DNA of 46,773 bases, taken from contig JAISJG010000002.1 in the NCBI GenBank assembly GCA_031261625.1, positions 1 through 46,773 of the forward strand, given 5' to 3'. Shown one piece after another: positions 1 through 46,773 of this stretch. How positions within the stretch are numbered: position 1 is the first letter of the stretch; every line of letters starts with the position of its first letter. Made by a program: the position numbers and the translations under genes. Origin of the DNA: Candidatus Methanoplasma sp. Its GTDB lineage: Archaea > Thermoplasmatota > Thermoplasmata > Methanomassiliicoccales > Methanomethylophilaceae. The notes under the pieces were generated by a model. It made no database searches and was not told the DNA's origin. It was given only the letters and a program-made list of their open reading frames with translations.

Positions 1-11
1 TTAGGATTCGG

Positions 12-1031
12 ATGACAGTCGCGAAGGTAGGAATCAACGGATACGGTACGATCGGCAAGCGTGTAGCAACGGCGGTCAGCAAACAGGATGACATGCAGGT
101 CATCGGTATAACCAAGACCCGCCCCACATTCGAGGCCAAGACGGCCGCCGACAAAGGATTCGACATCTATGTCCCGGAAGGAAGTCTCCAGGCGTTCAAG
201 GACGCCGGCATAAAGACCGCCGGGACCATCAAAGACCTTTACGGAAAGGTCGATATAATCGTCGACTGCACACCCGGGGATGTCGGTGCCGAGTATAAAG
301 CGGCTTACGAAGCAGCGGGGATCAAAGCAATTTTCCAGGGCGGAGAGGACCACAGCCTTACAGGCATATCGTTCAACTCCACCGCCAATTACAAAGACTC
401 GTGGGGAGCGCAGTTCTCCCGTGTCGTATCATGCAACACCACAGGTCTTCTGAGGACCCTGAATCCCATAGACCGGAAGATCAAGATCAAGAACGCTTAC
501 GTCACTGTGGTAAGAAGGGCGGCCGATCCAGGCGACAGCAAGAACGGTCCGATAAACGGTCTGGAACCTTCTGTAAAACTTCCGACACACCACGGACCCG
601 ATGTCCAGAGCATCATGCCCTGGCTCAGCATAAACACAATGGCGGTCAAAGCTTCGACGACACTGATGCATATGCATACCGTTGTCGCGGAACTTGAAAG
701 AGAGACCGAGACATCCGAGATCATCGAGATACTCAAGGCAGCGCCCCGCGTCAGGCTCGTAAAGACGAAAAGCGGCATAAAGACCACCGCGGACGTCATG
801 GAGTACGCCAGGGACCTGGGAAGGGACCGTTCCGACATGTACGAGATTGTTGTATGGGAGGACGGGATAAAAGTCGTCGGAAAAACACTGTATTTCTATC
901 AGGGAGTGCACCAGGAATCCGACGTTGTGCCGGAGAATGTGGACTGTATCAGGTCGATGTGCAAGCTGGAAAGCGATTCGGCGAGTTCCGTGGCCAAGAC
1001 CGATAAAGCTTTGGGTATCAACAAAGGGTGA
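12..1031 (+). CDS. gap: Type II glyceraldehyde-3-phosphate dehydrogenase
   Basis: Archaeal homotetrameric type II GAPDH, 339 aa, the usual family length. It interconverts glyceraldehyde 3-phosphate and 1,3-bisphosphoglycerate with NAD(P) in the cytoplasm; in a methanogen the main direction is probably gluconeogenic (inference). Seen: N-terminal Rossmann motif GINGYGTIGKR (residues 8-17) and the catalytic cysteine in SCNTTGL (Cys141), followed by the archaeal pattern RRAADPGDSKNGPING. The stop codon overlaps the GTG start of pgk, so the two enzymes of adjacent glycolytic steps are translationally coupled. Only 11 bases lie upstream in the window, so the promoter cannot be seen. Confidence 0.97.
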   Translation: MTVAKVGINGYGTIGKRVATAVSKQDDMQVIGITKTRPTFEAKTAADKGFDIYVPEGSLQAFKDAGIKTAGTIKDLYGKVDIIVDCTPGDVGAEYKAAYEAAGIKAIFQGGEDHSLTGISFNSTANYKDSWGAQFSRVVSCNTTGLLRTLNPIDRKIKIKNAYVTVVRRAADPGDSKNGPINGLEPSVKLPTHHGPDVQSIMPWLSINTMAVKASTTLMHMHTVVAELERETETSEIIEILKAAPRVRLVKTKSGIKTTADVMEYARDLGRDRSDMYEIVVWEDGIKVVGKTLYFYQGVHQESDVVPENVDCIRSMCKLESDSASSVAKTDKALGINKG

Positions 1032-2272
1032 GGAGTACGAAGGACTTCAACACGTTGGAAGACTTCAATTACAAGGATAAAACGGTCCTTCTCAGAGTGG
1101 ACATCAATTGTCCTCTTGATAAGAAAACGTTAAAGATAATCAATGATGCAAGGATCAGAAGCATCATCCCCACGGTCAGGGAACTTATAGGAAAGCGTGC
1201 GAAAGTCGTACTGCTGGCACATCAAAGCCGTAAGGGGAAATGGGATTTCATCGGGCTCGAACAGCACGCCCAACTTCTGGCGAAGAATCTCAACAGTCCG
1301 GTGAAATACGTCAACGATATCATCGGCGATGCGGCCAAAGAGGCCGTCGGATCCCTGAAGTCGGGAGAGGTCCTCCTGCTCGGCAACGTGCGTGAGCTCG
1401 AATCGGAATCGGCGGAGAAGGATATGGTCACGCATTCCGAAGCGGACCTTGTTTCCGCGCTTGCGCCTTTGGCGGATTATTACATATGCGACGCGTTCGG
1501 TGCGGCCCACCGTTCCCAATGCTCGTTGGTAGGATTCCCTGCGAAACTTCCGTCGGCATCGGGAAGACTGATGACTAAAGAGATCCACGCTCTGAGAACG
1601 ATATTCGAGGATCCGCGCCGTCCGTCAGTGTTCATCATCGGAGGTGCCAAATTCGCAGATGTCCCGCACATGATCGACAGGGTCATGAGCAACAAGATGG
1701 CGGACAACGTCATTCTCGTGGGGCTCGCAGGCAACGCATTCCTCTCCGCAAGAGGCGTGGACATCGGAGAAGCGAGCAGCAAAGTACTTGCCGATGAGCT
1801 CACTCCGGAGAATTTCCAGGCCGCAAGAGACATCTTATCTAAATACGGACAGCACATCCTACTGCCGGTCGATGTGGCAGTCGAGAGGGACGGAAAGAGA
1901 ATTTCCGTAAGTACCGGCGATATGCCCACCGAAGAACCGGCCTTGGATATAGGCGACCGTTCTATCGAAAAGTTCGAGAAGGTCATAAGATCTTCTCAGA
2001 CAGCATTCATGTCCGGCCCCGCCGGGATGTTCGAGAAACCGGGATTCGAGGTCGGAACCAAGAGATTAATAACGGCGATGGTTGAAAAAGGGGGCTTATC
2101 GGTCTTAGGCGGCGGACATACCGCCACTGCGGCCGAAAGATTTGACCTCGCCGACCGTGTTTCCTACGTAAGCACCGGCGGTGGCGCACTTGAGACATTT
2201 CTGTTAAGCGAGCCCATGCCCGCGGTAGAGGCACTTAAATTCTCCAAGAAAAAATACGGGTCCGGGGTCTGA
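1028..2272 (+). CDS. pgk: Phosphoglycerate kinase (archaeal form)
   Basis: Catalyses transfer between 1,3-bisphosphoglycerate/ADP and 3-phosphoglycerate/ATP. The 414 aa length fits. Seen: LRVDINCPLD (counterpart of RVDFNVP), LAHQSRKG, CDAFGAAHRSQ, GGAKFADV, GPAGMFE and the C-terminal STGGGALETFL nucleotide loop. The AHQSR and AAHRSQ variants are the form I know from archaeal PGKs, so I do not read them as loss of function. The start is GTG inside the gap stop (GTGA), meaning coupled translation with gap. The gene is convergent with the lysine operon, whose last gene ends 46 bp away. Confidence 0.96.
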   Translation: MRSTKDFNTLEDFNYKDKTVLLRVDINCPLDKKTLKIINDARIRSIIPTVRELIGKRAKVVLLAHQSRKGKWDFIGLEQHAQLLAKNLNSPVKYVNDIIGDAAKEAVGSLKSGEVLLLGNVRELESESAEKDMVTHSEADLVSALAPLADYYICDAFGAAHRSQCSLVGFPAKLPSASGRLMTKEIHALRTIFEDPRRPSVFIIGGAKFADVPHMIDRVMSNKMADNVILVGLAGNAFLSARGVDIGEASSKVLADELTPENFQAARDILSKYGQHILLPVDVAVERDGKRISVSTGDMPTEEPALDIGDRSIEKFEKVIRSSQTAFMSGPAGMFEKPGFEVGTKRLITAMVEKGGLSVLGGGHTATAAERFDLADRVSYVSTGGGALETFLLSEPMPAVEALKFSKKKYGSGV

Positions 2273-2318
2273 ATACCAGACTCCCGGAACCTGAAAGATA
2301 AAAAAGATGTTTTCGGGA

Positions 2319-3512
2319 TCAGATCCCGGCACCGCGGTCGCCGAAAGTACATCCGAGTGAGCTCTTCTTGATCCTTTGAAGTGCCTCTTTGATACGTTCA
2401 GCAGGTTCGGTGACGGTCATTCTGATGTATCCCTCGGCGGATTCCCCGAATCCTGATCCGGGAGTTACAATGATTCCGAGGTCTAGCATCTTCTCCGTGA
2501 ACTCCATGGAGTTCATCCTGCAGTTGAACCATACGTAGAATGTTCCTTTCGGCATTTTCACATCGAAACCGATGGCGTTGAGTCCGTCGACAAGGATCTT
2601 CCTTCTCTCCGCATAGGTGTTCATGTTGGACTGTACGGTCTTCGGAAGGCTTCCGTCCTCTCCGTACGAATCCAATGCGAGTATACCTGCTTTCTGAATG
2701 AATATGGGAGCACCGGAATCTATCTGACCCTTGCACTTAGCCAGTCCGCCTACGAGGTCGGGGTGTCCGACTGCGTATCCGAGTCTGAACCCGGTCATGT
2801 TGAATGTTTTGGAGAACGATCCGAACTCTATCGCATCGGGTCCGGCCTGAAGGATCGAAGGCGCTTTATATTCGTCGTATGTCATTTCCGAATATGCATT
2901 ATCGTAGCACAGGATGGTGCCGGTCTCCTTGCACCAGTTGTATACTTTCTTAAGATATTCGAGATCGCAGGTGGCACCGGTGGGATTGTTGGGATAGTTG
3001 ATGTACAGCATCTTCGCATCCCTGGGGCACTCGTCCAGATTGAGCAGCCAGTCCTCGCTCTCTTTCAGCGGGACCTTGACGCATTCCGTCTCGTTGAAAA
3101 GCGGAGCGGCACCGGAATAAACGGGATATCCCGGACTTGGGGATATGATCTTCTCGCCGGGGTTCACGAACGCCTGCGAGATATTGAATATCGCTTCTTT
3201 GGATCCGATGGTTATGCATACCTGGGTCTTGGGGTCGACATCGATCCCGAACCTCTTCTTGTACCATCTTGCGACGGCCTGTCTGAGCTCGAAATCCCCG
3301 ACTGAACTGGAGTATTTCTGATTCTCGTTGGATTCGGCCGCGATCTGCATGGCTTTGACTATCTTCTCGGGTGTCGGGAGATCGGGATCCCCTATTCCGA
3401 AGTCTATTATGTCCACTCCGTCCTTCTTCTTCTTTGCTGCGAGTTCTTCCAGCCTAACGAAGAGGTATGGGGGTAATTTTCTGAGTCTGTCTGCCTGTTC
3501 GAATGATGTCAT
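2319..3512 (-). CDS. dapL: LL-diaminopimelate aminotransferase
   Basis: PLP fold-type I aminotransferase, 397 aa. DapL converts tetrahydrodipicolinate directly to LL-diaminopimelate with glutamate, bypassing the succinylase/acetylase steps. Seen: IIDFGIGDPDLPTP near the N-terminus, NYPNNPTGA, YDNAYSEM, and the PLP lysine in SFSKTFNMTGFRLG. On sequence alone it could be a general class I aminotransferase, but its place as last gene after lysC, lysA and dapF makes DapL the natural reading. The ATG overlaps the dapF stop (ATGA). No dapD, dapC or dapE is present nearby, which agrees with the DapL variant of the pathway. Confidence 0.9.
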   Translation of the reverse strand: MTSFEQADRLRKLPPYLFVRLEELAAKKKKDGVDIIDFGIGDPDLPTPEKIVKAMQIAAESNENQKYSSSVGDFELRQAVARWYKKRFGIDVDPKTQVCITIGSKEAIFNISQAFVNPGEKIISPSPGYPVYSGAAPLFNETECVKVPLKESEDWLLNLDECPRDAKMLYINYPNNPTGATCDLEYLKKVYNWCKETGTILCYDNAYSEMTYDEYKAPSILQAGPDAIEFGSFSKTFNMTGFRLGYAVGHPDLVGGLAKCKGQIDSGAPIFIQKAGILALDSYGEDGSLPKTVQSNMNTYAERRKILVDGLNAIGFDVKMPKGTFYVWFNCRMNSMEFTEKMLDLGIIVTPGSGFGESAEGYIRMTVTEPAERIKEALQRIKKSSLGCTFGDRGAGI

Positions 3513-4351
3513 ATTGGATCCTCCGTTCCGATGCTGCCTTCGTAAATCAATTCTGCCGCGCCTTCCATGAGCACGTAATTAAGGTCCTTATCGACGGTGA
3601 TCTTCAGCCATCCCCCCGGAAGGCTGACGTCCACCGGTCTGTCGAACGGGACCAGTTTGTTCAGGGCGGCGGCGACCGTAGATGCACAGGCTCCTGTCCC
3701 GCACGCCAGCGTCCATGCCGCTCCTCTCTCATAAACTTTGATGTGTATCTTTCCGCTCTTGACCTTGCAGAACTCCACATTGGTCTTGCGCGGGAAGAAC
3801 GGATGGGCCTCCAATACGGGGCCCAGATAATCTATGTCCTTGTCTCCGAGATCGGAGAACGTGATGAAATGCGGGTTTCCCATGGAGACCGCGTTACCCT
3901 TGAAGCTGTATCCGTCTGTTTCGAACAGTTGGTTGATGTACTGTCCGTCGTAATCTATCGGTACGGATCTTCCGTCGAGTATCGGGGCACCCATGTTTAT
4001 GGTGACCGTATCTACTTTTCCGTTCTTGAGGTTGACCTTTGCCTTAAGATCCCCGGCGAGAGTGTGGATCGTGAATTCTTCCTTTTCCACTATTCCGTGG
4101 TCGTACGCATGCTTTGCGACGCATCTGATGCCGTTCCCGCACATCTCCGCCTCGGAACCGTCGGTGTTGACGATCCTCATGGTGATGTCCGTGTTCTTTC
4201 CCGGCAGGATGTACAATACGCCGTCCCCGCCTATGCCGTAGTGGCGGTCGCACAGTTTCTTACTGAATTTCTTATCGACGGCGAGATCGCCCTTGCTGCC
4301 GTCCAGCAGAATGAAATCGTTCCCTATGCCGTGATATTTCCAGAATCTCAT
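3509..4351 (-). CDS. dapF: Diaminopimelate epimerase
   Basis: 280 aa enzyme that interconverts LL- and meso-diaminopimelate using two cysteines as acid/base. Seen: N-terminal FWKYHGIGNDFILLD, the first catalytic Cys in MCGNGIRC and the second in ACGTGACAS, both intact. The frame is open upstream for another 35 codons, but homology begins at MRFWKYHG and the ATG at 4351 overlaps the lysA stop as ATGA, so I take 4351 as the start. It lies third from the end of the lysine operon. Confidence 0.95.
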   Translation of the reverse strand: MRFWKYHGIGNDFILLDGSKGDLAVDKKFSKKLCDRHYGIGGDGVLYILPGKNTDITMRIVNTDGSEAEMCGNGIRCVAKHAYDHGIVEKEEFTIHTLAGDLKAKVNLKNGKVDTVTINMGAPILDGRSVPIDYDGQYINQLFETDGYSFKGNAVSMGNPHFITFSDLGDKDIDYLGPVLEAHPFFPRKTNVEFCKVKSGKIHIKVYERGAAWTLACGTGACASTVAAALNKLVPFDRPVDVSLPGGWLKITVDKDLNYVLMEGAAELIYEGSIGTEDPI

Positions 4352-5574
4352 CTTAATAGCCTCTCGGGTACCATCTGGTGTCTCCACAGTTCCTCTATCT
4401 TCTCGGATTCGCGGATAAGTTCCGCTCTGCCGTTGTTGACCAGCACTTCGCGGCACAGAGGCCTCGAATTGTAGTTGCTGGACATCGAGAATCCGTATGC
4501 TCCCGCGTTGTATATTACAACAACGTCGCCTTCGTGGGGATCAGGGAGTACGCGGTCATGCGCAAGACAGTCCCCGGACTCGCAGATCGGTCCGACGACG
4601 TCGTATTTCGCGGTGCATGCCTTTCCGAATCTGTTGCCTATGGCTACATGGTGATACGAATCATACATGGCAGGGCGTATGAGGGTGTTGAATCCCGCGT
4701 CCACTCCCACGTATTTCTTGGTGCCTGCGTCTTTTACGTCCACGCATCTTGTAAGAAGAACGGTGGCGTCGCATATGATGTACCTTCCGGGTTCCAGTAT
4801 GAGTGTTTTGATGTCCGTCTCCTCTTTGACAAGGTCGGTGAGGTTAAGCGCCAGATCCTCGAGGTCCATCTCGTTCTCGTTGGCCTTGTACGGAACTCCG
4901 ATGCCGCCGCCCATATCGATGAAATCGAGGTCTATCCCGCGGTCCTTCAGCTGATTCACTATTTTTATCAGGACTTCCAGGGAGTCGGTGAACGGCTCTA
5001 CGGCCTGTCCTCCGGATCCGATGTGCGCATGGATACCGGTCGTTCTGAATCCCAGTTCTTTTGCGCGTTCGTATGCGGAAACGATCTTTTCCTTCGGAAT
5101 TCCGAATTTGGAACCTTCGGAACCGGTGATGACCTTCGCGCTGTGCCCCGATCCTACGTTGGGGGTGACACGGAACGATATCGGAAGGGTCTTGTTGATC
5201 TTCGCAAGTCTCTCGAGTTCGGAGAATGAATCCACATTGATCATCACTCCGAGGTCGGTAACCGCTTTCAGTTCGGCATCGCTCACGTTGACGCCGGTGT
5301 ACATTATGCTCTCGGGGCGGAAACCGGCCTTTAGACAGGTCTTCACTTCTCCGATGGATACGGCATCTATGCCGGACCCCTCTTTGGACAATATCGACAG
5401 TATCGCAAGGTTCGTATTGGCCTTGCAGGCGTAGTGTATCTTCGTATCGATGTGTTTTGCGAACGCACCGTATATGTTGCGGTAATTCTCCCGGAGCCTC
5501 TGTTCGTCCGTGGCGTACACAGGTGTTCCGAACTCGTCGGCGATCTCCGTCACCGGCAGACCTCCGAATATCAT
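4348..5574 (-). CDS. lysA: Diaminopimelate decarboxylase
   Basis: Fold-type III PLP enzyme that makes L-lysine from meso-diaminopimelate. 408 aa from the first ATG. Seen: PLP lysine in HYACKANTN, glycine loop GGGIGVPY, and the C-terminal active-site ESGDCLAHD supplied to the partner subunit. The start is uncertain: the frame is open and family-like for 10 codons upstream of the ATG (codons reading IRDFEGKDGQ, resembling the DG-x-L-x-x-GG segment of LysA), running back to the lysC stop with no ATG, GTG or TTG; an ATT codon lies directly after that stop. A non-AUG start at 5604 is possible. Operon partner of lysC and dapF. Confidence 0.95.
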   Translation of the reverse strand: MIFGGLPVTEIADEFGTPVYATDEQRLRENYRNIYGAFAKHIDTKIHYACKANTNLAILSILSKEGSGIDAVSIGEVKTCLKAGFRPESIMYTGVNVSDAELKAVTDLGVMINVDSFSELERLAKINKTLPISFRVTPNVGSGHSAKVITGSEGSKFGIPKEKIVSAYERAKELGFRTTGIHAHIGSGGQAVEPFTDSLEVLIKIVNQLKDRGIDLDFIDMGGGIGVPYKANENEMDLEDLALNLTDLVKEETDIKTLILEPGRYIICDATVLLTRCVDVKDAGTKKYVGVDAGFNTLIRPAMYDSYHHVAIGNRFGKACTAKYDVVGPICESGDCLAHDRVLPDPHEGDVVVIYNAGAYGFSMSSNYNSRPLCREVLVNNGRAELIRESEKIEELWRHQMVPERLLR

Positions 5575-5604
5575 CTGACCGTCTTTACCTTCGAAATCCC
5601 TAAT

Positions 5605-6963
5605 TCACATCCCTCCCACGTATTTCTTGTGTAGCGTTATAATGACATCCGTTGCCCTTGACATAGGTACAACGAAGTTAAGCGAGACATCCGATGCCCC
5701 TTCTGAGATCATCTCCACGTTGGCCTTCGCCTCCTTGACGGCCATGAATATGTCCCCCGACACTCCGCACTTGCTAAGCAGGTCGTCTCCCACTGCGCAG
5801 ATGAGGGCCATGTCGCTCTTGACCTCGATCCTTTCTATATCTCCTGGGTCAAGGGTGTTCAGTTTGTTCAGTGTCATCTTGACATCGTTGTTATGGATGA
5901 GGAAAGCAACCGTAGAAAGAGAAGTGGAAACGGAATAGATGACCACTTCGTTCTCTGCTATCTTCTCTATTATCCTTGCGACCATTGCCGGATAGAACGC
6001 TATTTCCGCTGATTCTATGGATATGATGGAAAGGTCCGTCTTGACCGCGACGCTCTTCAGCAGACCGTCCATGTGCTTGCGGAGATTGTGTATGAGCGTT
6101 CCCGGGACTTCCGGTCTGAACGAGTTCTTGACCTTCAGAGGGATGTGTTTCATCCTCACGGGTTCGATGGTCCTCGGGTGAAGGACCTTGGCTCCGAAGT
6201 ATGCCAGTTCTGCAGCCTCTCCGAAGCTCATTTCGTCTATTATTATCGCGTCCGGGACCACTCTGGGGTCTGCGGACATGAATCCGTCAACGTCCGTCCA
6301 TATCTCCAGCAGGTCTGCGTTGAGCGCATTCGCTACAACTGCGGCGGAATAATCCGATCCGCCTCTTCCGAAGGTGAGCGGGACCCCCTTGTCGTTTATG
6401 CCGTAGAATCCCGTTATCACGGGGATGCCACCGTCACGGATGTACGGTTTGACGTTAATGGCCATCTTGGACTCGGTCTTGGGAAGGTCCGCGTTACCGG
6501 AAAGCGGTCTTCCTTCCGCTACTATGCCGGCGTCCTCGGATGTCAGTGCCACGGACTTGTTCCCGGCCGCTCTGAGCATGTGGGACAGCAGCAACGAGGA
6601 GAATCTTTCTCCCTGGGATGTGACGTTGTCACGATAATACGGATCCTTCTCTGCGTTGGTATCTTGGAGAAGTGCCTTGAATGCGGTGATCCTGACCTCG
6701 AAATCCTTCAGGAAGGCTTCGAGATACTTTCCTTCCAGTACCCGGGATGCAGTATCGAGATGTTTCTTCTCGAACTGTCTGATGATCTCGTCCTTTTCGG
6801 TCGCAGGACCGTCGACGGCCCCTACAAGGAAATTCGTGACGCCGGACATCGCCGATACGACCACTACTTTGTCATTCTTCTCGTCTGTGACGATCTTTAC
6901 AACTCTCTTCAACGCATCGGGCGAACCTACGCTGGTCCCTCCGAATTTCATTACCGTGATCAT
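5605..6963 (-). CDS. lysC: Aspartate kinase
   Basis: First step of the aspartate pathway: phosphorylation of L-aspartate. 452 aa, monofunctional. Seen: N-terminal [11 protein letters not shown], the [12 protein letters not shown] catalytic segment, [13 protein letters not shown], and two C-terminal ACT regions (about residues 305-452), where lysine or threonine feedback usually binds. There is no fused homoserine dehydrogenase. The upstream frame is closed by a TGA just before the ATG, fixing the start. A GAGGTG ribosome site lies 8 nt upstream, inside a 19-codon ORF whose stop overlaps this ATG. Confidence 0.96.
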
Positions 6964-7019
6964 GGATCAAGCACCTCGTTTATTGTACGGACTGCGTCCT
7001 TTACTGTAATATATGTCAT
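6960..7019 (-). CDS. 19-codon ORF between dapA and lysC
   Basis: A very short [22 protein letters not shown], fills the dapA-lysC gap. It has its own GAGGTG ribosome site 5 nt before the ATG, and its TGA overlaps the lysC ATG (ATGA), the same coupling seen elsewhere in this operon. It has no lysine codon run, so it is not an obvious attenuator peptide. It may couple ribosomes into lysC or may be chance. I do not recognise the peptide. Confidence 0.35.
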   Translation of the reverse strand: MTYITVKDAVRTINEVLDP

Positions 7020-7028
7020 ATCGGCACC

Positions 7029-7898
7029 TCACAATCCCAATTCTTCCAGGATCGGATCGAGTGTCTTCTTTCCTTCGGCGCTCAGCGGTGTGAGCGGTAA
7101 TCTGGAAATTCCGCTGCCGTATCCAAGTCTGCCCATCACATACTTGATGGGTATGGGGTTGGTCTCTGTGAAAAGTCCTTCGAAAATAGGGGTGAGTCTC
7201 TTGTGAAGTGCGTCCGCAGTTCCGAGATCGTTGTTCCTGACGGAGTTGACAAGTTCGGTCACTTCCTTCGGGAGACAGTTCGATACGACCGAAACGACCC
7301 CGTCCGCACCCTTGCGCATGAGCGGAAGGGTAAGCGAGTCATCACCGCTCAGTACTTCGAACCCTCTGGGTCTACCGTTCAATATGGCTTCTATCTGCGG
7401 GATGTTACCGCTTGCTTCCTTCACAGCCTTGATGCCGGGGACCTTTGCCAACTTGAGCATTGTCTCCGCGGTTATGTTGGAACCCGTCCTTCCGGGTATG
7501 TTGTATACAACAATAGGAATATCCACGGATTCCGCGATGGCCTTGAAATGAAGATATATCCCTTCCTGTGTAGGCTTGACATAGTATGGGGAGATGGACA
7601 ATATGCCGTCGGCTCCGAGATCGGCCGCGCGCTTGCTGAGCATCACAGCTTCGGACGTGGAATTGCTCCCGGCCCCGGCAAGGACCTTGGCCTTCCTGGC
7701 CTGGTCGACGACGATGCCGATCACACGTACGTGTTCCTCGTGGCTGAGCATTGCGGATTCGCCGGTGGAACCGCAGGGTACCAGGGCGTTCACGCCGTTC
7801 TCTTCCTGGAAATCCACCAACCGCCTGAGGGCGTCCTCGTCTACTTCGTTATTCTTGGTGAACGGTGTGATTATGGCAGTGGAGGTGCCTTCGAACAT
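7029..7898 (-). CDS. dapA: 4-hydroxy-tetrahydrodipicolinate synthase
   Basis: Class I aldolase-type TIM barrel, 289 aa, condensing pyruvate with aspartate semialdehyde. Seen: substrate motif GSTGESAMLSHEEH, catalytic tyrosine in VVYNIPGRTGSN, Schiff-base lysine in AVKEASG (about residue 161). It begins 1 nt after the stop of the Lrp-type regulator and is the first enzyme of the lysine operon. Not seen in the window: dapB and aspartate-semialdehyde dehydrogenase, which must be encoded elsewhere if the pathway is complete. Confidence 0.96.
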   Translation of the reverse strand: MFEGTSTAIITPFTKNNEVDEDALRRLVDFQEENGVNALVPCGSTGESAMLSHEEHVRVIGIVVDQARKAKVLAGAGSNSTSEAVMLSKRAADLGADGILSISPYYVKPTQEGIYLHFKAIAESVDIPIVVYNIPGRTGSNITAETMLKLAKVPGIKAVKEASGNIPQIEAILNGRPRGFEVLSGDDSLTLPLMRKGADGVVSVVSNCLPKEVTELVNSVRNNDLGTADALHKRLTPIFEGLFTETNPIPIKYVMGRLGYGSGISRLPLTPLSAEGKKTLDPILEELGL

Positions 7899-7899
7899 C

Positions 7900-8322
7900 T
7901 CAATTCTCTCCGAAATGCTCCTTGAGTATGAGCCTTGTGCGTGTGCTCAGTATATTGTCGTATCTGCGCACTCTTTCTATGATATCGTTAAGATTCTGGG
8001 ACGTTTCGACATCGACGATGGCGATGATATCCTGATCGCCGGTGACCTCGAAAACCTCTGTCACACCGTCGTATCCGGACAGCTCCTTAGCTATCTCGTC
8101 GGTATCTGTGTTCACATCGATCCTGATCTCCACGAGCGCCTTGACGTTCTTCGAACTTGTCTTTATCGTGAATCCGCGGATTATCCCTTCTTCGGTCATT
8201 CTGTGGACCCTGCTTCTGACCGTTCCTTCCGAAACGTTCAACTGGCTCGCGATCTCCACGAACGGGCACCTGGAATCCTTCTTCATTATCTCCAAAATAC
8301 GTTTGTCAAGGCCATCTATCAT
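7900..8322 (-). CDS. Lrp/AsnC-family regulator heading the lysine operon
   Basis: 140 aa: N-terminal winged helix-turn-helix (residues 1-50, LDKRILEIMKKDSRCPFVEIASQLNVSEGTVRSRVHRM region) and C-terminal RAM effector domain (about 65-135, with VFEVTGDQDIIAIV). Members bind amino acids and control amino-acid genes; Sulfolobus LysM is a precedent for an Lrp-type regulator tied to lysine synthesis. First gene of the lrp-dapA-lysC-lysA-dapF-dapL transcript, so probably both self-regulating and lysine-sensing (inference). The ATG at 8322 follows a GGGTGA ribosome site. Confidence 0.92.
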   Translation of the reverse strand: MIDGLDKRILEIMKKDSRCPFVEIASQLNVSEGTVRSRVHRMTEEGIIRGFTIKTSSKNVKALVEIRIDVNTDTDEIAKELSGYDGVTEVFEVTGDQDIIAIVDVETSQNLNDIIERVRRYDNILSTRTRLILKEHFGEN

Positions 8323-8334
8323 AGGGTCACCCGC

Positions 8335-8397
8335 AATTACTTAGATTTCGTAATTCGTAAGTCTATTGCGCCTAAGCCGTGTTGTACTATATAAATT
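8335..8397 (-). promoter_or_regulatory. Promoter and candidate operator of the lysine operon
   Basis: On the minus strand a TATA box AATTTATATA occupies 8397-8388, predicting transcription start near 8365. Between it and the regulator gene lie two nested inverted repeats: AATTAC (8335-8340)/GTAATT (8350-8355) and ACTTA (8339-8343)/TAAGT (8358-8362). Sites at or just after the start fit repression by the adjacent Lrp-like protein. The repeats are visible; the binding is inferred. Confidence 0.5.
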
Positions 8398-8480
8398 ATT
8401 ATAATAGGCTCAATGGGATAACGAAAAACCTATATTTGTGCGATTTTCGTATTCTATCAGAATATATTGTCGCAGAACCC

Positions 8481-10043
8481 TTAGGAATCGGAGTTTGTTT
8501 TCGGATCCGTATGCACATCCACCTGCGGATAGGGTATGTTTATGCCGTTCGCGAGGAACGCATTGTACATGCCTTCTCTGAGCTCTCTTGTGGAGCCGGC
8601 GACCGCATCGTAGTTGTCTATGTAGATGGAAAGTCTGATCTCGACGCTCGAATCATTGAGCGCCGTCATTCCTGTGCCGGGCATTCCGACGACCCCCGAT
8701 TTTACGACCCTCGGGTGGGCCATTGCGACATCGATCATCAGTTTCTTCACTTTGTCCAGGTCCGAGCCGTAGGCCACCTGCATGTAAATGTAGACCTTGT
8801 AGAAGTTGTTGGTCCTTGTGATATTGGTTATCGCGGCCGACGCAACAGCGTTGTTCGGCATTATTATATCCTCTTCGTTGTCCTGGTTTTTGAAGAGAGT
8901 GTTCATTATATTGACACTTTTCACTTCATACAATGCGGCAGTGGTCCCGATACGGACGTAATCCCCTGTTTTGAAAGGATGCGTTATCAGCAGCACAAGT
9001 CCGCTGAAGAACTGATTCAGGATGTTCTGGGCACCCAAAGTGATTCCTAAGCTCACGATTCCTGCACCGGTTATTACGGCGGTCAGGTTGAATCCAAGTG
9101 CGGAAAGAAGGAGCATCGTGGCGAACACGGTTATCACCAACTTTCCGAACAGACGCAGAACCGGTCCGACCTCGACCCCTGTGTTGCGTCCGTCCTTGTT
9201 GACCCTGGTAGAGACGTTCTGGACGAATATGGAGTATATCCTCCAGATGATGTATGCACCGAATATGATATACAGTATGTCGAACCACATGTCCAGCGAT
9301 CCGATTATCTCTTCATCCGCACCGTACACGCGGAGACACCTCCCTATGGCGTACAGGCCGACGATGAGCGGTGCGAGTTTTCTGATCTCATGTTTGAGGG
9401 ATTTTCCCATCTCTTTGTTTCCGAAGACAAGGATGTGTACGACGATGGGCATTGCGACCTCGATGATTATGATACCGATCAGCATCCAAAGAAGGAGTGT
9501 GATGACCGTCGCGGTTATCGCACCGTCAAACGGTTCGGGGAACGGATTGTCGAAGATACCCAGGATCTTGTTGTATGCACTGCCGGACGAGAGGTCGGAA
9601 GTAACTTTCAGACCGACGATGAACGGGTCCAGGGAAACCTCTGCCGATCCGGTGTGCAGTGTTTTGATCTTAAGCACCATGGTTATTGCATAATCTGTGG
9701 CGTGGGCATACTTATCCACATCCACCTGTGCCGTGATATTGATGCTCTCACGACCTCCTATCTCAAAGGAAGGTCTGTTGAACGATATCGTGGTGCCGGG
9801 GACTTCGTTCACCTCGATCATCACCATGCGTCTGTTGTCGATATCACCGGCGGGCAGGAAGTTGGATACGATGATGTTGAAACTCTTGGATCCCCCTGCT
9901 TCGACGGTCAGTGTATTGTCATAAGATGTCACTTCGACGTCGGAGGGGTCAAGGCCAGAGCTGACCGAAGATGCAGGCACCGATAGGATGAGCACCGACA
10001 GGACGGCTATCAGGATAACAGCCGCCGTTCCTCTGGACTTCAT
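8481..10043 (-). CDS. MscS-family mechanosensitive channel with extracytoplasmic N-domain
   Basis: 520 aa from ATG 10043. Residues about 6-25 form a signal-like hydrophobic segment, followed by a roughly 150-residue beta-rich extracytoplasmic domain, then transmembrane helices near residues 175-205 and in the central part, the pore helix (GAGIVSLGITLGAQNILNQFFSGLVLL) and the cytoplasmic beta domain (FKTGDYVRI...IIMPNNAVASAAITN). This is the MscS architecture that opens on membrane tension and releases solutes. The larger ORF starts 8 codons earlier, but an AT-rich TATA-like element (10066-10075) sits about 25 nt before 10043, favouring a leaderless start there. Confidence 0.9.
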   Translation of the reverse strand: MKSRGTAAVILIAVLSVLILSVPASSVSSGLDPSDVEVTSYDNTLTVEAGGSKSFNIIVSNFLPAGDIDNRRMVMIEVNEVPGTTISFNRPSFEIGGRESINITAQVDVDKYAHATDYAITMVLKIKTLHTGSAEVSLDPFIVGLKVTSDLSSGSAYNKILGIFDNPFPEPFDGAITATVITLLLWMLIGIIIIEVAMPIVVHILVFGNKEMGKSLKHEIRKLAPLIVGLYAIGRCLRVYGADEEIIGSLDMWFDILYIIFGAYIIWRIYSIFVQNVSTRVNKDGRNTGVEVGPVLRLFGKLVITVFATMLLLSALGFNLTAVITGAGIVSLGITLGAQNILNQFFSGLVLLITHPFKTGDYVRIGTTAALYEVKSVNIMNTLFKNQDNEEDIIMPNNAVASAAITNITRTNNFYKVYIYMQVAYGSDLDKVKKLMIDVAMAHPRVVKSGVVGMPGTGMTALNDSSVEIRLSIYIDNYDAVAGSTRELREGMYNAFLANGINIPYPQVDVHTDPKTNSDS

Positions 10044-10099
10044 AAATTCCTGATATAATAACAGCATAAAATAATATCCGTCGACAAACTACCCGTATC
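10044..10099. promoter_or_regulatory. Divergent leaderless promoter region
   Basis: This 56-bp gap serves MscS (minus) and the prepilin peptidase (plus). The AT-rich core CATAAAATAATATC (10065-10078) can be read as a TATA box in both directions, about 25 nt from each start codon, so both mRNAs would be leaderless. Confidence 0.4.
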
Positions 10100-10963
10100 G
10101 TGGAAGGAATAGCTTACTTCGGGATCGCAGCACTCCTGATAACAGTCCCGGTATTGGTGTCTGCAAGTCTGAGCGACTGGAAGGAAAGGGAAGTCTCAGA
10201 CATACACTGGTTAATCCTCGGTGTAACGGGACTCGTTCTTTTCACATCGTATTCGCTGTACGAGAACGGTTTCAGATGGGAGTACCTGTGTCTTGCATTG
10301 GCCACGGTCATGATCCTTATGGACATACTCTGGGACAAGGAATGGAACCCTATAATCTTCTATCCGATAATGGCCCTTTTGTTCATCGTTCCTCTGTATT
10401 CGAACATCGACGATCCCCTTAATCGGATATGGGCTACTATACCCGTATGTTACCTTATCTTCATGGGCATGTATGTCTTCGGAATAGTCAGAGGAGGTGC
10501 GGATGCGAAGTGCATAATCACATTATCGATAATGTTCCCGCTCTATCCTTCGTTTTCGGGACTCCCGTTAATCCCGGTATCCGGGGATGCCGCAAGCGAT
10601 ATTTTCGTACCCGCGATCTCAATACTCTTCCTCGCCGCGATATTCTCTCTCACATTGGTCTTCTATTTCATGGTCGTGAACATAAAGAACGGGGACAGAG
10701 GGAGGCATTTCCTGTCCGGTTACCGGTTGCCGGTCGATGTTGCCGAAAGATCCAAAGTATGGCCGGTCGAGGATGTGGTCGAAGGAGAGATAGTACCGGC
10801 ACGCATCTCGAATTCGGATGACGAACTGCCGGAGATATATGCCAGACTGAAAGAGTTCGGTGCCGAGAAGGTCTGGGTAACGCCGATGATACCCTTCATA
10901 ATCCCGCTCTGTGCGGCGACGGTATTCATTCTGATGATAGGGAATCCGATATTCCTTATCTGA
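10100..10963 (+). CDS. A24 prepilin/preflagellin peptidase-like membrane protease
   Basis: 287 aa polytopic membrane protein. The two aspartates of the A24 aspartyl protease family are visible: Asp26 in SLSDWKEREVSD and Asp135 in RGGADAK (the GxGD-like motif). About six hydrophobic segments surround a soluble insert near residues 205-265, longer than in minimal archaeal FlaK/PibD enzymes. It would trim type IV pilin-like signal peptides at the inner face of the membrane. No pilin or archaellum genes are in the window. GTG start, probably leaderless. The 3' end overlaps the converging amrS gene by 8 bp. Confidence 0.82.
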   Translation: MEGIAYFGIAALLITVPVLVSASLSDWKEREVSDIHWLILGVTGLVLFTSYSLYENGFRWEYLCLALATVMILMDILWDKEWNPIIFYPIMALLFIVPLYSNIDDPLNRIWATIPVCYLIFMGMYVFGIVRGGADAKCIITLSIMFPLYPSFSGLPLIPVSGDAASDIFVPAISILFLAAIFSLTLVFYFMVVNIKNGDRGRHFLSGYRLPVDVAERSKVWPVEDVVEGEIVPARISNSDDELPEIYARLKEFGAEKVWVTPMIPFIIPLCAATVFILMIGNPIFLI

Positions 10964-11969
10964 TGATATTCAGTTTGTGTTTGCAACGGGCGCACCTGTT
11001 GCCGTCCAAGGCTACAAGGTCGATAAGATAACCTGTGCGGCGGATAACGAGGGAGCCGCACTCCGGACAATAAGTATCCGAGCCGTCATCGGTAAGGACA
11101 TTCCCTATGTAGGCATATTCTATGCCGGATTCCATTGCGGTTTCTCTGCACGCCAAAAGCGTGTCCACAGGGGTCATCGGGACGTGCATCATCTCGAAAT
11201 CCGGATGGAATCTGGAGAAATGTATAGGAACGTCGGCGGACAGGCTGTCCCTTACCCAGAGGCAGAATCTTGATATCTCCTCTTCGGAGTCGTTGTATCC
11301 CGGTATCACGAGGTACGTGATCTCCAGATGCACTTTTTCCTCGTAGACTATCTCGCAGGTCCTCATCACATCGGCGAGGTGGCCTCCGCAGACCTTCATA
11401 TAGAAATCGTCAGTGAAACCTTTGACATCCACATTCATGGCATCGGATACTTTGCACAGGTCTCTGAGCGGGGCCTCGTTGATCATTCCGTTGGTGATTA
11501 TCACCAGTTTGAGGTCGGGATCATACGCCGCGATGTCCATGATGTACTCGAACCATATGGTCGGTTCGTTATAGGTGAATGCCAGGACATCGAACTTTTC
11601 CTTCCTGCACAGGGAGACGATATCCTCCGGGGATTCGTATGTGGTGCGTTTCTTGCCCGTCGGGGACATGGCTATCGCATAATTCTGACAGTTCTTGCAA
11701 GAAAGATTGCAACCTATCCCTCCGATGGAGAATATCTTGCTCTTCGGATAGTAATGATAGAGGGGCTTTTTCTCGATAGGGTCCACAGCGATGGAAGACA
11801 CCCTTCCGTAATTGTATGCGACGAGCATGTCCTCCTCACCTTTGCGGGAGCCGCATTTACCGAATCCTCCGACGGGTATGCGGCACCTGTGCGGGCACAG
11901 TTCACACACATAGCCAGCGCCATCCCTGCGGTAATATGACGCTTCGATAACAGGATTAATAGCGCCCAT
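10956..11969 (-). CDS. amrS: AmmeMemoRadiSam-system radical SAM protein
   Basis: 337 aa radical SAM enzyme. The [4Fe-4S] motif is CNLSCKNC (Cys87, Cys91, Cys94). An N-terminal cysteine cluster CELCPHRC (22-29) and a C-terminal zinc-ribbon pair (YCPECGS, RCARCK) frame the barrel, the arrangement of the AmrS/PflA-like group. The family is normally linked with AMMECR1 and Memo partners; neither is in the window, and the substrate is not known to me. It overlaps thiL by 14 bp and was probably co-transcribed after it. Confidence 0.87.
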   Translation of the reverse strand: MGAINPVIEASYYRRDGAGYVCELCPHRCRIPVGGFGKCGSRKGEEDMLVAYNYGRVSSIAVDPIEKKPLYHYYPKSKIFSIGGIGCNLSCKNCQNYAIAMSPTGKKRTTYESPEDIVSLCRKEKFDVLAFTYNEPTIWFEYIMDIAAYDPDLKLVIITNGMINEAPLRDLCKVSDAMNVDVKGFTDDFYMKVCGGHLADVMRTCEIVYEEKVHLEITYLVIPGYNDSEEEISRFCLWVRDSLSADVPIHFSRFHPDFEMMHVPMTPVDTLLACRETAMESGIEYAYIGNVLTDDGSDTYCPECGSLVIRRTGYLIDLVALDGNRCARCKHKLNIIR

Positions 11970-12897
11970 CTTTCATCATCGTCCTGTTCTCTCCTGTGGA
12001 GATGTACGGTCCGTTGCCGTTGGTCACCATGCCGATCACGGAGAATTCCAGATCGCTGTCATACAGGGAACCCATCTTCTCTTTGTCGAATGTGAACATC
12101 AGTTCATAATCCCCGCCCCAATAGAACAGCAGGTCGTCTTTGTCTATGCCCGTCATGGTACTGATCTCGCCGACATCATCGCCTTCTGGGATGAATTCCG
12201 TCTGCAGTTCCATTCCCACGTGGCTTGCACGGCATATGCTTTTCGCCGCTTCGGCAAGACCGTCGGACAGGTCCATACATGATGTCACCGCACCTGATTC
12301 CGAAAGGACCAGTCCTTCCCGTACTTTCGGTATCGGGACCATCAGAGCCGAAAGATTGTATTCGTTCTCGAGTCCGTTCTCGATGGCGGCGAATGCGGCG
12401 GCGGCCGAACCCAGTTGTCCGGTGACGGCTATCATATCGCCGGGTCTTGCTCCGGACCTCAGCAGAGGGGCCCTTCCTTCGAGGGTCCCGATGGCTGTTC
12501 CCGTGATCACTCCGGATCCGGGTTTGGTATCCCCGCCCAGGATGTGTGCGTTACAGAATTCGGCACATTGGTCCAGACCGCTCACGATATCGTAAAGGTA
12601 GTTCTCATCCAGATCGTCAGGCATCGCCAATGCCGTCAGAAGTCCCAACGGCTTTGCGCCCATGGCGGCAATATCGCTGAAGTTCACTGCGGCTGCGGTC
12701 CATCCGAACTGTTCGTATGTCATACCGGTGGGAAAATGTCTTTCGAATGTCACGATATCGGTGCTGGCAACGATCTTTCCGCCGGCTATATCCACGACCG
12801 CGGCATCGTCCTCGGAACCGAGGAACGGGCCCGGCCTGATTATGCCCATAAGGTTGCGGATGAGGGCCCGTTCGCCGACTTCCTTAAGAGAGGCCAT
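11956..12897 (-). CDS. thiL: Thiamine-monophosphate kinase
   Basis: 313 aa, last step of thiamine diphosphate synthesis (ThMP + ATP to ThDP). Seen: GSEDDAAVVD, NFSDIAAMGAKP, GGDTKPG, SCMDLSDGL and GGDYELMFT, the conserved Mg-ATP and substrate loops. The frame is open for 33 more codons, but MASLKEVGERALI is the family N-terminus, and a TATA-like TTATTTAA (about 12920-12927, minus strand) lies about 26 nt before ATG 12897, so a leaderless message starting here fits. Confidence 0.95.
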   Translation of the reverse strand: MASLKEVGERALIRNLMGIIRPGPFLGSEDDAAVVDIAGGKIVASTDIVTFERHFPTGMTYEQFGWTAAAVNFSDIAAMGAKPLGLLTALAMPDDLDENYLYDIVSGLDQCAEFCNAHILGGDTKPGSGVITGTAIGTLEGRAPLLRSGARPGDMIAVTGQLGSAAAAFAAIENGLENEYNLSALMVPIPKVREGLVLSESGAVTSCMDLSDGLAEAAKSICRASHVGMELQTEFIPEGDDVGEISTMTGIDKDDLLFYWGGDYELMFTFDKEKMGSLYDSDLEFSVIGMVTNGNGPYISTGENRTMMKDGRY

Positions 12898-12952
12898 TGG
12901 AGGGGGTATATTGTGGTTGTTAAATAACTTACTTCGTGTAATTCTCTCACGA

Positions 12953-13522
12953 TTACGAGCGTATCTTAGCGAGAGGATACTCGTTGGAAACCACATCGAA
13001 CACCATATCGAAAGACAGATCCATGGCGAGGGATATCGAAGTGCAGGAGTTTCCTTTTCTGTACAATAGCAGTATTTTTTTTACATTTTTCTCGCCTATC
13101 ACGGCGGAATGTATGGAAGATGCTACAGGTTCATAGGATTCCGGCGGAGGTCCGCCGGATTTTTTATGTACGTTCCAAACGGTGGATCTGCAGTTGGGGC
13201 ATCTTTTAGGCGGTTCGTCGGTCTTTCCGGCCCACGTATGGTCGCATTTAGTGCAATTGTACTTCTTCGGGCTGTTGGTCCAATGATACGATCCGCAGTC
13301 GGGACATCTTCTTGTATTGTATGCCGAGGTCTTCCACTCGTGACCGCAACGGGCACAGGTGTGGTGTTTCAGAGGTCTCATCCAGAGTGTGGATCTGCAA
13401 TGCGGACAGCTGATGGGAGGTTTTTTGGGGTTACGAGGAATCCAAACATGTGAGCACTTTGTGCATACGAATGATCCGTCATTCGATTGATCGATAGGCT
13501 CTTCCTCGGTTTTTCTGGACAT
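12953..13522 (-). CDS. Protein with three tandem zinc ribbons
   Basis: 189 aa, soluble. Three CxxC...CPxC ribbons follow one another: CTKC...CPHC (about 20-42), CARC...CPDC (56-76) and CTKC...CPNC (90-112), each with a W two to four residues after the first pair. The C-terminal 70 residues are free of cysteine pairs and could hold a small helix-turn-helix. A nucleic-acid-binding or transcription role is plausible, but I do not recognise a named family. Start supported by GGAGG 8 nt upstream and a TATA element (about 13569-13578). Confidence 0.75.
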   Translation of the reverse strand: MSRKTEEEPIDQSNDGSFVCTKCSHVWIPRNPKKPPISCPHCRSTLWMRPLKHHTCARCGHEWKTSAYNTRRCPDCGSYHWTNSPKKYNCTKCDHTWAGKTDEPPKRCPNCRSTVWNVHKKSGGPPPESYEPVASSIHSAVIGEKNVKKILLLYRKGNSCTSISLAMDLSFDMVFDVVSNEYPLAKIRS

Positions 13523-14030
13523 GATTTCCCTCCGAATTGCCCCCCCATATGGTAATTATATCCGATAAGTTTATAATATGTTGGATGAAAACCACAATTC
13601 CGTTATTTTCTTTTCTACTTGAAAAATATGACAATAATCAATAACCAATGGCCAATTGGATGGATGTTCTGTAATACAATATAAATAACAATCTATTGAA
13701 AACGATAATTATGCAGTCAATCTAACCAAGAAAATATATACCATGTGAAAAATGCGAGGTAAAACCACTTCCAAGAGGGGGCATCGGAAATGTTTTCGAA
13801 ACCTACCTGTGTAGATTTCTGAAAGGTCTTGAATAACCACAGGCTCCGATACGAATCTCTCTAAATCGTTTCCAAACCGTTTCCTCCACCATTCAAACCA
13901 CTTCCAAACATCTTTCAAATTTCTACTTAAACCCTCTTTTCCGCGTACACATACGGTTACGCGCGGACACGAGAAGACGGGTAACGACCAAATCCTTAAT
14001 ACAAGTGCGACAATCAGTGGTCGGTCACAA
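13523..14030. other. 508-bp AT-rich intergenic region
   Basis: No convincing gene. The left part (13540-13740) is strongly AT-rich and carries the promoter of the zinc-ribbon gene. 13709-13918 holds an open minus frame rich in Trp/Arg without ribosome site; GGAAGTGGTTT occurs twice on its strand. 13942-13963 is a possible hairpin (CGCGTA/TACGCG). CGACCA (13985-13990) and TGGTCG (14018-14023) form widely spaced inverted arms just before the larA-like gene, possible regulator half-sites. Confidence 0.5.
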
Positions 14031-15272
14031 ATGATAGTCGATGTGAAATACGGAAAGGACGGCGTTCAGAAGATCGATATTCCCGACAGCAACTACATCG
14101 GGACATTCTATCCCAAAGATGTTCAATGCGGTGATCCCGACGAGGTAATCAACAGGTCGATAGACGATCCCATAGGGTACGAATCGCTGGAAAGTTTCCT
14201 TGCCGGAGGTAAAGATATCGTGTTCATAGTCAACGACGGTACCCGTCCGACCCCGACCGCAAAGGTACTTCACGCACTTTCAAAGAGGATGGACCTGAGA
14301 AAAGCGAGGTACATCATCGCCACAGGTACGCACAGGGATATGACCCAAGAAGAGTACGATTTCGTATTCGGACAGCATTACGAAGAGCTGAAGGACCGCA
14401 TAATCTGTCATGACGCAAAGACATCGGAGTGCGTCAACCTCGGTACTTCCAAGAACGGAACCCCAATGGAGGTCAACAAAGTCGCGGTGGAGGCCGACCG
14501 TCTTGTGATAATCACAAGCGTGGAACCCCACTATTTCGCAGGATACACCGGAGGAAGAAAATCATTCCTTCCCGGAGTGGCATCGTTCAGGACGGTCGAA
14601 GCGAACCACAAGCTCGCCATGAGCAAAGCGGCACAGTCCCTGGCACTTAAGGGGAACCCGGTGCATGAGGATATGATGGATGCCCTCGAAGTGGTAAAAG
14701 GAAAGGAGATATTCTCCATACAGATGGTCTTGGACAGACACCAGAACATCTACAAAGCGGCATCCGGCAGCCTTAATCCGGCGTTCGACAGGGCCGTGGA
14801 ATGGGCGAACGAAGTGTTCTCCGTCCCGATCCCGGAAAAAGCGGACGTGGTGATATCGGTGGCCCCGTATCCTATGGACGTTGATCTGTACCAGTCGCAG
14901 AAGGCGTTGGACAACGGGAAATGGGCACTGAAAGAAGGCGGGAAGATAGTCATGGTCTCAAAATGCAGGGAAGGAATAGGACACGCTACATTCCTGACCC
15001 AGCTTTCGACTTCGAAAGATCCGAAACAGGTCCTCGAGAACCTGAAAGCGGAGTACAAGCTCGGATATCATAAGGCGGCCAAGATGGCCGAGATATCCAT
15101 ATGGGCGGACATCTGGGCGGTCACGGACCTCGACCCGGAGATAATAAGGTCGGCGAACATAACACCGTTCCCGTCGGTCGCAGATGCCGTCAAAGAAGCA
15201 CTAAGATTAAAACCGGACGCGAAATTCATCGTGCTGATGGACGGAAGCGTCACTATACCCAGGGTGGCATGA
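14031..15272 (+). CDS. larA: LarA-like nickel-pincer lactate racemase family protein
   Basis: 413 aa. LarA enzymes use a nickel-pincer nucleotide covalently bound to a lysine to racemise lactate or related 2-hydroxy acids. Seen: DGTRPTP (69-75), a histidine in ATGTHRDMT (His101), His167 and Lys177 in EPHYFAGYTGGRKSFLPG, and His193 in EANHK; these match the positions of the catalytic histidines and cofactor lysine of Lactobacillus LarA. The substrate may differ, since many homologues act on other acids. No larB, larC or larE cofactor genes are in the window. It is followed with no gap by an HdrD-like protein. Confidence 0.85.
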   Translation: MIVDVKYGKDGVQKIDIPDSNYIGTFYPKDVQCGDPDEVINRSIDDPIGYESLESFLAGGKDIVFIVNDGTRPTPTAKVLHALSKRMDLRKARYIIATGTHRDMTQEEYDFVFGQHYEELKDRIICHDAKTSECVNLGTSKNGTPMEVNKVAVEADRLVIITSVEPHYFAGYTGGRKSFLPGVASFRTVEANHKLAMSKAAQSLALKGNPVHEDMMDALEVVKGKEIFSIQMVLDRHQNIYKAASGSLNPAFDRAVEWANEVFSVPIPEKADVVISVAPYPMDVDLYQSQKALDNGKWALKEGGKIVMVSKCREGIGHATFLTQLSTSKDPKQVLENLKAEYKLGYHKAAKMAEISIWADIWAVTDLDPEIIRSANITPFPSVADAVKEALRLKPDAKFIVLMDGSVTIPRVA

Positions 15273-16373
15273 ATGAGCGAATTCAAAGCAGATAAGATCG
15301 AGAAGGTAAAGCAGGCACTCAACACATGTACCATGTGCGGGTTCTGCAAGAGCGTTTGCCCGTCGTTCAAATCGATAGGATGGGATTCCGCACTGTCGAG
15401 AGGACGCATTGTGCTCACATACGGATTGCTGAACGGAGATATCCAGGCGGACGATTCGGTCATCGAGAACATGTACACCTGCACAACATGTGCGGATTGT
15501 GTCAGAAGATGTCCGTCCAAAGTCGATATAGTGGACATTATCGAGATGTGCCGCGCGGATCTCGTAAAGAACGGTCACATGCTGCCGAAGCACAGGTCCA
15601 TGGCGGAAAGCGTGAAAAACTACGGCAACCCGTTCGGAGAGAAGATTCCGGCTGTGGACACCATAGGATTGAAACCCCACAAAGCGGAAGTAGGTTACTT
15701 CGCAGGATGTACGGCGACATACCGTGCAAAGAAGACATCCGCTGCCGCAATATCCATATTCAGGAAACTGGGAACCGATTTCACAACGCTCGACGAGGTG
15801 TGCTGCGGATCCGTTCTCCAGAGGGTCGGGGTAGATGAGGAAGAGGTCGTCAAACTGATGAAGAGGAACGTCGATGCCATCAAGGCATTGGGCGTCAAGA
15901 CACTGGTACTCTCATGCGCCGGATGCTACAGGATGTTCAAAATGGAATATCCCAAATTCGTGGATGTTCCCTTCGAGGTTCTTCATATAACCGAGTTCCT
16001 TGCGAAACAGGACCTCAAACTCACACCGTTGGAAGGAAAGATCACATATCACGACCCGTGCCACTTGGGAAGACACTGCGGAGTGTACGAACCCCCGAGA
16101 GAGGTCATAAAGAAATTCCCCGGAGCGGAGCTGAAGGAGATGAGCTTCAACCGTTCGACCAGCCACTGCTGCGGAGGCGGCGGAGGAGTGAGGGCGGCAT
16201 TCCCGGAGGAAGCCAGAGATATAGCATCCACAAGGCTCGATGAAGCGGCTTTCGCGGACACGATCATAACGACTTGTCCGTTCTGTGTCACCAACCTCGA
16301 TGCATCGAAAGGCGACAGGAAGATCAAAGTGGTCGACCTCACCGAATTGGTGGACGACCATCTGATAGCATGA
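15273..16373 (+). CDS. HdrD/GlcF-like iron-sulfur protein with two CCG domains
   Basis: 366 aa. N-terminal pair of [4Fe-4S] motifs CTMCGFCKSVCP (Cys19-29) and CTTCADCVRRCP (Cys70-80), then two complete cysteine-rich CCG domains (DEVCCGS...SCAGC and CHLGRHC...HCCGGGGG...TCPFC) of the kind that hold the catalytic noncubane clusters in heterodisulfide reductase HdrD and related subunits of lactate/glycolate oxidases. It starts directly after the larA-like stop, so a joint role in 2-hydroxy-acid oxidation or electron transfer is possible; it could instead be a true HdrD paralogue. No FAD-binding partner is adjacent. Confidence 0.85.
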   Translation: MSEFKADKIEKVKQALNTCTMCGFCKSVCPSFKSIGWDSALSRGRIVLTYGLLNGDIQADDSVIENMYTCTTCADCVRRCPSKVDIVDIIEMCRADLVKNGHMLPKHRSMAESVKNYGNPFGEKIPAVDTIGLKPHKAEVGYFAGCTATYRAKKTSAAAISIFRKLGTDFTTLDEVCCGSVLQRVGVDEEEVVKLMKRNVDAIKALGVKTLVLSCAGCYRMFKMEYPKFVDVPFEVLHITEFLAKQDLKLTPLEGKITYHDPCHLGRHCGVYEPPREVIKKFPGAELKEMSFNRSTSHCCGGGGGVRAAFPEEARDIASTRLDEAAFADTIITTCPFCVTNLDASKGDRKIKVVDLTELVDDHLIA

Positions 16374-17164
16374 TCCGGAGGGACTGGCACAGACCCGTGA
16401 ACGGCAGTCCGTTCATAATGGGTGTGCTCAACGTAACTCCGGATTCTTTCTCCGACGGAGGAAGATTCTTCTTGAAAGACGATGCCGTAAGGCACGCTTT
16501 CGAACTTGTAGACCAAGGCGCAGACATTATCGACATCGGCGGGGAATCCACCCGTCCGGGATCGGTACCGATATCTGCGGAAGAAGAGAAGAAAAGGATA
16601 ATCCCGGTGATCAGGGAGATCGCATCCTCGACGGATGTTCCGATCTCCGTTGATACGATGAAAGCGGAGGTCATGGAGGCAGCTCTCGATGCCGGTGCCC
16701 GTATCATCAACGACATATGCGGCCTCACCGATCCGAAGATGATGGCTTTGGCAGTGTCTTCCAGTGTACCTGTCGTGATAATGCATATGCACGGGGCCGT
16801 AGACAAATTCGCAAATAATCTGATGGAAGGAGATGCCCTGCTGACGATACGCAACTTTCTCTACGGAATGGCAGAGACGGCAGTCGATGCGGGCGTCGAC
16901 AGGAGGAACATTATCCTTGACCCAGGCGTCGGTTTCGGAAAGACCCCGGAACAGAATATACAGATAATCCGCAACAGTTCGTACTTCGGTGCGGAATATC
17001 CCGTACTCATCGGACCGTCCAGGAAAAGATTCCTTTCTTACGGGTTCCCCGGACTGGAAAAAGACGAAGCGACCGCGGAGGCTTCCAGGATATCCGCGGA
17101 CAGCGGTGCCGATATAATCAGGGTACATAATGTGCCTCTGATCAGAAAGGCGTTAGAGAACTGA
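16370..17164 (+). CDS. folP: Dihydropteroate synthase
   Basis: 264 aa TIM barrel joining p-aminobenzoate to 6-hydroxymethyl-dihydropterin diphosphate. Canonical bacterial-type motifs: GVLNVTPDSFSDGG, DIGGESTRPG, ISVDTMKAEVMEAA, INDICG, DPGVGFGKT and GPSRKRF. Start ATG 16370 overlaps the preceding stop as ATGA. Such a clean folP suggests folate synthesis rather than methanopterin, which fits an archaeon lacking the methyl branch of methanogenesis (inference), and possibly transfer from bacteria. Confidence 0.93.
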   Translation: MIRRDWHRPVNGSPFIMGVLNVTPDSFSDGGRFFLKDDAVRHAFELVDQGADIIDIGGESTRPGSVPISAEEEKKRIIPVIREIASSTDVPISVDTMKAEVMEAALDAGARIINDICGLTDPKMMALAVSSSVPVVIMHMHGAVDKFANNLMEGDALLTIRNFLYGMAETAVDAGVDRRNIILDPGVGFGKTPEQNIQIIRNSSYFGAEYPVLIGPSRKRFLSYGFPGLEKDEATAEASRISADSGADIIRVHNVPLIRKALEN

Positions 17165-17692
17165 TCAGTGCCTGGTGTAGACCAACGGCCTTTCGTCCTT
17201 CTCTTCGGGATGCTCGGAGAGATATTTTTCACGCTCTCCTCTGTATTCCCCGTACGGGATTATGCACCTCAGAAGACCGAGAAGAGACAGTATGACGATG
17301 AACCATGTGATATCAGCGGTGAATTCGAACGGTTCGACCGTAGCGGTCACGGTCCCGCCGGATGTGATGATCCACAGCCAAAGAATCGAGTACAATATCA
17401 TCGCTATATACAGTACCAGCCTGGAACGGCTGCCTTTCGGATAGAACGCCTTGAAAGTTGCAAGGATGATCAGAGGTATCCCGAATATCAGATACAGGAT
17501 CAGAATGCCCTTCAGAATATCGAATATCGTTACGAACTGGTCGTCCGCATCATAATTCTGACTAACTGAATCTATGATAAAATAGACCACCAGGGGCAGC
17601 ACGACATAGACGCAGATGTTCAGTATTGCGGATATGGCTGCTTTTTTCTTGGAGCCGGTGCTCCGGTCGAACTCGCTTTTAAGGGTCCTCAT
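17165..17692 (-). CDS. Four-helix membrane protein, function unknown
   Basis: 175 aa. Hydrophobic segments lie near residues 20-42, 60-82, 92-112 and 128-148; the N-terminus is basic and the C-terminal 25 residues are highly charged (EYRGEREKYLSEHPEEKDER). I do not recognise a family. It ends immediately next to folP (convergent) and begins 1 nt after the stop of the secreted-type protein encoded upstream, so the two probably form an operon. Confidence 0.65.
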   Translation of the reverse strand: MRTLKSEFDRSTGSKKKAAISAILNICVYVVLPLVVYFIIDSVSQNYDADDQFVTIFDILKGILILYLIFGIPLIILATFKAFYPKGSRSRLVLYIAMILYSILWLWIITSGGTVTATVEPFEFTADITWFIVILSLLGLLRCIIPYGEYRGEREKYLSEHPEEKDERPLVYTRH

Positions 17693-17693
17693 T

Positions 17694-18479
17694 TCACGCT
17701 TCCTCCAGTATCAGTCTGAGGACATCTATGAGTCCACGGGATTCCTGTTCATTAAGTGTGATGTTTCCTGCAGAGGTAGTGAATTTCAATTCACCATTCT
17801 CGCTGAAGACCTTTTCCAAAGCTTTTACGATCTTCTCCGTCGAATCGATGTCGAATGTGAGGACGTTCGAGGTTTTGGTCAGTTTGAGATCGATCCCGGT
17901 ACCGTCCACCTTCCCTGTGAACGCAGATATCGAACCGCTGTCATTCCAACTCACTTCGACGGCGATATGACTGTCTGTTGCAGCGGTGATCTTCGCACTT
18001 CCGCTGTTCGATATAACCAGATCGGTATCTCCGGAGATCTCCGCACCGAAGAGGGACAGCGGATAGTATGCCTGTATGCTGAGATTCATGGGGATACGGA
18101 TATCGTTATCTCCCGGCGAATATGAATAAGCGGAATACAACAGGGCGTTGATGACCGATACTTTTCCATCCAATTGGATCACGGTTTTCCCGCCCTTCGA
18201 TACATTGACGCTTCCGGTATCGAAGACAGTGGTGTGCACATCCCCGGCACGGAGATACAGTCCTGCTTTCACGTTCGTGATATCATAAGGAAGGTCCGAT
18301 TCCAGTTCCACACTTCCTTTCACGGTTATGTCGAGTCCGCTGGTTTCGTAAGTGAAATCACTGTCGTTCAGTTCGAGTCCGCCCGTGACCACCGGCGCGA
18401 AGGCGGTGGCGAGAAAGATGATGAATACTATCACTGCTGAGCAATAGATCAGGCTGGCGGCGAGTTTCGGTTTGTTCAT
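17694..18479 (-). CDS. Membrane-anchored extracytoplasmic protein, function unknown
   Basis: 261 aa: one N-terminal hydrophobic segment (about residues 7-32) acting as signal anchor, then about 230 residues of beta-rich, Thr/Ser/Asp-rich sequence without cysteines. It appears to contain two related beta units (segments around 35-120 and 130-210). No recognised domain. Same strand and 1 nt from the four-helix protein, so likely co-expressed. Confidence 0.65.
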   Translation of the reverse strand: MNKPKLAASLIYCSAVIVFIIFLATAFAPVVTGGLELNDSDFTYETSGLDITVKGSVELESDLPYDITNVKAGLYLRAGDVHTTVFDTGSVNVSKGGKTVIQLDGKVSVINALLYSAYSYSPGDNDIRIPMNLSIQAYYPLSLFGAEISGDTDLVISNSGSAKITAATDSHIAVEVSWNDSGSISAFTGKVDGTGIDLKLTKTSNVLTFDIDSTEKIVKALEKVFSENGELKFTTSAGNITLNEQESRGLIDVLRLILEEA

Positions 18480-18539
18480 GGAAAGCTCTTTATTGTGTAT
18501 CGGATGGAGAATTTATAATCTTATTCGGCCGGATCCCCG

Positions 18540-18737
18540 TTACAGCAAGACCCCGACCGCACCTATGACGATGACGCTTACCACGGACAATACGACGAAA
18601 AGGATGTTCTTGTTCCTTTCCTGCTTCAGTTGGGCCTGATATGCATGATAGCATTCCATTTTGCAATACAACATGTCGAACGGCACCGGATCGCCGCAGA
18701 ACCGGCAGTGATCGTGTTCCGGAAGATTGGCAGGCAT
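18540..18737 (-). CDS. DUF2116-type zinc-ribbon membrane protein
   Basis: 65 aa. N-terminal half holds CRFCGDPVPF...YCKMECYHAY, a C2C2-type treble-clef-like zinc site; residues 42-64 form one transmembrane helix. Small archaeal proteins of this plan (DUF2116) are common and of unknown function. It is transcribed away from the ubiquitin-like operon and shares its upstream region, so a link is possible but not shown. Confidence 0.75.
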   Translation of the reverse strand: MPANLPEHDHCRFCGDPVPFDMLYCKMECYHAYQAQLKQERNKNILFVVLSVVSVIVIGAVGVLL

Positions 18738-18775
18738 TGAACGGGGATGGAAAGCATCAGATAATATTGTTTTTG

Positions 18776-18783
18776 TTTTATAT
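18776..18783 (+). promoter_or_regulatory. TATA box of the ubiquitin-like operon
   Basis: TTTTATAT lies about 25 nt upstream of the GTG at 18804, so the message would be leaderless and the GTG its first codon. No other promoter-like element is visible before the following three genes. Confidence 0.5.
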
Positions 18784-18803
18784 CGGGTATTCTATGCGGT
18801 ATC

Positions 18804-19562
18804 GTGAGGGTCAGGGAGTACGACAGGGATCGTTTCGACCGGATGAGGAGGATAGATTGGCTGGATGTCGAGCGCCTGCGCGGTTCGAGATGTCTGGTCG
18901 CAGGTGCCGGAGCATTAGGCAACGAGGCTGTGAAGAACATGGTCCTCGCCGGGTTCGGTGATATCACAGTAGTGGACATGGACACGGTGGCGATATCCAA
19001 TCTGAGCAGATGCGTATTCTTCAGGGACGGAGATGACGGACGCGGTAAATCGGACATTGTTGCTGAAAGGGCATCGGAACTCTATCCTGGGACGAAGATC
19101 ACGCCGGTCACATCGAAGGTCCAGGATATCAAGGACTGGGATTACGATGTTATTCTAGGTTGTATGGATAATATCTCGGCGAGACTCCATCTAAATTCCC
19201 ATGCGGTCTATTACAACGTTCCGTACATAGACGGGGCGACGGACGGGTTCAGGGGTAAAGTGCACGTTGTCCTTCCGGGAGGACCGTGCCTCGAATGCAC
19301 GATGAACAAAAGCCACATGAGCGTTTTGGATACAAGGTTCTCGTGCACCGGAGGCGGTACCGTATTCGTTCCTAAAGCGGCGTCCGAGATAACCACCACC
19401 TCGGTCGTAGCGGCGTTTCAGGTAAGGGAAGCTATGAAAATATTATCTGGTAGGAGTGACTTGTGCATCCGTAACGTAACATATTACAACGGAGAGAACG
19501 GGACTTCGGAGACCTTGGAATTGTCCGTGGACCCGAACTGTCCGAATCATGCGGGGAGATAA
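18804..19562 (+). CDS. E1-like ubiquitin-activating enzyme (ThiF/MoeB fold)
   Basis: 252 aa. It should adenylate the C-terminal glycine of the ubiquitin-like protein encoded next. Seen: nucleotide loop GAGALG (34-39), VVDMDTV with the ribose aspartate, NLSRCVFF (Asn66, Arg69), Lys82 of the GKSD segment, zinc pair CLEC (162-165) completed by CPNH (246-249), and candidate catalytic Cys181 in RFSCTGGG. It is shorter than eukaryotic E1s, with no Ubl-fold domain. ThiF/MoeB enzymes for thiamine or molybdopterin look similar, but the neighbouring E2 and JAMM genes point to protein conjugation. GTG start. Confidence 0.9.
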   Translation: MRVREYDRDRFDRMRRIDWLDVERLRGSRCLVAGAGALGNEAVKNMVLAGFGDITVVDMDTVAISNLSRCVFFRDGDDGRGKSDIVAERASELYPGTKITPVTSKVQDIKDWDYDVILGCMDNISARLHLNSHAVYYNVPYIDGATDGFRGKVHVVLPGGPCLECTMNKSHMSVLDTRFSCTGGGTVFVPKAASEITTTSVVAAFQVREAMKILSGRSDLCIRNVTYYNGENGTSETLELSVDPNCPNHAGR

Positions 19563-19567
19563 TCAGA

Positions 19568-19810
19568 ATGACGGTCAAGATAACAGTCGTGAACACGCTT
19601 AACAATTCATCCATCAGGATGGAGTTGGAGTCTTACGAGTCCGTTGAGGACATCATAGACACAGCAGCGGAATATTGGGGGAAGGATGCCGGAGCATATG
19701 TTCTCAGGAAAGGTTCCAGGCTTCTGAACAAAAGCCAGATCATCGAGGAGCTGAATCTCAACGATGACGATATCATCGAGATGATACCCGACCCGGAAGG
19801 CGGAAAATAA
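19568..19810 (+). CDS. Ubiquitin-like modifier precursor ending in GG-K
   Basis: 80 aa with a beta-grasp pattern: strand VKITVVNT, strand SIRMELES, helix ESVEDIIDTAAEYW, strand AYVLRKG, then RLLNKSQIIEELNLNDDDIIEMIPD, which is the ubiquitin-type 'delayed effect / thresholds' region. The C-terminus is DPEGGK: two glycines (78-79) followed by one lysine, so the tail must be trimmed by one residue before activation. The JAMM protease encoded two genes later is the obvious candidate. It starts 5 nt after the E1 stop. ThiS or MoaD would normally end in bare GG. Confidence 0.85.
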   Translation: MTVKITVVNTLNNSSIRMELESYESVEDIIDTAAEYWGKDAGAYVLRKGSRLLNKSQIIEELNLNDDDIIEMIPDPEGGK

Positions 19811-19811
19811 A

Positions 19812-20297
19812 ATGGGTCTTGTACGCCCCGTACTTATCAGGAGATTGAACAACGAGATCAAAGATCTCAACGATTATCTGCACTTGGGCATACCTTCGAT
19901 TCCAGCCGATGCGGAATTCCCGATAGAATTGCAGATAGGCCTCGGTAACACACCTGCGAAGATATCCAGGAACGAGACGGGGACGAAGCATATTTTCGCC
20001 TTGATAATATCATTGGAGTACCCGTACGAGAGGCCGAGGGCGAAATGGCTCACACCGATATTCCATCCCAACATAATGATGCCGGAGGACGGAGGATATG
20101 TCTGCGTCAAAACATTGGACAACTGGTCGTTCGGTTCGTCCCTGCTGTCATTCGTGAAAGGTGTGGAACAACTTATATCGGATCCCAATCCCAATAATCC
20201 GTACGGGACCGATTCATGTATGGAAGCAGCTAAATGGTACAGCAGCAACCGCCCCAAATTCGAGGCCAAGGTCAACTACGGTGGACGCAATGCCTAA
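19812..20297 (+). CDS. E2-like ubiquitin-conjugating enzyme
   Basis: 161 aa UBC fold. Seen: SLEYPYERPRAKWLTPIFHPNI, with the HPN motif at 85-87 whose asparagine supports isopeptide formation, then the catalytic cysteine Cys98 in GGYVCVKTLDNWS, and a C-terminal helix region (SFVKGVEQLISDPNPNNP) like the eukaryotic 'LxxxLxxPNPxxP' segment. The spacing from HPN to cysteine is close to that of eukaryotic E2s. It should carry the Ubl as a thioester after the E1. It begins 1 nt after the Ubl stop. No RING or other E3 gene is adjacent. Confidence 0.9.
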   Translation: MGLVRPVLIRRLNNEIKDLNDYLHLGIPSIPADAEFPIELQIGLGNTPAKISRNETGTKHIFALIISLEYPYERPRAKWLTPIFHPNIMMPEDGGYVCVKTLDNWSFGSSLLSFVKGVEQLISDPNPNNPYGTDSCMEAAKWYSSNRPKFEAKVNYGGRNA

Positions 20298-20796
20298 GGT
20301 CCTTTCATCCGAAGTCAAAGAAACAGAATTCCGTCCCAGATCCGTGAAGGGATCCGGATTATTCGTTTCCGAGGGCGCTCTAAACAGTATGATCGAACAC
20401 GCGGACCGCGGTGCGGAAGTTAGGAAAGAGATCATGGGGTTCATGATGGGCACGGTTTTCAAAGACGATGAAGGCGAATATGCCGTGGTAACGGATATCG
20501 CGACAGGTGATCTAGAAGCGGATGAGGTCAGTGTCAGGTTCGATACGGGTTCCATGGAAAGTCTTTTCGAGTCCATAGATGCGCGTGGCGGGAACGATAT
20601 AGTCGGATGGTACCACTCGCATCCGGGATTCGGATGTTATCTTTCGGAGATCGACATCAAAACGCACGAAGGTATATTCGGCAACGATACGGGATTCGCT
20701 TTGGTGATAGATCCGGATCAGAAGATAATAATGGTGTTCGATTGCCACGATCACGTCCCCGGTAACGTGGCGATGATACTGATGGAATCGGAATGA
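20290..20796 (+). CDS. JAMM/MPN+ deubiquitinase-like metalloprotease (Rpn11-like)
   Basis: 168 aa. Complete JAMM zinc site: Glu47 in EIMGFMMG, then GWYHSHPGFGCYLSEID with His109, His111, Ser119 and Asp122. The active-site stretch is strikingly like proteasomal Rpn11. Expected to remove the last lysine of the Ubl precursor and to release it from targets. The ATG at 20290 overlaps the E2 stop by 8 nt, so the protein is made together with the E2. The gene ends next to the converging hexuloisomerase. Confidence 0.9.
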   Translation: MPKVLSSEVKETEFRPRSVKGSGLFVSEGALNSMIEHADRGAEVRKEIMGFMMGTVFKDDEGEYAVVTDIATGDLEADEVSVRFDTGSMESLFESIDARGGNDIVGWYHSHPGFGCYLSEIDIKTHEGIFGNDTGFALVIDPDQKIIMVFDCHDHVPGNVAMILMESE

Positions 20797-21336
20797 TCAT
20801 ACCCAAATGGCATGATTATTGCGCATATCCTTCTCGCTTATGCCCATTCTTTTCATAAGTTCGGGGACTATACAATCGAAGAAGAACAATACAGTATCCT
20901 CGAAGATCGTTCCCAACGGTGCAAGCTTCGAGGTGAGTTCGTCCTTTTCCGAACGGATAAGGATGACGGTATCGGAGACATTGGCGAGTTTGCTTTTCGG
21001 AGTGGCCGTCACTGCGACCACATGCGATCCGATGCGCCTGGAGATCTCCGCTGTGGTGAAGACGGATATCGTGTTCCCAGTGTTGGATATCAGTATGGTG
21101 AGATCGTTCTTGCCGATGATCGGCGTGGTCATGTCTCCTACGAAGTAGACATGCAGTCCCATCTGCACCAAACGGACGGCGAAAAGCTGTCCTATGAGCC
21201 CGGACCTTCCGGAACCGTGAATGAAGATCCTGTCCTTGGACATTATCAATTCTATAAGGTTGTCCCAGTCCTTCTGGGGTATGGAGTACACTGCTTTTTT
21301 GCAGCTCTCCTTGAGATAATCCATTGTCTCTTTCAA
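20797..21336 (-). CDS. hxlB: 6-phospho-3-hexuloisomerase (SIS domain)
   Basis: 179 aa SIS-fold isomerase that interconverts 3-hexulose 6-phosphate and fructose 6-phosphate. Seen: FIHGSGRSGLIGQLFAVRL sugar-phosphate loop, LISNTGNTISV, and C-terminal EDTVLFFFDCIVPELM. In archaea lacking the oxidative pentose phosphate route, the enzyme works with hexulose-6-phosphate synthase in reverse to supply ribulose 5-phosphate. The synthase is not here. The start overlaps the end of the Nfo-like gene by 4 nt (ATGA), so both form one transcript. Confidence 0.9.
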   Translation of the reverse strand: MKETMDYLKESCKKAVYSIPQKDWDNLIELIMSKDRIFIHGSGRSGLIGQLFAVRLVQMGLHVYFVGDMTTPIIGKNDLTILISNTGNTISVFTTAEISRRIGSHVVAVTATPKSKLANVSDTVILIRSEKDELTSKLAPLGTIFEDTVLFFFDCIVPELMKRMGISEKDMRNNHAIWV

Positions 21337-22394
21337 GATGATTCCTCTTCCGTCGCTGCTGCCGCTGCAGCAGCGAGTTCGGATTTTCTCTTCTCTTTCA
21401 GTGCCTTCGCGACCCTTCTGCTGAGAACCCTCTCGTTGATGATCCTCATGTACATCGCGTCATGTTCCAGAAGCGGGGAGCTGGAGATTATCGTCGCTTC
21501 GGGCTTGAGGTCGCAGAGCGCCTCAGCCAGCGGTTCGAATTTGAGGTCGCCCTTCTTTATGGGTGTGAGCCTCTTCTCGTTGCCGTCGTTGTACTCCACA
21601 CCCGCGAACGATGTGTGGATGCTGCCTTTGCAGTACGGTTCTACCTGTTCCAGAAGTTCCAGGAAATCACTGGAATCGACGAGTCCACCGTCCGTGCGTG
21701 AGTGGAAGTGCGGGAAATTGACGACAGGCACGATACCTTCTACCTCATCACAGAGGTTCAGTATCTGTTCCAGCGATCCGAACACCGACTGGTTCCCGGT
21801 TATCTCGATACCCAGTCTTGGTTTGAGACCTGTGTCTTTCCACCAGTCCGCCAGTGCGATCACATTGTTCAGTATGTTGTCGTCTATCTCTTCTTCGAAA
21901 AGTCTTCCGGTGTAAAGTCCTAAGCTTGTAACGACAATGTCGCCCTTCAAGGCGTTGACGATGAGGCCGGCGTGCCTGATGCTGTTCATGCAGGAATCGG
22001 TAAGATCGTTGTTCGAGCCGAGGTCCATATAGTAAGGAGTGTGAAGGGAGACGTTGACGTCCAGTCTCTTGGCCATATCGCCCACTTCGTAGAGCTCTCC
22101 GAAATAATCGGTGACACCGGACGGCATGTAGATGAGTTCGTCCTCTTCTTCGATAGGTTCTTCGGGATCGACTATGGATTCCCCGTCCCTGATGATCTCG
22201 ACCACGAAATCATCGACTATGTCCTTTATGCCGGCCCCGACCTCTTCTTCGCTCGGGTATCTGACGAACGCTCCGGCTCTGACCATCTGTATCTCCAGCG
22301 CGGTCAGGCTCAGGTTGTGAACGTCTTCTATACCGTCTTTAAGTGTACGACCTTTACATGAAAGGGGTATTCCGGCAGGTCCGAATCTGATCAT
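21333..22394 (-). CDS. AP endonuclease family 2 / Nfo-like TIM-barrel protein
   Basis: 353 aa. Metal-site type motifs of the endonuclease IV/xylose isomerase-like barrel are visible: SLHTPYYMDLGS, LGIEITG, VPVVNFPHFHSRTDGG, SIHTSFAGVEY. Archaeal members are annotated as deoxyribonuclease IV-like; activity on abasic sites is not proved by this reading. The C-terminal 25 residues are a low-complexity tail rich in Ala, Lys and Glu. Start chosen at ATG 22394 (MIRFGPAGIP), which has GGTGA 9 nt upstream, rather than 9 codons earlier. Confidence 0.8.
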   Translation of the reverse strand: MIRFGPAGIPLSCKGRTLKDGIEDVHNLSLTALEIQMVRAGAFVRYPSEEEVGAGIKDIVDDFVVEIIRDGESIVDPEEPIEEEDELIYMPSGVTDYFGELYEVGDMAKRLDVNVSLHTPYYMDLGSNNDLTDSCMNSIRHAGLIVNALKGDIVVTSLGLYTGRLFEEEIDDNILNNVIALADWWKDTGLKPRLGIEITGNQSVFGSLEQILNLCDEVEGIVPVVNFPHFHSRTDGGLVDSSDFLELLEQVEPYCKGSIHTSFAGVEYNDGNEKRLTPIKKGDLKFEPLAEALCDLKPEATIISSSPLLEHDAMYMRIINERVLSRRVAKALKEKRKSELAAAAAAATEEESS

Positions 22395-22494
22395 AACGTC
22401 ACCAAGTAAAACCCTAAGCAACGGATTACTATTAAACTTAATTGCGAGCGGCCGCGGGAATTAGCTTTAAATCCTCACATTCCGTTGCACATAA

Positions 22495-22608
22495 TGATGC
22501 AGGTTGGGTAAAGGGAAGTGGGCATACTATCGCACGCCGTCCGTAGCGGTCAACAAGCGCATGAGTCGGACGACGGACGGCGTCCCTAGTGTAACCTATA
22601 GGTTTTTT
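22495..22608 (+). ncRNA. Candidate structured non-coding RNA
   Basis: Fills most of a 337-bp gene-free gap. A TATA-like CTTTAAAT (22465-22472) predicts a start near 22495. The core is a perfect 11-bp helix ACGCCGTCCGT (22534-22544)/ACGGACGGCGT (22573-22583). Possible outer helices are GGGA (22513-22516)/TCCC (22583-22586, sharing one base) and AGGTT (22501-22505)/AACCT (22593-22597). The end is AACCTATAGGTT followed by a T-run (22603-22608). It is GC-rich against AT-rich surroundings. I cannot match it to SRP, RNase P or a known riboswitch; an H/ACA-like guide is possible. Confidence 0.45.
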
Positions 22609-22677
22609 CTGCATTGTTATAATTAAATAGAAAAAAGGAATCAGACGGATGCGAACATTGACGCGTCTGCAAGATAG

Positions 22678-22685
22678 TTTTATAA
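22678..22685 (+). promoter_or_regulatory. TATA box of the ribosomal protein operon
   Basis: TTTATAAA, about 50 nt before the L18e start codon, predicts transcription from about 22706 and a short leader containing a GGAGAG-type ribosome site. Confidence 0.5.
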
Positions 22686-22731
22686 ACAACTTCATCTTAC
22701 GAGCGTTACCCAATGTCGGGAGAGTCAGAAA

Positions 22732-23094
22732 ATGAGTGAAAGCTTCAAAACAAACCCCGCGCTTGTTGCCTTGATCGATGATCTTAAGGCAAAAACGAGG
22801 GAAAACGGGGCTGCCATCTGGCGAGACATCGCGCTTAGGCTTGAGAAACCAAGAAGGAACTGGGCCGAAGCGAACCTTAGCAAACTCGAGAGATATGCAA
22901 AGGACGGGGAGACGATAGTCGTCCCCGGAAAAGTCCTCGCAGCAGGCAGCGTCAGCAAGAAATTGACAGTCGCAGCATACAGCTTTTCGGATGCCGCAGC
23001 AGCAGGAATCGTTGCAGCGGGCGGAAAGACAATTACGATCGCAGAGCTCGTGGAATCGAATCCCAAGGGCTCGAACGTCAGGATACTGAGGTGA
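22732..23094 (+). CDS. rpl18e: Large ribosomal subunit protein L18e
   Basis: 120 aa, archaeal/eukaryotic-specific protein of the 50S subunit (eL18). Seen: KTNPALVALIDDLK near the N-terminus, IWRDIALRLEKPRRNWAEANLSKLERY, and VVPGKVLAAGSVSKKLTVAAYSFS. It leads the conserved archaeal cluster L18e-L13-S9-RpoN, with 5 nt to L13. In many archaea rpoD precedes it; here it does not. Confidence 0.97.
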   Translation: MSESFKTNPALVALIDDLKAKTRENGAAIWRDIALRLEKPRRNWAEANLSKLERYAKDGETIVVPGKVLAAGSVSKKLTVAAYSFSDAAAAGIVAAGGKTITIAELVESNPKGSNVRILR

Positions 23095-23099
23095 TTTGA

Positions 23100-23525
23100 A
23101 TGGTTACAGTTATTGACGGAAGGAACCTCGTGCACGGAAGGCTCGCAAGCGCCGTGGCAGAGCTCATACTGAGCGGAGAAGAGGTCATTGTGCTCAACTC
23201 GGAGTCCATTATAATCACAGGCCAGAAGGATGTCATCTTTGCGGACTTCAAAGCAAAGGTAGACCGCGGAGACGCGACCAAGAGAAAGGGACCCTTCTAC
23301 CCCCGCAGGGCGGATCTCCTCTTCAAGAGATGCGTCAGAGGAATGATCCCCTGGCAGTCTTCCACGGGAAGGGACGCTTACAGGAGACTCCATGTCTTCG
23401 TCGGAACACCGCAGCAGTTCGAGGATGCCGAGAAAGTCAGGCCCGCGGACGCAGTAAGAGAGATTACCGGTAAATACACCACCCTGGGAGCCGTTTCAAA
23501 ATTCCTGGGATCCAACGTGAGATGA
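23100..23525 (+). CDS. rpl13: Large ribosomal subunit protein L13
   Basis: 141 aa, universal uL13 of the 50S subunit. Seen: VIDGRNLVHGRLASAVAELILSG, the KGPFYPRRADLLFKRCVRGMIPW segment and HVFVGTPQQF. Archaeal-length version. Preceded by a GGTGATTTGA ribosome site and followed after 4 nt by S9. Confidence 0.97.
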   Translation: MVTVIDGRNLVHGRLASAVAELILSGEEVIVLNSESIIITGQKDVIFADFKAKVDRGDATKRKGPFYPRRADLLFKRCVRGMIPWQSSTGRDAYRRLHVFVGTPQQFEDAEKVRPADAVREITGKYTTLGAVSKFLGSNVR

Positions 23526-23529
23526 TCTC

Positions 23530-23928
23530 ATGGACATAGTAAACACAAGTGGAAAGAGGAAGTCCGCGATCGCAAGGGCGGTCGTCAGGGAAGGAACCGG
23601 TAAGGTCACGATCAACAAGATCCCCCTTGACATATACAGCCCCGAACTCGCCAAGCTCAAGATCGAGGAACCACTCGGACTCGTGCCCGAGAAGGCATCG
23701 AAGGTCGATATAGCCGTTCTGGTCAACGGCGGAGGAGTCATGGGACAGGCCGCGGCCGCCAGGACAGCCATCGCCAAAGGCCTTGTGGACTTCTACAAGG
23801 ACGAGGAGCTCGAAGCCCTCTTCAGAGCCTACGACAGGACGCTCATAGTCAACGATGACAGAAGAAAACTTCCGAAGAACCCGCTCGGACACGGTGCCAG
23901 AGCGAAGAAACAGAAGTCGTATCGTTAA
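23530..23928 (+). CDS. rps9: Small ribosomal subunit protein S9
   Basis: 132 aa, universal uS9 of the 30S subunit. Seen: NTSGKRKSAIARAVVREGTGKVTIN and the basic C-terminal tail LGHGARAKKQKSYR, whose final SYR reaches the tRNA anticodon region in the P site. Third gene of the cluster, 9 nt before rpoN. Confidence 0.97.
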   Translation: MDIVNTSGKRKSAIARAVVREGTGKVTINKIPLDIYSPELAKLKIEEPLGLVPEKASKVDIAVLVNGGGVMGQAAAARTAIAKGLVDFYKDEELEALFRAYDRTLIVNDDRRKLPKNPLGHGARAKKQKSYR

Positions 23929-23937
23929 GGTGATATC

Positions 23938-24129
23938 ATGATAATACCGGTGAGATGTTTCACATGCGGGAAAGTGGTGGGCAGCGCCTACCCCGAGTAC
24001 GCCAAGCGTGTGGCGACTGGAGATGACCCGAAAAAGGTCCTCGACGAGCTGGGATTCGAAAGGTACTGCTGCCGCAGGATGATCGTTTCCCACGCAGACC
24101 TCATCGGCGAGATAGCGCCTCTCGGCTGA
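23938..24129 (+). CDS. rpoN: DNA-directed RNA polymerase subunit N
   Basis: 63 aa subunit (homologue of eukaryotic Rpb10). Seen: zinc-binding CFTCGK near the N-terminus and [15 protein letters not shown] near the C-terminus, the hallmark CX2C...CC pattern. Last protein gene of the cluster; rpoK, which often follows, is not present and a tRNA gene follows instead. Confidence 0.97.
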
Positions 24130-24170
24130 AACCCTTTAATCCAAACCAATTACCAAACCGATTAACAAAT

Positions 24171-24243
24171 GGGCCCGTGGGGTAGCTTGGTATCCTTGTA
24201 GCTTGGGGTGCTATTGACTCCGGTTCAAATCCGGGCGGGCCCA
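24171..24243 (+). tRNA. tRNA-Pro (GGG anticodon)
   Basis: 73 nt cloverleaf: acceptor GGGCCCG/CGGGCCC, anticodon stem GTAGC/GCTAT with loop TTGGGGT giving anticodon GGG (codon CCC), T arm TCCGG-TTCAAAT-CCGGG, discriminator A. The 3' CCA is not encoded and must be added. No intron is apparent. It follows rpoN by 41 bp. Confidence 0.93.
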
Positions 24244-24286
24244 CTCATATACTTATGACCGAGGAAATAATCGAATCGGGGGCGCG

Positions 24287-24553
24287 TTGAGTATCAGTCT
24301 GTTATACTCTCCTCGATTCGAAAACAATTCAGCAGAAAGACAGCGCATAGTTTCCATAATACTGATCGGTGTTGTGTCCGTGTTGACTTTCATCTATGCG
24401 ATGTATCTGTATTCGGTACTCGATTCTCGTTCTGATATGTACGCGCTGGTTTTCACTGCAGGGATATCCATATTCATGTGGCGGTGGTTACACATTTCTA
24501 TGCGTACAGAATCCAGAATAAAGCGGATTCAAAAGGTAGTGATGAGGCCATAA
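24287..24553 (+). CDS. Small membrane protein, possibly frameshifted
   Basis: 88 aa from a TTG codon; two hydrophobic segments (about residues 22-44 and 52-68), then a basic tail. No recognised family. The alternative frame just downstream continues to a stop at 24642 and encodes a third convincing membrane segment (ALNISIVLINVAVLALSLI, ending ITALLM). A single-base change near 24480-24520 would fuse the two frames into one longer membrane protein, so this may be a decayed gene or a sequencing error. Confidence 0.4.
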   Translation: MSISLLYSPRFENNSAERQRIVSIILIGVVSVLTFIYAMYLYSVLDSRSDMYALVFTAGISIFMWRWLHISMRTESRIKRIQKVVMRP

Positions 24554-24708
24554 AGTATGCTCACAGTGCATTGAACATCAGTATTGTTCTGATAAACGTT
24601 GCAGTGCTGGCGTTATCCCTGATAACGGCGTTGCTGATGTAAACTTTCCACTCGTCGTGATTGTATGTTACGATGATTCTCCGGACGCTGGACCAGGCCG
24701 GCATTCAT

Positions 24709-25770
24709 TCAGAAATAATCGCCGAGGCCTATCTGTTCCATCCAGTATTTGAGATACGTAATCTTCTCGTACGTCACCCAAGTGCGGACGGTCATTCCGT
24801 TGATAAGAGGAACATTATTTCCTTTCGAATCCGTCATATGATCGGAATCGAATTCTATGACAATACGGAAGAAGACCGAACCGTTCTGGATGACTGCGTC
24901 ACTGGAGATGCTTTTGATCGTTCCTTCGGATGAACCGTACTCGGTCTGTGCGAGGCCGTCGACGGTGAAACGGCATTCCTGTCCGATGTCAAGTTTCGAT
25001 CTGTCCGCGGACGTGATATAGGCTTCGATGATCTTTCTGTTATCCTGGCCGCTTACGCTGCCTATCTGCGTTCCCGCTTGGATCACCATGCCGGATGTGA
25101 TCACACCATCGAAATGAAGTGTTCCCGAGCCCAGAGCTTTTATTTCATATCTTGAAAGTGCCGCGATGTATCTTGTGATCTCGCTTTCCGTAGCATCAAG
25201 AGTCGATGAAGAAGTGTTCTTGTCCTTTATGAGTACGGCCTGGGCCTGGAACTTCACGTTGTCCAGTCCTTCGGTGGATGATCCGTATACGCTCCGGTCG
25301 AGAATGTACTGCTGGAACATGACGTAGAATTCGGCCTGGTCTCCGGAATTGACGAACGGCTGTCTCGGAGACAGTGAAGAACCGATCTTCTCCAGGAACA
25401 GATCGATATTCTTTATGCGCTCGGAAAGAGTGTCCTTCTGCTTGCTTAGTTTGGACAGTTCGATATCTATGTCGGCGGTATCGAATTTCAGTATGATTGA
25501 ATCCGACGATACGGCTTCGCCTTCGGAAAAATATAATGCGGACACAGTCCCTGTTACTTCGGATACGACCGCGTGACGGTCCTCCGTGATGATAATGCCA
25601 TTGGTTTGGATATTCTCGGAATGGATCGCGGTAGCGCTCCAGAATATCACTCCGATCAGGATCACAATGACTATTGCGGTGAATATGTATGCGAACTTCG
25701 GAGGATTCCGCATGTACAGCAGACGGCTGTCGCTCAGCCGTTTGAGATCATATTCGCCGAATTTGCTCAA
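24709..25770 (-). CDS. HlyD-like membrane fusion/accessory protein of the C39 exporter
   Basis: 353 aa: short cytoplasmic N-terminus, one transmembrane helix (about residues 26-50), then biotinyl-lipoyl-like half-motifs (AVVSEVTGTVSALYFSEGEAV and later GSGTLHFDGVITSGMVIQAG), with a coiled-coil hairpin between (about 95-205) and a beta-barrel C-terminus. Such adaptors work with C39-peptidase ABC exporters to secrete bacteriocins. Start taken as TTG 25770, which overlaps the upstream stop (TTGA); the frame is open further 5' but that part is inside the other gene. Last gene of the export operon. Confidence 0.85.
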   Translation of the reverse strand: MSKFGEYDLKRLSDSRLLYMRNPPKFAYIFTAIVIVILIGVIFWSATAIHSENIQTNGIIITEDRHAVVSEVTGTVSALYFSEGEAVSSDSIILKFDTADIDIELSKLSKQKDTLSERIKNIDLFLEKIGSSLSPRQPFVNSGDQAEFYVMFQQYILDRSVYGSSTEGLDNVKFQAQAVLIKDKNTSSSTLDATESEITRYIAALSRYEIKALGSGTLHFDGVITSGMVIQAGTQIGSVSGQDNRKIIEAYITSADRSKLDIGQECRFTVDGLAQTEYGSSEGTIKSISSDAVIQNGSVFFRIVIEFDSDHMTDSKGNNVPLINGMTVRTWVTYEKITYLKYWMEQIGLGDYF

Positions 25771-26246
25771 GGGACCGTCTCCGCGAACACGTCTGCAATA
25801 AGTTCGTTCTCTGTCTGTTCTATGAAGACGGTGTATGTCTCGTTTTTCAGAGTTATTCCGTTTTCGAAAGCGTACACCTGAAGTTTGCCGTGAGCCATCT
25901 GGATTAAACGCGGATCCCCGCGGTATCTTGCGAGAAGGCAATTTTCTATTCTTACCAGTTCATCGAAAGCATACGGTGGATCTGTCTTTTCCGGAATTTC
26001 TCTCAATTGGGCCAATAACCTGCTTTTATTACTGAGGGTTCCGTGTTCCACATGTGATCTGGAATGTATTATCATCGGGCCGTACGGAGTGAGGTTCTTG
26101 GATTTTGTGTAGGAATCGAACATGACGAATACTTTCTGTATTTCTCCGCTGTCCTGAGAGGACAGATCCCTGGAGAGGACGTTCTTAAGCTTCAGCACCT
26201 TGTTTTCGACAATCTCTATCTGTTTACCCGTACTCAATTTCATCAT
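25767..26246 (-). CDS. GyrI-like small-molecule-binding protein in the export operon
   Basis: About 159 aa, soluble. The pattern TPYGPMIIHSR, a central RIENCLLARYRGDPRLIQMAHGKL and C-terminal LKNETYTVFIEQ... suggests the GyrI/SOUL-like effector-binding fold found in BmrR, Rob and GyrI, which binds hydrophobic drugs. This is a weak family call by eye. It overlaps the exporter gene by 23 bp. The exact start is open: ATG 26246 or 26243, or TTG 26237, which has a GAGG 9 nt upstream. Roles as a peptide chaperone, self-protection factor or ligand sensor are conceivable. Confidence 0.55.
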   Translation of the reverse strand: MMKLSTGKQIEIVENKVLKLKNVLSRDLSSQDSGEIQKVFVMFDSYTKSKNLTPYGPMIIHSRSHVEHGTLSNKSRLLAQLREIPEKTDPPYAFDELVRIENCLLARYRGDPRLIQMAHGKLQVYAFENGITLKNETYTVFIEQTENELIADVFAETVP

Positions 26247-28488
26247 CCTCGCTGTTCTTCTCTTCTTTTTCGGTATGTCTTTCCGACTTCGCGGCATCCG
26301 TTGCGGGATATCCGGGAACCGGGCCAACTTGACTGTTCCACATCTCCGCGTACGCTCCGGCTTTCGATAACAGTTCGTCGTGTGTTCCTGATTCGACTAT
26401 TTTTCCGTTGTCCATGACATAGATAGTATCGCATCTGCGTATGGTGCTGAGGCGGTGGGCGATTATCATTATGGTCGTGTCTTTCAGTTTGTTGAATATC
26501 GTATCGTAGACCAATTGTTCTGTAATGAAATCCATGTTGGATGTCGCTTCGTCCAGGATGATGAAACTCGGTTGTTTTATCAGAGCCCTTGCAAGCGCGA
26601 TGCGTTGTTTCTCTCCTCCGGAAAGTCCTCCGCCGTCCTCGTCAAGGAATGTGTTGTAACCTGCGGGAAGTTTTCTTACGAATTCATCACATCCTGCGCG
26701 TCTTCCTGCGAGATCCACATCGCTCGGAGTCGCATCGGGGTTTCCGATCACTATGTTATCGCTCACGGAACCGCTGAACAACTCCACGTTCTGGGGGACA
26801 CAGCCGATCTCCGTTCTCAGTGCGAATGCATCGATGTCTTTGATGTTGATGCCGTTCAGAAGCACGCTGCCTTCTTCCGGCGTGTAGAATTTGAGAAGTA
26901 TCTTCGACAGAGTAGTCTTACCGCTGCCGGACCTGCCGACGATCGCTACTTTGTTTCCTTGCGGTATTTTTATCGACACGTTCTTTAGAGTGAGCGGTCT
27001 CGAACCGTATCTGAATGAAATGTTCTCGATGTCGACATCCTGAATACCGTTCGATATGATCGAGACGTCCTTGCCTTTCTCGGTGTCTTCTTCCTCATCG
27101 ACATCGTATATCTCCGCTAAGCGCCTCAATGATATGTTCGCTTCCTGAATGCTCAGCTGTAATCCTACCAAACGGTTTATCGGGTCGATGAAGAATCCTG
27201 CCAACGACATGAATGCCACCAGCGTACCGAGCGTGGTCGAGCCGGATATGACCATGAATCCGCCGATCACAAGCAGTCCTATGTTCCCGAGTCCTCCGAC
27301 GAAAGAGGATGCCGATGTCTGAATGTTGGACAGCACGCCGCCTTCGAATGCTATCTTCAGTGCTTTGATGTATTCGGTCTCTATTTTCTCCATCACGCGC
27401 TCTTCCGAAGAATTTGTTTTTACGGTTTCGATCCCGTTGAGACTTTCAATAATCTGGGAGTTCAGTCTTGCGCCCTGCTCCATCGATCTCTTGTTGAGTT
27501 TTCTGTAAGGTCTTCTGAACAGGAATATAAGAACGGCGCTTACTATCGCCAATGCAACCACTATCGCGAACAGCCGGACGTTCATGGAATACAGAACGAC
27601 GCTGACGATCGAGATCATGGCGACGTCGATCATGACTGTAAGTGCGGTGTTGGTGAGAACGCTTTTCACCACTCCCGCATCCTGGAATCTTGTGACGATG
27701 TCCCCGGTCTTTCTGGATGCAAAGAAGTTCATCGGCAGACGGAACACATGGCCGAAGTATCCCAATACCAGCGGTATGTCTATTTTCTGGGATATGTACA
27801 GGACAACATGTTGCCTCAGAGCACCGAGTACCGTCTGTGTCAGTACTACCAGAACCAGGACAACAGCGAACATCGTAAGTTGTTTGTCAAGATTGTACGG
27901 GATTATCTCGTCAATGAGTATCCGGTTGAACATCGACATCACGACGCCGAATACCGTCAGTATCACGGATACGGCAATTGCCACAGCGAACATTTTCCAA
28001 TGCGGTTTGATCAGAGATATGAAACTTGAGAATACGTTCATGTTTCCGTCTTTGCTCAGAGTGAAATTATCATTCGGGAGCATCAGGATAAGGATCCCCT
28101 CGAAATCCTCGAAGAATTCAGATACCTTCTTTTTCTGTATCTTGCTTTCTGCGGGATCCATGTAAACAAGGGTTTCTTTTTTGCCGTTCACCTTGTAGAT
28201 GACAACGAAATGTGTAGTTCCGTCCTTCTTTACCAATCTGGCGATCGCGGGGGTTGTGAAACCAGTGAGGAAGGCATCCTTATCGACGCGGACCGCTTTT
28301 GCTTCGAATCCTAATTTGGGAAGGGCTTCGACGATTCCCTTTACCGTAGTGCCAGTAATATCTGTACCGAGAAGTTCGCGCAGTTTTACGATGGTGAGCT
28401 CATGTCCGTAATGCATACATATGCTTGCAACGCATGCGGCACCGCAATCCGACGAATCATGCTGTTCGATATGCGGATATCTCTTCAC
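26224..28488 (-). CDS. C39 peptidase-containing ABC exporter (PCAT)
   Basis: 754 aa from GTG 28488. Order: C39 cysteine protease (residues 1-130; oxyanion Gln9, catalytic Cys15 in DSSDCGAAC, His93 in TTHFVV, Asp111 in YMDPA), six-helix membrane domain (about 155-450), nucleotide-binding domain with Walker A GRSGSGKTT (near 519), signature LSGGEKQRIALARAL (near 622) and Walker B FIILDEATSNMD (near 644). It should cut leaders after a double-glycine-type site and export the core peptide. The ORF is open to 28566, but homology begins at KRYPHIEQ and a TATA element lies within that stretch, so I take the leaderless GTG. Confidence 0.93.
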   Translation of the reverse strand: MKRYPHIEQHDSSDCGAACVASICMHYGHELTIVKLRELLGTDITGTTVKGIVEALPKLGFEAKAVRVDKDAFLTGFTTPAIARLVKKDGTTHFVVIYKVNGKKETLVYMDPAESKIQKKKVSEFFEDFEGILILMLPNDNFTLSKDGNMNVFSSFISLIKPHWKMFAVAIAVSVILTVFGVVMSMFNRILIDEIIPYNLDKQLTMFAVVLVLVVLTQTVLGALRQHVVLYISQKIDIPLVLGYFGHVFRLPMNFFASRKTGDIVTRFQDAGVVKSVLTNTALTVMIDVAMISIVSVVLYSMNVRLFAIVVALAIVSAVLIFLFRRPYRKLNKRSMEQGARLNSQIIESLNGIETVKTNSSEERVMEKIETEYIKALKIAFEGGVLSNIQTSASSFVGGLGNIGLLVIGGFMVISGSTTLGTLVAFMSLAGFFIDPINRLVGLQLSIQEANISLRRLAEIYDVDEEEDTEKGKDVSIISNGIQDVDIENISFRYGSRPLTLKNVSIKIPQGNKVAIVGRSGSGKTTLSKILLKFYTPEEGSVLLNGINIKDIDAFALRTEIGCVPQNVELFSGSVSDNIVIGNPDATPSDVDLAGRRAGCDEFVRKLPAGYNTFLDEDGGGLSGGEKQRIALARALIKQPSFIILDEATSNMDFITEQLVYDTIFNKLKDTTIMIIAHRLSTIRRCDTIYVMDNGKIVESGTHDELLSKAGAYAEMWNSQVGPVPGYPATDAAKSERHTEKEEKNSEDDEIEYG

Positions 28489-28662
28489 GAACCTTGTATG
28501 TTCAGATATATATATATATGTCGGTATCGATATATACTCAACCTTAGGAATAGGGGGAGAGTACAAAAAATGTCATTTGCAAACGCATATGGAAATGAGA
28601 TCAGAATGCCTGCAAGGTATGTTGATCTGTCAGCAGAGGAAATGGAATACGAAGGTGGCTGG
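28301..28662. repeat. Repeat unit A (exporter 5' end, promoter, precursor leader)
   Basis: Intact master copy: the 5' part of the exporter on the minus strand, the divergent promoter and the first 31 codons of a precursor on the plus strand. The same block recurs at 29261-29610 and 30346-30616. Confidence 0.8.
28505..28523. promoter_or_regulatory. Divergent TATA region of exporter and first precursor
   Basis: A run of alternating AT (ATATATATATATATG) reads as a TATA box on both strands. Leftward it sits about 25 nt from GTG 28488 of the exporter; rightward it aligns with TTTATATG of the two other precursor promoters. A second AT element (GATATATAC) follows at 28529-28537. Confidence 0.5.
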
Positions 28663-28854
28663 AGCCTTAAGGGCCTTGTAGCTTCAGTAGTGTCCTGTGT
28701 TGTTACCGGAGTCATAGCAGCAGGAATTGTGGTCTTGGCAGTAGGTACTGGGGGCGTAGCTGTACCCGTATATATCGCAGCAGGCGGTTTGATCGGGGGA
28801 GGCCTAGGATCAGTTAGTTATGCAACGTATGAATTTGTTAATAATCTCCTTTGA
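28570..28854 (+). CDS. Bacteriocin-like precursor peptide 1
   Basis: 94 aa. Leader of about 30 residues (starts MSFANAYGNEIRMPARYVDL) ends LSAEEMEYEGG, a double-glycine type site near the LSxxELxxIxGG consensus. The core begins WSLKGLVASVV and is hydrophobic and glycine-rich, with one cysteine, GxxxG-type motifs (AAGGLIGGGLG) and an amphipathic end (YATYEFVNNLL). Transcribed divergently from the C39 exporter that should process it. A GGGGGAGAG ribosome site lies upstream. The identity as an antimicrobial is inferred from leader, core and context. Confidence 0.8.
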   Translation: MSFANAYGNEIRMPARYVDLSAEEMEYEGGWSLKGLVASVVSCVVTGVIAAGIVVLAVGTGGVAVPVYIAAGGLIGGGLGSVSYATYEFVNNLL

Positions 28855-28863
28855 GGGCTGTTG

Positions 28864-28983
28864 ATGGAAGAATTTCTTTTCTTTATTCTAGGATTAGTTA
28901 TGGGTGGAATCACTGCATTGGTTTCGGTTGCATCTATGATTATAATCACAAAAAGGACAGAGAAAAAAAAGTCAAAAGATTGA
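28864..28983 (+). CDS. 39-aa membrane peptide after precursor 1
   Basis: MEEFLFFILGLVMGG..., one transmembrane helix (about residues 4-28) and a strongly basic tail (TKRTEKKKSKD). It starts 9 nt after the precursor stop. Size and position are those of bacteriocin immunity proteins, and similar tiny membrane genes follow the two other precursors. No sequence match is claimed. Confidence 0.55.
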   Translation: MEEFLFFILGLVMGGITALVSVASMIIITKRTEKKKSKD

Positions 28984-29229
28984 TTAAATCATCGATTTTA
29001 TCATCTCCCGTTCAAATTAATCAGCCATTATATGTACAGTGGCCTAAACTATTTATCGGTGTAAAAATAGCGATCTAACTGAAATGTTGCAATCGGGAAA
29101 AAAACTCTTTCTGCAATATGCATCCCGCTAATGGTCGCTATTATTTAATCTCTCATTTTTTCAGCTATGAGGGCAATTGGTGGTTATTAAGGTGGGCTGG
29201 CCCATAAATTTACTTGCTAGATGGTTTGA

Positions 29230-29435
29230 AAAAGTGTTTTTATCAATGTGGGTTGTCTGTGCTTCGAATCCTAATTTGGGAAGGGCTTCGACGATACCTT
29301 TGACTGTAGTGCCAGCAATATTCGTACCCATAATTCGCACAGCTTCACTATCGTCAGTTCGCGACCGTAACGCATGCATATGCTTGCAACGCAATACGAC
29401 GAATCACGCTGTTCGATGTGCGGATATCTCTTCAC
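29230..29435 (-). pseudogene. Decayed C39 exporter 5' fragment (unit B)
   Basis: Reverse-strand remnant of the exporter 5' end. One frame reads VKRYPHIEQRDSSYCVASICMRYGREL (start GTG 29435); after a frameshift another reads GTTVKGIVEALPKLGFEAQ. A 12-nt deletion removes the DCGA segment with the catalytic cysteine, and homology stops near codon 72. It cannot make a protease. Confidence 0.85.
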
Positions 29436-29610
29436 ATTTATGTATATCAACACACATTTATATGTCAGTCATTGATATCTATTTAATCTTAGGAATAATG
29501 GGAAAGTACAGAAAATGTCATTTGCAAACGCATATGGAAATGAGATCAGAATGCCTGCGAGGTATGTTGATCTGTCGGCAGAGGAAATGGAATACGATGG
29601 GGGCGGGTGG
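29261..29610. repeat. Repeat unit B
   Basis: Second copy of the block containing exporter 5' fragment, promoter and precursor leader. It begins with the same GCTTCGAATCCTAATTTGGG as unit A and carries the 12-nt deletion also present in unit C. Confidence 0.8.
29457..29464 (+). promoter_or_regulatory. TATA box of precursor 2
   Basis: TTTATATG, 51 nt before the start codon; the predicted start near 29488 leaves a leader of about 27 nt. The same element, in the same sequence context, precedes precursor 3. Confidence 0.5.
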
Positions 29611-29790
29611 CTTTCTGGAATAGGTACAGCACTATCATCCATCGGTTCCGTAGTTGCAGGCATTGCCGGAGCAATAGCCGTTAGTGGTGGCGTGACCACT
29701 GTCGCCGCAGTACTCGTAGGAATAGGATCTGTAGGGTGGATAGCATTAGGCGCAATTGCAGTGGGCTGTGTGCTTATTGCACTCGACTGA
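29515..29790 (+). CDS. Bacteriocin-like precursor peptide 2
   Basis: 91 aa. The leader matches precursor 1 through LSAEEMEY, then DGGG before W. The core (WLSGIGTALSSIGSVVAGIAG onwards) is unrelated to core 1 except in style: about 60 residues, nearly uncharged, very rich in Gly/Ala/Val/Ile with many GxxxG spacings, one cysteine near the end. With cleavage before W the leader fits the LSxxELxxIxGG spacing exactly. Its own exporter copy is decayed, so it must depend on the intact exporter at 26224-28488. Confidence 0.8.
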   Translation: MSFANAYGNEIRMPARYVDLSAEEMEYDGGGWLSGIGTALSSIGSVVAGIAGAIAVSGGVTTVAAVLVGIGSVGWIALGAIAVGCVLIALD

Positions 29791-29797
29791 GGCTGTC

Positions 29798-29974
29798 ATG
29801 TCCAAAGTAGCCCTTTCATTATACGTTTTCCTTGTTGGCGCCTTAGGATTTATCATCGGATACGTCAATGGGTTCGGCATTGTCGTCGCATTGTACATAA
29901 TAATTGCGACATTTACGGGAATAGTGATTGGGGTCAGGTACTCAAAAAAACACGGCGTCTCCAAGACTTATTAA
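29798..29974 (+). CDS. 58-aa two-helix membrane protein after precursor 2
   Basis: MSKVALSLYVFLVGALGFII..., two transmembrane helices (about residues 4-22 and 26-46) and a basic tail (RYSKKHGVSKTY). It starts 7 nt after the precursor stop, so it is translated from the same message. Candidate dedicated immunity protein. Confidence 0.6.
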   Translation: MSKVALSLYVFLVGALGFIIGYVNGFGIVVALYIIIATFTGIVIGVRYSKKHGVSKTY

Positions 29975-30089
29975 ATTTTACGCACGATTGACTTCGTGCG
30001 GTTTTTTACTCCACAATAATATGCGCTGATTAACGCTTCTCTTGTCGTAATGTTCTTTCCAACGCGGAGCGTGACTTTTCTCTGTCCCG

Positions 30090-30296
30090 TCAACCATCTC
30101 CATAACAGGGGGCGCGGATCGCTTTTTTCACGATTCCGCAGAAAAGTACGCTCTTTATTTTCATTCTGTTTATTTTCGGCCTCAACTCCGTAAATAGGGA
30201 TGTAAGGAATCCAAGCTTGACGTCCAGATCCGTCAATTTCTTCGAGACCTCATAATCCATCATACCGTCATCGGTCTTTACTGCATACGATTTCAA
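30090..30296 (-). pseudogene. Open reading remnant of unknown origin
   Basis: Up to 68 codons read MKSYAVKTDDGMMDYEVSKK... from a TTG directly after an in-frame stop. The preceding frame continues the C39 remnant of unit C, so this may be the tail of another broken gene joined to it. Helical, charged, no recognised domain. 29975-30297 contains nothing else that I can support. Confidence 0.3.
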
Positions 30297-30440
30297 TTAT
30301 TCCGTGAGTACGTAGGCCACGGAAGATCTGCCAAGAAATTCGTGTAGCTTCACTATCGTCAGTTCGCGTCCGTAACGCATGCATATGCTTGCAACGCAAT
30401 ACGACGAATCACGCTGTTCAATGTGCGGAGATCTCTTCAC
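30297..30440 (-). pseudogene. Decayed C39 exporter 5' fragment (unit C)
   Basis: 47-codon remnant reading VKRSPHIEQRDSSYCVASICM... and ending LHEFLGRSSVAYVLTE-stop. It has the same 12-nt deletion over the catalytic cysteine as unit B, and joins unrelated sequence earlier than unit B does. The shared deletion shows that B and C descend from one already damaged copy. Confidence 0.8.
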
Positions 30441-30616
30441 ATTTATGTGTATCAACACACATTTATATGTTCAGTCATAGATATCTATTAAATCTTAGGA
30501 ATAAAGGGAAAGTACAAAAAATGTCATTTGCAAACGCATATGGAAATGAGATCAGAATGCCGGCAAAGTATGTTGATCTGTCAGCAAAGGAAATGGAATA
30601 TGATGGGCAGGGCTGG
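30346..30616. repeat. Repeat unit C
   Basis: Third copy of the block, shortened on the exporter side. From AGCTTCACTATCGTCAG onward it is close to unit B up to the leader end of precursor 3. Confidence 0.8.
30462..30469 (+). promoter_or_regulatory. TATA box of precursor 3
   Basis: TTTATATG, 52 nt before the start codon, in the same sequence setting as the promoter of precursor 2. Confidence 0.5.
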
Positions 30617-30781
30617 TTCGGTGCGATATCTGCTGTGATTATACCTGTAGCCGGAGCGCTAATCACAGGAGTTGCCGCGGTGACAATTGCAGCTGCGATA
30701 TCAAATCCAATTGGACTTGCCGCAGTGGGATCACTTGTTGTAATCGGTGCAGTAACTGGATACTGTGCACTTCCCATATGA
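30521..30781 (+). CDS. Bacteriocin-like precursor peptide 3
   Basis: 86 aa. The leader is the same except R15K and E23K, and ends EYDGQG before W: the double glycine has become Gln-Gly, so cleavage may be slower or shifted. The core (WFGAISAVIIPVAGALITG onwards) has no charged side chain at all, is rich in Ala/Val/Ile/Gly and has one cysteine near the C-terminus (GYCALPI). Same promoter arrangement as precursor 2. Function as an antimicrobial is inferred. Confidence 0.78.
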   Translation: MSFANAYGNEIRMPAKYVDLSAKEMEYDGQGWFGAISAVIIPVAGALITGVAAVTIAAAISNPIGLAAVGSLVVIGAVTGYCALPI

Positions 30782-30793
30782 AGAGGAAACCGG

Positions 30794-30970
30794 ATGACTT
30801 TAAAAAGAGCCCTAGAAATAGTAATATCAACATTGGCTATAATAGTGATCTTCTCGGTGATCGTCATATTTGGGCAATGGCCTGAAGCAATATCACTTCT
30901 GATGGTCTTGATATTAGGTTTTATCGGGGCTGTACTTTTTGGGCCAAAGTTAAAAAGTAAACAGTTTTAA
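30794..30970 (+). CDS. 58-aa two-helix membrane protein after precursor 3
   Basis: MTLKRALEIVISTLAIIVIF..., two transmembrane helices (about residues 8-27 and 32-50), short loop and basic tail (PKLKSKQF). It starts 12 nt after the precursor stop. Same length and layout as the protein after precursor 2 but different sequence, as expected for immunity proteins matched to different peptides. Confidence 0.6.
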   Translation: MTLKRALEIVISTLAIIVIFSVIVIFGQWPEAISLLMVLILGFIGAVLFGPKLKSKQF

Positions 30971-31050
30971 GTCTTGGGGCTAAATTCAAAAATAATTCAG
31001 CGAGGTGACGAATCCACGCTAGATACAAAGTCATCAGGATTACATAGTGA

Positions 31051-31058
31051 CTTATAAG
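31051..31058 (+). promoter_or_regulatory. TATA box of the small zinc-ribbon gene
   Basis: CTTATAAG, 41 nt before the start codon; a clear GGAGG ribosome site follows at 31080-31084. Confidence 0.5.
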
Positions 31059-31091
31059 ATGGTCCCGATGTAATATGTCGGAGGAAAAAAT

Positions 31092-31343
31092 ATGGATATA
31101 TGTCAAAGTTGTTCTATGCCTATACCGGGCACAGATAATCACGGGATCAATGTCGACGGCAGTTTCAATCAGTATTATTGCCGCCACTGTTACAACGACG
31201 GTAAGTTCACCAGCGACGGTACCATGAAGCATATGATCAAGATGACAGTCCCGCATATGCGGGGGATGTCAAAGGATGCTGCTTGTATTGAACTGACGGC
31301 GGTACTTCCGACTCTGAAGAGATGGAAGGAACAAACCGTTTAA
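31092..31343 (+). CDS. Putative zinc-ribbon domain protein
   Basis: 83 aa. Cys4-Cys7 (CQSCSMPI) and Cys30-Cys33 (YCRHCYNDGKF) form one zinc site; the C-terminus has GMSKDAACIELTAVLPTLKRWK. This fits the small 'putative zinc ribbon' family (zf-ribbon_2 type) seen widely in anaerobes, function unknown. Followed by a damaged paralogue. Confidence 0.8.
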   Translation: MDICQSCSMPIPGTDNHGINVDGSFNQYYCRHCYNDGKFTSDGTMKHMIKMTVPHMRGMSKDAACIELTAVLPTLKRWKEQTV

Positions 31344-31367
31344 AACAGGCGCAGTAACAGGGGTGAA

Positions 31368-31621
31368 ATGGGGATCCGTCAAAGCTGTTCAATGCCGCTT
31401 TCCGGCACTGAACACTGCAACGGCGGTCCCGACCCCGACACTGCCATTACTGCTTCAGAGACGGTTCATCCATAAACGAACTGACCATGGAACAGATGAT
31501 CGGAAGGTGCGTTCCTTCCACATTACACGAGATGTCCCAGACGGGCGCACGTACAAAGTCGGAAAAGCAGTTGCCCGCTCTGAAAAGATGGAGACATCAT
31601 TCAGTAAAGATACTCATCTGA
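31368..31621 (+). pseudogene. Frameshifted paralogue of the zinc-ribbon protein
   Basis: Starts MGIRQSCSMPLSGTEHCNGG after a GGGGTGA ribosome site, then the family sequence continues only in another frame (HCHYCFRDGSS...LTMEQMIG...LPALKRWRHHS, stop 31619-31621). One frameshift near 31436-31448 separates the two halves. Either a recent pseudogene or a sequencing error; all four zinc ligands would be present if the frame were restored. Confidence 0.75.
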
Positions 31622-31632
31622 ATGGCTTTTTA

Positions 31633-31657
31633 GTTGATAAATCAACATATTTATATA
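31633..31657 (+). promoter_or_regulatory. Operator-like palindrome and TATA box of the exporter-MarR operon
   Basis: GTTGATAAATCAAC (31633-31646) is a palindrome with 6-bp arms, the usual form of a MarR site, directly upstream of TTTATATA (31650-31657), where it would cover the TFB recognition element. The adjoining operon ends with a MarR gene, so self-repression of the exporter is likely (inference). Confidence 0.6.
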
Positions 31658-31684
31658 CATAAATCATCTTGAGGCGGGTTACAC

Positions 31685-31700
31685 ATCTGCGCAAGCAGAT
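31685..31700 (+). promoter_or_regulatory. GNRA-capped hairpin in the exporter leader
   Basis: ATCTGC-GCAA-GCAGAT, a perfect 6-bp stem with a GCAA tetraloop, just before the ribosome site (AGGATG) and ATG 31712. An outer inverted repeat AAATCATC (31661-31668)/GATGATTT (31703-31710) encloses it; whether its left arm is transcribed depends on the start site, predicted near 31680. Confidence 0.45.
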
Positions 31701-31711
31701 AGGATGATTTA

Positions 31712-33301
31712 ATGGCAAATACTTCAAACCTTCACTGGTCCAACATAAACAAAGGGACCAGGGTGTCGATCATGATCGCACTTTCGTTGGGAATGCTCAT
31801 GGCATGTCTCGATGGTACGGTCATGTCCACCGCCATAAGAGCAATACTAGAGGATTTCGGGGGATACGATCTCTACAGCTGGGTTTTCACCGGATTTATG
31901 CTTTGTGAGACGATAATGATCCCTCTGGCCGGTAAATTATCCGACCAATACGGAAGAAAACCGATCTTCATGTTCGGTCTAATCGTGTTCCTTGCCGGTT
32001 CTATCTTATCAGGATTGAGCCAGAACATGGAACAGTTGATCGCATTCCGTGCAATACAGGGTATCGGTGGCGGAACACTCATACCCGTGGCGACCGCAAC
32101 CGTTGCGGATCTTTACGCTCCGTCAGAGAGAGGTAAGATGCAGGGTATGCTCGGTGCATTGTTCGCAGTCGCGATGGCATTGGGGCCCTTCGTAGGCGGA
32201 TTCATAACAGACAATATCAGCTGGCACTGGGTGTTCTTCGTGAACGTCCCCATAGGTGTACTCGCTATCATATTCGCACTCAAGAAGTTCCCGACGCCTG
32301 ATATCCAGGACAAGGTCAAAGTGGATTACTTCGGAATGGCGGCATTATCCGCGTTCATACTGGTACTCCTGCTGTTCTTCACATGGGTAGGTGTCAAATT
32401 CGATTGGGTCAGTCTCGATTCACTGTTGATGATCGCTGTCGCGGCGGTTTTGCTCGCGATCTTCATCAAACTGGAGTTCAAGCACTCCGAACCTGTTCTT
32501 AAACCGAGTCTGTTCAAGAACAAGATGTTCATCTACTGCTGCATAACCATGTTCGTAATGGGAGTGGCGATGATGGGCGTAATGACCTACATGCCCGTGT
32601 TCATGCAGTCCGTCATGGGTATATCGGCAACCAACTCAGGTGTTATCCTGCTGCCTTTGGTCGCAGGTATGATGATAACATCCATGATAAGCGGTTTCAC
32701 CGTCAAGAGGACAGGATACCGCCCGTGGCTCATGGTGGGTCCGATAATAGCCGCGGCAGGTATGATCCTGCTCAGCACGCTCGGTATCGGTCCGGGCCAG
32801 GATGCCGACCAGATGCACGCAGTCGCGTACTTATTCATCGTAGGTGCGGGATTGGGATGTCTGATGTCGACGATCATGATCGCAGCGCAGAACGCATCCA
32901 AGCTCGGAGAGATGGGAATGACCACGTCGTCGGTCAATCTGTTCCGTTCGATCGGAAGTACTGTGGCGGTGGGAGTGTTCACGACCATCATAAACGGTAA
33001 GATCGCAAGCGAACTGATAGAGAAACTGCCGTCGAACATATACGATATACTGCCCGACCACTCGACCGGTGTCATGAACTACATCGGGATTCCGCCGTTC
33101 GATGCATTCGCAGAACTGATCAAACAGGCATACGGTAACAGCGTTACCTTTGCATTCCTGATCGGTTCTGTTGTGGTGCTGATCGTGCTGATCACAGGGT
33201 TCTTCATGAAAGGCAAACCATCGGATGCCGAAGAGCTTCAGCTTCCGGACAGTCTCATCGAGGATGCGGCAGTCGCAGCGGAGATCGCAGAATCGGAATG
33301 A
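31712..33301 (+). CDS. MFS multidrug exporter, DHA2 (14-TM) type
   Basis: 529 aa with about 14 hydrophobic segments. Seen: LDGTVMSTAI near the first helix, motif A GKLSDQYGRKPIF, an antiporter-type motif C region (LGALFAVAMALGPFVGGFI) and RAIQGIGGGTLIPVA. Drug/proton antiporters of the EmrB/QacA group carry these. Followed 10 nt later by its MarR regulator. Confidence 0.92.
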   Translation: MANTSNLHWSNINKGTRVSIMIALSLGMLMACLDGTVMSTAIRAILEDFGGYDLYSWVFTGFMLCETIMIPLAGKLSDQYGRKPIFMFGLIVFLAGSILSGLSQNMEQLIAFRAIQGIGGGTLIPVATATVADLYAPSERGKMQGMLGALFAVAMALGPFVGGFITDNISWHWVFFVNVPIGVLAIIFALKKFPTPDIQDKVKVDYFGMAALSAFILVLLLFFTWVGVKFDWVSLDSLLMIAVAAVLLAIFIKLEFKHSEPVLKPSLFKNKMFIYCCITMFVMGVAMMGVMTYMPVFMQSVMGISATNSGVILLPLVAGMMITSMISGFTVKRTGYRPWLMVGPIIAAAGMILLSTLGIGPGQDADQMHAVAYLFIVGAGLGCLMSTIMIAAQNASKLGEMGMTTSSVNLFRSIGSTVAVGVFTTIINGKIASELIEKLPSNIYDILPDHSTGVMNYIGIPPFDAFAELIKQAYGNSVTFAFLIGSVVVLIVLITGFFMKGKPSDAEELQLPDSLIEDAAVAAEIAESE

Positions 33302-33311
33302 GGATCGATAC

Positions 33312-33812
33312 ATGACAGGAAGTTCGCAGATAACGGCAGATGCATGGAAGGCTGCGATCGCACCGATCATGAGGACCGTACACAAGGACCTCATGAGCAG
33401 ACATCAGGCCGTACTCGGCGAGTACGGCCTGACCAAGATGCACGCAGGGTACATCATGGCGCTGAGTCACGGACCCGATACATTGAAAGGCATCTCGGAA
33501 AAGCTCAATCTCGACAAGGCCAATACCACCAGGGCGGTGGTGTTCCTCAGAGAGGCGGGGCTGGTGACCGATGACAGGGTCAGCGATACGAGCCGGAAGT
33601 ACAACATATTCCTAACAGAGAAAGGTCAGGACATCGCCCAGGCTCTCAAAAAGAGTATGAACGATGCGTTCGACACATATACCAAAGGAATATCCCAGGA
33701 AGAGATAGATGCGATCATCGCTGTATTGGAGAAGATCCGCAGGAATATCGATCCCAAAGGAAAACTTCTCAGTACCGAACTGCCCGACAAATGCGATAAC
33801 TGCGAATTCTGA
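33312..33812 (+). CDS. MarR-family transcriptional regulator
   Basis: 166 aa winged-helix repressor. Seen: MHAGYIMALSHGPDTLKGISEKLNLDKANTTRAVVFLREAGLVTD (recognition helix) and wing RVSDTSRKYNIFLTEKGQDI. C-terminal CDNC could bind metal or sense thiols. The frame is open from 33225, inside the exporter gene, but homology and position favour ATG 33312. Probably controls the exporter through the palindrome at 31633-31646. Confidence 0.93.
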   Translation: MTGSSQITADAWKAAIAPIMRTVHKDLMSRHQAVLGEYGLTKMHAGYIMALSHGPDTLKGISEKLNLDKANTTRAVVFLREAGLVTDDRVSDTSRKYNIFLTEKGQDIAQALKKSMNDAFDTYTKGISQEEIDAIIAVLEKIRRNIDPKGKLLSTELPDKCDNCEF

Positions 33813-33909
33813 TCAGACATAAAACCATTTACTTTTCATTCTTAATACTGTCGGAAACAATCATCAGAATCGGCAAGTCTTATTATTCTTACAATATATC
33901 GGCGATATC

Positions 33910-34587
33910 ATGGTAGTGCACCCTCCCGGATTCATAAAGACGTTCATAGGGTACACCGGACCCGAGCTGGCCGTTCAGGAGACGTTATACGGTTTCGTGA
34001 TGGCGCTGATCTTTATCTCATCGGCTCAGGTCGGCATCATCTCATATTCTTCGCCGTGGGATATCGTCACCCTGATCGTGGGAATGAATTTCGTATGGGG
34101 CGTGGTGGATATGTACATCTTCTACAGGATGGACGTGACCGCGCAGAGAAGATATGCCGAGATCCTCGGAGGGGACACCTGCTGCAGTATGGAGGAACAT
34201 CATGATCAGATCTATGATGCGCTCGGAGGAACGGTCTTCGATGCTCTGTCCGAGAAGGATAAGGAAAGAGCGGTCGAGCTGATCATGGACAGTGATGTCG
34301 GCACACAGGAGGAAATGAGACTCGACAGGATGAACATGCTTCTCAGCGCAATAACCTGTTTCGTGATAACGATGCTAACAACCATCCCGCTCATTCTTTG
34401 TCTGGTGCTGATAAACGATTCCCACGGGGCGCTCGCAGCAGCATCGCTTGTAGCAGGGCTGTGTCTGTTCTTCACAGGCTTCATGTTGGAGCCACTCAAC
34501 AGTTTTTCGAAAAAAGTGATGACGGGGATATCGATATCAGTTATCGCGCTCGGACTTACTTTCTTCGCAACATTCCTCGGCGGATGA
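33910..34587 (+). CDS. VIT1/CCC1-like membrane protein
   Basis: 225 aa, five hydrophobic segments: two in the first 85 residues (ETLYGFVMALIFISSAQVGI and LIVGMNFVWGVVDMYIFY), a charged cytoplasmic insert (about 85-150), then three. The MNFVWGVVDM segment resembles the conserved part of VIT-like proteins thought to move iron or manganese. The insert has a CC pair (DTCCSMEEHHD). Metal transport is inferred only. It precedes the Ehr-type cluster but has its own spacing of about 100 bp. Confidence 0.65.
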   Translation: MVVHPPGFIKTFIGYTGPELAVQETLYGFVMALIFISSAQVGIISYSSPWDIVTLIVGMNFVWGVVDMYIFYRMDVTAQRRYAEILGGDTCCSMEEHHDQIYDALGGTVFDALSEKDKERAVELIMDSDVGTQEEMRLDRMNMLLSAITCFVITMLTTIPLILCLVLINDSHGALAAASLVAGLCLFFTGFMLEPLNSFSKKVMTGISISVIALGLTFFATFLGG

Positions 34588-34602
34588 GATTTATCGCATA
34601 GT

Positions 34603-34612
34603 CTTTAAATAA
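34603..34612 (+). promoter_or_regulatory. TATA box of the Ehr-type operon
   Basis: CTTTAAATAA predicts transcription from about 34632, ahead of six tightly spaced genes. Confidence 0.45.
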
Positions 34613-34692
34613 TTAATTGAAAGTGGGCCATCTAATAATATTGCGGGGCGTTGCTACGAACATGTCGGAACTGCAAAGGACATCTGGTATTT

Positions 34693-36648
34693 TTGGTATA
34701 TGATGAGTTGTTTGTCGCCGCGATGCTTCTTCCTGCCGTCACAGGCGCTCTGATAGGTATCATACCGTCCGCCAAATGGGGCCGATATGTATCCACCCTG
34801 CTTTGCGGAATATCATGCGCCGTCGGTATACTGGCATATCCGCTTTTCAAGTACTACGGAGAGATATCGTACACATTTCCCATACCTTCCGCATGGGGGG
34901 ATTATTCCATCGTCATCGGCGGTCTGTCCTCAGTAATGATATCCCTTTCATCGCTGGTCTTCCTGATGGTGCTGATCCACCTCATAAGATCCGCTTCCGC
35001 ACCGAAGTATCCGAAATACTATGCGATGGCCTGTCTTCTCTATATTTCGTGTGTTTTTGCAATGTCCGCGGACACGGTATTCCTTCTGCTTCTGTCATGG
35101 GAATCGGTAACGCTTGTGACATTCCTGATGGCATACAGCGGAAAAGGAGAAGGACCCAGATGGAAGTTTTTCGTCACAACGCATCTCGGAGGCCTCATGA
35201 TAGTCTCCGCGTTCGTCATCATGGCCGCATTCGCAGGTACGTACGAACTGTCTTCATGGTCCCAGCTGAACACGTCCATGGGTCTAGGTGTTTCCTGTGT
35301 GGTCATCATTCTTCTGTTCATCGGGTTCGGTACGAAACTCGGTCTCATCCCGTTCCATGCGTGGATGCCGGACATGTATTCCGAAGCACCCACCCACACC
35401 GTGACATTACTTACGACGGTATCGTCGAATGTTGCGATACTGATCCTTTTCAAAAGTGTTTTCGGATACGTCGGGATCACCGGCGAAATGTACGGGATCG
35501 CCGTTCTTCTGATGGCCCTTGCGGCGATCACCGCAGTATGGAGCGCCCTGGAATCCCTGGTCCAGACGGACCCGAAAAAGATACTGGCATATTCAAGTAT
35601 GGAGAACATGGCATTGGTTCTGCTGTGTTTCTCTCTGGGAATGATATTCGCAGACGAAGGAGCGACCGGTCTTGTTACGATGGTCCTCGTCGCCGGGCTT
35701 CTTCACACAATGAACCATTCCGTTTTCAAATCACTGATGATGATGTCCCTGGGAACGGTGGAGGACTGTACCGGAGAGACGACCATGGAACGCATGGGCG
35801 GTCTCGCGGTCGCTCTGCCCGCATTCTCCATGGTGGCCCTTGCCGCCGTGCTGTCGATGGCGGCGGTCCCGCCGTTCAACGGGTTCACCAGCGAATGGCT
35901 TATGATCCAGTCGATGATGGGCGGAGAGGTCATACGCACGACCCAGATACTACTGCCTCTGGGGGTTGCGGTATTGGGTATCAGCGGTATGATGGCCGCC
36001 GTATCATATGCAAGACTGTACGGTTTCATGTTCCTCGGAAGACCCAGATCCGCAGCTGTCGCCAAACCGAAGAAGATCGGTGCGGCCAGTTTCGCACCGT
36101 TGCTGGTCCTTGCATTACTGTGTTTCATAATGGGATTGTTCGCCGTTCCTCTGATGGACGTGCTGGCGAACGGGGTGAACGACATCACGCTGTTCAATCC
36201 GGACGATGTTTACAGGAATCATCTTGCCGGTACTTTGGACCTTCCGATGATGGGAGGTATCCTGTTGGTCATAGTTTTCGCGGTGTACGCCTTGAACAGA
36301 CTGTTCAGGAAACACTCTAAAAGAACGACCACCTGGGACTGCGGTACGGACCTGGAGGAGGATATGCAGTATTCATCCATCGGATTCTCGCAGCCGCTGG
36401 TCAAAGTGTTCCATCCGGTATACGGGGATGTGGTCGAGATCGTGGACGACGGTTCCGGTAAGGACCGGAAGAAATTCACGATGAGATTCGCCGAGCCCTT
36501 CGTAGAACGCCTCTACGGACCGTTGGGGCGCGGGGTCGAACGCGGGTCCAAGAACGTCGGCAGGATACAGAACGGTAACATCCAATCATACATGGGCTAC
36601 ATTCTGATCGTGCTCGTGGTACTGCTTGTGGCGGTGAGGTTCCTATGA
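34693..36648 (+). CDS. Ehr complex subunit, HyfB/NuoL-M-like antiporter-type membrane protein
   Basis: About 651 aa, some 15 helices. Proton-channel family features: SWESVTLVTFLM (membrane glutamate), GFGTKLGLIPFHAWMPDMYSEAPTHT, KKILAYSSMENMALV and VPPFNGFTSEW. This subunit would move protons or sodium across the membrane. The start is uncertain: the frame opens at TTG 34651, but the first residues there do not look family-like; TTG 34693 or 34708 fits better. Its stop overlaps the next start (ATGA). Confidence 0.88.
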   Translation: MVYDELFVAAMLLPAVTGALIGIIPSAKWGRYVSTLLCGISCAVGILAYPLFKYYGEISYTFPIPSAWGDYSIVIGGLSSVMISLSSLVFLMVLIHLIRSASAPKYPKYYAMACLLYISCVFAMSADTVFLLLLSWESVTLVTFLMAYSGKGEGPRWKFFVTTHLGGLMIVSAFVIMAAFAGTYELSSWSQLNTSMGLGVSCVVIILLFIGFGTKLGLIPFHAWMPDMYSEAPTHTVTLLTTVSSNVAILILFKSVFGYVGITGEMYGIAVLLMALAAITAVWSALESLVQTDPKKILAYSSMENMALVLLCFSLGMIFADEGATGLVTMVLVAGLLHTMNHSVFKSLMMMSLGTVEDCTGETTMERMGGLAVALPAFSMVALAAVLSMAAVPPFNGFTSEWLMIQSMMGGEVIRTTQILLPLGVAVLGISGMMAAVSYARLYGFMFLGRPRSAAVAKPKKIGAASFAPLLVLALLCFIMGLFAVPLMDVLANGVNDITLFNPDDVYRNHLAGTLDLPMMGGILLVIVFAVYALNRLFRKHSKRTTTWDCGTDLEEDMQYSSIGFSQPLVKVFHPVYGDVVEIVDDGSGKDRKKFTMRFAEPFVERLYGPLGRGVERGSKNVGRIQNGNIQSYMGYILIVLVVLLVAVRFL

Positions 36649-37586
36649 TAGAGGATATCATTGCATCCTCGATACAGGCGGTCCTGATGATCGTGCTGTC
36701 CCCGCTTTTCGCAGGGATACTGAAGAAGGCCAAAGCGAAGATGCAGCACAGAGTAGGCAGCAGCATATTCCAGCCGTATCATGACCTGGCAAAACTCTTC
36801 AGAAAGACGGAAACAGTATCGAACAGCACATCCTGGCTCTTCAGATTCGTACCTTACGTGTGTTTCGGCTCAATGTTCCTTCTGGCCATGATGACGCCGT
36901 TCATGTTCGTCGATGTGATCGCTCCTTACGGGGATCTCATCGCGATGGTCTACATATTCACTCTTTACAGGTTCATGATGGTCCTCGGGGGATTGGAAGG
37001 GGGTTCCGTCTTCGGCGGGATGGGAAGCAGCAGGGAGATGATGATGTCCGTGCTGATCGAACCCGCCCTGCTGTTGTCGATGATGGCCCTTGCCGGTCTA
37101 ACCGGAGGAAGTACGGACATAAGCGATATCCCGAAGAACCTGATAGACATGGGAGCGATCGTTCTCGCACCGGCCCTGATATTGGCCGCAGCATCGTTCT
37201 TCATCACGCTTCTTGCGGAGAATGCAAGGGTCCCCTTCGATAATCCCGCTACGCACCTAGAACTAACGATGGTCCACGAAGGGATGCTCATAGAGTATTC
37301 CGGACGCGGCCTCGGATTAATGGATCTCTCGGCGATGATGAGGATAATGATATTCTCGGCATTCTTGGGGTCGATGTTCTTCCCGTGGGGTATTGCGCTT
37401 ACATCTTCACCGATCGAACTCATCATCGGACTTGCGGCCATTCTGATAAAAGTGGCCGTCATCACACTTGCAATAGCAGTCATAGAGTCATATCTCGCAA
37501 AATACAGACTGTTCCGCCTTCCGAATCTCCTGACAGCTTCATTCGCCCTGTCCCTATTGGCGATGATCTCGTTGTATATCCTGTGA
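36645..37586 (+). CDS. Ehr complex subunit, HyfC/NuoH-like
   Basis: 313 aa, about eight helices. Seen: GILKKAKAKMQHRVGSS...PYHDLAKLFRK (the quinone-site loop counterpart), ENARVPFDNPATHLELTMVHEGMLIEYSG, both hallmarks of the NuoH/HyfC/EchB family that links the peripheral arm to the membrane arm. Begins inside the stop of the preceding gene. Confidence 0.92.
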   Translation: MIEDIIASSIQAVLMIVLSPLFAGILKKAKAKMQHRVGSSIFQPYHDLAKLFRKTETVSNSTSWLFRFVPYVCFGSMFLLAMMTPFMFVDVIAPYGDLIAMVYIFTLYRFMMVLGGLEGGSVFGGMGSSREMMMSVLIEPALLLSMMALAGLTGGSTDISDIPKNLIDMGAIVLAPALILAAASFFITLLAENARVPFDNPATHLELTMVHEGMLIEYSGRGLGLMDLSAMMRIMIFSAFLGSMFFPWGIALTSSPIELIIGLAAILIKVAVITLAIAVIESYLAKYRLFRLPNLLTASFALSLLAMISLYIL

Positions 37587-37595
37587 GGTGAGAAA

Positions 37596-38255
37596 ATGGA
37601 CGCTGTGTTATCCGGAAATCTGATAGATCTGTGTGTTGTCGCAATGCTGCTGCTTTCCTTGCTTGCAATGACGACCACCCGTATCGGTCAGTTGCTGAAC
37701 GCCTTCGCCATCCAGTCCCTTTTCCTTGCGATACTCGCATTTGTAGTAGCGGATACGACAGGACACACCGAGATCTTCATTCTCGGAATAATCACGCTTG
37801 TGGTGAAAGTGGCAGGGATCCCGTGGTTCATGAAATACACCGCGGACCGCATACACACCGGAAGAGAAGTCGATTCCACCATGGGCATTCCCGGTTCACT
37901 GCTGCTGTCGGCGGCACTGATAATCGTTGCGTATTTCGTCACCGAGCCGCTGATGGCCACGCTGGAAACCATAACGCGCAACTGTCTGGCTATATCGATG
38001 TCGGTCATCCTGATAGGATTGTTCATGATGGTCACCCGCCGCAAGGCGATCACGGAAGCGGTCGGTCTCCTGATGATGGAGAACGGATTGTTCCTCGGTG
38101 TGATGTCCATCTCGTACGGAATGCCGCTTGTCGTGGAACTCGGGATATTCTTCGATGTCCTTATGGCAGCCGTCATCATCGGTATATTCGCTTTCCGTAT
38201 CAGCCGTACCTTCGATTCAATTGACACTTACGTTCTCCGGAGGCTGAGGGAATGA
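37596..38255 (+). CDS. Ehr complex subunit, HyfE-like
   Basis: 219 aa, about seven hydrophobic segments, corresponding to HyfE (NuoK-like in part). Seen: TRIGQLLNAFAIQSLFLAIL, ITLVVKVAGIPWFMKYTADRI, EAVGLLMMENGLFLG with the buried glutamate of the NuoK group. Preceded by a GAGGTGA ribosome site 4 nt before the ATG; overlaps the next gene by 4 nt. Confidence 0.88.
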   Translation: MDAVLSGNLIDLCVVAMLLLSLLAMTTTRIGQLLNAFAIQSLFLAILAFVVADTTGHTEIFILGIITLVVKVAGIPWFMKYTADRIHTGREVDSTMGIPGSLLLSAALIIVAYFVTEPLMATLETITRNCLAISMSVILIGLFMMVTRRKAITEAVGLLMMENGLFLGVMSISYGMPLVVELGIFFDVLMAAVIIGIFAFRISRTFDSIDTYVLRRLRE

Positions 38256-39715
38256 GCCTCGAAGTGGAGACGATCCTGTTCATTCCGCTTATCGCAGCGG
38301 CCCTGTCGCTGATAGCCCCCGGAAAGACGGGAGCTCTTATTTCCACGGTATGTTCGGCACTCGTTCTCTTCTTTGCAGCGCCCGTATGTTATGACGCATT
38401 CACCGGGACCGTTACACAGTACAGTTTCTGGTACATCGACGGCCTGTCCGCCTTGTTCCTGATAATCACGACCGTTGTCTGGCTCATGGCATCTCTGTAC
38501 TCCTATCGTTACATCAGGACGGACATAGAGGAAGGTGCGGTCAATTCGAAAGACGAGAGATTCTACTACATGATGCTGAATCTTTTCGTAGTGGCCATGT
38601 TCTCAGCGGTCGTCGTGAGTTCCGTCGGAATCCTGTGGATCGCGATAGAGACCACGACACTGGTATCCGCATTCCTGGTCGGTTTCTACAACAAGGAGAG
38701 TTCCACGGAGGCCGCCTGGAAATATCTCATGATATGTTCCGTCGGGATCACGTTGGCGCTCGTCGGGATAATGCTCGTCTATGCGTCATCCATACACATA
38801 CTCGGTGAGGATCCCGGTGCTCTCGATTGGATAAACCTCTACGGTGCGGCAGCCGAACTCGATCCGACGCTTCTTAAGATGGCATTCGTGTTCATCATCA
38901 TAGGATTCGGAACGAAGATGGGATTGGTCCCGATGCACACTTGGCTTCCGGACGCGCACAGTCAGTCGCCCACTCCGATCAGTGCGATGCTTTCCGCCGC
39001 ACTTCTCAACTGCGCTTTGTACGCTTTGCTGAGATTCGAGATGATAACCGAGATCGCGATCCCGGATTTCGCTTCGTATCTCATGATAGGTTTCGGTCTG
39101 CTTTCGCTTGCCGTCGCCGCTGCGCTGATCATAATATCCAAGGATCTGAAACGTATGCTGGCATATTCCAGTATAGAGCATATGGGACTGATCGCCATAG
39201 GATTCGGAATAGGGAGTCCGCTGGCGGTGTTCGGTGCTTTGTTCGCGATAATCGCACATTCGATGACCAAACCGTTGGTGTTCTTCGCCGCAGGCAATGC
39301 CATACAGGCGTACGGGACGAGGGAGATGTCCGACATCAAAGGAATGAGGTCGAAGATGCCGTTCACGGCGTTCATGCTCACAGCGGGCGCTCTCGCCATA
39401 GCGGGGCTTCCGCCGTTCTCGGTGTTCGTCGGAGAGATAACGATCCTCGGAGGTGCCGTCGGTGACGGGATGTATGCCGTTGCGGGACTGACAGCCGTTC
39501 TCCTCGTGATAGTGTCCGCAGGATTTATCAGAAACATCTTCCTGATGATGTCCGGGGACTCAGTAAAAGAGGCGAAGGACCCCAAAGGGATATCCAGGTC
39601 CGTACCGATGATACTGTTGCTCGCCACGACCCTGCTGCTGGGATTATTCATGCCCGAACAGATGAATGACGCACTATGGTCGATCGCCGATTGGTTCACC
39701 GGAGGCATACTATGA
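38252..39715 (+). CDS. Ehr complex subunit, HyfF/NuoN-M-like antiporter-type membrane protein
   Basis: 487 aa, about 14 helices. Seen: GILWIAIETTTLVSAFLVGFY, GFGTKMGLVPMHTWLPDAHSQSPTPISAM, KRMLAYSSIEHMGL and LPPFSVFVGE. It is the second ion-translocating subunit; canonical hydrogenase-4 operons have a third (HyfD), which is absent here. Stop overlaps the large-subunit start (ATGA). Confidence 0.92.
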   Translation: MSLEVETILFIPLIAAALSLIAPGKTGALISTVCSALVLFFAAPVCYDAFTGTVTQYSFWYIDGLSALFLIITTVVWLMASLYSYRYIRTDIEEGAVNSKDERFYYMMLNLFVVAMFSAVVVSSVGILWIAIETTTLVSAFLVGFYNKESSTEAAWKYLMICSVGITLALVGIMLVYASSIHILGEDPGALDWINLYGAAAELDPTLLKMAFVFIIIGFGTKMGLVPMHTWLPDAHSQSPTPISAMLSAALLNCALYALLRFEMITEIAIPDFASYLMIGFGLLSLAVAAALIIISKDLKRMLAYSSIEHMGLIAIGFGIGSPLAVFGALFAIIAHSMTKPLVFFAAGNAIQAYGTREMSDIKGMRSKMPFTAFMLTAGALAIAGLPPFSVFVGEITILGGAVGDGMYAVAGLTAVLLVIVSAGFIRNIFLMMSGDSVKEAKDPKGISRSVPMILLLATTLLLGLFMPEQMNDALWSIADWFTGGIL

Positions 39716-41133
39716 ACATCGGTCACACAGAGGCGGAGATATCCGGATTCTCATCCGCGGTCCGCAATAAAATATCCGAAGGATTCGGGCTTGCGAACCT
39801 ATATGCCAGAAAGGTGGACGGAGGGCATTCGTTGGAGGCATTGCTGGTAGGCGGTTCCGTTGAGAGGATATCATCGATCGTATCCGGAAATTCATATCCT
39901 TCCATCACTCCCGATGTTCCTTATGCATCACTTTACGAGAGGGAGATATTCGAGACCGTCGGACTCCGTCCCGAGGGACATCCTGACATGAGGTCGCTGA
40001 GATCGAGGACGGTATGGGGCCCTAAAACGGGTTCCGCGGCGATCCCCCACAACGGTATGGTCGGTGAAGGGATATTCGAGATCCCGGTGGGACCGATACA
40101 CGCAGGAGTGATCGGTCCGGGACATTTCAGGTTCAGCGTCGCTGGAGAACCCGTACTGCTGATGAGAACATATCTCGGATATTCTCGCAGGGGTGTGGAA
40201 AGGCTCCTGTACACCGATGCATCCGCAGACAATACCATCATAACGGAAAGGATCTCCGGGGATAACGCTATTGCACATACTCTGGCATATCTTCAGGCCC
40301 TTGAACAGGATACCGAGATACCGATCCGCGCACGTTACATCCGTTCCATATACGCCGAATTGGAACGTATCTATAATCATCTCGGCGGTATCACAGGCAT
40401 CGCATTGGATACCGCGCTTGCCGTTCCCTCATCACAGGGAAGCATGCTCAGGGAGAAGATGCTCCGGCTCAACGAGAGGATATGCGGGCACAGGCTCCTC
40501 CGGGGTACTCTGAAGATCGGCGGTGTCAGAAAGGATCTGTCCGAAGAGGCTTTGACGGATATCGAAAAAACTGTAATGGACCTTAAATTCGATATCGATG
40601 AACTGTTCGGTATAATGGTAAGGTCACCGTCGTTCATGGACCGTGCCGAGACCACGGGAAAGCTGTTGTTCGAGGATGCGGCAAGGCTCCGCGCGGTCGG
40701 TCCGGTCGCAAGAGCCAGCGGCGTGGATTATGACGTAAGGACACATTTCCCGTATGCAGCTTATGACGAACTCGGACTGAAGGTTTTCAAATGCCCCTCG
40801 GGTGACGTTTATGCCAGAATGTCGGTGAAGAAGAACGAGATATCGGAGTCCGTGAGTCTGATCGGTCAATGTATAAGTTACATGAAAGAAGGCCCGGTAT
40901 GCGCCGACGTCGAGATAAAAGACGGATTCTCGGCAGGCATAGTGGAGTCTCCCCGCGGAGAGCTGATACACTGTGTGCACACAGAGAACGGAAAGATAAT
41001 CGGATACAAGATCAGGGACCCGTCCTTCCCCAATTGGCCTGCGCTCGAATGTGCCGTACTGGGAAATATTATTCCAGATTTCCCTGTGGTGAACAAGAGT
41101 TTCGATCTCTCGTACAGCGGGAACGATCTGTGA
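39712..41133 (+). CDS. Ehr complex large subunit, HyfG-like, lacking all NiFe ligands
   Basis: 473 aa. Residues 1-100 are a NuoC-like domain (LYEREIFETVGLRPEGHPDMR); from 110 a NuoD/hydrogenase-large-subunit domain (IPVGPIHAGVIGPGHFRF, LGYSRRGVERLL). In true hydrogenases the active site is held by ERxCGxC and DPCxxC. Here the first motif is ERISGDN (Ser182, Asn185) and the second DLSYSGND (Ser467, Gly470), so all four cysteines are gone. ERICG at 256-260 is a different site, equivalent to the region before the RPGGV-type loop. The complex therefore cannot bind NiFe and its electron partner is unknown. Confidence 0.9.
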   Translation: MNIGHTEAEISGFSSAVRNKISEGFGLANLYARKVDGGHSLEALLVGGSVERISSIVSGNSYPSITPDVPYASLYEREIFETVGLRPEGHPDMRSLRSRTVWGPKTGSAAIPHNGMVGEGIFEIPVGPIHAGVIGPGHFRFSVAGEPVLLMRTYLGYSRRGVERLLYTDASADNTIITERISGDNAIAHTLAYLQALEQDTEIPIRARYIRSIYAELERIYNHLGGITGIALDTALAVPSSQGSMLREKMLRLNERICGHRLLRGTLKIGGVRKDLSEEALTDIEKTVMDLKFDIDELFGIMVRSPSFMDRAETTGKLLFEDAARLRAVGPVARASGVDYDVRTHFPYAAYDELGLKVFKCPSGDVYARMSVKKNEISESVSLIGQCISYMKEGPVCADVEIKDGFSAGIVESPRGELIHCVHTENGKIIGYKIRDPSFPNWPALECAVLGNIIPDFPVVNKSFDLSYSGNDL

Positions 41134-41143
41134 GGTGTGAAGA

Positions 41144-41902
41144 ATGAGACCAAGTGTTCTTAAAGAATCCATCGGAAATCTCTTCTCCATGGACCGTCCG
41201 GCCGAATCGATCCCTGTCATATTCTCGAGAAGAACGAAAATGCCGTTCCCGAACGACGGATGTGACCTCTGCGGAGAATGTTCTAAGGCATGCGGGGCCA
41301 AAGCGATAACCGTTACGGAACAATGGGAGATCGACCTCGGAAGATGTCTGTTCTGCGGCCGCTGTGCGGGATCCTGTCCGAAGAAAGCATTGGAACTTGT
41401 GGATGCTCCGGATTATGTCCTTGAAAGGAAGGACCTGATATTCAGGTCCGGGGAATCAACAATACGTACGCCTGGAACTATCGATGAGAAGAAACGCAAG
41501 GCGATAGGAAGATCCGTGAATATACGCGAAGTGGACACCGGGTCCTGCAACGGATGCGAGGTCGAGATCAATTCGTTATCCAATCAATTCTACGATTTCA
41601 ACCGTTTCGGCATCAAGATCGTCGCATCACCCAGACATGCGGATGTCCTTCTGGTCACGGGACCGTTGACCGAGAACATGTACGAGGCGTTCCTGAAGGT
41701 GATCGCAGCCACACCGGACCCGAAAGCGATAATCGCGGCCGGCTCATGTGCGATATCCGGAGGGGTATTCTCCGAAGGCGAGGTTAAGAAAGGTATAGTC
41801 GGTACCGCCGATGTCGATATCTACATTCCCGGATGTCCTCCGCCGCCGGATGCGATCCTGAGGGCATTGCTCCAGGCGTTCGGTCTCACTGGACAACAAT
41901 GA
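41144..41902 (+). CDS. Fused ferredoxin (HyfH-like) and NuoB/HyfI-like small subunit
   Basis: 252 aa. Residues 35-85 carry two [4Fe-4S] motifs (CDLCGECSKAC and CLFCGRCAGSC), normally a separate HyfH subunit; residues 125-250 are the NuoB-like small subunit with its proximal cluster cysteines intact: Cys135 and Cys138 (GSCNGCEVE), Cys202 (GSCA) and Cys231 (PGCPPPP). So electron transfer up to the large subunit is preserved although the NiFe site is not. Last gene of the operon; converges on usp with a 17-bp overlap. Confidence 0.9.
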   Translation: MRPSVLKESIGNLFSMDRPAESIPVIFSRRTKMPFPNDGCDLCGECSKACGAKAITVTEQWEIDLGRCLFCGRCAGSCPKKALELVDAPDYVLERKDLIFRSGESTIRTPGTIDEKKRKAIGRSVNIREVDTGSCNGCEVEINSLSNQFYDFNRFGIKIVASPRHADVLLVTGPLTENMYEAFLKVIAATPDPKAIIAAGSCAISGGVFSEGEVKKGIVGTADVDIYIPGCPPPPDAILRALLQAFGLTGQQ

Positions 41903-42269
41903 CCGTGCAGTGGGCGCCGCGTATCACTGCTTCTGAAACGCTGCCTATGATCATCCTGTCCAATGCTGTCTTATCCAAACGGCCTACGATTATCGTATCG
42001 ACCCCGAGCCTAGCCGATGCCGCAAGAAGTGCTTCGGCGGGAGGACCCGCTTCTACCAGCGCACGTGCATCGACACCGCTGTCCTCGGCCTTCTGTCTCG
42101 CTTCCTCAACATAGTTCTTGATGTACTGTACTTCGTTGTCCACCGAACCCTTGGTTGCGACAGAGGATACGATGTACAATCTGACATTATGTGCGAGAGC
42201 GTGATTGATGGCATAATTCAGCGCTTTCTCTGTATGTGATTTACCATCATAGCCAAGCAGGACAGACAT
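41886..42269 (-). CDS. Universal stress protein (UspA family)
   Basis: 127 aa. Seen: VLLGYDGKSHTEKALNYA at the N-terminus and DTIIVGRLDKTALDRMIIGSVSEAVIRGAHCTVIVV at the C-terminus. The ATP loop GxxGx9GS has Asp for the second glycine, so nucleotide binding is doubtful. A TATA box (ATTTATAA, 42300-42293) lies about 27 nt before ATG 42269, indicating a leaderless start rather than the ATG 7 codons upstream. Confidence 0.9.
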   Translation of the reverse strand: MSVLLGYDGKSHTEKALNYAINHALAHNVRLYIVSSVATKGSVDNEVQYIKNYVEEARQKAEDSGVDARALVEAGPPAEALLAASARLGVDTIIVGRLDKTALDRMIIGSVSEAVIRGAHCTVIVVQ

Positions 42270-42292
42270 AACAGTGTAATCATCCGACAACG

Positions 42293-42300
42293 TTATAAAT
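42293..42300 (-). promoter_or_regulatory. TATA box of the universal stress gene
   Basis: ATTTATAA on the minus strand, about 25 nt upstream of the first codon. 42301-42496 is otherwise AT-rich with nothing I can support. Confidence 0.5.
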
Positions 42301-42496
42301 CATTTCATAATGCGGCTTTGAAATCATTATATTCATAGGCCACAAACTAACAAGAACGAAAAACCGAGTATGTATGTCGCTCTGTTGGGCGCATTTACCC
42401 ATAATGTATTTGTGTTCGATTATCTATCTAAAAATAGCATGATCATTTGACGTTTTCAAATCTTAAGTGTTCATGTAATGTAGTGGAGAAATTTTT

Positions 42497-43678
42497 ATGT
42501 TAAATCTCAAAGTGGCGGGGAGGATTGGCGTATTCGCAGTGATCTTGTTTTTGCTAGGTGCAGCGTTCGTGTTTATCCCACTCTCAGATGAAACAAACGG
42601 TGTGATTCCCACATCATATGATAATTCAGATCTTACCCCATTCACCGGTACAGGAACTGAGTTGGATCCGTATAAAATAACAAATGCAGGCAACCTCAAG
42701 AAATTTGCTCACGATGTGAATCATGGCATCATACTTACCAAAGGGAAGTATTTTTCACTCACCGCAGATATCAATCTGTCTACTTTGAGTGACTATGATT
42801 CCTATGGTTGGATTCCAGTAGGAGACTATTGGAACAGTTCGTTCAAAGGTATATTTGATGGAAACGGTCACAAGATTACTAACCTATGGGTCGGAAGTGG
42901 ATTTGCATACGCAGGATTATTTGGTACCATAGGCGAGAATGCTATTGTCAAAAATCTTGGAGTGGAAGTTGCATTAGGGAAAAGTGTTGTTGCAACAGGT
43001 TCAGGACAATCGGTTCATGCAGGCGTACTCGCAGGAGAGTCCAGCAGGAGTATCGTTCAGAATTGCTATGCCATCGGCAATGTCAGTGCGATGGTTACTT
43101 CATCACATTGGAATAGTGATGCAGGCGGTTTGATTGGTGTATCCGTGAGCGGCAGTACTACCGACAGCTACGCTAAAGGCAATGCAACTGCAACCAACTC
43201 CAGCGGTGCAGCATACGCTGGCGGTCTGGTAGGAAGCTCCTATGGTACAATTGAAAGATGTTATGCCACAGGGCAGGCAATTGCGAATGCAAAAGAGTCT
43301 TACTCCGGCGGACTTACTGGATATGGATCAGGTAAGGACAGCTATTATCTTGAAAGTTATTCCGGAGCATATACATCATCAGGCGGAAAGTCCATTTCAT
43401 CCAGTCAGTTATATGATAGAGATACTTTTTCTTCATGGAATATCGATTCTACATCATCCAGCTGGATCATGCAGAGTTCTGGCCCAAGCCTTAAGGTCTT
43501 CGGAGGTAGTGGCTCCGGATTACCGGCGTATCCGTCAGTTCCGGTGAATCCCACAAATCCTGACAATTTAGGATCAGGTGGAGATTCTACAATAATCATT
43601 GTCGCAGTAGCAGTAGTGGTTGTACTCGCTATTGCAGGAGTTGTATTATTTCTGCGTTCAAAAATTCACCTTAAGTAA
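42497..43678 (+). CDS. GLUG-repeat surface protein with C-terminal anchor
   Basis: 393 aa. N-terminal signal/anchor helix (about 7-29), an Ig-like or 'FTGTGTELDPYKITNAG' opening typical of GLUG/beta-helix adhesins, then repeats ending GGLIG/GGLVG/GGLTG (for example SDAGGLIG, AYAGGLVGSS, YSGGLTGYG), a Pro-rich linker (about 348-363) and a C-terminal helix (about 368-388) with basic end. Exported and held in the membrane; adhesion to host or microbes is likely. Composition is more AT-rich than the core genes. Confidence 0.82.
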   Translation: MLNLKVAGRIGVFAVILFLLGAAFVFIPLSDETNGVIPTSYDNSDLTPFTGTGTELDPYKITNAGNLKKFAHDVNHGIILTKGKYFSLTADINLSTLSDYDSYGWIPVGDYWNSSFKGIFDGNGHKITNLWVGSGFAYAGLFGTIGENAIVKNLGVEVALGKSVVATGSGQSVHAGVLAGESSRSIVQNCYAIGNVSAMVTSSHWNSDAGGLIGVSVSGSTTDSYAKGNATATNSSGAAYAGGLVGSSYGTIERCYATGQAIANAKESYSGGLTGYGSGKDSYYLESYSGAYTSSGGKSISSSQLYDRDTFSSWNIDSTSSSWIMQSSGPSLKVFGGSGSGLPAYPSVPVNPTNPDNLGSGGDSTIIIVAVAVVVVLAIAGVVLFLRSKIHLK

Positions 43679-43779
43679 CATTTCAAACTCTTTTCATCAT
43701 TCTTTTTTCCAAAACATCATTATTCAAGTGAGATCATCAATGCGCAAGTTACTTAACACCAATTCTGGATTATTATTGT

Positions 43780-44787
43780 ATGGATCAAAAAATATTGAAT
43801 CTTATTCTGATAGTGGCCGTTGCCGCTTTGGTCGTGGCTGCTGTCAGCGTTGTGCTGTTAAGCGGAGGGGACAACGACGAAGGAGAGAAAGAAAAAACCC
43901 CAGATTCATCACCGATAACCTCATACACAATTTCCTATTCTGCTAACGGCGGTAGCGGAAGCATAGCATCTCAATCAGTTAACAAAGGCGGATCTGCGAT
44001 ATTAAAGGCTAATAGCTTCGTGTATGCTGACCATTATTTCAAATCATGGAATACCAAGGCAGACGGTACAGGGGCAATTTATTATTCAGGGGCGAGTTTC
44101 ACTCCGACATCGGATATAACGCTATATGCTAGTTGGAATGAAAGCGATCCCCAGACGTACGCTGTGAATTATCATTCTAACTACGGTACTGATTCAATTA
44201 TCACACAATCAACTCTCGCAGGGAACATAACCGCAAAGTCTGCACTGACAAGAGCAGACTATACCTTCACATCATGGAATACCAAAGCTGACGGTACAGG
44301 AACGTCGTATTTTCCCGGATCATCGATAACTGTCAGTTCTGACATTTCACTGTACGCCCAATGGAATGCCGTGCCCGTAACCACGGCTAAAGATCTGTCA
44401 TATAATTTCAAAATAAGCGAATCCACTAAGACACTGAAATACGGAGGGGGTCTTCTGACACTCACTGCTCCGGACGGTAAATCTTTTGCGCTTGTTCAGA
44501 TTACTATCAGAAACAACACCGTAGAATTAGGATACAGCTTGAAAGAGATAGCAATTACGGGATTCAGATTGATTACCGATGATGGCGAAGGTTATGATTT
44601 CTCTTTGAAAAATACGACTGCATATTCTCTAACATTGGAGAATCTTCTGGCAAATACGCTTGCGAAGGGTGCATCGACAACATTCTATCTGGTATATGAA
44701 ATACCAGACAATGAAACCGCCGTGTCTTTAGATCTGAGTAAGAGCGGTCTGTCCATTGAATTGGATAAGGGCATTTTGATCAAGTAA
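43780..44787 (+). CDS. Surface protein with two Listeria-Bacteroides (InlB B-type) repeats
   Basis: 335 aa: N-terminal membrane anchor (about 6-28), acidic linker, then two repeats of about 70 residues (YSANGGSGSIASQSV...FKSWNTKADGTGAIYYSG... and YHSNYGTDSIITQST...FTSWNTKADGTGTSYFPG...). The C-terminal 125 residues form a beta-rich domain like those of DUF4352-type exported proteins. Repeats of this kind are abundant in gut bacteria and gut Methanomassiliicoccales and are often exchanged between them. Confidence 0.82.
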   Translation: MDQKILNLILIVAVAALVVAAVSVVLLSGGDNDEGEKEKTPDSSPITSYTISYSANGGSGSIASQSVNKGGSAILKANSFVYADHYFKSWNTKADGTGAIYYSGASFTPTSDITLYASWNESDPQTYAVNYHSNYGTDSIITQSTLAGNITAKSALTRADYTFTSWNTKADGTGTSYFPGSSITVSSDISLYAQWNAVPVTTAKDLSYNFKISESTKTLKYGGGLLTLTAPDGKSFALVQITIRNNTVELGYSLKEIAITGFRLITDDGEGYDFSLKNTTAYSLTLENLLANTLAKGASTTFYLVYEIPDNETAVSLDLSKSGLSIELDKGILIK

Positions 44788-44846
44788 AGAAATCTATTTC
44801 CAAACCTTTTCTAAACATTTTCATGATTTACACGGGGAGGGAATGA

Positions 44847-45209
44847 ATGGTAAAGTATTGTGGCGTATGCAAAAGGTCCATGAATGACTATGAGGACAGA
44901 TGTCAGTTTTGTGGCTGTTATCAGAGTCTAGTAAATTCGAATGTTCTGATAACATGTCGTTGGTGTGGCATACAGACAGAGGGAGGGATGAAGTGTCCGT
45001 ATTGCGGACGTGAAAAATGCACCAATGAAGAATTACTCAGGTATTACAGAAATCAGGATTCCAGGGGAGAAATATACGAAACTAATGGACGCGGCGGACT
45101 CGGTGAACTTTGTGATGGTTGCATGGATTGTACAGGTGAATGTTGCATGACAATATGTGCAGCAATAGCAGGCGTAGCCATCGGTTGGTACTGTTGTGCA
45201 TATTATTGA
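44847..45209 (+). CDS. Cysteine-rich zinc-ribbon membrane-associated protein
   Basis: 120 aa. Zinc-ribbon pairs CGVC/CQFC (residues 5-22) and CRWC/CPYC (32-52), a charged middle, then a cysteine-studded hydrophobic end (LCDGCMDCTGECCMTICAAIAGVAIGWYCCAYY). Start at ATG 44847 has GGGGAGGG upstream. No family recognised. Its stop lies 20 nt before the next gene, so the pair may be co-transcribed. Confidence 0.6.
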   Translation: MVKYCGVCKRSMNDYEDRCQFCGCYQSLVNSNVLITCRWCGIQTEGGMKCPYCGREKCTNEELLRYYRNQDSRGEIYETNGRGGLGELCDGCMDCTGECCMTICAAIAGVAIGWYCCAYY

Positions 45210-45228
45210 AAAAATCGGAGTTGACAAA

Positions 45229-45660
45229 ATGTTATTCAATTATTCAAGCAAAAAAATACGTTTCAATGTTGCAAGAGATCATAGGGGATCCGATATATGG
45301 GGCCCAATCCTCGGAATCGTGGTCATTCTGATATTTGCTGCCATTGCTGTGAACATATTGACCAGTGAGGATAGTCCCATTACAGAGGAGTGTACCCTAC
45401 AACTTACAATAACTCATTCTGGAAGCCCAACAACGGCCTATGTGTTCTTCGACTACGATCTTGTAGGTAGCGTAAATCTCAAAGCTGGAACATCCACATA
45501 TAATCTCGGTGTCGAGAAGCCCAGGTATTCAGATAAGACCGTAAGTGTGAAGATAGAGCCATTCCAAACAACTTCCTTTATGGGTGGGGGCATATTGGGT
45601 TCAGGATCGGTTACACTTCACTCAGGTACTAATTATCTCAGTATCAGCACGAAATGGTAA
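45229..45660 (+). CDS. Membrane-anchored extracytoplasmic protein, unknown
   Basis: 143 aa from ATG 45229, which has GGAG 9 nt upstream. One helix near residues 25-46, then about 95 residues of beta-rich sequence (CTLQLTITHSG...TTAYVFFDYDLVGSVNL...). The pattern suggests a small PEGA- or Ig-like domain outside the membrane. Function unknown. Confidence 0.6.
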   Translation: MLFNYSSKKIRFNVARDHRGSDIWGPILGIVVILIFAAIAVNILTSEDSPITEECTLQLTITHSGSPTTAYVFFDYDLVGSVNLKAGTSTYNLGVEKPRYSDKTVSVKIEPFQTTSFMGGGILGSGSVTLHSGTNYLSISTKW

Positions 45661-45704
45661 TGTGGTCAAAATGAGCTTAGTGGAAATGACAATCTCTACA
45701 AAGT

Positions 45705-46773
45705 TCACGTCGTCGGCAGTCCTGTCTTTTTCAGCGCCTGCAGAATATCTGCTATTATATCCTCTGTATCCTCCAATCCGATGCTCAGACGGAAGAATCC
45801 TCTGTCGAATTCCTTGGGGAACAGGTGTATGCGTTCATCGTCCTCTCCGAGGAAAACGATAAGACTTTCGTCATGTCCCAACGAAACGGCGGATATCAGG
45901 AGTTTCAGATTACTGACGAATTTATTGTGGGTGTCATGATCGGCATCGAGGCCGAAAGCCATCACACCGCCGAACCCGTTCTCCATTTGTTTCTTCGCCA
46001 CTTTGTGGCCGGGGTGGCTTTTCAGTCCGGGGTACGCAACGAATCTCACAGAAGGCTGGGATTCTAAGAATTCTGCAACTTTCTGCGCACTTTCATTGTG
46101 CTGACGCATACGTAACGGAAGAGTAACGGATCCGCGTGCGATGAGCCAGGCGTTGAACGGACTTATCGCCCCTCCGAGATTCACCATAGCATCCGCACGG
46201 ATCTTATCGATTATCTCCTTCGGGCCTATGACGGCACCGCCCATTGCGTCCCCGTGGCCGTTGATGTATTTAGTGAGACTCTCAATACTGATGTCCGCAC
46301 CGAGGTCGATGGGGCGTTGGACATAGGGTGAAGCGAATGTGTTGTCGACGGAAAGCAGAGCGCCCGCGTCGTGTGCGATCTTTGCTATCTCCTGAATATC
46401 GGAGACCTTGGTGGTCGGATTGCCGGGAGTCTCGATATGGATGAGTTTGGTGTTAGGGCGGATGGCCTTTTTCACTGCTTTAAGATCGGAAGTATCGACG
46501 AGCGTGGTCTCCACTCCGTATTTGTTGGGAAGCAGTTCGTTGAGGATGCGGTATGCCGCAATGTATGTGGTATCTCCGAAAACCGCATGGTCCCCGCTGT
46601 TAAGTAAGGTGAAGAACACTCCGGATAATGCGGCTACCCCGGTGGCAAGGACTACGCAGTCCTCTCCGTTCTCCAAAGATGCGAGTTTCTTCTGCAGGTC
46701 TCTCTGATTGGCACCGCCGTTGCGGGTGTAGATGTTACCTTCGGCCGAGCTCCAGTTCATTCCCGACGGATCG
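45705..46773 (-). CDS. Trans-sulfuration PLP enzyme (cystathionine/methionine gamma-lyase family), 5' end missing
   Basis: At least 355 codons are visible; the frame is open to the window edge and the usual first ~40 residues are outside, so the ATG at 46760 is internal. Seen: IYTRNGGANQRDLQKKLASLENG, ETPGNPTTKV, VDNTFASP, and the PLP lysine in SLTKYINGHGDAMGG, then a C-terminal RLSIGLED. The family includes cystathionine gamma-synthase, beta-lyase, gamma-lyase and O-acetylhomoserine sulfhydrylase; sequence alone does not decide. Confidence 0.9.
   Translation of the reverse strand, partial: DPSGMNWSSAEGNIYTRNGGANQRDLQKKLASLENGEDCVVLATGVAALSGVFFTLLNSGDHAVFGDTTYIAAYRILNELLPNKYGVETTLVDTSDLKAVKKAIRPNTKLIHIETPGNPTTKVSDIQEIAKIAHDAGALLSVDNTFASPYVQRPIDLGADISIESLTKYINGHGDAMGGAVIGPKEIIDKIRADAMVNLGGAISPFNAWLIARGSVTLPLRMRQHNESAQKVAEFLESQPSVRFVAYPGLKSHPGHKVAKKQMENGFGGVMAFGLDADHDTHNKFVSNLKLLISAVSLGHDESLIVFLGEDDERIHLFPKEFDRGFFRLSIGLEDTEDIIADILQALKKTGLPTT

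Follow-up and report, generated by a model that had tools for sequence, protein, structure and literature searches.

What does a complete E1-Ubl-E2-JAMM gene set do in a methanogen, and which protein would serve as its targeting enzyme (E3)? The question is raised by a stretch of 46,773 nucleotides from Candidatus Methanoplasma sp. (contig JAISJG010000002.1; the window in what follows), in which the initial annotation had seen a ubiquitin-like conjugation operon with no RING E3 adjacent and had left three options: an E2 acting alone, an E3 encoded elsewhere, or a defence-like role as in the bacterial Bil operons.

A four-gene operon at a fixed chromosomal site

The four genes lie on the forward strand, separated by gaps of 5 and 1 nt and an 8-nt overlap; the operon is genuine and its genes had been read correctly at the outset. 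The first gene (18804..19562) encodes an E1-like activating enzyme of the ThiF/MoeB fold with a GAGALG loop, a zinc site (C162/C165/C246/H249) and a candidate catalytic C181; its 252-aa sequence stops after the zinc site, ThiF is its only Pfam domain, and the Pfam search found no C-terminal UBL (UFD) domain in it. The second (19568..19810) encodes the precursor of a ubiquitin-like modifier (Ubl), a single beta-grasp domain of 80 aa which, as in a ubiquitin-type cascade, carries a C-terminal GG; its tail reads PDPEGG-K, with K80 as the extra residue. Structure prediction of the Ubl, which the initial annotation had proposed as a check, gave a model with the ubiquitin fold, and the 60 listed PDB matches of the Ubl profile are ubiquitin-type proteins and designed variants. 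The third gene (19812..20297) encodes an E2 whose UBC fold is judged from a sequence profile (Pfam UQ_con, 4e-14); H85, P86, N87, the catalytic C98 and W105 are kept in 80/80 sequences and P71 in 71/80, and loop 7 reads WSF. The last (20290..20796) encodes an Rpn11-like JAMM, a putative isopeptidase and Ubl maturase, which is intact, with E, H, H, P, S and D at the expected positions (E47, H109, H111, S119, D122 for the E-HxH-S-D signature). A predicted TATA-like stretch, TTTTATAT (18776..18783, forward strand), lies 21-28 nt upstream of the E1 start, as read from the sequence, and the operon has a GC content (0.49 to 0.51) similar to that of the flanking DNA.

A protein search with the E2 yielded 200 relatives, and among the best 120 of 200 the named ones are records of Methanomassiliicoccales, Thermoplasmatales or Euryarchaeota. 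A further scan, across genome contigs, brought up 131 relatives, from which the best 80 of 131 were retained as loci; together with the window, 66/81 loci carry E1-Ubl-E2-JAMM on one strand, which bears out both the co-occurrence of the four genes in related genomes and the claim that a methanogen lineage carries such an operon. Five of the 15 incomplete loci are cut by a contig end, one is without a JAMM, and nine (L041, L054, L063, L065, L069, L072, L073, L074 and L076) show Ubl-E2-JAMM with no E1 alongside, so that the E1 may be unlinked in those lineages. The genome of L041 (G031) has two E2 genes of the operon family.

The surroundings of the operon are conserved as well. In a tblastn search with the window proteins against the best 80 of 131 loci, a SIS-domain protein (20797..21336, reverse strand) was found in 70/80 and a TIM-barrel protein of the AP_endonuc_2 family (21333..22421, reverse strand) in 63/80. 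Four genes further downstream (22732..24129, forward strand), which we take to be L18e, L13, S9 and RpoN, were found in 53, 51, 49 and 44 of 80, and two upstream genes (14031..16373, forward strand), presumably encoding LarA-like and Fe-S proteins, in 27 and 28 of 80; all these counts are lower bounds because contig ends truncate many of the loci. From SIS to RpoN, the median distances across loci are near those of the window. In an E1+E2 tree built from 42 loci, 20 splits are supported, of which 16 are common to a TIM+L13+S9 tree and 0 are in supported conflict (both quick trees); since TIM, L13 and S9 are linked to the operon, this agreement shows that the block was inherited as one. No E2 relative was found in the plasmids, phages and viral contigs searched. 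The operon thus has a fixed place on the chromosome of Methanomassiliicoccales and of other Thermoplasmatota, beside the SIS, TIM-barrel and L18e-L13-S9-RpoN genes, and it is carried by a group of methanogens from guts and sediments. The E2 is present in 67/201 genomes drawn from the class, in 61/96 genomes (completeness at least 85%) of the order of genome G026, which is probably Methanomassiliicoccales, and in 8/25 genomes of a second order, that of G001.

Elsewhere in the window, positions 24712-30970 hold a bacteriocin-type locus in this methanogen: an HlyD adapter (24712-25941), a C39-peptidase ABC exporter above the TIGR01193 cut-off (26224-28566) and a tandem of three small ORFs (28570-28854, 29515-29790, 30521-30781) with the common leader MSFANAYGNEIRMPARYVDLSAEEMEY, which has two changes in the third ORF and is continued by GG or something close to it. 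Each leader ORF is followed by a hydrophobic ORF of 40-72 aa, and repeats of 50-161 nt recur in the locus at a spacing of about 1 kb. Membrane and electron-transfer subunits resembling those of complex I or hydrogenases are encoded in an operon at 34651-41902, likely that of an energy-converting hydrogenase, and two proteins with GLUG and Listeria-Bacteroides repeats (42497-44787) are probably surface proteins.

A RING-like protein encoded beside psmA

By Pfam domains, no RING was found within the operon or among its conserved neighbours, either in the window genes or in the best 80 of 131 loci, in line with the absence of an adjacent E3 noted at first. The small treble-clef protein encoded divergently from E1 (DUF2116, 42 bits; 18540..18737, reverse strand) is not a RING and accompanies only 16/80 of these loci. 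We searched six operon-bearing genomes with zf-RING_2; five gave a match, which in three was to a 172-aa family encoded directly upstream of pop5-psmA. A profile of this family matched 73 of the 96 genomes at E 0.001. Twelve of these (11 E2-less genomes and G099) matched through the zinc ribbons only (query 91-169) and were dropped from the RING count, and in 61/96 genomes the match spans the RING, the weakest retained being 1.0e-8.

E2 and RING are both present in 60 of the 96 genomes and both absent from 34, with one genome carrying the E2 only (G099) and one the RING only (G106), an association with a Fisher p of 1e-23 before any correction for kinship. G099 is without psmA and G106 without L13, so that in both exceptions the assembly does not include the locus where the absent gene would be expected. 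The Pfam model zf-RING_2 at E 0.01 gives the same picture, matching 54/61 genomes with E2 against 1/35 without, the one being G106. RING and psmA share a contig in 57 genomes, always on the same strand and at most 2.6 kb apart in 55 of them (6.1 kb in G033, 16 kb in G068); they are on different contigs in three genomes, and G035 is without psmA. In part of the order ftsZ lies between or beside the two. Where the RING is gone from E2-less genomes the Pop5-psmA pair is kept, together with ftsZ in G038 and G040, and in 28/34 genomes without E2 and RING the assembly extends 1.5 kb or more upstream of Pop5. The genome from which the window comes probably has a psmA-side RING as well.

The family reads as a RING-like finger followed by zinc ribbons. 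The RING-region ligands C61, C64, C76, H83, C86, C93 and C96 are invariant in 25/25 aligned members (C78 is not), zinc-ribbon cysteines lie C-terminal to them, and the pattern C-x2-C ... C ... H-x2-C ... C-x2-C occurs in 56/56 RING members of the psmA regions. The best solved matches of the profile are RING E3 ligases, namely RNF165 (E 2.8e-7), Arkadia, RLIM and RNF4. The structure model (pLDDT 86 overall, 93 to 98 in the RING part) has a helix at 6-41, and in Foldseek most of the 50 matches shown were RING or U-box E3s, many with a probability near 1; the best had E 0.0085, and none reached E 0.001. In 40/56 RINGs the N-terminus has a hydrophobic segment (mean over 19 residues at least 1.6), with 16/56 below 1.6, which suggests a membrane anchor in most species. 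Where the 60 database relatives are named, the name is "hypothetical protein".

The same data bear on a rival account, in which conjugation of the Ubl is the work of the E2 by itself, or of an E3 that has escaped recognition, and the RING-zinc-ribbon protein happens to adjoin psmA/ftsZ, is unrelated to the system and has gone from the same lineages by general gene loss. It can draw on the low Pfam scores of the RING, which exceed the cut-off in 7/96 genomes only, and on the order of G001, where the link between RING and E2 is mixed: RING-like zinc-finger proteins occur in 25/25 genomes and the E2 in 8, so that a finger of this kind does not by itself indicate a ubiquitin system. In that order the closest relatives of the RING (>100 bits, adjoining ftsZ) belong to G005-G008, E2 being absent from G008, and five genomes with E2 (G001, G022-G025) have weaker RING-like matches only (61-68 bits). 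Against general gene loss stands the pattern of change within the order of G026. On a PsmA+Pop5 tree (IQ-TREE, 94 genomes, 59/91 branches supported) E2 and RING need eight changes each, and of eight independent pairs seven are supported; RING follows E2 in 7/7 of the latter (p 0.0156), and in 5/5 on a quick tree by the same pair test (p 0.0625). G077, G083, G091 and G106 (L13 not assembled) and G035 and G099 (psmA not assembled) were left out of the tree test. Among ten variable families around psmA, the RING has a phi of 0.89 with E2 and the nine others do not track it (next best |phi| 0.32), a rough control because gene calling was crude (longest-frame) and some families resemble wrong-frame readings. 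Moreover, the two loci are unlinked, the E2 lying by L13 and the RING by psmA. We therefore regard the RING-less account as unlikely, while giving it more weight than any other rival. The separate zinc-finger protein by the proteasome gene, lost with the cascade, appears to be the missing targeting enzyme; its co-loss with E2 makes it a candidate E3. Of the three options left by the initial annotation, that of an E3 encoded elsewhere has the strongest support, from co-occurrence and joint loss of the RING, and the defence-like role is not supported.

In the order of G001 many RING-like proteins are encoded per genome, with or without E2. Four of its loci (L266-L269) encode very long proteins (frames >1200 aa) with a RING-like zinc finger near the end, and in the one protein read at L093 the finger comes after a transmembrane stretch.

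Decay of the cascade and a proposed processing of the modifier

The genomes without E2 show what becomes of the other parts. In 26/35 of them the old operon site lies on a single contig, flanked by LarA/Fe-S genes and, at the opposite end, by SIS or TIM. A Ubl-profile match is kept in 24/35, or 25/35 with G088 added by local search, and the PDPxGG end is found in 0/25 of these remnants compared with 80/80 operon Ubls; GG is lost where E2 is lost. Five E2-less genomes (G051, G055-G058) have E1 remnants, in which N66 is changed in all five, D60 and K82 in four each and C181 is lost in four, the zinc site being kept in five; the residue list behind them also includes three genomes with E2 (G099, G059, G053). 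Furthermore, in the 21 weak JAMM matches of E2-less genomes (E up to 0.01) both metal-binding histidines are missing throughout. The conjugation parts thus decay together, and these recurrent natural losses serve as knock-outs indicating which parts function together. The TIM-barrel (21333-22421) and SIS (20797-21336) genes stay by the site in most E2-less genomes examined.

Within operons, the JAMM is related to the tail of the Ubl. Both genes are present in 79 operon loci. Of their Ubls, 44 have 1 to 15 residues past GG and the JAMM is intact in 44/44, the six JAMMs that have lost catalytic residues (L014, L021, L060, L066, G053, G059) are paired with a Ubl ending at GG in 6/6, and 29 intact JAMMs are also paired with such a Ubl (Fisher p 0.0058); the six are not independent and stem from few lineages, L021 (= G054), G053 and G059 belonging to one clade, L014 being a Candidatus Methanoplasma, and L060 and L066 not being placed on the tree. 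The count left out L012 (no Ubl on the contig) and L050, L051 and L079 (no JAMM found), dropped G099 as the same contig as L033, and took L022 (E column X) as intact.

Taken as a whole, these observations are best explained, with a probability of roughly two in three, by a ubiquitin-type conjugation cascade with a housekeeping role in the lineage. The JAMM would remove the residue after GG (K80 in the window) and reverse conjugation; the MoeB-like E1 would adenylate Ubl-GG and hand the Ubl, probably via C181, to C98 of the E2; the RING from the second locus upstream of psmA, membrane-anchored in most species, would act as E3, contacting the E2 and steering the Ubl to its substrates; and the tagged substrates would most likely be fed to the proteasome. 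More tentatively, we put forward the further-reaching possibility that Methanomassiliicoccales have a complete ubiquitin-proteasome pathway whose RING E3, membrane-anchored in most species, belongs to the proteasome alpha gene cluster apart from the operon, that about 7-8 parallel collapses each took E2 and RING, and that a GG-less Ubl was often retained for another, non-conjugating use. Within the literature searched, we met no earlier account of the unlinked RING or of the parallel collapses.

The Ubl tail also tells how conjugates can be detected. The window Ubl has no Lys or Arg after K55 and before GG, so trypsin would leave a remnant of 24 residues and Glu-C would leave GG; the proposal to look for diglycine remnants by proteomics holds with Glu-C in place of trypsin. 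A cascade in a methanogen order with cultures, together with a trans-encoded RING by a proteasome gene, makes the role of archaeal ubiquitin in the living cell testable.

Relation to known conjugation systems

A Bil-like or other anti-virus conjugation system is very improbable. It would share the four activities of the Bil operons, the PADLOC E1-E2 models match its E1 (52 bits at best), as BilD does weakly (20 bits), and the PADLOC JAB model matches its JAMM (24 bits); but the Ubl is single-domain, PADLOC gives no match for Ubl or E2, the site is fixed by ribosomal genes, the E1+E2 tree agrees with that of the neighbours in the manner given above, and no mobile E2 relatives were seen in the plasmids, phages or viral contigs searched, for which reasons the defence reading was rejected. 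Equally remote is a sulfur-carrier or SAMP/Urm1-type system, with E1 and Ubl serving tRNA or cofactor thiolation and E2 and JAMM as accessories: the E1 does resemble MoeB/ThiF and UbaA, the Ubl weakly resembles MoaD (E 0.022) and the JAMM matches the desampylase model (38 of 130 bits), yet the E1 falls far under the cut-offs of UbaA (NF047750, 89 of 450 bits) and MoeB (101 of 266), the Ubl profile is of ubiquitin type and the E2 active site is invariant. With the SAMP/UbaA system of haloarchaea the operon has in common an archaeal MoeB-like E1 and a JAMM desampylase, but its proteins stay below the NCBIfam cut-offs for both models, and its E1 does not classify as UbaA-type. Haloarchaeal SAMP conjugation is not known to require an E2.

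That E2 and JAMM come closest to eukaryotic proteins stands as a PDB ranking rather than a tree, since the PDB has few archaeal homologs: the E2 profile is best matched by UBE2B (RAD6; 56 bits), the JAMM by yeast Rpn11 (59 bits), CSN5 (50) and CsRpn11 (40), and the E1, ranked with the same reservation, by yeast Uba1 (99 bits) and MoeB (82). As for novelty, the suggestion that the operon may be undescribed holds in part. The E2 is already named in public databases, and Fuchs 2018 (PMC6043591) describes, in an accessible text that does not name the taxa, Rpn11-closer JAMMs in E3-less operons with Ub, E1 and E2 homologs, with C. subterraneum and Asgard archaea adding RINGs. In the text available, James 2017 (PMC5654768) reports the full cascade in Caldiarchaeum and clusters I-III, and discusses complete cascades mainly for Aigarchaeota and Asgard as a route to eukaryotic ubiquitin; Grau-Bove 2015 (PMC4327156) mentions a marine group II euryarchaeote beside Crenarchaeota and Aigarchaeota. 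Among the titles and abstracts that the literature searches listed, none concerned the operon in Methanomassiliicoccales, and the word ubiquitin is absent from the main text of Borrel 2014 on Methanomassiliicoccales genomes (PMC4153887), according to which the order has an isolate and enrichment cultures. The finding is of interest since it points to a complete pathway of ubiquitin type in archaea other than the closest relatives of eukaryotes.

Among described systems, the bacterial Bil operons, in the available text of PMC11354881, likewise unite Ubl, E1, E2 and JAMM, but they combine a two-domain ISG15-like BilA with Bil-type E1, E2 and DUB, whereas the methanogen system has an 80-aa one-domain Ubl, a BilD score of 20 bits only, a candidate RING partner, a fixed chromosomal site and no sign of defence. 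Closer are the archaeal JAMM-3 / Ub-E1-E2 operons of Fuchs 2018, where, judging by the accessible text, a JAMM lies by Ub, E1 and E2 homologs with no E3 in the operon; they are likened here by description rather than by cluster placement, and differ in that the methanogen system has an E3 candidate in trans. With the Caldiarchaeum subterraneum operon, as the available texts (PMC5654768, PMC6043591) present it, the system shares a pro-Ubl with residues after GG, an E1, an E2 with HPN, a catalytic Cys and the loop residues P71 (71/80) and W105 (80/80), an Rpn11-like JAMM and a RING-like protein. In contrast to it, the methanogen E1 is MoeB-sized and without the C-terminal UBL domain of archaeal E1 (PMC5654768), loop 7 of the E2 reads WSF and not WSP, the JAMM sits inside the operon, the RING is absent from the operon and encoded separately, next to psmA, carries zinc ribbons and has a hydrophobic N-terminus in most species, and the present lineage is Thermoplasmatota.
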